A stretch of 40,919 nucleotides of DNA from Alistipes senegalensis (GTDB lineage: Bacteria; Bacteroidota; Bacteroidia; Bacteroidales; Rikenellaceae). The translations under genes and the position numbers were made by a program. The DNA lies in contig JAMPDE010000001.1 of the NCBI GenBank assembly GCA_023665825.1, positions 957,726 through 998,644 on the forward strand. Reading direction: 5' to 3'. The notes under the pieces were generated by a model. The model was not told the origin of the DNA. It made no database searches and saw nothing but the letters and a program-made list of their open reading frames with translations. Every line of letters begins with the position of its first letter. Position 1 is the stretch's first letter. Below, in pieces: positions 1 through 40,919 of this stretch.

Positions 1-152
1 ACCCTTCCATGAGTCTATTAATAAAATGGGTCTGTGCGCTTTCAATCTTTCCGAAGCCAGCCAACCTCCCGTAGCCCTTAAAACCCTGTTCTTAACAGGG
101 CAGTGCGCTTCCGACCATCTGAAACCCGACGACCGCACGTAGCCCTAATAAA
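1..152 (-). repeat. Two adjacent copies (A, B) of a dispersed intergenic repeat
   Basis: Read on the minus strand, copy B (about 152-101) starts TTTTTATTAGGGCTACG and runs to GGAAGCGCACTG. Copy A (about 100-20) follows directly. Copy A opens with the hairpin CCCTGTT-AAG-AACAGGG (84-100), then TTTTAAGGGCTACGG, then GGCTTCGGAAAGATT and GAAAGCGCAC. The same order of elements recurs at 11250, 21320 and 24640, and partly at 23648, 38836 and 40790. No coding potential is visible. The left edge of the window may cut the element. Function unknown. Confidence 0.75.
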
Positions 153-167
153 AAAGTAGCGAAAAAA

Positions 168-199
168 TTTGCAATCCCCGATAATTATGAGGAAATTTG
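168..199 (+). promoter_or_regulatory. Bacteroidetes-type promoter of the fimbrillin/FISUMP gene
   Basis: TTTG at 168-171 and GAAATTTG at 192-199 are separated by 20 nt. This resembles the TTTG-N19/20-TAnnTTTG pattern seen elsewhere in the window, with one departure (GA instead of TA). It predicts a start of transcription near 204 and a leader of about 27 nt before the ATG at 232. Confidence 0.5.
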
Positions 200-231
200 T
201 TTATTCGTGATTATCAAAAGTTTTTTTCGTC

Positions 232-1629
232 ATGAAATTCTCTTCCGTGCTATGGGGCGCGGCTTTCGTGGCCGTTGCTGCTTGTTCAAAGGTCGATACG
301 ATTTCTGTTCGTCCTGCAATCCGAATCACCCCCGCAATACAGACCCGTGCTACCGATACCGATTTCGAGCAATACGATGCCATCGGCGTGACGATTCGCA
401 AAGAAGCGGACGGCGAAATCTATCAGGGAAACGGTCGTTTTTCCTATGACGGCGTGACGTTTTCGCGCTGGGCCGTGCAGTGGTACGACGATATGGATGC
501 GGCATCGACCGTAGTGGCATATTATCCCTATTCGGAAGCGGGGCAGCCCGGACAATTCAGCATCCAGACCGACCAGCGGGACAAGGGCCGGACGCAGTCC
601 GATTTGCTGGCGGCCGTCAAGACGGGAGTCAAGCCCACCATTCCGCCCGTCGATTTGCTTTTCTATCATCTGTTGTCGAAAATTGATATTACGACCCAAG
701 TGGCCGAAGGCATCACGCTCAAGACGGTTACTATCGGGGGATTCGTGCCGACCGTGCTGACCGAAATCGAAGACAAGCGCGTATCGCTCGTGTCGGGGGT
801 GGCTGCGGAGGATGTGATTGCGCACGAGGTTACGGCGAATGCGGCTTATACCGTCATCCTGCCGCCGCAGAAAACCGATATGCAGGTCACCGTGCAGACT
901 GCGACCGGAAATTTCACGAAAGCGATTCCCGACGTGACGCTGTTGCAGGGCAAACGTTACACGCTGACTTTGGCCGTGACGGAGGAGGGGCAAATCGGCG
1001 ATCTTACGTTCAGCGGTCGAATCGAAGACTGGGGGAACGGCGGTTCCATCGAACAGGGCATGGACGGCGACCAGACGATTATCGAAGAACCGGAGACGCC
1101 CGAAACGGGCGAGCCGGGCGCGGGCGTGGAATTCGACGGCGTCTCTTACGCTACGACCGTCATCGCGGGGCAGGAATGGATGGCGGAGAATCTGCGTTAT
1201 CTGCCGTCGGACGACCTGCTGCCGCATACCCATTTCTGGTACCCGAACGACAGCCCCGCCAAAGCGGAGACGTTGGGGCTGCTTTACCGTTATATCGTCG
1301 CGACGGGCGGCGTTCTGCCGACACCGGACGATGCCGCGAAAGTGCAGGGGCTTTGCCCTGCCGGGTGGCGGCTGCCGACCATCGGCGAGCTGCAAACGTT
1401 GGTGCGGGCAGCGGGCAAGGGATTTTTCACGAAATCGGGATTCTTCCATACGTTCAACGAAAACGGATACAGCACCATTCGCAGCTGCATCATCAGTTCG
1501 ACGATGCCCGACGAGTCGCAGGCGCACTATCTGCTTATTCCGCATGTCGACACGCAGCAGCCCAGCACGCGGCTGGTCGACGTCGACGAAATCGCGGCCT
1601 CCGTTCGTTGCGTAAGGGACCGAGAGTAG
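232..1629 (+). CDS. Fimbrillin-like lipoprotein with C-terminal FISUMP domain
   Basis: The 465-residue product has a lipoprotein signal peptide ending VAVAAC-SK, so Cys19 should be lipidated and the protein exported to the outer membrane or surface. Residues about 25-280 look like the fimbrillin/Mfa-like fold of Bacteroidales: an N-terminal RAT segment after the lipid anchor, a FEQYDAIGV stretch, a central YHLLSKIDI strand and a closing FSGRIEDWG. An acidic, Pro/Glu-rich linker (about 283-298) leads to a FISUMP domain (about 300-465), recognised by QEWMAENLRYLP, GLLYRY, CPAGWRLPTIGEL and the terminal ASVRCVRD. FISUMP modules occur in surface proteins of Fibrobacter and Bacteroidetes; their ligand is unknown. 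A role as a pilus tip or surface adhesin is inference. The gene stands alone between a promoter at 168-199 and strong terminators at 1637-1747. Confidence 0.85.
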   Translation: MKFSSVLWGAAFVAVAACSKVDTISVRPAIRITPAIQTRATDTDFEQYDAIGVTIRKEADGEIYQGNGRFSYDGVTFSRWAVQWYDDMDAASTVVAYYPYSEAGQPGQFSIQTDQRDKGRTQSDLLAAVKTGVKPTIPPVDLLFYHLLSKIDITTQVAEGITLKTVTIGGFVPTVLTEIEDKRVSLVSGVAAEDVIAHEVTANAAYTVILPPQKTDMQVTVQTATGNFTKAIPDVTLLQGKRYTLTLAVTEEGQIGDLTFSGRIEDWGNGGSIEQGMDGDQTIIEEPETPETGEPGAGVEFDGVSYATTVIAGQEWMAENLRYLPSDDLLPHTHFWYPNDSPAKAETLGLLYRYIVATGGVLPTPDDAAKVQGLCPAGWRLPTIGELQTLVRAAGKGFFTKSGFFHTFNENGYSTIRSCIISSTMPDESQAHYLLIPHVDTQQPSTRLVDVDEIAASVRCVRDRE

Positions 1630-1636
1630 GCGGAAC

Positions 1637-1747
1637 GCCGCGAACCGATTCCGTTCGCGGCGGCGGGCGATTATTTCCGCCGAAAACAGCCGGAGCACTC
1701 CGACCGAATGAAAAAAGGCTTTTGGAAACGTTTCCAAAAGCCTTTTT
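1637..1747. terminator. Bidirectional terminator region between convergent gene and tRNA-His
   Basis: Two elements are visible. The first is a hairpin GCCGCGAAC...GTTCGCGGC at 1637-1661. The second is a perfect palindrome at 1712-1747 with 18-nt arms centred at 1729/1730, starting AAAAAGGC and ending GCCTTTTT. The A run on one side and T run on the other let it work as an intrinsic terminator on both strands, which suits the fimbrillin gene (plus) facing tRNA-His (minus). Confidence 0.85.
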
Positions 1748-1756
1748 GCGTGTCGG

Positions 1757-1830
1757 GTGGAAGATGGGACTCGAACCCACGACACCTGGAACCACAATCC
1801 AGTGCTCTAACCGACTGAGCTACATCCACC
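1757..1830 (-). tRNA. tRNA-His (GTG)
   Basis: Full cloverleaf on the minus strand: acceptor GTGGATG, D stem GCTC/GAGC, anticodon stem CTGGA/TCCAG with loop TTGTGGT (anticodon GTG), T stem GTGGG/CCCAT, 3' acceptor CTTCCAC. A G lies just before the acceptor and the discriminator is C, giving the G-1:C73 pair typical of bacterial tRNA-His. There is a U6-U67 mismatch in the acceptor stem. CCA is not encoded. Confidence 0.96.
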
Positions 1831-1862
1831 ATCTGATACGTTTCGTGTACCGTATCGGGTTG

Positions 1863-1870
1863 CAAAGATA
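1863..1870 (-). promoter_or_regulatory. -7 element of the tRNA-His promoter
   Basis: Minus-strand TATCTTTG matches TAnnTTTG and lies 32 nt before the tRNA 5' end. The expected TTTG -33 element is only TTTC (complement of 1890-1893, spacing 19). Confidence 0.6.
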
Positions 1871-2069
1871 ACACAATCCCCCGAAAAATGAAAAATTAAA
1901 AAGGAAAATTTTCATGCCCGCGATAAATCGCCGTTTTCGCCGGTATGCGGGTTCCGCCGGGCGTTCCGCAGGCGATTCGCGCCGAAATCCGTCGCGCCGA
2001 TCCGCCCGGCCTGCCAATTTGACAGCCGCCGCGTGACAAACCGTCCGCTGCGACCTGCCAAAACGGGGT

Positions 2070-2085
2070 TGGCACACCGATTGTT
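2070..2085 (+). promoter_or_regulatory. Possible sigma-54-like element upstream of groES
   Basis: TGGCAC-N5-TTGTT agrees with the sigma-54 pattern TGGCACG-N4-TTGC(A/T) in spacing and in nearly every position, except that the usual GC of the -12 element is GT. It lies about 78 nt before the groES ATG. No TAnnTTTG element and no CIRCE inverted repeat is visible in 1871-2162, so this is the only promoter-like match I see there. Weak evidence. Confidence 0.25.
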
Positions 2086-2162
2086 GGTTCCCTAAACGCT
2101 GCAAGTGCAGCATCATCCGCAAAACAGAATGAATAAAACACTTACAAAAAATTAATAAAAAG

Positions 2163-2432
2163 ATGAACGTAAAACCATTATCGGATCGCGTGTTGATCCT
2201 CCCGAATCCGGCGGAGGAGAAAACCGCAGGCGGACTGATCATTCCCGACACCGCCAAAGAGAAACCGCTTGCCGGCAAAGTCGTGGCCGCAGGTCCCGGC
2301 ACGTCGGAAATCAAGATGGAGGTCAAGGTCGGCGACCAAGTGCTCTACGGCAAATACGCCGGTCAGGAGATTACGGTCGACGGCGAAACCTACCTCATCA
2401 TGAAGCAGTCGGATATTTTTGCGATTATCTGA
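2163..2432 (+). CDS. groES: Co-chaperonin GroES
   Basis: The 89-residue product is full length for GroES, the heptameric lid that closes the GroEL folding chamber. It begins [12 protein letters not shown] and contains the mobile-loop region [18 protein letters not shown] (about 19-36), followed by GKVVAAGPG and [13 protein letters not shown]. The ATG at 2163 is preceded by TTAATAAAAAG, the A-rich leader used by many genes here. groEL follows after 97 nt, so the two are expected to be co-transcribed. No HrcA/CIRCE operator is visible, so the basis of heat induction, if any, is not apparent. Confidence 0.98.
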
Positions 2433-2440
2433 TTCCGTCC

Positions 2441-2473
2441 GATTCTGCGAAAACAAACGAATCCCGCAGAATC
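2441..2473 (+). other. Inverted repeat in the groES-groEL spacer
   Basis: GATTCTGCG (2441-2449) and CGCAGAATC (2465-2473) form a perfect 9-bp stem with a 15-nt loop in the intercistronic mRNA. No T tract follows, so it does not look like a terminator. A processing or stability role would fit a groES/groEL stoichiometry difference, but this is inference. The groEL start is preceded by two copies of TTTTAGAAAAA. Confidence 0.6.
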
Positions 2474-2523
2474 CCGTGAAACGGACAAAGTGTACTACTG
2501 ACTTTATTTTAGAAAAATTTTAG

Positions 2524-4161
<1,638 letters not shown>

Positions 4162-4186
4162 CCGGCGGCACGACCGTTTTTCGACA

Positions 4187-4222
4187 GAAAATCCCGATTT
4201 CTTTCGGGATTTTCCGTTTTTT
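4187..4222 (+). terminator. Intrinsic terminator of groESL
   Basis: An 11-bp perfect stem GAAAATCCCGA/TCGGGATTTTC with loop TTTCTT is followed by CGTTTTTT. It ends only 2 nt before the -7 element of the next gene, so the next gene's -33 region must lie inside the stem. Confidence 0.92.
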
Positions 4223-4224
4223 AT

Positions 4225-4232
4225 TACCTTTG
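4225..4232 (+). promoter_or_regulatory. -7 element of the second fimbrillin-like gene
   Basis: TACCTTTG matches TAnnTTTG. The -33 position 19 nt upstream reads TTTC (4202-4205) and is part of the groEL terminator stem. The predicted transcription start is near 4237, leaving a leader of about 18 nt. This rules out the TTG at 4237 as a start and supports the ATG at 4255. Confidence 0.65.
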
Positions 4233-4254
4233 CATTTTGAATAGTTCTACCGTC

Positions 4255-5157
4255 ATGAGAAAATTCTCCATAATCGCAATCGCGCTGTGGGCGATTGCGG
4301 CCTGTTCAAAAGAGGACGTCGCACCGACCGGCTCGACACCTGAAATCCGCATTGCGGGTGAGATGGAGACCGGAAATCCCGAGTCCCAGCCCGAAGCGCA
4401 GAGCCTGACGCGTGCGAGCGAAACTGCTTTCGAGGAAGGCGACCAAATCGGCTTGCGCGTCGAGCAGAATTCGGTGGCCGGACACCGCAACGCATGCCTG
4501 ACCCACAACGGCAAGGTCTTTAAGGGCAAGCGGGTGAATTGGGACGAAACGGCCGGCGATGCCGTCGTGTCGGCCTGCTATCCCTTCGTGAAAGGCGACG
4601 ATATTCCGGCGGAGTACTCCGTGCCCCAGAACCAGCAGACCGACGAACAGTATGCCGCTGCGGACTTTTTGGCCGCATCGCGTCCGGTCACGGTCGCGGA
4701 GTTCGCCGAGCCCGTCAAGTTGCAGTTCCGCCACGTGCTGTCGAAGGTCATCTTCAACTTGGCCGACGAGACCGGGAAGAATCTCGTCATCGACCGGGTC
4801 GCTATCAAGGGATTCAAACATGTCGCGCTCATCGACTATGCGCAACGCGAGGCGGCGGTGAATGCAGCAGCGATGCCGGCGAACATTTCGGGACACAAAG
4901 TCGAAAACCTCAAACACGAAGCCATTCTGGTGCCGCAGACGGACGAAGCGATGATGATCGAAGTGTATGCCAAAGCCGACGGCATCACCTTGCTTTATCA
5001 GAAACGCGCCAAAAACGTCGAGCTGAAAAGCGGCTACCGTTATAAAGTCAAAATCACGCTGAAACCCGGCGAGGAGACGGAGATACAGGAAATCGAGTTC
5101 AAGGCGGAAATCGAGCCTTGGGGAGAGGGCGAAGACGTCCCCGAAACCCAGATTTAA
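4255..5157 (+). CDS. Fimbrillin family lipoprotein
   Basis: From the ATG at 4255 the product has 300 residues with a lipoprotein signal MRKFSIIAIALWAIAAC-SK. The mature part has the outline of a Bacteroidales fimbrillin/Mfa-like protein: LTRASETAFEEGDQIGLRV, VVSACYPF, LQFRHVLSKVIFNL, and a C-terminal strand FKAEIEPWGEGEDV. It lacks the FISUMP domain of the gene at 232 but shares its N-terminal layout, so the two flanking genes look like diverged paralogs around groESL. A structural or accessory pilin exported as a lipoprotein is the likely role; the partner genes of a fimbrial operon are absent nearby. It is closed by a terminator at 5211-5250. Confidence 0.8.
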   Translation: MRKFSIIAIALWAIAACSKEDVAPTGSTPEIRIAGEMETGNPESQPEAQSLTRASETAFEEGDQIGLRVEQNSVAGHRNACLTHNGKVFKGKRVNWDETAGDAVVSACYPFVKGDDIPAEYSVPQNQQTDEQYAAADFLAASRPVTVAEFAEPVKLQFRHVLSKVIFNLADETGKNLVIDRVAIKGFKHVALIDYAQREAAVNAAAMPANISGHKVENLKHEAILVPQTDEAMMIEVYAKADGITLLYQKRAKNVELKSGYRYKVKITLKPGEETEIQEIEFKAEIEPWGEGEDVPETQI

Positions 5158-5210
5158 CCGCCGGACGAGAATTTCCGAAAACCGGCGGAACCCCCGACCG
5201 GAACAAACCG

Positions 5211-5250
5211 AACGGGTCGTGCACTTGATAATGCACGGCCCGTTTTTCTT
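5211..5250 (+). terminator. Intrinsic terminator after the fimbrillin gene
   Basis: AACGGGTCGTGCA (5211-5223) pairs with TGCACGGCCCGTT (5232-5244), with one mismatch and an 8-nt loop, followed by TTTCTTT. Confidence 0.88.
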
Positions 5251-5312
5251 TCGCGCCCGTCGCAGGGGCGGGGGCGTCTCCGGCTGGGGCGGCGCGTCGC
5301 GCATCGACGCGT

Positions 5313-6227
5313 TTATTTCAAGGGCTCTACGTGGATGGAGATGACGGTATCTTCGCCGAACCGTTCGCGCAGACGCCGTTCGATTTCTTCGGTCAGGGCG
5401 TGCGAGTGTTGCACGTCCATCTTGCCGTCCATGCGGACATGCAGGTCTATCGCAATGGCGGCACCGATGCGCCGCGTCCGCAGGTTGTGGGGCTCGCGCA
5501 CTTCGGGCGAACACTGCACGAGCGCGAGGATTTCGCGTTCGGTCTCTTCGGGCAGCGACCGTTCGAGCAGGTCGCCCAAGCCCGTGCGAATCAGTTGGTA
5601 AGCGATTTTGAGAATGAAGAACGAAACCACCAGTGCGGCGATGGGGTCGGCCACGCGCCATTTGTCGCCCAAGAACAGCGCGCATCCGATGCCGACGAGC
5701 GTGCCGAGCGACGAAAGCGCGTCGCTCCGGTGGTGCCATGCGTTGGCCATGACGCTGGGACTGTCCCAACGGCGCCCCGCCCGTACGGTGTATTGATAGA
5801 GCAGCTCCTTGATGACGATAGAGACGATCGCGGCGACGAGGGCGATCATGCCCGGACGCGGCAGCAGTTCGCCCCGTGCAGCCCAAACGATGGCCCGCAC
5901 GCTGTCCCGCAGGATGCCGATTCCGGCGAACGCCAGAAAGAGGCTGATGATGACCGTCGCCAGCGTTTCGTACTTGCCGTGCCCGAATTCGTGGGTCGCG
6001 TCTCGGGGTTTGGTCGACAGTTTCGCGAATACGAGTACGACCACATCCGTAATCAGGTCGGAAAACGAATGCACGCTGTCGGCGACCATCGCGCCGCTGC
6101 GTCCGATGATGCCGGCCGCGAGTTTTCCCGCCGCCAGCACGAGGTTGACCGCGAATCCTATCCACGTGATCCGATAGATGGCATGCAGCCGTCCGGTGTT
6201 CGTTCCGTTTGCCTGTTGTCGTTCCAT
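5313..6227 (-). CDS. Cation diffusion facilitator family exporter
   Basis: The 304-residue product is a CDF (FieF/ZitB-like) inner-membrane transporter that exports divalent metals such as Zn, Fe, Mn or Co in exchange for protons. The transmembrane metal site appears as D50-SVH-SFSD57-LITD61 in helix 2 and HHRSDALSS in helix 5. A HEFGHGKYET loop follows helix 2. The cytoplasmic C-terminal domain (about 205-304) contains LHVRMDGKMDVQHSHALTEE, typical of the dimerising metal-sensing domain. The ATG at 6227 is the only plausible start and lies just 8 nt after a -7-like TACCTTTA, so the mRNA should be nearly leaderless. Metal specificity cannot be read from the sequence. It diverges from the AraC regulator at 6390, but a link between them is unproven. 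Confidence 0.92.
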   Translation of the reverse strand: MERQQANGTNTGRLHAIYRITWIGFAVNLVLAAGKLAAGIIGRSGAMVADSVHSFSDLITDVVVLVFAKLSTKPRDATHEFGHGKYETLATVIISLFLAFAGIGILRDSVRAIVWAARGELLPRPGMIALVAAIVSIVIKELLYQYTVRAGRRWDSPSVMANAWHHRSDALSSLGTLVGIGCALFLGDKWRVADPIAALVVSFFILKIAYQLIRTGLGDLLERSLPEETEREILALVQCSPEVREPHNLRTRRIGAAIAIDLHVRMDGKMDVQHSHALTEEIERRLRERFGEDTVISIHVEPLK

Positions 6228-6235
6228 TCGTGCGA

Positions 6236-6243
6236 TAAAGGTA
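6236..6243 (-). promoter_or_regulatory. -7-like element of the CDF exporter
   Basis: Minus-strand TACCTTTA differs from TAnnTTTG only at the last base. It ends 8 nt before the ATG at 6227, which implies a leader of only a few nucleotides. Confidence 0.45.
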
Positions 6244-6359
6244 AGCAAAAGCGGTCGAACGTCCAAAAACGATACCGAATCCGCTTGCACCGATATCCCG
6301 TTCGTTGTTCTATTTTGCTTTTTTCGCAACTTTTTCGCGTGTTCTCGGCTGAAAATTGC

Positions 6360-6367
6360 TATATTTG
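6360..6367 (+). promoter_or_regulatory. -7 element of the AraC-type regulator
   Basis: TATATTTG matches TAnnTTTG exactly and lies 22 nt before the ATG at 6390. No good TTTG is found at the expected -33 spacing. Confidence 0.55.
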
Positions 6368-6389
6368 TCGCAATCAATCGCTCGAACAC

Positions 6390-7319
6390 ATGAAGAAAAA
6401 GGAATCGAAAGCGCCTATCAGCCAGTTCACGCTCAACGAACTGGCCTTTCTGGCCAAAGGCGACGAACTGCACGGGCTGCAAAGCGAGTGCATGGTGGCC
6501 GAAAATGATACCGACCTGCAAGCCTTTCATTTCCCGTGCCGCATCGACGCGCTCATCATCGGCATCGGCACCGAAGGCGCGGCGACTATTTCGTGCAACT
6601 TGCAGGAGTGCCGCCTGCGCAAGAACACGCTGTTCTGTTTCGCGCCGAACACCATTCTGCAAATCGATTCCAAAACCGGATTCCGCGCCCATGTCGTGGT
6701 CGTTTCGACCGATTTCGTACGCAACACCAATTTCAACCTGCGCGAGATGATGCCCGTCCTGCTGGAACGGGGCGGGAATCCCACCCTGCAACTCGACGAG
6801 GCCCAAAGCGGCGTCATGCAGTCGTTCCTTTCGCTCATCGAGCAGGAGGTGCACGCCCCCGAGCAGCCTTATTCGCGCGAGGTGGTGCGCGGATTGCTGA
6901 TTTCGATGATTTACAAGATGTGCGACATCCTGCAATCCGTTTCGACGGCCCGTCCCGACGAGTCGAAGCCCCGCGATCGCGGCGAAGCCTACTTCCGGCG
7001 TTTCACCGAGCTGCTGGGCGAAAACTACCGCAAGGAGCGCAGCGTGGCGTTCTATGCGCAGGAGCTCTGCATCACGCCCAAGTATCTGACGACCGTCATC
7101 AAGAAGGTGAGCGGCGCGTCGGTGTCGGACTGGATCGACCGTTACGTGATTCTCGAAGCGAAAACGTTGCTGAAACATTCGCACATGAGCATTCAGGAGA
7201 TCGCCTATTCGCTCAATTTCGCTAACCAGTCGTTTTTCGGGAGTTATTTCAAGCGCATTACCGGCCTTTCGCCGTCGCAATACAAGAACAGCACCCCGTC
7301 GGGGAGCCAACGACCGTAG
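6390..7319 (+). CDS. AraC family transcriptional regulator
   Basis: The 309-residue product has an N-terminal cupin-like sensing half (about 1-175) and a C-terminal AraC/XylS DNA-binding domain (about 205-305) with two helix-turn-helix units. The first covers SVAFYAQELCITPKYLTTVIK and the second runs through SIQEIAYSLNFANQSFFGSY, followed by the family signature FKRITGLSPSQYK. The N-terminal half resembles the Bacteroidales AraC group with a short jelly-roll sensor; its ligand cannot be predicted. The peptidase gene starts 56 nt downstream on the same strand with no terminator between, so the two may be co-transcribed. No signal peptide or membrane segment is seen. Confidence 0.92.
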   Translation: MKKKESKAPISQFTLNELAFLAKGDELHGLQSECMVAENDTDLQAFHFPCRIDALIIGIGTEGAATISCNLQECRLRKNTLFCFAPNTILQIDSKTGFRAHVVVVSTDFVRNTNFNLREMMPVLLERGGNPTLQLDEAQSGVMQSFLSLIEQEVHAPEQPYSREVVRGLLISMIYKMCDILQSVSTARPDESKPRDRGEAYFRRFTELLGENYRKERSVAFYAQELCITPKYLTTVIKKVSGASVSDWIDRYVILEAKTLLKHSHMSIQEIAYSLNFANQSFFGSYFKRITGLSPSQYKNSTPSGSQRP

Positions 7320-7376
7320 GATTCCGCAGGACAAACTAATAAAACCGTGAGATTCTGTAAAACAACTTAATAAAAA
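7320..7376 (+). repeat. Tandem duplication of the translation leader before the S46 peptidase
   Basis: Two imperfect copies of about 28 nt stand in a row. The first runs GATTCCGCAGGACAAAC-TAATAAAA-CCGTGA and the second GATTCTGTAAAACAACT-TAATAAAA-ATGA. Only the second ends in the real ATG (7376). The first ends in CCGTG, so it could be a former or decoy initiation site. Confidence 0.6.
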
Positions 7377-9502
7377 TGAGAAAGATCGTATTGTGTTTGG
7401 TCGCGGCGGCAGCTGTGCTTTCCGCCCGCGCCGACGAGGGGATGTGGCTGCTGCCGTATCTCCAGAAAATGAACATCCGGCAGATGAAGCAGCGCGGGTG
7501 CAAACTCTCGGCCGACGAGATTTACAGCCTCGACCGGTCGTCGCTCAAAGATGCCGTCGTCATCTTCGGCGGCGGGTGTACCGGCGAGATCGTGTCGCCC
7601 GAAGGGTTGCTTTTCACCAACCACCACTGCGGCTACGGCTCGATCCAGCAGCTTTCGTCCGTCGAGCACGACTACCTGAAACACGGCTTCTGGGCCATGT
7701 CCAACGCCGAAGAGCTGCCCGTGCCCGGACTCAAAGTGCGTTTCGTGCGCAAAATCGCCGACGCGACGGCCGACATTCTGGGCAACATTCCCTCGATCGC
7801 CGGGCAGGAGGAGTACGAAAAGGCGGTCGCCGCCAACAGCAAGGCGCTGACCGAACAGCTCCGCGAAGCGAATCCCGGCATGGAGGTCGCCGTGCTGCCG
7901 TTCTTCGAGGGCAACCAGTACTTCGCCTTCGTCTACGAGGTTTTCACCGACATCCGGCTCGTCGGGACGCCCCCGTCGTCCATCGGCAAGTTCGGCGGCG
8001 ACACCGACAACTGGATGTGGCCGCGCCATACGGGCGACTTCTCGATTTTCCGCGTTTACGCCGGCCCCGACAACAAACCGGCCGACTACTCGCCCGAAAA
8101 CCGTCCCTATCGCGCCGACAAATTCTTGAAAATCTCGCTCGGAGGTGTGAACGAAGGGGATTTCGCGATGGTCATGGGCTTTCCGGGCTCGACGCAGCGT
8201 TTCGCCACCTCCTACGAGTTGGATTACCTGCTCGACGTGCAGAACCCGCGCCGCATCTTCATTCGCGGCGAGCGGCAGAAACTGCTGATGGAGGATATGC
8301 AGGCCAGCGACGCCGTGCGCATTCAGTACGCGTCGAAATACGCCGGTTCGTCCAACTACTGGAAGAACGCCATCGGCATGTCGCGCGGATTGAAGAAACT
8401 GGGTGTCGTCGAACGCAAGCGGCAGCAGGAGGAGTCGTTCCGGCAGTGGGCCGGGCTGAACACTTTGCCCCAAGAGGGATACATCGACGCCCTGCCGAAA
8501 ATCGAAACGGCCATGCAGCGGGTAGCGGCTCCGGCGGGCGATTTGATGTACGTTTCCGAAGCCTTCTTGCAGGCCGTCGAGCTGATGCGCCCCGTGACCG
8601 CGCTGATGGACAAGCTCGAACCCAAGCAGGAGGCCGATTCGGCCCGGATCGCGGCATGGCTCGGCAACTGGTACAAGAACTACAACCCGCCGACCGACCG
8701 CAAGGTGGCCAAACGGATGTTGCAAATCGCGCGCGAGGGGATGCACGACCTGCCGTCGTTCTATGCCGAAATCGTCGACAAGGATTTCAACGGCGACAGC
8801 GACGCCTATGTCGATTACCTCTACGACAACTCGCAGTTCACCTCGCCCGAACGGCTCGCGGCCCTGCTCGCCGACTATTCGCCTGCGAAGGTCGCTGCCG
8901 ACCCCGCCTATCCGTTCGCGAAATCGGTGTTGGAGCTGTACGACCGCCTGCGGACTGCCCGCACCGAAGGGTTCGCCGGTTACGCAGAGGGTCGCCGCAA
9001 GTACGTTGCCGGTCTGATGTTGCAGCAGCCCGATAAGGCATGGGCTTCGGACGCCAACTTCACGATCCGGCTCACCTATGGCCGTGTGTTGCCTTATAGC
9101 CCGGCCGACGGCATCCGCTACAACCACTACACGACGCTGAAAGGGGTCATCGAAAAGGAAGACCCCAAGAACCCGATGGAGTTCACCGTGCCCGCGAAAC
9201 TCAAAGAGCTCTACGCGGCCCGCGACTTCGGCCACTATGCCAATGCGCAGGGCGAATTGCCGGTGGGCTTCTTGGCCGACCTCGACATCACGGGCGGCAA
9301 CTCGGGTTCGCCGGTGCTCAATGCGCGCGGCGAGCTGATCGGGCTGGCGTTCGACGGCAACTGGGAGGCCATGTCGGGCGACGTGGCGTTCGAGCCGCAG
9401 TTGCAGCGCTGCATCGCTGTCGATGCGCGTTACGTGCTCTTCATCATCGACAAGTTCGCCGGTGCCCGCTGGCTGCTCGATGAACTGCAAATCGTGAAGT
9501 AA
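7376..9502 (+). CDS. S46 family dipeptidyl-peptidase, DPP7 type
   Basis: The 708-residue product is a full-length S46 serine peptidase that removes dipeptides from peptide N-termini in the periplasm. A cleavable signal peptide (MRKIVLCLVAAAAVLSARA) is followed at once by DEGMWLLPYLQKMN, the characteristic mature start. Catalytic residues are inferred as His84 in TNHHCGYGS, an Asp in GGDTDNWMWPRHTGDFSIF near 220, and Ser643 in GGNSGSPV. The residue that separates subfamilies follows FD in LAFDGNWEAMSG and is Gly, as in DPP7 (hydrophobic or broad P1), rather than the Arg of DPP11 (acidic P1). The enzyme supports peptide catabolism in asaccharolytic Bacteroidales. A terminator closes the gene at 9524-9574. 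Confidence 0.96.
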   Translation: MRKIVLCLVAAAAVLSARADEGMWLLPYLQKMNIRQMKQRGCKLSADEIYSLDRSSLKDAVVIFGGGCTGEIVSPEGLLFTNHHCGYGSIQQLSSVEHDYLKHGFWAMSNAEELPVPGLKVRFVRKIADATADILGNIPSIAGQEEYEKAVAANSKALTEQLREANPGMEVAVLPFFEGNQYFAFVYEVFTDIRLVGTPPSSIGKFGGDTDNWMWPRHTGDFSIFRVYAGPDNKPADYSPENRPYRADKFLKISLGGVNEGDFAMVMGFPGSTQRFATSYELDYLLDVQNPRRIFIRGERQKLLMEDMQASDAVRIQYASKYAGSSNYWKNAIGMSRGLKKLGVVERKRQQEESFRQWAGLNTLPQEGYIDALPKIETAMQRVAAPAGDLMYVSEAFLQAVELMRPVTALMDKLEPKQEADSARIAAWLGNWYKNYNPPTDRKVAKRMLQIAREGMHDLPSFYAEIVDKDFNGDSDAYVDYLYDNSQFTSPERLAALLADYSPAKVAADPAYPFAKSVLELYDRLRTARTEGFAGYAEGRRKYVAGLMLQQPDKAWASDANFTIRLTYGRVLPYSPADGIRYNHYTTLKGVIEKEDPKNPMEFTVPAKLKELYAARDFGHYANAQGELPVGFLADLDITGGNSGSPVLNARGELIGLAFDGNWEAMSGDVAFEPQLQRCIAVDARYVLFIIDKFAGARWLLDELQIVK

Positions 9503-9523
9503 TTCCGCCTCCATTCCCGCTCT

Positions 9524-9574
9524 CGCAGGACTGCGCCGCGCGCTTCGGTGTGGCGGGCAGTCCTGCGTTTTTTT
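9524..9574 (+). terminator. Intrinsic terminator of the S46 peptidase gene
   Basis: CGCAGGACTGC (9524-9534) pairs perfectly with GCAGTCCTGCG (9557-9567) and is followed by seven T. The 22-nt loop is GC rich. Confidence 0.9.
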
Positions 9575-9700
9575 CGGGCGGTTCGGCCGACTGGGTGGGC
9601 GCAGCGGTTCGGTTCCGGTGGCTCGGTTCCCGGCAGCTCGGATGGCTTGCTTGTGAATTCAGCTATTCGGTAAAAAAAATCGGAATTTTCGACCAAAATG

Positions 9701-9732
9701 TTTGGCCGCTGCGGTTTGTTTGTTTACCTTTG
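9701..9732 (+). promoter_or_regulatory. Promoter of the OmpP1/FadL-like gene
   Basis: TTTG (9701-9704), 20 nt, then TACCTTTG (9725-9732): a near-ideal Bacteroidetes -33/-7 promoter. The leader to the ATG at 9780 is about 40 nt and contains GAATAAAAAATT. Confidence 0.82.
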
Positions 9733-9779
9733 CGGCGATTTCGTTTCGGACGGAACGCGATCGAATAAAAAATTATGCT

Positions 9780-11249
9780 ATGAAGAAATCGTTTTTACTC
9801 TTGTGCGCCGTCGCGGTGTGCACGTCCGCCCTCGCCGAAGGTTATCAGGTGAACAACATGTCGGCCCGACAAGCCGGTATGGGACATACCGGTACGGCGA
9901 TGCACCTCAATTCCGAATCCGTGTTCTTCAATCCGGCCGCGACGGCTTTCCAGTCTTCCCGCTTCGATGTTTCGGCCGGCATGACCGGAATCATCTCGAA
10001 TGTCCATTATCAGAGTCTGCCGACGCTCGAAAACGGTTATGTCTCCGGCAAAGCTGAAAAATCAGAAAATTTCGCTACGCCGCTGCACGTCTATTTCAAC
10101 TACAAACCCTCCGAGCGTTGGGCCGTCGGGCTCGGCTTCTACACGCCCGATGGGTCGTCGGTCGATTGGGGCGACAACTGGTCGGGTGCGCACCTCGTGC
10201 AGAACATCAGTCTGGCCGCCTATACGGTGCAGCCCACCGTGTCGTTCAAAATCTGCGACCGGCTCTCCATCGGTGCGGGTTTGACCATCACGTGGGGCAA
10301 TTTCGACCTCTCGCGGTCGATGCTTTCGCCCAAGACCCGCGAGGGAATCGTCAAAAAACTCGATGTAAATATCGATGCGTTGAACGAGGCGTTCAATGGG
10401 GTTCCGACGGAGTATATCCCCGCCGACAAACTGGCCCTGCTGCAACAGCTGCAAGGTGCGAAAACCTATCTTAACGGGACGATGGACCGTACGCTCGTTT
10501 CGGCGCGGCTCAAAGGTTCGGCCGATGTCGCCGTCGGCGTGAATGCGGGCATCCTGTTCGACGTCAACGACGAATGGCGCATCGGTATGACGTGGCGGTC
10601 GCGGGTCGATATGAAGGTCGGTCGCGGAACGGCTTCGATGACGATGGAGCCCCAAGCGGCGGCTCTGCTCGCCCAGCTCGGTGCGGTGATGGGCGGCGGG
10701 TCGCTTCTGCCTGCGCTCGATCAGGGCACTTTCCGTGCGCAGCTGCCCCTGCCGACGACCGTCACGTGGGGCGTGTCGTTCCGTCCGCGCTCCAAGTGGG
10801 AGATTGCCGCCGATTTGCAGTGGGTCGGCTGGTCGGCCTACAAGGCGCTGAACGTCGTTTTCAACGAACCCGAACTGGGCATCGAACCGATCTATTCGGT
10901 GAAGAATTACTCCAATACGCTGGCGTTCCGCGTCGGCGGGCAGTATCGGGCGACCGATTTTCTGACCCTCCGCATGGGTATGTATGTCGACGAGAGCCCC
11001 GTGAGCAGCGATTACCTCAATCCCGAAACGCCGTCGATGACCAAAGTTTCCTACACGGCGGGTCTGACCCTGCGTCCGGCCAAGTGCATGACCGTCGATT
11101 TGGCTTACTGCTTCGTCTCGGCGGCCGACCCCGAACGTACGGGTTCCTATCCGATTTACGATACCGCCGGCAACCTGACCGATGTGTTTTCGGGCAACTA
11201 CAAGCTCCACGCCAACGTCTTTTCCGTCGGAATCGGGCTGCACTTCTAA
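9780..11249 (+). CDS. OmpP1/FadL/TodX family outer membrane transporter
   Basis: The 489-residue product has a signal peptide MKKSFLLLCAVAVCTSALA and a mature start EGYQVNNMSARQAGMGHTG, matching the FadL N-terminal hatch motif with its conserved Asn, Ser, Gln and Gly residues. The rest alternates in the manner of a 14-strand beta barrel (for example PLHVYFNYKPSERWAVGLGF, FRPRSKWEIAADLQW), ending in an aromatic residue (VGIGLHF), as expected for BAM recognition. FadL-type channels take up long-chain fatty acids or other hydrophobic compounds; substrate unknown here. Repeat copy C begins directly after the stop codon, and a terminator follows at 11338. Confidence 0.93.
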   Translation: MKKSFLLLCAVAVCTSALAEGYQVNNMSARQAGMGHTGTAMHLNSESVFFNPAATAFQSSRFDVSAGMTGIISNVHYQSLPTLENGYVSGKAEKSENFATPLHVYFNYKPSERWAVGLGFYTPDGSSVDWGDNWSGAHLVQNISLAAYTVQPTVSFKICDRLSIGAGLTITWGNFDLSRSMLSPKTREGIVKKLDVNIDALNEAFNGVPTEYIPADKLALLQQLQGAKTYLNGTMDRTLVSARLKGSADVAVGVNAGILFDVNDEWRIGMTWRSRVDMKVGRGTASMTMEPQAAALLAQLGAVMGGGSLLPALDQGTFRAQLPLPTTVTWGVSFRPRSKWEIAADLQWVGWSAYKALNVVFNEPELGIEPIYSVKNYSNTLAFRVGGQYRATDFLTLRMGMYVDESPVSSDYLNPETPSMTKVSYTAGLTLRPAKCMTVDLAYCFVSAADPERTGSYPIYDTAGNLTDVFSGNYKLHANVFSVGIGLHF

Positions 11250-11330
11250 CCCATTTAAGAAAAGGGCTTTAAGTGCTACGGATGCGCTTGCGGTTTCAGT
11301 CGGTCGGAAGCGCGCCGCCCGTTTAAGAAA
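11250..11330 (+). repeat. Dispersed repeat, copy C, abutting the OmpP1 stop codon
   Basis: It begins at the base after the TAA with the stem CCCATTT-AAG-AAAAGGG (one A-A mismatch), then CTTTAAGTGCTACGGATGC, then GGTCGGAAGCGCGCCGCCC, and ends with a second TTTAAGAAA. Element order matches copies A, D and H. Confidence 0.75.
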
Positions 11331-11337
11331 AAAATCG

Positions 11338-11373
11338 AAAGAGGTTATCGCATTTGCGATAACCTCTTTTTCG
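11338..11373. terminator. Bidirectional terminator between OmpP1 gene and tRNA-Val
   Basis: AAAGAGGTTATCGC and GCGATAACCTCTTT pair perfectly around ATTT, with an A run before and TTTT after, so it can serve both convergent units. Confidence 0.88.
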
Positions 11374-11376
11374 TTG

Positions 11377-11451
11377 TGGGAACATGCGGATTTGAACCGC
11401 AGACCTCCTGCTTGTCGAGCAGGCGCTCTAAACCAACTGAGCTATGCTCCC
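11377..11451 (-). tRNA. tRNA-Val (GAC) with C at position 33
   Basis: Minus strand: acceptor GGGAGCA/TGTTCCC, D stem GCTC/GAGC, anticodon stem CCTGC/GCAGG, loop TCGACAA, T stem TGCGG/CCGCA, discriminator A, 75 nt, no encoded CCA. Anticodon GAC. Its neighbour tRNA-Val(TAC) has the normal loop CTTACAA with U33; here position 33 is C, which is unusual because U33 makes the U-turn. Confidence 0.93.
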
Positions 11452-11461
11452 TCGAAACAAT

Positions 11462-11489
11462 AAAAAAACCATCCGAACGGACGGGTGGT
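11462..11489 (-). terminator. Terminator-like hairpin between the two tRNA-Val genes
   Basis: On the minus strand ACCACCCG-TCCGTT-CGGATGGT is followed by TTTTTTT. One G-U pair forms on this strand. It lies just after tRNA-Val(TAC) and before tRNA-Val(GAC), so the second tRNA would depend on read-through or on its own promoter, which I do not see. Confidence 0.7.
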
Positions 11490-11499
11490 CGCTTTGTCG

Positions 11500-11574
11500 T
11501 GGGAGCTGAGGGATTCGAACCCCCGACCCTCTGCTTGTAAGGCAGACGCTCTGAACCAGCTGAGCTAAGCTCCC
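11500..11574 (-). tRNA. tRNA-Val (TAC)
   Basis: Minus strand: acceptor GGGAGCT/AGCTCCC, D stem GCTC/GAGC, anticodon stem TCTGC/GCAGA with loop CTTACAA (anticodon TAC), T stem GGGGG/CCCTC, discriminator A, 75 nt. No encoded CCA. Confidence 0.97.
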
Positions 11575-11601
11575 AAAATTTCAAAAAATGGCTCGGGACA
11601 A

Positions 11602-11632
11602 CAAAGGTAACTCTTTTTTCGCAAACTCCAAA
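11602..11632 (-). promoter_or_regulatory. Promoter of the tRNA-Val pair
   Basis: On the minus strand TTTG (complement of 11629-11632), 19 nt, then TACCTTTG (complement of 11602-11609), ending 27 nt before tRNA-Val(TAC). Confidence 0.85.
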
Positions 11633-11745
11633 TTTTTTTGTCCTCCCTGTTTTTCGGGTCTCTCCTTTTTCGGATTTTCCTACTCTCTTCGAGCCGGCCC
11701 TTTTTCTCGGGCTTCCCCCTTTTCCGGGCCCCTCTCGGGATTCGT
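11615..11745. other. Strand-biased polypyrimidine tract between tRNA genes
   Basis: The plus strand is almost all C and T over roughly 130 nt, with repeated CCTTTTTC and CCCTTTTTC blocks; the minus strand is correspondingly purine rich. No gene fits here. It includes the -33 element of the tRNA-Val promoter. Such tracts can form triplex or unusual duplex DNA; whether that matters here is unknown. Confidence 0.5.
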
Positions 11746-11780
11746 CGTTTGCGTTACGCTCCGTAACCCTCGCGCATCTG

Positions 11781-11854
11781 CGCCTGAACAAGGACTTGAA
11801 CCTAGGACCCCATGATTAACAGTCATGTGCTCTAACCGACTGAGCTATTCAGGC
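11781..11854 (-). tRNA. tRNA-Asn (GTT)
   Basis: Minus strand: acceptor GCCTGAA/TTCAGGC, D stem GCTC/GAGC, anticodon stem CATGA/TCATG with loop CTGTTAA (anticodon GTT), discriminator G, 74 nt, no encoded CCA. Confidence 0.97.
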
Positions 11855-11886
11855 ATTCGATCCGGCTCGGTGGCCGTTTCGGAATG

Positions 11887-11917
11887 CAAATATAAGGCAA
11901 AAATTTTTTCCTGCAAA
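11887..11917 (-). promoter_or_regulatory. Promoter of tRNA-Asn
   Basis: On the minus strand TTTG (complement of 11914-11917), 19 nt, then TATATTTG (complement of 11887-11894), ending 32 nt before the tRNA. Confidence 0.82.
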
Positions 11918-11924
11918 ATTTTTC

Positions 11925-12106
11925 GCAAAAAAATAAACGAAAGCAATACCCTGCCGGGCAGGATAATCATAAAGGACGGATGTAAAGGCCGTCGGTGAGG
12001 ATTATCCGAAAGGAGCGGGCTGCCGGGTTGTCCTATTGCCTGCGAAAAGTGTCAGATTTTCTAACGCGGACGAGCGGAAGCGGCTCACGAAAGGGCGGGG
12101 TATTGC
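11925..12106 (-). ncRNA. Possible structured RNA between the hydrolase and tRNA-Asn genes
   Basis: GCAATACCC (11943-11951) and GGGTATTGC (12098-12106) form a perfect 9-bp closing stem over 164 nt. Inside lie GGATAATC/GATTATCC (11961/12000), GACGG/CCGTC (11975/11989) and CCTGC/GCAGG (11950/11958). On the minus strand the closing stem is followed by TTTCGTTTATTTTTTT, like a terminator. No TAnnTTTG promoter with a good -33 was found; GATATTTG near 12183-12190 is the nearest. It matches no RNA family I know. The remainder of the gap (12107-12335) shows only a 13-nt direct repeat, GGCCGACGTTTTC, at 12260 and 12281. Confidence 0.3.
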
Positions 12107-12335
12107 ACGCGGATCGGGGATGAATCGGGGTTCGTTCTCTCTGTTTTTTCGGTCGTTGCGATATGGTTTCTTATCGGATGTTGCAAATATCGGGCCGAAA
12201 CGATGATTCGTTCCGCTCGATTTTTTTATTTTTCATTCAAATTCGGCGGAAGCATTCCCGGCCGACGTTTTCATGGGGCGGGCCGACGTTTTCGCGGGGT
12301 AAGTTCGCCGTCGGGCGCTGTCCCTCGCGCACGGT

Positions 12336-13142
12336 TTATCCGGCGTTTGCCAGCACGAATCGCAGCAGGGCTTCGGCCGTCGCTTCGGGTTCTTCGACGA
12401 ATCCCATGTGCCCCGAATGTTCCAGCCATGCGACCTGCGCTTCGGGGTGTTCGGCGACCATCCGTTCGGCGACCTCCGCCGGAATGTATCCGTCCTTGCG
12501 GCCCAGCACGAACAGCACGGGAACCGGCGTCGTGCGGAGCAGTTCGTTGCGGTCTTTGCGCGCAATCATGCCGTTGAGGAGTGCCACGATGCCCGCGTCT
12601 TCCGTCACGTAGACCTGCTCGGCCAAATCCGTTATCGCATCGCGCAGGCGGGTGCGGTTCTCTTCGGCGAAGCCTGCCGCTGGAGCGACCCGCGCCAGCA
12701 TCTCCTTGCGGCCGGATTTCACGATTTCGATTTCGCGCCGGCGGTTCTCCTGCTTTTCGGGCGTGTCGGCGTTGGGCGTCGAGCTCAACAGCACCAGCCC
12801 GTCGAGCAGCTCGGGGTACCGTTCGCACAGCGCGAGCGCGACGTACCCGCCCATCGAGTGGCCCACGACCGTGCAACGGCCGATGCCGAGCGCGCGGATG
12901 CCGGCCGCTACCGTGTCGGCGAGAAATTCCATCGTATGGCACTCTCCGTCGACGACCGAGATGCCGTGTCCCGGCAGGTCGACCGTCACGACCCGCACCT
13001 GCTTGCAGAGCAGCGGCACGAAATCGTCCCAGACGAGCAGCGATTCGAGGTAGCCGTGCAGCAGCACAACGCACCGGTCGCCGACCTGCGAATCGCAGAC
13101 GTGCAGGGCGGTGTCGCCCGCCATGATGAATCGTTCGGTCAT
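12336..13142 (-). CDS. Alpha/beta hydrolase
   Basis: The 268-residue cytoplasmic product has the alpha/beta hydrolase fold: oxyanion-loop motif LLHGYLES (about 27-34), DLPGHG (55-60), nucleophile elbow GHSMGG with Ser96, acid Asp217 in LGRKDGYIP, and His245 in HSGHMGF. It resembles small esterases or epoxide hydrolases and MenH-like proteins; no substrate can be assigned. It lies 25 nt after dapF on the same strand, so it is probably co-transcribed with dapF. There is no signal peptide. A 13-nt direct repeat follows the gene at 12260-12293. Confidence 0.9.
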
Positions 13143-13167
13143 TGCGTGCGGGGGTTCGTTGATCGGG

Positions 13168-13959
13168 TTATTCGATTGCGCCGCTGAAAACCCGCCGTGC
13201 GGGCCCCGTCAGCCGGATGCCGTTGTATTGCTGCACGCCGTCGCGGAAGAACCGCACGCGCAGGCGTCCTCCCTGCACGTCGACGTCGAACTGGTGGACG
13301 TCGGGCTGGCGGACGAAATTGGCGATGAGTGCGGCGGCGACGGCTCCCGTGCCGCAGGCGAGCGTCTCGTTTTCGACGCCGCGTTCGTAGGTGCGGATTT
13401 TCAGTTTGCCGTTGGAGCGCACCTCGACGAAATCGACGTTCGTCCCGTGCGGGAAGTGTTCGTCGTCGTAGCGGATGCGCCGTCCGCGTCCGCAGACGTC
13501 GACGGCATCGGCAAAATCGACGAACTCCACATAGTGGGGCACGCCGGTATTGAGCGACCAGCCGTTGCCGACAGTCGTGATTTCCGAGACGGGAATCATG
13601 CCCAGTTCGACCTCGCCCGATGCCCCTTTGACCTGACGCAGCGTTGCTTCGTGCATGCCGTCGGCGGCTTTGAAGCGGCAGGTGTCGTCGCAGAGTTCGA
13701 GATGACGGACGAAGAGCACGAAACAGCGTGCGCCGTTGCCGCACATCTCGCCTTCGGAGCCATCGGCATTGAAATAGCGCATGACGCAGCACCCTTCGTC
13801 GTCGCGTTCCAGCGTCATGAGCCCGTCGGCCCCGATGCCGAAATGGCGGTCGCACAGGCGGGCGATGCCGTGCGCCGTCGGGGTGAACTGCCCCGAACGG
13901 TTGTCGATGAGGATGAAGTCGTTGCCCGCACCCTCGTATTTTGCAAAAGTCGTTGGCAT
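13168..13959 (-). CDS. dapF: Diaminopimelate epimerase
   Basis: The 263-residue enzyme converts LL- to meso-diaminopimelate, the last step before lysine and a precursor of peptidoglycan. It starts [16 protein letters not shown], and both catalytic Cys are present: Cys73 in [10 protein letters not shown] and Cys202 in [13 protein letters not shown]. The ATG at 13959 is chosen because an exact -7 element TATCTTTG ends 8 nt upstream; longer versions would start upstream of the transcript. This also makes the mRNA almost leaderless. It lies downstream of metK, separated by a hairpin, and upstream of the hydrolase. Confidence 0.97.
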
Positions 13960-13967
13960 AGATACCG

Positions 13968-13975
13968 CAAAGATA
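13968..13975 (-). promoter_or_regulatory. -7 element of dapF
   Basis: Minus-strand TATCTTTG is an exact TAnnTTTG match ending 8 nt before the dapF ATG. No TTTG is seen at the -33 position. Confidence 0.6.
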
Positions 13976-13999
13976 CACAATAATTTTGAATCGGTCGAT

Positions 14000-14042
14000 A
14001 GCGCAGCCGCCCTTTCGTGAAGGAAGGACGGCTTATCGCGCT
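14000..14042 (-). terminator. Hairpin overlapping the metK stop codon
   Basis: On the minus strand AGCGC...AGCCGTCCTT pairs with AAGGGCGGCT...GCGCT. The one non-Watson-Crick position is a G-U pair on this strand but A-C on the other, so it fits the metK transcript. No T tract follows, so it may act as a processing or Rho-related site rather than as an intrinsic terminator. Confidence 0.5.
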
Positions 14043-15345
14043 AATGAAAAAATTCGCGGCGGATGCAGTCGACGGCGTCGAGTTTTTCCCAGCCGAAGTA
14101 TTCGATTTCGCGTTCGACTTCGCGGCCGTTTTCCCACAGCCGCACTTTCTCGGTGAACGGGCGGTTGCCGAAGTGGCCGTAGGAGGCCGTTTTCTCGAAA
14201 ATCGGATTTTTCAGCCCGAACCGCCGCACGATGGCCGCCGGACGCAGGTCGAACAGCTTGCCGATGCGGCGGGCGATTTCGCCGTCGGTCATCCCCTCCA
14301 ACGCTGCGGGGCGGGGCGAACCGTAGGTGTCGACGTAGATCGAGAGCGGTTCGGCGATGCCGATGGCATAGGAGAGTTCGACCAGCACCTGTTCGGCGAC
14401 GCCTGCCGCCACGAGGTTCTTGGCGATGTGCCGCGCGGCATAGGCGGCCGAACGGTCGACCTTCGACGAGTCCTTGCCCGAGAAGGCGCCGCCGCCGTGC
14501 GCGCCGCGTCCGCCGTAGGAATCGACGATGATTTTGCGGCCCGTGAGCCCCGTATCGCCGTGCGGGCCCCCGATGACGAATTTGCCCGTCGGGTTGACGT
14601 GCAGGATGTAGTCGTCGCCGATCAGGTCGGCCAGCTGGTCGTTGGCCCGTTGGAGACGCGCCTTGACGCGCGGGATGAGAATCGTCCGCACGTCTTCGCG
14701 GATTTGCTGCTGCATCCGCTGTTCGGCCTCCTTCTCCGTGAGCCCGTCGCCCGGCAGGATGAATTCGTCGTGCTGGGTCGACACGACGATGGTGTGCACC
14801 CGCACGGGGCGGTTCGTCCGTTCGTCGTACTCGATCGTGACCTGCGATTTGGAGTCGGGTCGCAGGTACTGCATGACCTTACCCTCGCGGCGGATGACGG
14901 CCAGCTCTTTGAGAATCACGTGCGACAGGATGAGCGTCGCAGGCATCATTTCGCGCGTTTCGTTGCAGGCGTATCCGAACATGATGCCCTGATCGCCGGC
15001 TCCCTGCTGCTCTTCGGTTTCGCGCACGACGCCCTGATTGATGTCGGATGACTGACCGTGCAGGGCCGACAGGATGCCGCACGAATTGCAGTCGAACTGG
15101 TACTCGCTCTTGGTGTAGCCGATGCGCCCGATGACGCGGCGGGCCACCTCCTGCACGTCGACGGTGGCGGTGGAGCGCACCTCGCCGGCTATGACCACCA
15201 GACCGGTGGTGCAAAGCGTTTCGCAGGCGACTTTGGCGTCGGGGTCATGGCGAAGGTATTCGTCGAGGACGGCATCGGAAATCTGGTCCGATACTTTGTC
15301 GGGGTGTCCTTCGGACACCGATTCGGAAGTGAACAAAAATCCCAT
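14041..15345 (-). CDS. metK: S-adenosylmethionine synthetase
   Basis: The 434-residue enzyme makes SAM from methionine and ATP. Signatures are [18 protein letters not shown] near the N-terminus, [16 protein letters not shown] in the middle and the P-loop-like [22 protein letters not shown]. It is longer than the E. coli enzyme by several tens of residues, as is common in Bacteroidetes. The ATG at 15345 is preceded by AATTTAATAAACGA. The transcript should start near 15625, giving a leader of about 280 nt that contains a SAM-II riboswitch, so the enzyme's own product is expected to control the gene. Confidence 0.98.
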
Positions 15346-15522
15346 TCGTTTATTAAATTTTTCAATACTTTTTCAGTACGGTCGTAATGTTTTTTTTCTT
15401 TTTTCCGTGCGGAAATGCGCGCGCGTTTCCGGCGGCAGTCCGCGACGGTCGTGTGGATGCGATGACCGTGCAATCCGTCCGGCGGGATTTTGCAATCCCG
15501 AAGCATCGGATCCGTACCAGTG

Positions 15523-15575
15523 AATAAAAAATCGGCTGAAAGAGTAGGAGAATACTGTTTTAGCGATTTTTTATT
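15523..15575 (-). promoter_or_regulatory. Alternative pairing that competes with the SAM-II pseudoknot
   Basis: On the minus strand AATAAAAAATCG (complement of 15564-15575) lies in the 3' part of the aptamer. It is perfectly complementary to CGATTTTTTATT (complement of 15523-15534), 29 nt further on; two more pairs form after a bulge. Because the upstream arm supplies the pseudoknot strand, the two structures exclude each other. This looks like the expression platform, but which state is ON cannot be told. Further downstream the leader has a hairpin CGGGATT-GCAA-AATCCCG. Confidence 0.65.
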
Positions 15576-15608
15576 GTGGTTTGCAATCAGTCAAATGTTT
15601 CCACATTT
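15554..15608 (-). promoter_or_regulatory. SAM-II riboswitch aptamer in the metK leader
   Basis: Minus-strand RNA shows the SAM-II order of elements. P1 is TGTGG/CCACA (15601-15605 with 15575-15579). The loop after P1 carries ATTTG-ACTG followed by the conserved ATTGCAA. The 3' tail reads AATAAAAAAT-C-GCTAAAA-CAGT. The H-type pseudoknot forms by ATTT/AAAT and ACTG/CAGT. The blocks ATTGCAA and GCTAAAA and their positions match the SAM-II (metA motif) family. Placement in front of metK makes ligand identity very plausible. A short GC hairpin (CCCGC/GCGGG) precedes the aptamer. Confidence 0.88.
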
Positions 15609-15629
15609 CCCCGCTCACGGGCGGGACTG

Positions 15630-15637
15630 CAAAGATA
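15630..15637 (-). promoter_or_regulatory. -7 element of metK
   Basis: Minus-strand TATCTTTG matches TAnnTTTG; the predicted start, near 15625, lies about 17 nt before the SAM-II aptamer. The -33 element is weak. Confidence 0.65.
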
Positions 15638-15715
15638 ACGTTATTCTCTGAAAAAGAAAAATTTTCTTCGAGGTCGTTTTATTTCTCTCCGAATGCCGAT
15701 TTCGGGCGGCGGGGT

Positions 15716-15746
15716 TTTGCCGATTTGGAACAAAATTGTACTTTTG
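15716..15746 (+). promoter_or_regulatory. Promoter of the RND efflux operon
   Basis: TTTG (15716-15719), 19 nt, then TACTTTTG (15739-15746), about 50 nt before the ATG at 15799. It diverges from the metK promoter, with about 100 bp between the two -7 elements. I see no clear operator palindrome in between. Confidence 0.8.
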
Positions 15747-15798
15747 TGCTGAACGGGTGCGCCCGTTCGTTAATACGCCAAATAATAACTAATACAAT

Positions 15799-16863
15799 AT
15801 GAACAGGCAATCCAGTATCGGTATCCTTATGTTGGGATTGACGCTCGCCGCCGGATGTTCCGGCCGGCAGGAGCAGGCCAAACCGCTGCCGACGGTGCAG
15901 ACCGGCACGGTCGAGCCTTACGGCGAATCGCGGAAACTCGAATTTCCGGGCCGCGTCAAGGCGGCGCAGGAGGTCAACTTGGCCTTCAAGCTGGCCGGGA
16001 CGCTTCAACGCTTCCTCGTGCCCGAAGGAACGCACGTGCGGCAGGGCGACGTGCTCGTGCAGCTCGACCCGCGCGACTATCGGCTGCAATTGGAGGCCGT
16101 CGAGGCCGAATACCGCCGCGTCAAGGCACAAGCCGAGCGCGTCATGGCGCTCTATGCCGACAGTGCGGCGACGGCCGACGATTACGACAAGGCGCGCTAC
16201 GGCCTGCGCCAGATGGAGGCGAAGTACCGCAACTGCAAGAACCAGCTGGCCGACACCGAGTTGCGCGCGCCGTTCGACGGCTTCGTGCAGCGTCACCTGC
16301 TCGATCGCGGGACGGTCGTCGGGGCGGGCATGCCCGTCGTGAGCGTCATTTCGGGCGAGGCTCCCGAAGTCGAAATCAACATTCCGGGCGCGGAGTACGT
16401 CCGCCGCAACGAATTCGCCGCGTTCGAGGGGTCGTTCGACTTCTGGCCGGGACGCCGGATTCCGCTCACGCTGTTGAGCATCAGCCCCAAAGCCAATGCC
16501 AACCAGCTCTACACCGTGCGGCTGGGCATCGCTGCGGGCACCGACCCGATGCCCTCGCCCGGCATGAACACGATGGTCGAGGTGGCGTTCCGTTCGTCGG
16601 ACGACAGCCGCAGCTCGATTCCTGCTACGGCGCTTTTCGCCGAGCGGCAGGAGAGCTTCGTGTGGGTCATCGGCGAGGACAGCGTCGTCGTGCGGCGGCC
16701 CGTGCGGGTGTTGAGCCTGCACTCCGACGGCTCGGCGGTCGTCGGCCCCGAACTCGAAGCGGGTGAACGCATCGTCACGGCAGGCGTGCACAGCCTGCAC
16801 GAAGGTCAGAAAGTCGCGCCGATGGCCGAACCGTCGGAAACCAACGTGGGAGGATTGCTATGA
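15799..16863 (+). CDS. RND efflux periplasmic adaptor (membrane fusion lipoprotein)
   Basis: The 354-residue product is a HlyD/AcrA-type adaptor that bridges an inner-membrane RND pump and a TolC channel. The lipoprotein signal MNRQSSIGILMLGLTLAAGC places lipidated Cys20 in a membrane, as in AcrA. A barrel/lipoyl region (about 50-90, GRVKAAQEVNLAFKLAGTL and VPEGTHVRQGDVLVQLDPRDY) is split by a helical hairpin (about 90-160) and resumes at ELRAPFDGFVQRHLLDRGTVV. A beta-barrel and membrane-proximal domain follow. Its TGA overlaps the ATG of the pump gene (ATGA), so translation is coupled. Confidence 0.95.
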   Translation: MNRQSSIGILMLGLTLAAGCSGRQEQAKPLPTVQTGTVEPYGESRKLEFPGRVKAAQEVNLAFKLAGTLQRFLVPEGTHVRQGDVLVQLDPRDYRLQLEAVEAEYRRVKAQAERVMALYADSAATADDYDKARYGLRQMEAKYRNCKNQLADTELRAPFDGFVQRHLLDRGTVVGAGMPVVSVISGEAPEVEINIPGAEYVRRNEFAAFEGSFDFWPGRRIPLTLLSISPKANANQLYTVRLGIAAGTDPMPSPGMNTMVEVAFRSSDDSRSSIPATALFAERQESFVWVIGEDSVVVRRPVRVLSLHSDGSAVVGPELEAGERIVTAGVHSLHEGQKVAPMAEPSETNVGGLL

Positions 16864-19800
16864 CGGACTTGGGTAATTGGGCGTTCGCCAATAAAAAACT
16901 CGTCTATTTTCTGCTGGCCGTGCTGACCGTCGGGGGCTTGCTGTCGATTTACGACATGAGCAAGCTCGAAGACCCCGAAATCAAGGTCAAGCAGGCGATG
17001 GTCGTGGCCGTCTATCCGGGCGCGTCGGCGCACGAGGTCGAAATGGAGGTCGCCGACCCGCTCGAAAAGAGCATCCGCGCGATCGGCGAGCTGGACAACG
17101 TGTCGAGCTGGTCGTACAACGACTTGGCCATTCTGCAAGTGGAGTTGAAAACCACCGTGCCCGATGCCGACATCGAGCAGTGCTGGGACTTGCTGCGCCG
17201 CAAGGTGGGCGATACGTCGCTGCCGGCAGGGGCGTCGGTCGCCGTGCGCGACGACTTCGGGCTGGTCTACGGCATGCTCTACGCCTTGACGGGCGACGGC
17301 CTTTCCGAACGGCAGTTGCAGGACTACGCCGAGCTGGTCAAGCGCGAAATCGGCGACCTCGACGGCGTGGCCCGCGTGGAGATTTACGGCGAGCGGCCCG
17401 ACTGCATCGACATCGCGATTCTGCCCGAAAAGATGGCGACGCTCGGCATTTCGCCCGCCGAAGTGCTGGCCACGCTCAAAGGGCAGAACGACACCTATTA
17501 CGCGGGTTATTACGACAACGGCCCCAGCCGCATCCGCGTGACGGTGACGGACAAGTTCCGCACCGTCGAGCAGATCAAGAGCATGGTCATACAGGGCCAC
17601 GAGGACGACCAGCTGCGGCTGGGCGACATCGCGACGGTCGAACACGGCTATGCCGAACCCGTGCGCAACGAGATGCTCTACGACGGACGCCATGCGCTGG
17701 GCATCGCCGTCGCAGCCGCTTCGGGCAGCGACATCGTGAAGGTGGGCGGCGAGGTGCGGCGCAAGCTGGCCGAATTGCAGGAAACCCGCTTTCCGGCAGG
17801 CGTCGAGTGCCACAAAATTTTCTACCAGCCCGAACGCGTCACGGACGCCCTGCTGACCTTTTTTATTAATTTGTTGGAGTCCGTAGTAATCGTTGTGGGA
17901 ATCCTGATGCTCACGATGGGCTTCCGCAGCGGCATGATTATCGGCATCAGTCTGGTCATCATCGTCATCGGGTCGTTCCTCGTGCTGGGCATGACCGACG
18001 GCACGATGCAACGCGTTTCGCTGGCGTCGTTCATTCTGGCGATGGGCATGCTGGTCGACAACGCCATCGTCATCGTCGACGGTATTCTGGTCGACCTCCA
18101 AGCGGGCAAACCCCGCCGCGAAGCCCTCACGGCCATCGGCCGCAAGACCGCGATGCCGCTGCTGGGCGCGACGCTGATTGCGATTCTGGCCTTTTTCCCC
18201 GTCTACCTGTCGCCCGATACGGCGGGCGTCTACGTGCGCGACCTGTTCATCGTGCTGGCCGTGTCGCTGCTGTTGAGCTGGGTGCTTGCGCTCGTCCACG
18301 TGCCGCTGATGGCCGACCACTGGCTGAAACACCGCGCCGACGGCCAAGCGGGCGAAAACCGCATGGAACAATTTTTCAAACGGTGTTTGCGTGCGACGCT
18401 CGGATTCTCGCTGCGGCACCGCATCGCCTCCGTCGTGCTGGCCGTCGTGCTGGTCGGGGCGAGCGCGTGGGGCTACGGATACATGCGGCACGGCTTCTTC
18501 CCCGACATGGTCTACGACCAGCTCTACATGGAGTACAAACTGCCCGAAGGCACCAATTCGGGGCGGGTGAAAAGCGACCTCGCGGAAATCGAGGCCTATC
18601 TGAAAACGCGGCCCGAAATCACCCACGTGACGACTTCGACGGGCGGCACGCCGGCGCGCTACAACTTGGTGCGCAGCATCGCCACGCCGTCGCTCTCCTA
18701 CGGCGAACTCATCATCGACTTCACCTCGCCGAAAGCCCTCGAAGAGAATCTCGACGCCATTCAGCGCGAACTGACGGCCCGCTATCCCGACGCCTACGTC
18801 AAGCTGAAACGCTACAACCTGATGTTCAAGAAATACCCGATCGAGGTACTGTTCACGGGGCCCGATCCGGCCGTCCTGCACGAGCTGGCCGACAGCGCGC
18901 GCCGCATCATGGAGGCGACGCCCGAGGTCGAGCTCATCACCACCGACTGGGAGCCGCGCATTCCGGTGCTGTGCATCGACTACGAGCAGTCGGCCGCCCG
19001 CCGCATGGGATTGGGGCGGCAGAACGTCGCGATGTCGATGCTCTCGGCCGCCGGCGGGATTCCGGTGGGAACGTTCTACGAAGGCATCCACCCGAATACG
19101 ATCTACTTGAAGTGCACCGACATGGACGGCCTGCCGCTCGATAATTTGGAGAACGTGCCGGTCTTCTCGACGCTGCCCGCGCTGGCGAACCTCTTCGACG
19201 AGGAGACGCTCGTGCAGCTGCGCACGGGGGTGCTCGACCGCGAATCGCTGGTCGAACGGGCCATGCGCACCGTGCCGCTGAAACAGATCAGTCGCGGGGT
19301 CGAAATCGCATGGGAAGACCCCGTCGTGCCGCGCTACAACGGCCAGCGGGCCCAGCGCGTGATGTGTTCGCCCGTGTCGGGGCTCGAAACCGAAGCGGCC
19401 CGCCGTGCGATCGTCGACCGCATCGAAGCCATTCCGCTGCCGACGGGCTACGGTCTGACGTGGCAGGGCGAAAAGGGCGCGAGCGACCAGACGATGAAGT
19501 ACCTGTTCAAGAACGTTCCGGTCGGCGTCGTGCTGATGATCGCCATTCTGATATTCCTGTTCGGCGATTACCGCAAACCGACCGTCATCCTGTGCGGCGT
19601 CCCGCTGATTGCCGTCGGCGTGGTCGGCGCGATGCTCCTCACGGGGCAGACCTTCACCTTCTGCGCCATCGTGGGCGTGCTGGGGCTCGTGGGCATGATG
19701 ATGAAGAACAGCATCGTGCTGATGGACGAAATCGGTGACCGCATGGCGACCGCCGACGACCCCGTCGAAGCCCTGCTCGCCAGCTCCGAAAGCCGCATGC

Positions 19801-19979
19801 GGCCGGTCGTGATGGCCTCGTTGACGACGATTCTCGGCATGATTCCGCTGTTGAGCGACGCGATGTTCGGCTCGATGGCCGCCACGATCATGGGCGGTCT
19901 GCTGTTCAGTACGTTCGCTACGCTGCTGTTCATACCGGTGCTCTATGCCCTGTTTTTCAAAATCCGCGTGAAACGATGA
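16860..19979 (+). CDS. RND family efflux pump, inner-membrane subunit
   Basis: The 1039-residue product is a full-length AcrB-type proton-driven transporter with two sets of transmembrane helices, each preceded by a large periplasmic loop. N-terminal KKLVYFLLAVLTVGGLLSIYD is TM1; TM2-TM6 lie around 335-480 and the second bundle around 870-1035. The helix that normally carries the proton-relay Asp pair reads GMLVDNAIVIVDGI, so the second Asp is Asn. SLASFILAMGM precedes it. The sequence is closer to the efflux pumps with short KLEDPEIKVKQAMV N-termini than to classical AcrB. Substrate unknown. It overlaps the adaptor and the TolC gene by 4 nt each. Confidence 0.95.
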   Translation: MTDLGNWAFANKKLVYFLLAVLTVGGLLSIYDMSKLEDPEIKVKQAMVVAVYPGASAHEVEMEVADPLEKSIRAIGELDNVSSWSYNDLAILQVELKTTVPDADIEQCWDLLRRKVGDTSLPAGASVAVRDDFGLVYGMLYALTGDGLSERQLQDYAELVKREIGDLDGVARVEIYGERPDCIDIAILPEKMATLGISPAEVLATLKGQNDTYYAGYYDNGPSRIRVTVTDKFRTVEQIKSMVIQGHEDDQLRLGDIATVEHGYAEPVRNEMLYDGRHALGIAVAAASGSDIVKVGGEVRRKLAELQETRFPAGVECHKIFYQPERVTDALLTFFINLLESVVIVVGILMLTMGFRSGMIIGISLVIIVIGSFLVLGMTDGTMQRVSLASFILAMGMLVDNAIVIVDGILVDLQAGKPRREALTAIGRKTAMPLLGATLIAILAFFPVYLSPDTAGVYVRDLFIVLAVSLLLSWVLALVHVPLMADHWLKHRADGQAGENRMEQFFKRCLRATLGFSLRHRIASVVLAVVLVGASAWGYGYMRHGFFPDMVYDQLYMEYKLPEGTNSGRVKSDLAEIEAYLKTRPEITHVTTSTGGTPARYNLVRSIATPSLSYGELIIDFTSPKALEENLDAIQRELTARYPDAYVKLKRYNLMFKKYPIEVLFTGPDPAVLHELADSARRIMEATPEVELITTDWEPRIPVLCIDYEQSAARRMGLGRQNVAMSMLSAAGGIPVGTFYEGIHPNTIYLKCTDMDGLPLDNLENVPVFSTLPALANLFDEETLVQLRTGVLDRESLVERAMRTVPLKQISRGVEIAWEDPVVPRYNGQRAQRVMCSPVSGLETEAARRAIVDRIEAIPLPTGYGLTWQGEKGASDQTMKYLFKNVPVGVVLMIAILIFLFGDYRKPTVILCGVPLIAVGVVGAMLLTGQTFTFCAIVGVLGLVGMMMKNSIVLMDEIGDRMATADDPVEALLASSESRMRPVVMASLTTILGMIPLLSDAMFGSMAATIMGGLLFSTFATLLFIPVLYALFFKIRVKR

Positions 19980-21328
19980 CACTTATTAAATTGCGCATAA
20001 TTCTTACGGCGGTCGTATTTCTCGGGACGTTCGTGGTTCCCGCGACCGCACAGACCCCGCTGACGCTCGACCAGTGCGTCGAGCAGGCCAAAGCCAACAA
20101 CCGCCGGCTGGCCGCCGCTGACAAGCAGGTGCAGGCCGCCCGCTACGACCTGCGGAGCATGAAAGCGAACTTCCTGCCGTCGATTTCGGCGGTCGGCATG
20201 GGGCTTTATTCCAATACGAAAGGCGGTCTGAACGTCGCGGGCGGCATGCTGCCGGTCGTGGGGGCCGACATGACGCCGACGGGGCAGTTCGCCGCTTTTC
20301 CGGGCATGAACATCGACTACCGCATCGGGTGGCTCTACGGCGGCGGCGTGCAGCTCGAACAGCCGCTTTACATGGGCGGTAAGGTGCGCACGGGGCTGCG
20401 CATGGCCAAAATCGGCACCGAGCTGGCGGCGCAAAACCGGCGGCTGACCGAGCAGGAGGTCGTGTTGGAGACTTCACGCGCCTATGCCGACGTGGTGCGG
20501 GCCCGCGAACTGCGCAAAGTCGCCGAACGCTATCATGCGCTGCTGACCGAACTGCTGCGCAACGTCGAAAGCGCGCGCAAACACGGCCTGAAACCGCAGA
20601 ACGATGTGCTGCGCGTGCAGGTCAAGCTCAACGAGAGCGAACTCTCCCTGCGCCGGGCTGAAAACGGGCTGCGGCTGGCGACGATGAACCTCGCGCACTT
20701 GACGGGGCACCGGCTGACCGAGCCCCTCGAAATCACGGGCGACTTGCCCGACTATCCGGCTGTCGCGCCCGCCGCCGATTTGGAGGGCCGCCCCGAATTC
20801 CGGCTGCTCGACCGCAAGAGCCAACTGGCGCGCGAGCAGGTGCGGCTGGCCCGCAGCGAGCGGCTGCCGCAAGTCGGGCTGGTGGGCAGCTACGGCTATA
20901 CGCACGGCGTGAAACTGAACGACGATTACCTGCTCGACGGGGCGAGCTACATGGCCGGTGTGCAGGTGTCGATTCCGATTTTCCACTTCGGGGGCCGGTC
21001 GGCCAAGATGCGGGCCGCCCGCGCGAAGTACGAGCAGGCGCAGTTGGAGCAGGCCGACGGCAGCGAACGGATGCAACTGGAACTGACCCGTGCGGCGAAT
21101 AATTTCGACGAATCGGCACTGGAAGTGCGGCTGGCCGAATCTTCGCTGGCGGCGGCCGACGAGAATCTGCGGTTGAGCGGGTTGCAATATCGCAACGGTA
21201 CGGCAACGCTGTCGGATTACCTCGAAGCGCAGGCTTTGTGGCAGCAGGCCTACCAGACCCACGTGCAGGCGCGGGTGGACGGTTATCTCGATTGGCTGGA
21301 ATACAGCAAGGCCGCCGGCCGGCTTTAA
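19976..21328 (+). CDS. TolC family outer membrane efflux protein
   Basis: The 450-residue product forms the outer-membrane and periplasmic tunnel of the tripartite pump. A signal peptide covers about residues 1-24 (ending ATAQ), followed by TPLTLDQCVEQAKANNRRL, the typical OEP start. Two OEP repeats of long amphipathic helices follow (about 30-215 and 245-445), with RYNG-type conservation in the second repeat at LQYRNGTATLSDYLEAQ. The start ATG overlaps the pump stop (ATGA). The stop codon TAA sits at the apex of the repeat-D hairpin, so termination of translation and the 3' structure are physically linked. Confidence 0.95.
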   Translation: MTLIKLRIILTAVVFLGTFVVPATAQTPLTLDQCVEQAKANNRRLAAADKQVQAARYDLRSMKANFLPSISAVGMGLYSNTKGGLNVAGGMLPVVGADMTPTGQFAAFPGMNIDYRIGWLYGGGVQLEQPLYMGGKVRTGLRMAKIGTELAAQNRRLTEQEVVLETSRAYADVVRARELRKVAERYHALLTELLRNVESARKHGLKPQNDVLRVQVKLNESELSLRRAENGLRLATMNLAHLTGHRLTEPLEITGDLPDYPAVAPAADLEGRPEFRLLDRKSQLAREQVRLARSERLPQVGLVGSYGYTHGVKLNDDYLLDGASYMAGVQVSIPIFHFGGRSAKMRAARAKYEQAQLEQADGSERMQLELTRAANNFDESALEVRLAESSLAAADENLRLSGLQYRNGTATLSDYLEAQALWQQAYQTHVQARVDGYLDWLEYSKAAGRL

Positions 21329-21401
21329 GAAAGCCGTTTTAAGCGCTACGGATAGTTGACGGGTTTCGGAAGTTCAGAAAGCGCACTCACCCTCTAATAA
21401 A
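21320..21401 (+). repeat. Dispersed repeat, copy D, overlapping the tolC-like stop codon
   Basis: A perfect hairpin CGGCTTT-AAG-AAAGCCG (21320-21336) contains the TAA of the gene. It is followed by TTTTAAGCGCTACGGATAG, GGGTTTCGGAAGTTCAG and AAAGCGCACTCACCC, and ends with CTAATAAA (21394-21401). The match to copies A and C is clear across the unit. Confidence 0.8.
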
Positions 21402-21438
21402 AGCGGGCCAAAGACTGCGGAGTGCACGACACGCCAGT

Positions 21439-21473
21439 GGCGGGCTTTCGCGGGCGAAGGCTTCGGCCCGCGC
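21439..21473 (-). repeat. GC-rich 35-bp repeat, copy 1
   Basis: Read on the minus strand it starts GCGCGGGCCGAAGCC, continues TTCGCCCGCGAA and ends AGCCCGCC. It matches 40885-40919 on the plus strand with 2 differences in 35. Its ends can pair (GCGGGC/GCCCGC) around an inner CTTCGC/GCGAAG-like core, as in REP elements. Confidence 0.7.
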
Positions 21474-21515
21474 GGCTTGAAGAGCCGCAACAAAAAGCGC
21501 CGATAAAGAATAATG

Positions 21516-21552
21516 AAAAGGCGAGAATCAATTTCAGATTCTCGCCTTTTTT
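21516..21552. terminator. Bidirectional terminator between tolC-like gene and M13 peptidase gene
   Basis: AAAAGGCGAGAATC pairs perfectly with GATTCTCGCCTTTT around AATTTCA and is followed by TT. It serves the plus-strand efflux operon and the facing M13 gene. Confidence 0.88.
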
Positions 21553-21596
21553 AATTGAGGTGCAGGCCGGTCGGAGCCAAGCCCCGACCGAACCGG

Positions 21597-23630
21597 TTAC
21601 CAGATGATGACCCGTTCGGCTTCGGGCAGGAACATCGGGCCCTCGTCGATGCCGAACGCATCGTAGAACGTTTGCAGGTTGCGCAGCGTGGCATCGACGC
21701 GCCACTTGCCGAGCGAGTGCACGTCGAGCTTCGTCAGGCGGGCGATTTCCTCGTCGCGGATGTTCTGGGCCCACAGCGCCGCATAAGCCAGATAGAAACG
21801 CTGCGCGGCCGTGAATCCGTCGATCGGCGCGGGCTCGGTGCCGTTCTGCGCATTTTTCATGGCGGTGTAGGCCACGCGCAGACCGCCCTGATCGGCGATG
21901 TTCTCGCCCAGCGACAACGCGCCGTTGGCGTGGATGGCCGGCTGGCCGTCGCGGGCGGGCAGCACCTCGATCGCATTGAACTGGTCGACCAGCACGGCCG
22001 TCTTCTTCTTGAACGCTGCGGCGTCGGCTTCCGTCCACCAGTTGTTGAGGTTGCCCTGCTTGTCGAAATTGCGGCCCTGATCGTCGAATCCGTGCGTCAT
22101 TTCATGGCCGATGACCACGCCGATAGCCCCGTAGTTCACGGCATCGTCGGCATCGGGGTTGTAGAACGGCGGTTGCAGGATGGCGGCCGGGAAGCAGATT
22201 TCGTTGGTCGTCGGATTGTAGTAGGCGTTGACCATCTGCGGCGGCATGTGCCACTTGGCGCGGTCGACCGGACGTCCCAGTTCGGCGATGTTGTCGGCCG
22301 TGTACCACTTGTTGGCTTCGACGACGTTTTCCCAATAGCTTTTCTGCGGGTCGATCGTGAGCGTCGTGTACTCTTTCCACTTGTCGGGGTAGCCGATCTT
22401 CACCGTGAAGGCGGCCAGCTTCTCCTGCGCTTTGACTTTGGTTTCGTCGGACATCCAGTCGAGCGCGGCGACGTGCTGCGACAGGGCGGTTTGGAGATTC
22501 TCGACGATGCCGAGCATCCGTTCCTTGTCTTTCTCGGGGAAATACTTCGCCACGTACATTTCGCCGACGGCCTCCGACAGCACGCTGTTGGGTACGGCCA
22601 TCGCGCGTTTCCAGCGGGGTTTCTGCTCCTGACGGCCCGACATCGTGCGTCCGTAGAACTCGAACGAGGCGTCGCCGAACGCATCGCTCAAATACGAAGC
22701 CGCCGCGTTGATGTATCCGGCCGCCATGTAGTAGCGCAGGTCGTCGAGCGATGCCGTTTTCAGAATCCGGTTGGAGTTGTCGAGTGCGGACGGCGTGGTG
22801 ACGATGACGGTCTTGAAGTCGCCGATGCCCATTTTGTCGCAGTAGGCGGCCCAGTCGACGGCATCATACCGTTTCACGAAGTCCGTTTTGGCGATTTTGT
22901 TGTAGAGTTTCGGGATGTCGCGCATCGCCTCGCTCGACCAGTTCTTGCGGGCCAGCGCCGTTTCGATGCGCATCACGCCGTCGACCGCTTGCGTGATTTC
23001 GGTTTCGGGCAGACCGGCGAGTTCCCACAGTTTCGCGAGGTACTCCTTGTAGGCCGTCCGTTTCGATTCGTGTTCCGCGTCGAGGTAGTAGTCGCGGTCG
23101 CCCATCATCAGGTCGGCTTGCGAAGCGTAGAGCGCATTGGCGTCGCTGTTCATCATGTCGGCCTCGACCCCGATGCCGAAGAACGGGTTGGATACCGAGC
23201 TGTGCAGCTCGGCGATGAGCGCGGTCAGCTCGGCACGGTCGGCGACGGCGAGAATCCGCTCGACCATCGGCCGGATAGGTGCGGCTCCCTCGCTGTTCAG
23301 ACGGGCCGAATCGAGCCCCATTTTATAGAGGTCGGCGATTTTCTGCTCGACGCTGCCCGCTTCGGCTTTGGTGCGGGTCATTTCAGCGAACAGGTCGTTG
23401 ATGCGGATTTCGTTGTTCTCGCGCAGGATGTCGAACGACCCGTAACGCGAAAATTCGGGTTTCAGCGGATTACGCTGCTGCCACCCGCCGGTGGCGTATT
23501 CATAGAAATCGACGCTCGGTGCGACCGTCGGGTCGAGGTTGGCCAAGTCGATGGCCGGAACCTTCGGGGTGTTGTGTTGACAAGCTGCCATACAAACCGT
23601 TAATGCGAATAGTAAATGGATTCGTTTCAT
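21597..23630 (-). CDS. M13 family zinc metallopeptidase (neprilysin/PepO-like)
   Basis: The 677-residue product begins with a lipoprotein signal MKRIHLLFALTVCMAAC-QHN, so it should be anchored on the periplasmic or outer face. Zinc-site residues are HEMTH at 509-513 and Glu576 in GENIADQGG. Upstream, NAYYNPTTNEICFPAAILQPPF is the M13 substrate-binding motif. The N-terminal half (about 30-400) is the M13_N domain that caps the active site and limits substrates to peptides. Full length for bacterial PepO-type enzymes. Its 5' leader holds part of repeat E and AATAAAAATTC before the ATG. Likely role: peptide trimming together with the S46 enzyme (inference). Confidence 0.96.
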   Translation of the reverse strand: MKRIHLLFALTVCMAACQHNTPKVPAIDLANLDPTVAPSVDFYEYATGGWQQRNPLKPEFSRYGSFDILRENNEIRINDLFAEMTRTKAEAGSVEQKIADLYKMGLDSARLNSEGAAPIRPMVERILAVADRAELTALIAELHSSVSNPFFGIGVEADMMNSDANALYASQADLMMGDRDYYLDAEHESKRTAYKEYLAKLWELAGLPETEITQAVDGVMRIETALARKNWSSEAMRDIPKLYNKIAKTDFVKRYDAVDWAAYCDKMGIGDFKTVIVTTPSALDNSNRILKTASLDDLRYYMAAGYINAAASYLSDAFGDASFEFYGRTMSGRQEQKPRWKRAMAVPNSVLSEAVGEMYVAKYFPEKDKERMLGIVENLQTALSQHVAALDWMSDETKVKAQEKLAAFTVKIGYPDKWKEYTTLTIDPQKSYWENVVEANKWYTADNIAELGRPVDRAKWHMPPQMVNAYYNPTTNEICFPAAILQPPFYNPDADDAVNYGAIGVVIGHEMTHGFDDQGRNFDKQGNLNNWWTEADAAAFKKKTAVLVDQFNAIEVLPARDGQPAIHANGALSLGENIADQGGLRVAYTAMKNAQNGTEPAPIDGFTAAQRFYLAYAALWAQNIRDEEIARLTKLDVHSLGKWRVDATLRNLQTFYDAFGIDEGPMFLPEAERVIIW

Positions 23631-23647
23631 GTGGATTGGGTTGAATT

Positions 23648-23690
23648 TTTATTAGCGTTACGGAAGGTTTTGCGATTGCGGATAGCCTAT
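23648..23690 (+). repeat. Dispersed repeat, partial copy E
   Basis: TTTATTAGCGTTACGGAAGG resembles the start of copies F and G, followed by a diverged GCGATTGCGGATAGCC. On the minus strand it lies in the leader of the M13 gene. Confidence 0.5.
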
Positions 23691-23695
23691 TTGTT

Positions 23696-23731
23696 CAATG
23701 GCACTTTTTGACTAAACAAAAAGTGCCATTG
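23696..23731. terminator. 15-bp perfect hairpin downstream of rpoD
   Basis: CAATGGCACTTTTTG and CAAAAAGTGCCATTG pair perfectly around a 6-nt loop, 5 nt after the rpoD stop codon. No U run follows on the minus strand (AACAAATAGG), so termination is likely but not of the textbook kind. Confidence 0.7.
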
Positions 23732-23736
23732 AAAAT

Positions 23737-24597
23737 TTAGCCCAAATAGGATTTCAGCAGCTTCGACCGCGAGGAGTGGCGCAGGCGGCGGATGGCTTTC
23801 TCCTTGATCTGACGCACGCGCTCGCGGGTCAGGTCGAATTTCTCGCCGATTTCCTCCAACGTCATCTCCGAGCATCCGATGCCGAAGAAATACTTGATGA
23901 TGTCGCGTTCGCGTTCTGTCAGCGTCTCCAACGCGCGGTCGACCTCCGTCGAGAGCGATTCGTTGATGAGCCCGCGATCGGCGTTGGGCGAGTCGGGGTT
24001 CACCAGCACGTCGAGCAGCGAGTTGTCCTCGCCGTCGGCGAACGGCGCGTCCACCGAAACGTGACGCCCGGCCACACGCAGCGTGTCCGTCACCTTGTCG
24101 CGCGGGAGCGACAGCTCGTTGGCCAGTTCGTCGGGCGACGGCGTGCGCTCGTGCTCCTGCTCGAAGCGGGCGAACGCCTTGTTGATTTTATTCAGCGAGC
24201 CCACTTGGTTGAGCGGCAGGCGCACGATGCGCGACTGCTCGGCCAGCGCCTGCAAAATCGACTGGCGGATCCACCACACGGCATAGGAAATGAACTTGAA
24301 ACCGCGCGTTTCGTCGAACTTTTCCGCAGCTTTAATCAGTCCCAGATTGCCCTCGTTGATAAGGTCGGGCAGGCTCAATCCCTGATTCTGGTACTGCTTG
24401 GCCACCGAGACCACGAAACGCAGGTTGGCCTTCGTGAGCTTCTCCAACGCCTCTTGGTCGCCTTTCTTGATTCGCTGGGCGAGTTCCACCTCCTCCTCGA
24501 CCGTGATGAGCTCCTCCTTGCCGATTTCCTGCAAGTACTTGTCCAGCGAGGCGCTTTCGCGGTTGGTGATGGATTTCGTGATTTTTAACTGACGCAT
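23737..24597 (-). CDS. rpoD: Primary sigma factor RpoD/SigA
   Basis: The 286-residue product directs RNA polymerase to housekeeping promoters. It starts [21 protein letters not shown] with region 1.2 ([19 protein letters not shown]), then region 2 ([48 protein letters not shown]), region 3 and region 4 ([15 protein letters not shown] and [19 protein letters not shown]). Region 1.1 is absent, as is normal for Bacteroidetes. The TTTG-N19/20-TAnnTTTG promoters in this window are presumably its targets. The leader has AAAATTAATAAGCGT before the ATG. It lies 111 nt after htrA on the same strand. Confidence 0.97.
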
Positions 24598-24639
24598 ACG
24601 CTTATTAATTTTGTTTCTTCTTTCCGTGTTTCCCTGTCG

Positions 24640-24708
24640 GGGTGGCGCAGGCCACCGTCCGATGTTCGACGACCGTCCGCCGCGCTTAAATCGGCGTTCT
24701 TAACGCCG
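24640..24708 (-). repeat. Dispersed repeat, copy H, abutting the htrA stop codon
   Basis: Minus strand: directly after the TAA comes the perfect hairpin CGGCGTT-AAG-AACGCCG, then ATTTAAGCGCGGCGGACGG and a diverged TCGTC...GCGCCACC tail. Hairpin loop and position match copies A, C and D although the stem sequence differs. Confidence 0.65.
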
Positions 24709-26211
24709 TTACTCCACGAACGTGTAGCTGGCGGCGCGTCCCGTTCCGTTGCGCGTCGGATAGACGCCGTCGATCGAACGGATCTTGTCGGTCATGCGCT
24801 GCATGTCGGCGAGCGAGTAAACCGCCTTGTCGTTGATGTGGGTGATGACGAATCCCTGTTTGATCCGGGCGCGGGCCATCAGTCCGTCGGATTTGACGCC
24901 GACCACCTGCACGCCGCCGCGAATATCGAGCTGGCGGCACAGTTTCTCGCCCGCATCGGCGAATTTCCCGCCCAATGCTTCGACTACGTCCACATCTTCT
25001 TTGGTAACCGGTTCGGTTTTACCGGCTTTATTACGCAAAACGACCTCGATTTGTTTCATTTTGCCCGCTCTTTTTACCGACAAAACGATTTTATCGTTGG
25101 GCCGGTGCTTGGCGATCTGCTCTTGCAGGGTCGAGGCTTCGGTGATTCGCACGCCGTCGACCGCCACGATGATGTCGCCCTTGCGGACGCCCGCTTCGGA
25201 GGCTGAGCCGCCCTCTACGACGGCTGCCACGTAGGCGCCGCCGAGCTCCCCGATGCCGGCTTCCTTGCCCTCGTCGCTATCGAGAAAATCTTGGTCGACC
25301 GCGCGGAACTGGATGCCCAGCAGCGCGCGCTGCACAACGCCGAACTCTTTGAGGTCGCCCACCACCTTGCGGACGATGGATTCGGGAATGGCGAACGAAT
25401 AACCCACGTAACTGCCTGTCTGCGACTTGATAAGCGTGTTGATGCCTACCAGCTCGCCGCGCGTGTTGACCAGCGCGCCACCCGAGTTGCCCGGATTGAC
25501 GGCCGCGTCTGTCTGGATGAACGATTCGATGCTGAAATCGTTGGGAATGGCTCCCAGCTGACGTGCCTTCGCGCTCACGATGCCCGCCGTGATGGTCGAT
25601 TGCAGGTCGAACGGCGACCCGATGGCCAGCACCCATTCGCCCAGCCGCAGCGCATCCGAAGAACCCAGCGGCAGGGTCGGCAGGTCGTCGGCGTCGATTT
25701 TCAGCAGGGCGAGGTCGGTCGCCGCATCCTTGCCGATGAGTTTGGCGTCGAATTTACGTCCGTCGTAGAGTTTCACGCGCAGGGTCGTCGCACCGTCGGC
25801 CACGTGGTTGTTCGTCACGATGTAGCCGTCGGGCGAGAGAATCACGCCCGAACCGCCTCCGCGACGCTCTTGATAACGGGGCTCTTGGCTGCCCGAACCG
25901 CCGCGCTGCTGCGGAAGCCCGAAAAATTCGAGGAACGGATCGTAACCGTAGTTCGACTGCGGCATCTCGACCCGCTGCACGACCTCGATGTTGACGACGG
26001 CCTGCACCGCATTTTCGGCGGCATAGGTCAGGTCGGGATAGTTCTCCGCCTCGTACGACGTGAAGTGCGTGCCCGCGCCCGGCGTGTGTGCGACCGTACG
26101 GTCGACGTAGGTTATGTGCTCTTGGGGCTCGCCGTTGAGGACCCAAGCCGTAGCACCGCCTGCGGCGGCCGCCACAGCGATGACTCCCAAAAATAAAAAT
26201 GCCTTTTTCAT
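24709..26211 (-). CDS. Periplasmic serine protease/chaperone of the HtrA (DegP) family
   Basis: The 500-residue product has a signal peptide or anchor (MKKAFLFLGVIAVAAAAGGA), a trypsin-like domain with catalytic His136 (TNNHVADG), Asp166 (ATDLALLK) and Ser243 (NPGNSGGAL), then two PDZ domains (about 300-385 and 400-490; AGVRKGDIIVAVDGVRI in the first). The LA-loop region (about 85-118) is Gly/Gln/Arg rich. It degrades or refolds damaged envelope proteins. The layout with two PDZ domains matches DegP/DegQ rather than DegS. It lies immediately upstream of rpoD. The gene ends directly on repeat H. Confidence 0.95.
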   Translation of the reverse strand: MKKAFLFLGVIAVAAAAGGATAWVLNGEPQEHITYVDRTVAHTPGAGTHFTSYEAENYPDLTYAAENAVQAVVNIEVVQRVEMPQSNYGYDPFLEFFGLPQQRGGSGSQEPRYQERRGGGSGVILSPDGYIVTNNHVADGATTLRVKLYDGRKFDAKLIGKDAATDLALLKIDADDLPTLPLGSSDALRLGEWVLAIGSPFDLQSTITAGIVSAKARQLGAIPNDFSIESFIQTDAAVNPGNSGGALVNTRGELVGINTLIKSQTGSYVGYSFAIPESIVRKVVGDLKEFGVVQRALLGIQFRAVDQDFLDSDEGKEAGIGELGGAYVAAVVEGGSASEAGVRKGDIIVAVDGVRITEASTLQEQIAKHRPNDKIVLSVKRAGKMKQIEVVLRNKAGKTEPVTKEDVDVVEALGGKFADAGEKLCRQLDIRGGVQVVGVKSDGLMARARIKQGFVITHINDKAVYSLADMQRMTDKIRSIDGVYPTRNGTGRAASYTFVE

Positions 26212-26918
26212 AGTTACAATGTGATAATCGGTTCAGCGGCAAATTTTGTGCATAGGCAATCGCTCGTTTTCGTTATTCGATGGACTAACGTTCCGACCGA
26301 AGCGGTTAGTATGCAAAGCGGAATGATTTTTCTTCGTCCGTTGCTGGTGTTTTGCCTCGAAGCCTGCGGATGTTGCGCTCTTTGGGGGCGTGCTCGCCCC
26401 CAGCCGCGCGGCAAACCCGAGCATTAAGGGGCGGCGAGGGGACGATAGACGTTGTCTATCTATAAATCCAAACAAGCAGATACGTTGAATAACGAGTTAT
26501 TCCGTATCTGCGTGTTCGTCTTTATGCAAAACGTTCGTTTTGCCCTCGCCGCCGGATTCAAGAATGCCGTTTTGATACCTTGTTGCTTACACAAGAAGAA
26601 TCCGACTTCCCCGAAACGGTCTGTTGCACTCCCGAACGGAGCGAAAATCGCCGACACGAATTTATTTCGTGGATGGACGGACGATAAGTCGGATGCGCGA
26701 ACTTGTTGGCGAAAGTCCGACTTATCGTCCGGGCATCGGGCCGGATGCAATCCGGTGTATCGGTAATTTTCGCACTTAATGCTCGGGGGAGCGCCGTCCG
26801 GCAAGGGGCGCGGAGCTATCGCGCCCCGACGAGGACATGGGTGCGTGGCTGGGTGTATCGAAAAGCGAGTCCCGGCCTGCATTTGGCCGGGACTCGCTTC
26901 TTATACGATTCGGAAAAA
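26212..26918. other. Non-coding 0.7-kb gap with many perfect hairpins
   Basis: No convincing gene is seen; short open frames on both strands run through the palindromes. Hairpins: TGGGGGCG-TGCT-CGCCCCCA (26383-26402); GATAGAC-GTT-GTCTATC (26444-26460); a 36-nt near-perfect palindrome with arms GCAGATACG/CGTATCTGC and inner GAATAAC/GTTATTC (26476-26511); GCAAAACG-TT-CGTTTTGC (26526-26543); a 15-bp perfect stem GGACGATAAGTCGGA...TCCGACTTATCGTCC with a 22-nt loop (26679-26730); CCGGAT-GCA-ATCCGG (26741-26755). It contains the upstream region of htrA (no TAnnTTTG found) and the 3' end of the rpsA unit. Confidence 0.7.
26863..26899 (-). terminator. Intrinsic terminator of rpsA
   Basis: AAGCGAGTCCCGGCC pairs perfectly (15 bp) with GGCCGGGACTCGCTT around a 7-nt loop, followed on the minus strand by TTCG. 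It lies 19 nt after the rpsA stop codon. Confidence 0.9.
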
Positions 26919-28781
26919 TTACTCTTCCGCTTTCGGTTCTTCTTTTTCGGCGGCTGCTTCGGCTTTCGGCGCGGCTTTCTTCGCGTTCTTGGCTTCGGCT
27001 GCTTCCATTGCGCTCTTCAGCGCGGCCAGACCCGTCACGTCGCCCAGCGTCGTCTTCTCGACCGAAGCGTTGATCTTCTTCACGGTCGACTTCGTGGCGT
27101 CGGCTGCGGCGCGTTTTTCGGCTTTTTCAGCTTTCTCGGCCTCCTTGCGAACATCGTCGTAGGTGCGCAGGTGCGACAGCGTGATGCGCTTCGTGGCTTT
27201 CGAGAACTCGATGATCTTGAACGGCAGCGTGTCGCCGGCTTTCGGCGTCGTGCCGTCCTCTTTGACGAGCTGGCGCGTCGGGCAGAAGCCTTCGACCGTG
27301 TCGCTCAAAGCGACGACGGCGCCCTTGTCGGTCATCTCCGTAATCGGAGCCTCGTGTACGCTGTCGAGCGGATACTGCGCCTCGAACTCGTTCCAAGGAT
27401 TCTCCTCCAATTGCTTGTGACCCAGCGACAGACGACGGTTCTCCTTGTCGATTTCCAGCACGATGACGTCGATGTCGGCACCTACCTGCGTGAAATCGCC
27501 CGGATGCTTCACTTTCTTCGTCCAGCTCAAATCCGAAATGTGGATCAGACCGTCGATGCCCTCCTCGATTTCGACGAATACGCCGAAGTTCGTGAAGTTA
27601 CGCACACGTGCCGTGCACTTCGTGCCGACGGGGTATTTGGTTTCGATCTGCTCCCAAGGATCGGTCGTGAGCTGTTTGATGCCCAGCGACATCTTGCGTT
27701 CTTCGCGGTCGATGGTCAGGATGACGGCCTCTACTTCGTCGCCGACTTTCATGAAGTCCTGTGCCGAACGCAGGTGCTGGCTCCACGACATTTCGGATAC
27801 GTGGATCAACCCCTCGACACCCGGAGCGATTTCGACGAACGCACCGTAATCGGCCATGACGACCACTTTGCCCTTGACCTTGTCGCCGACTTTGAGGTTG
27901 GCGTCGAGCGCCTCCCAAGGATGCGGCGTCAGCTGTTTCAGACCCAGCGCGATGCGCTTCTTCTGCTCGTCGAAGTCGAGGATGACGACCTGAATCTTCT
28001 GGTCGAGCTCGACGACCTCTTCGGGGTGGTTGACACGGCCCCACGACAGGTCGGTGATGTGGATCAGACCGTCTACGCCGCCCAAGTCGACGAATACGCC
28101 GTAGGAGGTGATGTTCTTGACCGTACCTTCGAGAATCTGGCCCTTTTCGAGTTTCGACATGATGATCTCTTTCTGGGCTTCGAGTTCGGCCTCGATCAAG
28201 GCCTTGTGCGATACGACGACGTTGCGGAACTCCTGATTGATTTTCACCACCTTGAACTCCATCGTCTTGTCGACGTAGATATCGTAGTCGCGGATGGGTT
28301 TCACGTCGATCTGCGAGCCGGGCAGGAAGGCCTCGATGCCGAACACGTCGACGATCATACCGCCTTTGGTGCGGCACTTGATGTAACCCTTGATGATTTC
28401 GTCGTTTTCGAGGGCCTCGTTGACGCGGTCCCACGATTTGAGCTGACGGGCTTTCTTGTGCGAAAGGGCCAGCTGGCCGTTCTTGTCTTCGGCCGATTCG
28501 ACATAGACTTCCACCTTGTCGCCGACTTTGAGGTCGGGGTTGTAGCGGAATTCGGCGTTCGAGATGACGCCTTCGCTCTTGTAGCCGACGTTCACCAGCA
28601 CTTCGCGCTTGGTGACGCTCGTAACGGTACCTTCGACCACCTCGCCGACATTGACATTCGAGAGCGTTTTGCCGTAGGCATCGGCGATTTGCTCTTTGGG
28701 TTGGTCGTAGACGCCCAGATCCTGTTCAAACGCATTCCAGTCGAACTGGTCGTTTGCTACCGTGTTTTTCGTTTCTTCCAT
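26919..28781 (-). CDS. rpsA: 30S ribosomal protein S1
   Basis: The 620-residue product has six S1 (OB-fold) domains. The best-preserved repeats carry GLIHITDLSWGRVNHPEEVV, GLIHVSEMSWSQ and GLIHISDLSWTKKVKHPGDF; the first two are more diverged, as usual for ribosome-docking domains. The C-terminus (about 545-620) is a charged Ala/Glu/Lys-rich extension (KAEKAEKRAAADATK, KKAAPKAEAAAEKEEPKAEE), a common Bacteroidetes feature. S1 binds mRNA 5' regions, which matters in a genome whose starts lack Shine-Dalgarno sequences. It has its own strong promoter (28877-28907), a leader of about 90 nt with a small hairpin, and a strong terminator. Confidence 0.97.
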   Translation of the reverse strand: MEETKNTVANDQFDWNAFEQDLGVYDQPKEQIADAYGKTLSNVNVGEVVEGTVTSVTKREVLVNVGYKSEGVISNAEFRYNPDLKVGDKVEVYVESAEDKNGQLALSHKKARQLKSWDRVNEALENDEIIKGYIKCRTKGGMIVDVFGIEAFLPGSQIDVKPIRDYDIYVDKTMEFKVVKINQEFRNVVVSHKALIEAELEAQKEIIMSKLEKGQILEGTVKNITSYGVFVDLGGVDGLIHITDLSWGRVNHPEEVVELDQKIQVVILDFDEQKKRIALGLKQLTPHPWEALDANLKVGDKVKGKVVVMADYGAFVEIAPGVEGLIHVSEMSWSQHLRSAQDFMKVGDEVEAVILTIDREERKMSLGIKQLTTDPWEQIETKYPVGTKCTARVRNFTNFGVFVEIEEGIDGLIHISDLSWTKKVKHPGDFTQVGADIDVIVLEIDKENRRLSLGHKQLEENPWNEFEAQYPLDSVHEAPITEMTDKGAVVALSDTVEGFCPTRQLVKEDGTTPKAGDTLPFKIIEFSKATKRITLSHLRTYDDVRKEAEKAEKAEKRAAADATKSTVKKINASVEKTTLGDVTGLAALKSAMEAAEAKNAKKAAPKAEAAAEKEEPKAEE

Positions 28782-28849
28782 AATCGGAAATTCGTGTTGC
28801 GATACAATCGCTCGTTAAAATGTTAAACAATAAGTTGTTGCTCCCCATT

Positions 28850-28907
28850 CGCACATACGTGCGGACACAGAGACGACAAATTTAGGAAAATTTTTTCATT
28901 TTGCAAA
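28850..28907 (-). promoter_or_regulatory. rpsA promoter and leader hairpin
   Basis: On the minus strand TTTG (complement of 28904-28907), 19 nt, then TAAATTTG (complement of 28877-28884). The -33 element lies inside the last codons and stop of the upstream gene (28896-29246). The leader contains CGCAC-GTAT-GTGCG (28850-28863), a possible site for autoregulation (inference). Confidence 0.82.
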
Positions 28908-29246
28908 AACGGGCGCGATGTGCGCCGTCGGCGTCAGCCGCAGCCCGTCGTAGTCGAGGCCGCTCAATACGACCGCGATTCCCTGCGGGGCGGGCACGCA
29001 TTGCGGCAGCCGTTCGGCCAGCGAAGCCCTTTCGGCGCACCATTGCGGGAAGAACGTACCGTAGTCCGCCGGAAAGTCCAGCACCAGCAATCCCGCATGG
29101 AATTCCGTCGCGGGCTGGCGGTCGGGGGTGGCACACTGTTCCACGCGCAGCACCCGGCCGTCGGACGCAAAGGTCACGAGCGGATTGCGCACCACGCCCT
29201 GCAGCGTCCACAGCAGATTGGAGGCGATGCGGCGGGCGGAGGTCAT
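28896..29246 (-). CDS. Small conserved hypothetical protein, amidohydrolase-N-terminus-like
   Basis: The 116-residue product starts MTSARRIASNLLWTLQG. The ATG overlaps the stop of the DUF4296 gene (ATGA), which fixes the start. The pattern RRIASNLLWTLQ...VTFASDGRVLRVE...EFHAGLLVLDFP resembles the small beta-sandwich at the N-terminus of amidohydrolase-family proteins, but no metal-binding HxH motif or barrel follows, so it would not be an enzyme on its own. No signal peptide. It may be a remnant or a stand-alone domain. Its last codons contain the -33 box of rpsA. Function unknown; the family comparison is from memory of the motif and is tentative. Confidence 0.7.
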   Translation of the reverse strand: MTSARRIASNLLWTLQGVVRNPLVTFASDGRVLRVEQCATPDRQPATEFHAGLLVLDFPADYGTFFPQWCAERASLAERLPQCVPAPQGIAVVLSGLDYDGLRLTPTAHIAPVFAK

Positions 29247-30121
29247 TTTTCGGTCGGCAGCGTTTCGGAGCCCTCGCCCTTTTCCGCACCGGCCGTCGGC
29301 CCCTTCCCATTTAATAAAAAGTCGTCGGCGAAGATGCGGAGGTTCAGTTGCCGGAGATAGAGGCTGTCGACCGCAGCGGCTGTTTCGGGTGTGTAGTCGA
29401 TGCGGAAATCGCGTACCGTGACGGAGGGCTGGCGCGGCGTGCCGTCGAACAGCACGAAATCGACATGCAGCCGCCGGTGCGTGCTGTCGGCCCGGACGGT
29501 GCGTTTGAACTGTTCGTCGCGGTTGCGCCACATCGTCGCGGTTTGCACGTTGGTGCGGGTGCTGTCGTGCCGTTCGAGCCAGACCTGCCCCCGCAGGCGG
29601 TCGTTGCAGTCGAGCGAATCGACCCGATAGCGCAGGGAGATGTTGTAGGTGCCCGGTGCCGCGTCGATCGCGACGCGCAGGTGCGTAGTGTCTTTCAGCG
29701 ACCGCACGCGGACGAGCGAATCGGCATACACGCGGCGGGTCATGGTCCGTTCGGCGACCCGGTCGACGGTGTCCAGAATGGCGACTTCGCGGTTGTAGTA
29801 CTTGCCCTCGCGTTCGAGCAGCACGATGGCTTGCTCGACGACATCGCCCAGCCGCGCGCTCTTGCGTTTCGAGAAGTTGCCGATGGTGTACTGCACGTCG
29901 GCCGTCGTGTAGCCGTAGCGGGCGAAAATCGGCTCGTAGAGTTTCAGCGAGTCGCGTTTGGCTTCGCGGTTGGTGTAGGCGTTGACCAGAAAAGCGTCGT
30001 GGAAAATCAGCGCCAGTTCGTCGTCGGGGATGATCGTGTGGCGTTTGCAGGCGGTCGGCAGGAGCGCGGCGATGCCGAGCGACAGCACGACGAATGTTTT
30101 TATTAAATGGGTGAAACGCAT
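29243..30121 (-). CDS. DUF4296-containing lipoprotein
   Basis: The 292-residue product has a lipoprotein signal ending LLPTAC-KRH (Cys25). Residues about 30-115 (IPDDELALIFHDAFLVNAY, YEPIFARYGYTTADVQYTI, NFSKRKSARLGDVVEQA) fit DUF4296, a helical domain widespread in Bacteroidetes lipoproteins and usually found in this kind of locus. The rest (about 150-270) has beta-strand character and no recognised motif. The start follows CTTAATAAAA-ATG. It lies 20 nt after the permease gene and overlaps the next gene by 4 nt. Function unknown. Confidence 0.85.
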   Translation of the reverse strand: MRFTHLIKTFVVLSLGIAALLPTACKRHTIIPDDELALIFHDAFLVNAYTNREAKRDSLKLYEPIFARYGYTTADVQYTIGNFSKRKSARLGDVVEQAIVLLEREGKYYNREVAILDTVDRVAERTMTRRVYADSLVRVRSLKDTTHLRVAIDAAPGTYNISLRYRVDSLDCNDRLRGQVWLERHDSTRTNVQTATMWRNRDEQFKRTVRADSTHRRLHVDFVLFDGTPRQPSVTVRDFRIDYTPETAAAVDSLYLRQLNLRIFADDFLLNGKGPTAGAEKGEGSETLPTEK

Positions 30122-30141
30122 TTTTATTAAGGGATGAATTG

Positions 30142-31359
30142 CTATTCTTTGAGGGGGATATTCGGTTTCAACAAGCTGCGCACGGTCGTGTCGGAGAGCA
30201 CCAGCGCGACGGCCGCAAAGGCGGCGGCGACAGCGGCCAAATCCCCCCAGCGGAACTCTACGGGATAGCTTTTGGTCAAAAAGCTGTCGGCCGGAATCTC
30301 GATTATTCCGAAATGCTGCTGGACGAGGGTGGCCGCGATGCCGAGCACTGCTCCGATGACCGCGCCCAGCGCACAAATCAACAACCCTTCGGTGCGGAAA
30401 ATCGACCGCACTAACCGGTTGTCGGCTCCCAGCGCGCGGAGCGTGCCGATGTCGGCGCGTTTTTCGACGACGAGCATGGCCAGTGCCCCGACGACCGAGA
30501 ACGACGCGATGACGAGCACGAGCAGCGAGATGAAGAAGATGCCCCACTTTTCGTAGGACATGATGCGGTAGAACGAGGCGCGCAGTTCGTAGCGCGTGCG
30601 CACGTCGAACCGCTCGCCGAGTTGTTGCGCGACGGCGGTTTTCAGCCGGTCGGGGTCGGCGTGGCCGGCTACACGCAGCAACAGGGCCGACGCTTGGTCG
30701 GGATAGCGGAAAAGGTCGCGGGCCAGCCGGAGCGACACGAGGACGTAACGCTGTTCGGTGTCGCCGTCGAGCGAGAAAACGCCTCCGACGGGCACCGTGC
30801 GCCGCGTGTAATTGGCCGTCGGGAGCAGCGACGGTACGTTCCCCCGCCGTACGGCGTAGGCGTCGACGTCGGCATCGGCCAGCGAACGGATGCCCAACTG
30901 CCACGCCATCGTCTGGCCGATGACCATGCGTTCGAGGTCGCCGATGCGCACGGCGCGGTCGCCGGTCAGGACGGCTTCGTCGAGTTCGAGCACACGGTAG
31001 TAGGCGTCGTCGACCCCGCGCATCGTAGCGACGGCCTGCCGCCCGTCGTGCCGGAGCAGGGCGCTCTGTTCGAGCACGAACGAAAGCGCCCCGATGCCGG
31101 GCATCTGCGCGAGGGCGGCGGTGTCGAGGTCGGCCGTGCGGAACGTGCGTCCCTCGCGGGGCGTGACGGTCAGTCCGGCGTCGAACGCCGAGCAGGTCGT
31201 GCGCACGAGCCGCTCGAAGCCGTTGAACACCGACAGCAGGATGATCATGGCGGCGACGGGCATGGCGACGGCGACGACGCTCAACCCCGCGATGAGGTTG
31301 ACCACCGACCGCGACTGGGCCGAAAAGAGGTAGCGACGGGCGAAAAACGACGGTAACAA
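30142..31359 (-). CDS. ABC transporter permease, LolE/FtsX-MacB type
   Basis: The 405-residue product is a four-helix MacB/LolCE-type permease: an N-terminal helix (SVVNLIAGLSVVAVAMPVAAMIILLS, about 18-43), a large periplasmic domain (about 50-265) and three C-terminal helices (starting IFFISLLVLVIASFSVVGAL). RAL-type coupling helix ALGADNRLVRSIFRTEG is present. In this order of genes Bacteroidetes usually place the lipoprotein-release permease. The ATPase partner is not nearby. No ATG is available: the TTG at 31359, 3 nt after the rbfA stop, gives LPSFFARRYLFS, the expected N-terminus, so a TTG start is proposed. Confidence 0.9.
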   Translation of the reverse strand: MLPSFFARRYLFSAQSRSVVNLIAGLSVVAVAMPVAAMIILLSVFNGFERLVRTTCSAFDAGLTVTPREGRTFRTADLDTAALAQMPGIGALSFVLEQSALLRHDGRQAVATMRGVDDAYYRVLELDEAVLTGDRAVRIGDLERMVIGQTMAWQLGIRSLADADVDAYAVRRGNVPSLLPTANYTRRTVPVGGVFSLDGDTEQRYVLVSLRLARDLFRYPDQASALLLRVAGHADPDRLKTAVAQQLGERFDVRTRYELRASFYRIMSYEKWGIFFISLLVLVIASFSVVGALAMLVVEKRADIGTLRALGADNRLVRSIFRTEGLLICALGAVIGAVLGIAATLVQQHFGIIEIPADSFLTKSYPVEFRWGDLAAVAAAFAAVALVLSDTTVRSLLKPNIPLKE

Positions 31360-31362
31360 GGT

Positions 31363-31701
31363 CTACTGCTTGATTGCGCGGTCGATCTGTTCGATGTATT
31401 CGAGCGAATCGTCGAGGAAGAACTGGATTTCGGGAATGCTTTTCAGCTGGTTGCGGAGGCGGTTGCCGAGCAGTCCGCGCAGCGGGCGGGCGTGCTGTTC
31501 GAGCGACCGCATCACCTGCTCGTGGCGGCCGAACGGGAAGATGCTGACGTAGATTTTCGCATAGGCGAAATCGGGAGAAACGCGCACGGCCGTGACCGTG
31601 ACGAGCGAACCGAGTGCGACCTCCGGCATCTGCTGCTGGATGATTTCGGCCATGTCCTTCTGTATCTGTTTCGCGATTTTCTGCTGACGGGTATTTTCCA
31701 T
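31363..31701 (-). CDS. rbfA: Ribosome-binding factor A
   Basis: The 112-residue product is full length for RbfA, a KH-domain protein that binds the 30S subunit during 16S rRNA maturation. Family features are MENTRQQKIAKQIQKDMAEI at the N-terminus, VTVTAVRVSPDFAYAKIYVS in the middle and LRNQLKSIPEIQFFLDDSLEY near the end. The ATG at 31701 is preceded by ACATTTAATAAAAAA, the typical leader. The permease gene follows after 3 nt. A small hairpin GGGTCG-TAC-CGACCC (31781-31795) separates it from the upstream beta-barrel gene; whether it terminates is unclear. Confidence 0.95.
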   Translation of the reverse strand: MENTRQQKIAKQIQKDMAEIIQQQMPEVALGSLVTVTAVRVSPDFAYAKIYVSIFPFGRHEQVMRSLEQHARPLRGLLGNRLRNQLKSIPEIQFFLDDSLEYIEQIDRAIKQ

Positions 31702-31799
31702 TTTTTTATTAAATGTCACGGGTCGCATGGTCGCTGCGGAGCATGTTTCCCGATGGTTGTTTTTTGTTCAGTATCACAGGGTCGGTACGACCCGATTAA

Positions 31800-32612
31800 T
31801 TAAAGTCCATATTTGAATACTTCGCGGTTTTTCTCGCGTTTGGGGCGGGGTTTCCACGTCTCGAATCCCGCCTTGTTGAAGCGGTACGAAAGGCCGACCG
31901 AAATGTTCAGGTTGTCGAGCGGCGACCGCAGGGGCGTGGCGTAGAACGGATTTTCGGGGCCGTCGGTCGCGTTGTCGGCGTAGCGGTTGCGGTTGCGCAC
32001 GATGTCCGAAAACCCGAAGTAGTACCGCACGCGGAAATTCAACTCGAACCTTTTTATTAAGAGGGCTATACCTCCTCCGCCGGCCAGTCCATAGCCCCAC
32101 CGGTTGTCGCGTTCGGTGCGGAAGTCGTAGGTGCCTTTCCAGTCGGCGAGGCCCTCGTCGCGTGCCTGCTCGTTCTCGTAGGTGGACGAAAAGTTGTACG
32201 AGAAAGTGGCCGCCGCTTCGAGGTAGACGCGCATCCGGTGGCGGAACAGATAGACGTGGGGCTGCCAGACGACGGGCAGGACGATCGAATTGACCTTGCG
32301 CGTATAATATAGGTAATCTTTCGGTTCGTCGACCCGCGACGCGTTGGTCGCATGGGAGAATCCCTGCTGCATGAATTCGAGGTCGATGCCGAATCCGCCC
32401 ACGACCCGCTGCGTGCCGTAGTAGCGCCACGTCAGTCCCGCGCTGTATTGGCCCCAGATCGCTTTCATCTCCTGCGGGGGCTGGAACCGGGCGGTGGACA
32501 TGCCCGTTCCGGCCACGAATCCCAGCGTGTGCTGGGCCGATGCGGTGCCGCATGCAAACAATACTGCGGCAAGCAGTCCGCCTAGTTTTTTATGAAGAAA
32601 AAAGTATCTCAC
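31800..32612 (-). CDS. Outer membrane beta-barrel (porin family) protein
   Basis: With a GTG start at 32612 the product has 270 residues and a good signal peptide (VRYFFLHKKLGGLLAAVLFACGTASAQ split as HKK core and LLAAVLFACGTASA). An ATG at 32669 exists but lies inside the upstream gene. The mature part alternates like an 8-10 strand barrel: HTLGFVAGTGMSTARF, SAGLTWRYYG, AATFSYNFSS, ELNFRVRYYFG, and ISVGLSYRFNKAGF near the end, matching the PorT/outer-membrane-beta-barrel families of Bacteroidetes. Function unknown. It starts 22 nt after the Ig-like lipoprotein gene. Confidence 0.8.
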   Translation of the reverse strand: MRYFFLHKKLGGLLAAVLFACGTASAQHTLGFVAGTGMSTARFQPPQEMKAIWGQYSAGLTWRYYGTQRVVGGFGIDLEFMQQGFSHATNASRVDEPKDYLYYTRKVNSIVLPVVWQPHVYLFRHRMRVYLEAAATFSYNFSSTYENEQARDEGLADWKGTYDFRTERDNRWGYGLAGGGGIALLIKRFELNFRVRYYFGFSDIVRNRNRYADNATDGPENPFYATPLRSPLDNLNISVGLSYRFNKAGFETWKPRPKREKNREVFKYGL

Positions 32613-32634
32613 TGTCGATAATTCTGAATTGTTT

Positions 32635-34701
32635 TTACCGGAACTTGCTGAACATGCCGCCCGTCGCATTGAAACTGTCGTTCGTGTTGCTGTTGCTGCC
32701 GTGTTCGTGCTGCGGTTTTTTCGGCCCCTCTTTGGCCCGTTTTTCCGCTTCGCGGCGCAGGCGTTGCAGCTCCCGTTCGTCGAGCTGGCGTTGCAGCGTC
32801 TCCATGTTCACCGGCGCGAAAATCGCATCCATGTCCATCGCGAACTCGATTTCCCAGTTCACTTTCGTCGCGAAGGTCTCTTCGCCCGCTTCGTTGCGGT
32901 AGAGTTCGGCCCGTTCGGGCTGGTGCCGTTCGACCACGTTGCCCGTGTCCCAGCGGCCGTTGCCGTTGGTGTCCTCGATGATGCGGAACTTGATTTCGCC
33001 CGCCGGCACGTAGTTGAACTGCACGTCGCCCGTCGCTACGTCGCGCTTCTCCTGCTTCAGCGAGCCGCTGCCGTCGAGCAGCTGGACGATGTAGCGTTTC
33101 TGCGGGTCGCGGGCCTGCACATGGATTTTGACCGTCGCGAACTTCTCGGGGTCGAGCGACGTGTATTTGCCCACGAGCGTGTCGTTCGAGAATCCGGCGA
33201 TGTCCGTGATGGCTCCGGCCGGAATCGTGAGCGTGTAGGCGGTCGCCGGTTTCCACGCCGCGCGGATGTGCCAGCGGCGCAGCTGCGCCGTGTCGCGGAC
33301 GAAGTGCACGGGGATGTCGGTTTCCGGCTTGTTAGCACCGGCAGAGGTGCCGGTAGTGATGTTGGTGGCGGTGAGCCGCACGGCCGCCGAATCGAGCCGC
33401 GCGAGCGGATAATCGAAGTCGGCGGTCAGCCCCAGTTCGGGGTTGAGGTCGCCCGTGAGCGGCAGTTTGTAGCCAAACGGATTCTCCTGCTCGGGTTCCT
33501 GCCACTCCTCGCCAGCCTCTTCGGCTTTGCGGCGTTCGCGTTCGAGCCGCTCGCGTTCGCGCTCCTGCTCTTTGGTCTCGACGAGCCGCCACGCCAGTTT
33601 GAGCGGTTCGGTCACCTCCTGCAACACGTTGAGCGAGTCGTGTTTGAGGTAGGTGATTTCGCCTTTGAGCGTGTCGGGGAGCTCGGCGGCGGGCACGTGG
33701 AACCACAGCGCGACGGTATCGCGCCCTTCGGTCTGCGGGTCGACGATGATCCGTTCGGCGGGAATGCTGTCGAAGCGGATGCCCTTGATTTGCGGACGGG
33801 CCGCCGTGAAGTAGAGCATGGCCTGATGCTGGCTCGGCCGGGCCGTCTCGGAGAGCAACTGCCGCCGGAATGCGCGGTCGGTGAACATGCGCAGGTAGAG
33901 CTGCGGCGCGGCCGTGACGTAGTGCCGCACGGAGTCGTACCACATGGCGAAGTCGGGCATGCGGGCGGGGTTGTGCTGCCCCTCGACGAAACCGATCTGG
34001 TCGACGCCGGGTTCGTAGAGCTGGTTGTCGTTCTTGTCTTGGAAGCCGTAGACCGCGTAGTCGATCGGTTTGAGGTTCTGCGCGATGAAGATGCCGTTGG
34101 TTTCGGCGCGCGCGATGACCGACGGCTTGTACTTGAAGACGGTCGAATCGTATTCGGCGACGTGCTCGATGGAATCGGCCGGAAAGAACCAGATGTAGGT
34201 CTTCGGCACCGAATCGGCCTTGTAGCCGTCGGCCGTGTAGCCCGACACGAGCATCGAATCGATTTCCGAGCCGGTCGAGAAGACGTAGCGCATTGAGTAG
34301 AGCGGATTGCCCTCGTTGTTGTCGCGGATGGCCGAGCCGAAGTTGAGGGCATAGGTGGTGTTGGGTTCGAGCGTGTCGCGCAGTTGGACGACGATGCCCT
34401 TGCCGCGCAGCGTGACCAGCGGTTTTTTCTTCATCGCGGGCGAGGTGTAAAACTCCTTCTGCTGGTCTTTGAGCTGGACGAATTCATCGAATTCGATGAA
34501 AATCCGTTCGTGGCCGACGGTGGGGCGGTCGGTCGCGAAGTTGTCGGGATTCATGCGCACGATGACGGGCGGCAGGGTGTCGCGCGGCCCGCCCGTCGGG
34601 GTGCCGATCGTCGCGCACCGGCACAGAAACGCCGACAGAAAGAGCGCGAGGACGCCGATGTTCGCCCGGAAAGGCGTTATTTTATTTTTTTCAATTTTCA
34701 T
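32635..34701 (-). CDS. Ig-like (SbsA-type) lipoprotein
   Basis: The 688-residue product has a lipoprotein signal with Cys27 or Cys29 (FLSAFLCRCATIG). After GTPTGGPRDTLPPVIV comes a bacterial Ig-like domain (about 45-140, with IFIEFDEFVQL and LEPNTTYALNFG). A beta-rich central region follows, then a charged coiled-coil-like stretch of Glu/Arg (about 375-400), a second Ig-like part, and a C-terminal helical, Asn/Ser-rich tail. Proteins of this layout are common in Bacteroidetes beside holB/folK-type genes and have been linked only loosely to the envelope. The ATG overlaps the previous gene by 11 nt, so translation is coupled. Confidence 0.85.
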   Translation of the reverse strand: MKIEKNKITPFRANIGVLALFLSAFLCRCATIGTPTGGPRDTLPPVIVRMNPDNFATDRPTVGHERIFIEFDEFVQLKDQQKEFYTSPAMKKKPLVTLRGKGIVVQLRDTLEPNTTYALNFGSAIRDNNEGNPLYSMRYVFSTGSEIDSMLVSGYTADGYKADSVPKTYIWFFPADSIEHVAEYDSTVFKYKPSVIARAETNGIFIAQNLKPIDYAVYGFQDKNDNQLYEPGVDQIGFVEGQHNPARMPDFAMWYDSVRHYVTAAPQLYLRMFTDRAFRRQLLSETARPSQHQAMLYFTAARPQIKGIRFDSIPAERIIVDPQTEGRDTVALWFHVPAAELPDTLKGEITYLKHDSLNVLQEVTEPLKLAWRLVETKEQERERERLERERRKAEEAGEEWQEPEQENPFGYKLPLTGDLNPELGLTADFDYPLARLDSAAVRLTATNITTGTSAGANKPETDIPVHFVRDTAQLRRWHIRAAWKPATAYTLTIPAGAITDIAGFSNDTLVGKYTSLDPEKFATVKIHVQARDPQKRYIVQLLDGSGSLKQEKRDVATGDVQFNYVPAGEIKFRIIEDTNGNGRWDTGNVVERHQPERAELYRNEAGEETFATKVNWEIEFAMDMDAIFAPVNMETLQRQLDERELQRLRREAEKRAKEGPKKPQHEHGSNSNTNDSFNATGGMFSKFR

Positions 34702-35701
34702 CGTTTTTCGATTCGTTGACTACCTGCCAGTCGTTTTCCTCGTACCGCGCCTCCGGCCGCCACGTCCGAAAGACGACGGGCCACGTCGGCGAGGGGCCCG
34801 CGAGGTCGGGCACGAACTTCGTGTAGGCATAGATGCGGTTCGCCACATCGACCACGACGGCCATCAGCGGCGTATCGGTCACCTCCATGCCCCACAAACC
34901 CGAACCGCGCTCGAAATAGGCCGTGAAATTGGGTTTGTCGCGGGTTTCGGTGCTCTCCTTGCGGGTGATGACGCCCGCCGCCGCATCGGCGTACGAGGCG
35001 ACGCGCCATTCGGTCGTGTCGGCGACATAGGCATAGGCCTTGATTTGCGACGACGAGGTGAAAGCCGACTCTTCGCCGCCCTCTTCGGTTTGCAGAGTGG
35101 GGCGGTAGTAGGCTTTCAGGACGACCGGCGGCGTGTAGAACTCGTTATAAAAACTCCATGTGCCGCTTTTGTAGGCCTTGCCCTCTTTCCACGTCTGAAA
35201 GACCACCGACACGTAGAGTCGCGGCAGGTTGGGCTGCGGCCGCTGCATGGTGTACCCGTAGAGCCGGTTCGCCGGGTCGACCGCGACGACCATGCACGCC
35301 GAACGGCCGAACGGCATCTGCAACCAAGTCGAGACGTCGACCGTCGGGGTGCCGCTCCCGTCGCCTGTGCCGTCCCCGTCGGGCGAATCGGGTGTTTCGG
35401 GGGTACCCGCAGTTCCGTCGTAGGGTACGGCCCGCACGGCCGGTTCGGTCAGCTGTTGCGCCGGGTCGTCCTTACGAGTGATAATGCCCGCCGCCGCGTC
35501 GGCATACGAAGCCACGCCCCAGTCGAGCGTGTCGACGTCGTAAGCGTAGGCCACGACCCCCGCCAACGGCTCGGCCGTATTGACCGACTGTGCCTGCACC
35601 TGCGGCCGGAGGATGTAGGTCGTGTCGTACTTGCCCTCTTTGAGGCACGAGACGAACGACAGAGCCGCCGATATGACGAGAATATGGAAGTTGCGTTTCA
35701 T
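34691..35701 (-). CDS. Lipoprotein with two tandem homologous domains
   Basis: The 336-residue product has a lipoprotein signal MKRNFHILVISAALSFVSC-LKEG. Two halves are clearly related: first VVAYAYDVDTLDWGVASYAD then AAAGIITRK, VAVDPANRLYGYT and VVFQTWKEGKAYKSGTW; second IKAYAYVADTTEWRVASYAD then AAAGVITRK, VVVDVANRIYAYT and VVFRTWRPEARYEENDW. A Pro/Asp/Gly-rich insertion (TPETPDSPDGDGTGDGSG) is found only in the first half. I do not recognise the family. The start overlaps the folK stop (ATGA). Surface or periplasmic location is inferred. Confidence 0.8.
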   Translation of the reverse strand: MKRNFHILVISAALSFVSCLKEGKYDTTYILRPQVQAQSVNTAEPLAGVVAYAYDVDTLDWGVASYADAAAGIITRKDDPAQQLTEPAVRAVPYDGTAGTPETPDSPDGDGTGDGSGTPTVDVSTWLQMPFGRSACMVVAVDPANRLYGYTMQRPQPNLPRLYVSVVFQTWKEGKAYKSGTWSFYNEFYTPPVVLKAYYRPTLQTEEGGEESAFTSSSQIKAYAYVADTTEWRVASYADAAAGVITRKESTETRDKPNFTAYFERGSGLWGMEVTDTPLMAVVVDVANRIYAYTKFVPDLAGPSPTWPVVFRTWRPEARYEENDWQVVNESKNDEN

Positions 35702-36189
35702 GAATTCTGGATTCGTTCGAGCATTTCGCCGACGGTCAGTCCCGTCACGGGGTGGCGTTTCGCGCGGGCGATTTCGCATAGCGGCACCAGCGCGAATTTC
35801 CGTTCGGGCAGCAGCGGATGCGGCACCGTCAGCCGTTCGGTCGCGATGACCGCGTCGTCGTAGAACAGCAGGTCGATGTCGATCGGCCGCGAGGTGTAGC
35901 GCGCCCCCGTGCTCGCCTTTTCGACCGCTTCGGCCGCGCGGTTGCGTCCCAGCTCCCGCTCGATCTCCTGCACGGCGTCGAGCACCGCTTCGGGTTCGAG
36001 GTCGGTCGAGACCTCCAACGCCTGATTCGAGAAGCGCGCCGCTGCCTCGAATCCCCACGCCTCGCTCTCGTAGCGGTGCGAACAGTGCAGCACCGGCCCG
36101 ATGCGGTTGTTGATCAACTGTTGGGCCCGTTGGAGCGTCCGTTTCACGTCGCCCTCGTTGCCGCCGGTCAAAAGAAAAATGCGTGCCAT
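35698..36189 (-). CDS. folK: 6-hydroxymethyl-7,8-dihydropterin pyrophosphokinase
   Basis: The 163-residue enzyme transfers pyrophosphate from ATP to hydroxymethyl-dihydropterin in folate synthesis. It has the N-terminal LLTGGNEGDVKRTL, the FSNQALEVSTDLEPEAVLDAV segment and the HPPK signature RPIDIDLLFYDD (about 100-111), followed by VPHPLLPERKFALVPL. Full length for the stand-alone form. It lies 12 nt after holB and overlaps the next lipoprotein gene by 4 nt. Confidence 0.96.
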   Translation of the reverse strand: MARIFLLTGGNEGDVKRTLQRAQQLINNRIGPVLHCSHRYESEAWGFEAAARFSNQALEVSTDLEPEAVLDAVQEIERELGRNRAAEAVEKASTGARYTSRPIDIDLLFYDDAVIATERLTVPHPLLPERKFALVPLCEIARAKRHPVTGLTVGEMLERIQNS

Positions 36190-36201
36190 AGCGTCGGTCT
36201 G

Positions 36202-37347
36202 TTATTTCTTAACGATCATTTTGCTCACCGCCAGCGCGAAGTGGGTGAAGACGATGGTCGGGTTGCCGTTCTGCGAAATCTGCGCCAGTGCGCTTTCGAC
36301 TTCGCCCACGAGCGGTTCGATGTTCTCCGTGCCGACGTAGGGGGCGAATTTCGTGCAGAAGGCCAGCTCCTCGCCCCACAGATAACCTACGGATGATATT
36401 CCCGCATGTATCATAAAACTTTCGCGCAGCAGCCGCGCCGTGTCGCGCAGGAAAGCCCGCTGCTGTTCGCGCGATAGCTGGGCTACCTCTTCGGCCCACG
36501 TCACGAGTTCGAGGTGCTTGTCGTTGTAGCTCAACCGCATCAAGGCGCAGAATAGCGAAAAATTTTCGCGTTGCGTCGCGTCGTTCTCGCCCGCCAGCAG
36601 CTGCCGCAGCTTCAGCAGGTCGCCGCTGGCGAGCCGCGCCGAGTTGCGGGCTTTCAGCGGGTCGTCGACCCCCTGTTCGCGGGCGAGCCGTTCGAGCACT
36701 TCGGGTGCGATGCGCGGCACGTGCACCTCCTGCGTCCGCGAAAGAATCGTGGGCAGCAGCAGAGCGGGCTGCTCGGAGACGAGCAGGAAAAGGGTCTTTT
36801 CCCAAGGCTCTTCCAGAATTTTCAGGATTTTGTTCGCGGCCTCCTCGTTCATCGTTTCGGGCAGCCACACGAGCATGATCTTGTACTCCGACTCGAAACT
36901 CTTGTACGACAGTTTGCGGATGATGTCGTCGGCTTCGCGCGCGGCGATCATCCCTTTGAGCGTCTTGCCCAAGTCGAGGCGATCGTACCACTCCTGCGGC
37001 GAGAAGTAACCGTTGCGCTCGGTGAAAAGCGTGCGGAACAGGTCGAGAAAATCGTCGCTGCGCATCGCTTCGCCCGATTTCTTGCCCTGCTTGTTGACCG
37101 GAAAGACCCAATGCAGGTCAGGGTGGGCCAAAGCCGCGATTTGCTGGCAGTCGGGGCATTCGCCGCACGAATCGCCGTCGTGGCGGTGGCGGCAGCAGAG
37201 GTACTGCACGTAGGCCACCGCGAGCGGCAGGGCGCCGGCACCGGCCTGCCCCGTGAACAGCTGGGCATGGCTGACCCGGCCGGCATCGACCGACTGGGCC
37301 AGATGCCGTTTGAGCTCCTCTTGTCCTATGATGTCTGCAAATTTCAT
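36202..37347 (-). CDS. holB: DNA polymerase III delta-prime subunit
   Basis: The 381-residue product is a clamp-loader subunit. It starts MKFADIIGQEELKRHLAQ. The P-loop position reads TGQAGAGALPLA, without the Lys, so it should not bind ATP productively, as is known for delta-prime. A zinc site follows as CCRHRHDGDSCGECPDC (about 51-67). MLVWLPETMNEEAANKILKILEEP, and LSRTQEVHVPRI mark the AAA+ core with the SRC-like sensor position reading SRT. It lies 7 nt after the flippase gene. Confidence 0.94.
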   Translation of the reverse strand: MKFADIIGQEELKRHLAQSVDAGRVSHAQLFTGQAGAGALPLAVAYVQYLCCRHRHDGDSCGECPDCQQIAALAHPDLHWVFPVNKQGKKSGEAMRSDDFLDLFRTLFTERNGYFSPQEWYDRLDLGKTLKGMIAAREADDIIRKLSYKSFESEYKIMLVWLPETMNEEAANKILKILEEPWEKTLFLLVSEQPALLLPTILSRTQEVHVPRIAPEVLERLAREQGVDDPLKARNSARLASGDLLKLRQLLAGENDATQRENFSLFCALMRLSYNDKHLELVTWAEEVAQLSREQQRAFLRDTARLLRESFMIHAGISSVGYLWGEELAFCTKFAPYVGTENIEPLVGEVESALAQISQNGNPTIVFTHFALAVSKMIVKK

Positions 37348-37354
37348 CGTGGTG

Positions 37355-38830
37355 TCATCGTTTCAAGGCGGCCCGCATCATGGCGCGTACGTCGATATGT
37401 TCCCGCCGCACGAGGTAAAGGGTGTAGCCCGCGAATGCCGCCGCATTGAACAGCGTTCCCGCCCACGCGTATCCGGCTCCGGCGAACCGCTCCGCCTCCT
37501 CGCACGCGAAGAATACCGCCAGCGCGACGGCGACATATTCTCCGATGCGGCCCCACTGATAGGGGGTCGGGAAATAACGCCGGTTGAGCCACCAGCTCAC
37601 GGCGACCATCGCCGCCTCGCTGCCTAACCGTGCCCAAGCCGCGCCGAGATAGCCCGACTGCGGAATCAGCCACCGCCCGAGCCCCAGCATGGCGAGCAGA
37701 CCGGCTCCCGTAATCAACACGGCCAACCCCGTGCGCTCCTCGCGTTTGTACCAAAACGACAGATTTAGCCAGACGCCGGTAAGTACGTTCGCCCCCAGCA
37801 CGACCGGCAGAATGAAAATCCCGTCGCGGAAGTCGCGGCCGATAATCAGCGCGAAAAAGTCGCGGAATAGCGCGATGCCCAAGAAAATCAGCATCGACAC
37901 CATGATGTAGTATTTCAGCGCGGCGGCGTTCATCTGCACGAAATCCGTTTTCGAGAAGTTCGACAGAAAGAACGGTTCGGCGGCCAGCCGGTACATTTGG
38001 TAAAAGAGCATCATCACGACGGCGATTTTCGTCACTGCGCCGTAGATGCCCAGCTGCGCCATCGAATCGCCCGCCGGAGCGAGGTATTTCAGCAGTTGGC
38101 GGTCGAGGAATTCGCTCGCCGTGCCGGCCAGCCCGCTCACGAGCAGGGGCAGCGAATAGACCAGTATGCGCCGCAACAGCGCGGGGTCGATTTTCGGAGC
38201 CACACCGTCGATGGTGGCCAGCATGGCGAGCCACGTAACGACGCTGGCGGCGAAATTGGCGACGAAGACCCAGCCGACGCCGAATTCGGTCGCGAACAGT
38301 CCGCATGCGCCGAAGACGAACGCGAGCCCGACGTTGAGGACGACGTTCAACGTCTTGAATCCCACGAAGGTCAGTGCCCGTCCCTGCTCGCGCAGCCGCG
38401 AGAAGGGGATGCAGGTGCAGACGTCGAACAGGATGATGCCGCCGACCCACAGAACATACTGGGGGCGGGCGGTGTAGGCGGGGCCCATCCACCGCGAGAA
38501 CGTGCCGTGAAACAGCACGACGGCCGCGAAAAAGAGCACGGCGGCCAGCGAAGTGGTGCCCCACGTGGTGGCGAAGACGCGCCGTTTGGCCGCGCGGACG
38601 TCGCCGCCGTCGGCTTCGGCTTTGGCCGAGAAACGGAAGTAGCTCGACTCCATGCCCATCGTCAGCAGCGTGAGCGCGAACGGGATAAGGGCGTAGACGT
38701 CGGTCACGATGCCGTAGGCATCGGGCGCGAACATACGCGTGTAGTACGGAGTGAGCAGGTAACTCAAAAACCGCACGACAATCGTACTGAGTCCGTAGAC
38801 GGCCGTCTGTTTCGCCAATTTTTCGAGCAT
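37355..38830 (-). CDS. Polysaccharide (O-antigen/lipid-linked) flippase
   Basis: The 491-residue integral membrane protein has about 12-14 hydrophobic segments and the MATE/Wzx-like N-terminus KLAKQTAVYGLSTIVVRFLS then YLLTPYYTRMFAPDAYG. It probably moves lipid-linked glycans across the inner membrane. No glycosyltransferases are nearby, so the substrate is unknown; stand-alone copies occur at this place in Bacteroidetes. The ATG at 38830 is chosen because an exact -7 element TATCTTTG ends only 4 nt upstream, which predicts a leaderless mRNA. It is the first gene of the ten-gene minus-strand cluster. Confidence 0.92.
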   Translation of the reverse strand: MLEKLAKQTAVYGLSTIVVRFLSYLLTPYYTRMFAPDAYGIVTDVYALIPFALTLLTMGMESSYFRFSAKAEADGGDVRAAKRRVFATTWGTTSLAAVLFFAAVVLFHGTFSRWMGPAYTARPQYVLWVGGIILFDVCTCIPFSRLREQGRALTFVGFKTLNVVLNVGLAFVFGACGLFATEFGVGWVFVANFAASVVTWLAMLATIDGVAPKIDPALLRRILVYSLPLLVSGLAGTASEFLDRQLLKYLAPAGDSMAQLGIYGAVTKIAVVMMLFYQMYRLAAEPFFLSNFSKTDFVQMNAAALKYYIMVSMLIFLGIALFRDFFALIIGRDFRDGIFILPVVLGANVLTGVWLNLSFWYKREERTGLAVLITGAGLLAMLGLGRWLIPQSGYLGAAWARLGSEAAMVAVSWWLNRRYFPTPYQWGRIGEYVAVALAVFFACEEAERFAGAGYAWAGTLFNAAAFAGYTLYLVRREHIDVRAMMRAALKR

Positions 38831-38834
38831 GACG

Positions 38835-38842
38835 CAAAGATA
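38835..38842 (-). promoter_or_regulatory. -7 element giving a leaderless flippase mRNA
   Basis: Minus-strand TATCTTTG-CGTC-ATG: only 4 nt separate the element from the start codon. The element is the end of repeat F. No TTTG at the -33 position. Confidence 0.65.
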
Positions 38843-38899
38843 CGAATTTTTTATTAGCGCGATGTACGGTCGTGCGGATTCGGAAGGTTTCTGCACCGT
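38836..38899 (-). repeat. Dispersed repeat, copy F, carrying the flippase -7 element
   Basis: On the plus strand AAAGATACGAATTTTTTATT is followed by AGCGCGATGTACGGTCGTGC, GGATTCGGAAGGTTTCTGC and ACCGT. It equals copy G (40790-40854) except for two substitutions and one T. Read on the minus strand it ends in the TATCTTTG promoter element. Confidence 0.9.
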
Positions 38900-38977
38900 C
38901 TGGCGCGACAGACCGTTTTGCGGTTCGGGGCGTCGTCTTCGCTTCCGACCGCATTTTTTGAAGCACAGCATAAAACA

Positions 38978-39004
38978 AGGACACCCGCCGAAAAGGCGGG
39001 CATC
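38978..39004. terminator. Terminator of the BACON/DUF4595-like lipoprotein gene
   Basis: On the minus strand GGATGCCCGCC pairs with GGCGGGTGTCC (one G-U) around TTTTC, followed by TTGTTTT. Confidence 0.85.
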
Positions 39005-39037
39005 CTTTTACATGTTATGACGGAGCGTCTCCTGCCG

Positions 39038-40489
39038 CTATTTGCGGTAGGTGAACGTCCATTGGTGTTTGTCCTTGTTGCGGTTCACTTCTGTGCGCTT
39101 TTCGTTTTCGACGGTGTATTTGTATCCGGCTTCGGGATATTCCGGGTTGACCGGTTCGTTGCCGACCACGATGTCGTATTCGTGCCGCATCTTGACGCAG
39201 ACGATCGGCTGCACGATGGATGCGATGGTGCCGTCGTCGTTGAAGGTGTATTGCAGCGGGTCGGTTTTCTCGTGCTCGTAGTAATCGTATGCTTCGTGGA
39301 TAGTGCCCGGATTCGGATAGCCGGGATACACTGGTCTGGCCAAATCGTCATCGTAGTCGATCGGCAGCCAGTTCGTCAGCCGGTCGCAACCTTTGCCGGT
39401 CAGACGCAGCATCGGCAACAATTCCTGCGGTTCGGTTGGATCCGTGAACACCAGCCAATTCGGATCGATGTTCAGCCGGTCGTTCGGCAGGTCGCCGAAA
39501 GCATCGGCCGGGAAAACAATCTCTTCTTTCTGGTCGATGCTGTCGTAATTGTATTCAACTTTGGACAATACGCCGTTTTGGTAGGTCAGGGCTTCGTAGA
39601 TTTCCGTCGAACTTCCGCTGTATTCGTACCACGACATGCGGGCCAATCGACCCTCGTCGTTGTAGGAATAGCGGTAGGTGATGGGGTCTTGGTTGTAGCT
39701 CGACTTGTCTGCCGCGATTTGGGTGGCACGGCCCTGATCGTCGAGCAATATCCGATAGGTGACCGTGCGGGGTTCGTCGCTGCTGTTCTCATCGTATTCG
39801 GTGTGTTCGGTCAGCCGGATTTCGCCCTGAATGGAGTAATCGAAGCGGGTCGTACATATGTAGTCCAATTCGGTTCCTCCGTCGTTGTAATTGTAGTCGG
39901 AGAGTTCGTATTCGGCGATGCGGTTCTGGTCGTCGTAGCGGAATTCGTAGTGGAACGAACTGCTGTACCTGTAAGATTCTTCTTCGCAGCCGACCCAGAA
40001 TCGCGCTTCGATGCGTTCGACCAGCGCATAGCCCGCCGGCGTCGGCTGGTCGGGGTTTTCGGGCTCCGGGTCGGGCTTGGTGCCGTCCTGTTTCGTGGCT
40101 TTCTGCTCGACCGTAATTTTGAGGGTCGTGCCCGCGCACTCGATGCGGATTTCGGCTTTGCGGTCGGTGCCTGTGGCGTTCTCTTTCAGCGTCATGGTGA
40201 GCGAAACTTCGCCCGCACCGCCGCTGTATGCGCTCAACGTCAGCCAGTCGACTTCGCTGCCGCCTGCGGCTTTGGTCTGCACTTCGGCAACGGTCGCCGT
40301 CCATGCGGCCGCTGCCGTGAATTTGATAGGCGCGGTAGGGGTCTTGTCATCGGCATAGACCTGTTGTTCCTGCTTGGTTTCGGGCGACAGCTTGACGGGC
40401 TTGTCCCCTCCGTCGTCGTTCGATTCGCTGCACGACACGACGCACAGCACCAGCGGCAAAACGAGTGCTGCGTGAAAAAGTTTTTTCAT
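39038..40489 (-). CDS. BACON-type lipoprotein with DUF4595-like region
   Basis: From the ATG at 40489 the product has 483 residues with a lipoprotein signal MKKLFHAALVLPLVLCVVSC-SES. Residues about 33-135 (KFTAAAAWTATVAE, VDWLTLSAYSGGAGEVSLTM, RKAEIRIECAGTTLKITVEQ) have the BACON/Ig-like pattern linked to carbohydrate or mucin contact in Bacteroidetes. After a Pro/Glu linker, residues about 155-480 contain repeated Tyr/Asp-rich strands (YEFRYDDQNRIAEYELSDYN, YRYSYNDEGRLARMSWYEY, YTFNDDGTIASIVQ), like RHS/YD-type repeats and DUF4595. A surface role is inferred. The terminator at 38978 closes the gene. The structured RNA at 40545 lies upstream on the same strand. Confidence 0.82.
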   Translation of the reverse strand: MKKLFHAALVLPLVLCVVSCSESNDDGGDKPVKLSPETKQEQQVYADDKTPTAPIKFTAAAAWTATVAEVQTKAAGGSEVDWLTLSAYSGGAGEVSLTMTLKENATGTDRKAEIRIECAGTTLKITVEQKATKQDGTKPDPEPENPDQPTPAGYALVERIEARFWVGCEEESYRYSSSFHYEFRYDDQNRIAEYELSDYNYNDGGTELDYICTTRFDYSIQGEIRLTEHTEYDENSSDEPRTVTYRILLDDQGRATQIAADKSSYNQDPITYRYSYNDEGRLARMSWYEYSGSSTEIYEALTYQNGVLSKVEYNYDSIDQKEEIVFPADAFGDLPNDRLNIDPNWLVFTDPTEPQELLPMLRLTGKGCDRLTNWLPIDYDDDLARPVYPGYPNPGTIHEAYDYYEHEKTDPLQYTFNDDGTIASIVQPIVCVKMRHEYDIVVGNEPVNPEYPEAGYKYTVENEKRTEVNRNKDKHQWTFTYRK

Positions 40490-40544
40490 CGTATAAGATG
40501 TTTGGGGGCATCTACGGCTCCGCTCGATGCGGTTATTTTTCAAG

Positions 40545-40753
40545 AAAAAGTGTGGAGCCGATTTCGTTTACCTATTGAGAGGCTCTGGAATGCCCATGCG
40601 TAAATAAACAATACCCCACACCCGTAACGGGCATGGGACGAGCACAGAACGTGCCCGAATACATACCGATACAAGGCGACGAGTGAGTTGCTATCCTTAC
40701 GCATTGTGAAATTTTCCAGATTTCTCAATAAGGATAAAAGCGAAAACACTTTC
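40545..40753 (-). ncRNA. Rod-shaped structured RNA candidate, about 205 nt
   Basis: Helices nest around one axis (plus coordinates): AAAGTGT/ACACTTT (40547-40553 with 40746-40752); TTTCG/CGAAA (40562-40566 with 40741-40745); CCTATTGAGA/TCTCAATA-A-GG (40571-40580 with 40723-40733); TCTGGAA/TTCCAGA (40584-40590 with 40714-40720); ATGCGTAA/TTACGCAT (40596-40603 with 40697-40704). Two apical hairpins lie at 40615-40637 and 40639-40657. In both apical hairpins the imperfect pairs are G-U on the minus strand but A-C on the plus strand, so the RNA is minus. TATTTTTG (complement of 40756-40763) is a matching -7 element, and the 3' strand of the closing helix runs into TTTTTC. The shape recalls 6S RNA, but identity is unproven. 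Confidence 0.7.
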
Positions 40754-40766
40754 ATCAAAAATATGT

Positions 40767-40786
40767 CCGTCCGCCGGAGCGGACGG
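40767..40786 (-). terminator. Hairpin upstream of the structured RNA
   Basis: CCGTCCGC and GCGGACGG pair perfectly (8 bp) around a 4-nt loop, followed on the minus strand by ACATATTTTTG. It may end a transcript coming from beyond the window; the same T-rich stretch also supplies the -7 element of the RNA downstream. Confidence 0.55.
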
Positions 40787-40789
40787 TGT

Positions 40790-40854
40790 AAAGATACGAA
40801 TTTTTTTATTAGCGCGATGTACGGTCGTGTGGATTCGGAAGGTTTCTGCGCCGT
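40790..40854 (-). repeat. Dispersed repeat, copy G
   Basis: Nearly identical to copy F: AAAGATACGAATTTTTTTATT, AGCGCGATGTACGGTCGTGT, GGATTCGGAAGGTTTCTGC, GCCGT, split here for length. Read on the minus strand it ends in TATCTTTA, a -7 element with one change from the TATCTTTG of copy F. Confidence 0.9.
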
Positions 40855-40884
40855 TACCGTTTTAACATTGCGACGCATCGCGTC

Positions 40885-40919
40885 GCGCGGGCCGCAGCCT
40901 TCGCCCGCGAAGGCCCGCC
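40885..40919 (+). repeat. GC-rich 35-bp repeat, copy 2, cut by the window end
   Basis: Starts GCGCGGGCCGCAGCC, continues TTCGCCCGCGAA and ends GGCCCGCC at the last base of the window. It matches 21439-21473 (opposite orientation) with 2 differences and may extend further. Confidence 0.7.

Follow-up and report, generated by a model that had tools for sequence, protein, structure and literature searches.

An interspersed hairpin-bearing repeat at gene ends in Alistipes

In integron attC sites, structure outweighs stem sequence, arrays are spaced at approximately 60–70 nt, and conserved boxes are present. Small modular repeats, among them BOX and RUP of pneumococci, and miniature inverted-repeat elements (MITEs), including those of Porphyromonas, are non-coding, modular, and dispersed, and some of them form hairpins. 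REPs are described as high-copy extragenic palindromes that occur in tandem or inverted arrays near 3′ ends and donate stop codons (PMC3733652); a second source, drawing on earlier work, states that ribosomes are reported to stall at REPs when these lie no more than 15 nt from a stop codon (PMC12306157).

The window analyzed here, a 40,919-nt stretch of an Alistipes senegalensis contig, contains four hairpins (A, C, D, and H) that an earlier note had proposed to be part of a structured 3′-end RNA module placed on stop codons. All four were read directly at the positions and on the strands that the note had given (Table 1). Each continues with (N)TTTAAGNGC, and TACGG follows in A, C, and D and not in H. 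As the note had also described, C and H begin at the base after a TAA and the TAA of D is inside the hairpin. Copy A is not located at a stop codon, and the first gene called 5′ of it (388–1629) is on the opposite strand. A fifth unit, which has no hairpin and was absent from the earlier list, is in tandem with copy A. The protein whose gene is terminated by copy D had no orthologs at E ≤ 1e-60 in the 40 genus relatives searched.

Table 1. Repeat units and neighboring features in the window
Feature	Position	Strand	Remarks
Copy A hairpin, CCCTGTTAAGAACAGGG	84–100	−	Direct reading
Copy A whole unit (hairpin and core)	29–101	−	Model R1, 81.8 bits (C11:957754-957826)
Hairpin-less unit, TTTTTTATTAGGGCTACG...	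98–160	−	Tandem with copy A; model, 44.9 bits (C11:957823-957885)
Gene ending before copy C	9780–11249	+	Outer membrane transport protein family (Toluene_X/FadL, PF03349)
Copy C hairpin, CCCATTTAAGAAAAGGG	11250–11266	+	One A/A mismatch; directly after TAA 11247–11249
Copy C whole unit	11249–11320	+	Model, 75.9 bits (C11:968974-969045)
Strong stem with T tract	11338–11369		3′ of copy C; terminator-like on both strands
Gene terminated by copy D	19976–21328	+	Outer membrane efflux protein (OEP, PF02321)
Copy D hairpin, CGGCTTTAAGAAAGCCG	21320–21336	+	Apex TAA 21326–21328 is the stop of gene 19976–21328
Copy D whole unit	21319–21391	+	Model, 77 bits (C11:979044-979116)
Strong stem with T tract	21516–21550		3′ of copy D, between convergent genes; terminator-like on both strands
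Copy H whole unit	24639–24709	−	GCGGCGG-core subfamily; model, 49.1 bits (C11:982364-982434)
Copy H hairpin, CGGCGTTAAGAACGCCG	24692–24708	−	Directly after TAA 24711–24709 of gene 24709–26211
Gene ending before copy H	24709–26211	−	Trypsin-like protease with PDZ domains (DegP/HtrA type)

Separately, window positions 1–66 carry a sequence common to two assembly-gap edges. Elsewhere in the genome it has one good (97%) and one weak copy, and no larger element around it was recovered in the genome.

Architecture, copy number, and stem pairing

The hairpins form the left part of a repeat unit of approximately 72 nt. Each unit begins with a 7-bp stem of variable sequence around a fixed TT-AAG-AA apex, followed by TTTTAAG and then by a conserved core, NGCTACGG...GGAAGCGCACTGACC. 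Two forms occur: class I has the hairpin, and class II has the T-run TTTTTATTAG alone with the same core. By label, 58 of 132 copies are hairpin-less, but approximately six of these carry some hairpin (C11:1172185, C11:683005, C22:198953, and a few more), and C22:218863 was wrongly entered as class I.

A covariance model (R1) was searched against the same Alistipes genome. It gave at least 141 matches at E ≤ 0.1 and, with the nine above 1e-3 left out, at least 132 at E ≤ 1e-3; these are lower bounds because 150 of 1485 candidates were scored by the model. The best E-value was 2e-20. Across the genus, 18 of 180 genomes, including this one, had matches. The pattern TTTAAGNGCTACGG, allowing one mismatch, matched the genome 60 times, compared with eight matches for a reversed control pattern; 3 of the 33 exact matches were not assigned to a locus. 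The copies lie between genes, as high-copy extragenic palindromic repeats of the REP/BIME kind do, and their number bears out the proposal that the module has spread by copying. Neighboring units form direct tandems approximately 63–73 nt apart, holding two or three units, as well as inverted pairs, and inverted and tandem arrays were also present in the single-contig genome G180; alternating orientation of this kind is characteristic of BIMEs and REPINs. The arrays are mosaic, and their unit of approximately 72 nt exceeds the hairpin alone.

Covariation of the stem around the fixed apex, claimed from four copies, was upheld at the genome scale. In an alignment of copies from this genome (A2, which leaves out 2 of 36 copies), 96.6% of stem cells were paired, both sides changed together at six of the seven stem pairs, and the covariation score was reached by none of 500 shuffles; the result was repeated in two alignments of relatives (A3 and A4). 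The 73 distinct hairpins (at least five of seven Watson-Crick pairs) include 29 distinct perfect 7-nt stems. Their mismatches comprised 17 G-U and 10 A-C, no clear preference, and this count is not decisive for selection on the RNA strand. Perfect 7-bp hairpins had a TAAG apex in 51 of 284 cases in stretches of this genome, which were chosen around elements, versus none of the 70 such hairpins in 301 kb from G066, a relative poor in elements. A putative second stem, GNGCT/AGCGC, also fits, with no both-side change in this genome; in relatives it was 84%–86% paired, with both-side changes at three of four pairs in A3 and one of four in A4.

Placement at stop codons and comparison with relatives

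Placement was analyzed after dropping 12 of 132 copies, which lay at the edge of a stretch or lacked a gene on one or both sides, with genes called by a simple script rather than a trained caller. The nearest upstream gene was on the same strand for 58 of 97 outermost units and on the opposite strand for 39. Among the 58, 43 begin at −25 to +6 nt from the stop of the upstream gene, compared with a mean of 11.7 and a maximum of 22 in 2000 runs of random placement. Exact offsets were also enriched: 24 class I units lie at 0, −9, or −23 (0.69 expected), and 10 class II units lie at −4 (0.14 expected). The element can supply the stop itself, as a TAA in the apex, a TAA in TTTTAAG, or a TAG in TTTTATTAG. 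The proposed tie to stop codons is strong in this genome, though it does not extend to copy A. An offset of exactly 0 was found beside TAA, TAG, and TGA alike, which is hard to explain by an insertion motif and could mean that a function at the stop is selected. The link was weaker in other species: the copies lying within −23 to +7 numbered 7 of 33 for the G079 stretches, 4 of 41 for G081, and 1 of 10 for G180.

Orthologous gene ends differ in the presence or absence of elements. Of nine gene ends compared with G066, eight carry the element at the G066 stop or no more than a few codons away from it. Three G066 orthologs have no T-run, so the T-run more likely belongs to the element, and its role as a pre-existing insertion target of the hairpin-less form was rejected. 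At one gene end of the sister species G193 (C11 1007324), TTTTATT is present with no model-detectable element. In G193, elements occupy 12 of 19 gene ends that are occupied in our genome and 5 of 48 that are not (Fisher P = 3e-5), although the base rates are inflated because the stretches from both species were chosen largely around elements. Shared occupancy is as compatible with inherited copies as with hotspots. Paired copies at these ends were 0.752 identical versus 0.732 for non-orthologous copies (12 pairs, permutation P = 0.06), whereas element-free flanks had an identity of 0.682 versus 0.545. The gene-end sites thus seem to persist while the docked copies turn over, but with 12 pairs the low identity of orthologous copies could also reflect fast evolution of non-coding DNA. 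No clean target-site duplication was seen by eye in 9 comparisons with G066 and 20 with G193, in which the flanks were strongly diverged.

Candidate explanations

The hairpins are probably the left part of an interspersed palindromic repeat of approximately 72 nt that constitutes a non-autonomous mobile family in Alistipes resembling REPs and MITEs. The best reading is that the family is moved by a putative enzyme and kept at gene ends, and it resembles a new family of mobile repeats more than an established RNA signal. The enzyme would act at the DNA level, moving or overwriting copies and recognizing the folded form of the hairpin and not its stem sequence, and copies would survive best at the extreme end of a gene because there the element can follow or replace the stop codon without harm to the protein. 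As far as searched, this family from a common gut genus is nameless. It sits on the stop codons of many unrelated genes, sometimes altering their C termini, shows apparent turnover at constant gene ends, and can mislead the annotation of gene ends. A new enzyme that moves repeats by hairpin shape would represent a mobile-element mechanism distinct from RAYT/REP.

It is possible, but doubtful, that the repeat is instead a functional 3′ UTR element, with the hairpin and T-run serving as a compact terminator or 3′-end stabilizer that is retained for the upstream gene. The hairpin is in gene sense and precedes TTTT (at least four T in the 6 nt after the stem in 49 of 74 hairpins), pairing is strongly conserved in three alignments, placement at stops is on the same strand, and occupancy of gene ends is shared with the sister species. 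Strong terminators were also rarer behind gene ends with an element (6 of 46) than without one (17 of 60); these raw counts are only suggestive of a terminator role. Against this, the stem is weak (median −7.85 kcal/mol), and hairpins C, D, and H are absent from the 23 terminator-like sites listed for window positions 9500–27000, a number no greater than in shuffles. Strong terminator-like stems lie 3′ of C and D, tandem arrays hold several units, and the hairpin-less copies, the units with an opposite-strand upstream gene, and the lack of a G-U preference count further against this role. With its weak stem and statistics that are only suggestive, the case for a simple terminator is weak. A known Rfam family was rejected: at gathering scores, the window gave tRNA and SAM-II alone and eight repeat loci gave nothing, and up to E = 1 seven loci gave one match, ncS011 (E = 0.16; 20.5 bits versus a cut-off of 48), at L027 1661-1742, which overlaps one unit by approximately 20 nt. 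The idea of a structured 3′-end RNA module spread by copying is thus partly supported: dispersal, structure, and the link to stops stand, whereas action as RNA is a candidate role at most, in view of the weak stem, the hairpin-less copies, and the scan. Since the hairpin would adjoin the stop codon in the mRNA, effects on termination, 3′-end stability, or translation are plausible as side effects of the kind reported for E. coli REPs; if the repeat acts in mRNA, its hairpin would adjoin the terminating ribosome in dozens of genes.

We consider it rather unlikely that a non-RAYT mobilizing activity in Alistipes reads the hairpin shape and apex (TTAAGAA), not the stem sequence, and repeatedly inserts or overwrites copies exactly at stops, such that gene ends serve as docking sites that are conserved while the copies docked there, including both stem arms at once, differ between species.

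Mobilization by a RAYT (TnpA_REP, Y1 transposase), as in a classical REP/REPIN family, is improbable. Copy number, extragenic palindromes, tandem and inverted arrays, a position near 3′ ends, and the donation of stops all match what is reported for REPs (PMC3733652). The genome-wide transposase search, which covered the Y1 family (PF01797), found no match either in this genome, which is 88% complete, or in eight relatives (two 98%–99% and six 77%–86% complete) but had matches in 5 of 14 control genomes, and RAYT-driven movement was rejected on this result. The unit is also longer than the 20–40 bp of REPs, and no constant unpaired GTAG or CGTC tag was found at the hairpin foot in copies from this genome or relatives. 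The putative second stem overlaps CTAC in the core, a place at which relatives have TGCG, GACG, or GAAG. No transposase was found beside the G180 arrays, where 4 of 10 translated frames had a Pfam match (M16 peptidase, rRNA dimethylase, MeaB, and adenylosuccinate synthetase) and 6 had none.

Chance can be dismissed: the motif is short and a window of 60% G+C allows many stems beside stop codons, but the E-values, the pattern control, the covariation shuffles and slides, the random-placement null, and the TAAG-apex comparison with G066 all contradict it.

Comparison with known systems

Like intrinsic (rho-independent) terminators, the repeat has TTTT after its stem and lies at gene ends in gene sense; unlike them, it has a fixed apex, a weak stem, a conserved core of approximately 50 nt 3′ of the stem, hairpin-less copies, and copies that face opposite-strand genes. 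It shares with REPs, BIMEs, and REPINs a high copy number, extragenic palindromes, mosaic arrays, and a position near 3′ ends, and differs from them in that no RAYT or constant terminal tag was found, in its unit length, and in its free stem sequence, fixed TTAAGAA apex, and hairpin-less form with the same core. Like MITEs, BOX, and RUP, it is non-coding, modular, and dispersed, with hairpins in some copies. Unlike MITEs, it shows neither clear terminal inverted repeats nor target duplications, and no parent IS was found; the candidate termini are TTTTTATTAG on the left in class II and, on the right, CTTAATAA, immediately 3′ of just 14 copies. The predominance of structure over stem sequence and the array spacing of approximately 60–70 nt resemble attC sites, whereas the attC boxes are not among the invariant columns of the repeat, and its copies are scattered over gene ends of both strands.

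Anatomy and copy number of the repeat unit

Direct reading of the window (bases 957,726-998,644 of contig C11; the 2.27-Mb genome comprises 29 contigs and is 88% complete) located hairpins A, C, D and H where the earlier note had put them. The stems, the AAG triloop and the one mismatched pair of C agree with its account, as do the position relative to TAA and the continuation (N)TTTAAGNGC. The module had also been described as dispersed, and TTTAAGNGCTACGG with at most one mismatch matched the genome 60 times, compared with 8 matches for the reversed control. Thirty-three exact copies were found, 30 of which were read with their flanks; near copies from the same stretches brought the aligned set to 36, of which the own-genome alignment, A2, keeps 34. 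The unit is ~72 nt long: the hairpin leads into a T-run (TTTTAAG), after which come NGCTACGG, a stretch of variable sequence and GGTTTCCGACGGTCGGAAGCGCACTGACC.

A covariance model built from A2, R1, gave at least 141 matches in the same genome at E ≤ 0.1 and at least 132 at E ≤ 1e-3, counts that are lower bounds with 150 of 1485 candidates scored. By script label, the 132 copies comprise 74 of class I, with the hairpin, and 58 of class II, without it, about six of which do carry some hairpin. Class II units open with TTTTTATTAG and continue with the same core as class I. Among anchorable units (61 class I and 38 class II), position-wise conservation begins at the hairpin or the T-run and fades past GACC. 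The R1 matches occur singly, as direct tandems ~63-73 nt apart and as inverted pairs.

Other dispersed palindromic modules are intermixed in the window and in many element-bearing intergenic regions, one of the form GCGGGNCGAAG...GGCGGGCCTCCGC.GGCGGAGGCTTCGGCCCGCGCGACGCAAAGCGTCGC and another TGCCGCGTCAGCGGCACC...CGGACTAAAAGCGTCCGGCGGAG; the intergenic regions read are patchworks built from several families of repeats. A further repeat, in which a GGCGGCGAGNG...GA.GTTG stretch comes after CTCGCCCCCAGCCGCGCGGCAAACCCGAGC, is shared by the window and a gene end (C11_1007324) of the sister species, G193. Two assembly gaps (N runs) have near-identical edges adjoining a unit copy, a sign that a longer repeat may lie collapsed behind them.

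Coordinates of hairpins and other features (window positions unless prefixed; G000, the genome studied here)
Feature	Position	Strand	Remarks
Hairpin A	84-100	minus	
Hairpin C	11250-11266	plus	
Hairpin D	21320-21336	plus	end of OEP gene
Hairpin H	24692-24708	minus	end of protease gene
SAM-II riboswitch	15550-15610	minus	Rfam RF01726, 65.6 bits
Other palindromic modules	21396-21490		
Further repeat	~26390-26460		
Assembly-gap edge	1-66		
Assembly-gap edge	G000:C11:439726-439786		
Class II unit near start codon	G000:C13:3845-3921		
Class II unit near start codon	G000:C22:474678-474746		

Pairing and covariation of the stem

The covariation that the earlier note read from four copies persisted in the larger sample. 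In A2, 96.6% of hairpin cells are paired, six of the seven stem pairs change on both sides, and none of 500 shuffles reached the covariation score; sliding the partner by 1-3 columns lowered pairing to 45-54% (both stems together). Pairing in relatives was 98.4% (alignment A3, 73 copies) and 98.8% (A4, 84 copies), values biased towards the model structure, to which both alignments were fitted. The median hairpin energy is -7.85 kcal/mol, and at least four T fall within six bases past the stem in 49 of 74 hairpins.

The cells of 73 distinct hairpins with at least 5/7 Watson-Crick pairs comprise 467 Watson-Crick, 17 G-T, 10 A-C and 17 other combinations. If selection acted on the helix purely as RNA, G-U would be expected far more often than A-C, so these counts do not single out the RNA strand. 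Single-strand folding of the whole unit gave only a slight advantage over shuffles, with RNA z between +0.6 and -2.2 across five copies.

Placement at gene ends and apparent turnover between genomes

Placement was analyzed against script-called genes. Most copies (120 of 132) sit in 82 intergenic regions with both neighbors known, of which 51 are tandem, 19 convergent and 12 divergent. A same-strand gene lies upstream of 58 of the 97 outermost units, and 43 of these 58 begin between -25 and +6 nt from its stop, compared with a mean of 11.7 and a maximum of 22 in 2000 random placements. Exact offsets of 0 (hairpin begins after the stop), -9 (the apex TAA is the stop) or -23 (the TAA of TTTTAAG is the stop) account for 24 class I units against 0.69 expected, and 10 class II units lie at -4 against 0.14 expected, the stop being the TAG or TAA that ends the TTTTATTAG stretch. 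Offsets -9, -23 and -4 result when a unit lands just before an old stop in a fitting frame; offset 0, found behind TAA, TAG and TGA, requires exact adjacency to the stop. For 39 outermost units the nearest upstream gene is on the opposite strand. Ten of these, every one a class II unit, sit no more than 12 nt from that gene's called start, so that the gene's A-rich leader is the T-run in reverse complement (CTAATAAAAA).

Between this genome and G193 (nucleotide identity 0.90; fourfold identity 0.79, 13,702 sites), where R1 gave 63 matches at E ≤ 0.01 within 240 kb, 67 gene ends were comparable. The element is present in both at 12, in A. senegalensis only at 7, in G193 only at 5 and in neither at 43 (Fisher P = 3e-5), "only" meaning no R1 match in the other species; at two of the seven (C11 1220475 and C11 1027366), alignment reveals a related hairpin-less unit in G193. 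Yet the mean identity of the 12 orthologous pairs is 0.752, and 0.732 when the partners are mismatched (permutation P = 0.06), while element-free flanks (n = 12) give 0.682 versus 0.545. Behind a 100% identical protein, TAA-CCCCGTTTAAGAAACGGG faces TAG-CCGGCTTAAAAAGCCGG in G193; another shared end has TAG-CCCCGTT... versus TAA-CGGCGTT..., and site D has CGGCTTTAAGAAAGCCGTTTTAAGCGC versus the hairpin-less CAGCTTTAATTAGCGC. The pair at C22 657306 looks inherited, and two further pairs perhaps do too (identities 0.88, 0.85 and 0.81); overall, the site tends to be common to the two species and the copy mostly appears not to be. Fast decay of non-coding DNA is a possible cause of the low similarity of the 12 pairs; replacement or repeated insertion is the best account of shared sites with unlike copies.

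In G066, an element-poor relative (fourfold-site identity 0.56), R1 at E ≤ 1 found no copy within the 301 kb examined, and a genome-wide scan gave three weak matches. Nine gene ends were compared, and at eight the A. senegalensis element begins at or a few codons from the G066 stop: at four the stop position is unchanged, two of them also keeping identical final residues (NSIR* and VE*); at two the A. senegalensis protein is extended (VVGK* becomes VVGKDIY*, and the other gains one residue), and at two it has lost two residues relative to G066. At the ninth, the elements lie >300 nt downstream. The protease gene at copy H has a match in 38 of 45 genus relatives searched; among the 29 whose gene ends were examined by eye, no unit copy followed the stop wherever the end was visible, the script having picked a different frame in several.

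With few candidates scored per genome, so that the counts are lower bounds, R1 matches at least 18 of 180 genus genomes at E ≤ 1e-5, this one included, and none of 24 from other families of the order at E ≤ 1e-3. A second model from relatives' copies, R2, gave 59, 48, 93, 100, 14 and 4 matches at E ≤ 1e-3 in six of ten chosen genomes and none in the other four. Stop-codon placement occurs but is weaker in stretches of three of these relatives, with 7/33, 4/41 and 1/10 copies within -23 to +7. Of ten translated frames flanking arrays in G180, a relative assembled as a single contig, four had Pfam matches, all to ordinary enzymes. In other genomes of the genus, TAAG-apex hairpins without the core, mostly followed by TTTT, occur singly or as spaced repeats at L113, L118 and L065 (genomes G012, G034 and G007); the hairpin could thus predate the core.

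Probable mobility, possible RNA function and known systems

Copy number, mixed orientation, presence/absence and same-site differences point to a probable mobile repeat. A possible RNA role at gene ends fits a hairpin that lies in gene sense and is followed by a T-run, and strong terminators are rarer behind element-bearing ends (6/46) than behind others (17/60; raw counts), which is only suggestive; strong terminator-like stems still lie downstream of C and D, and C, D and H are absent from the 23 terminator-like sites in a scan of 9500-27000, a number equal to that in shuffles. Both may apply, with a mobile repeat surviving at gene ends and exerting mild effects on mRNA there.

No report of such repeats in Alistipes was found among the papers listed from the open-access literature searched; in passages of PMC5771137 the genus is mentioned only for contig numbers, and palindromic candidate RNAs of human microbiomes appear in a list within PMC8040213. 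One known system compared is REP/RAYT, palindromic repeats moved by a Y1 transposase. Bacteroidetes RAYTs (subclass 2.6) with atypical structures are described in PMC6006769, but no Y1 transposase (the only transposase family searched) was found in this genome or in eight relatives. According to an excerpt of PMC12306157, which cites the work, E. coli REPs ≤15 nt from a stop codon cause ribosome stalling, and PMC3733652 reports that REPs lie close to 3′ ends and supply TAG stop codons.
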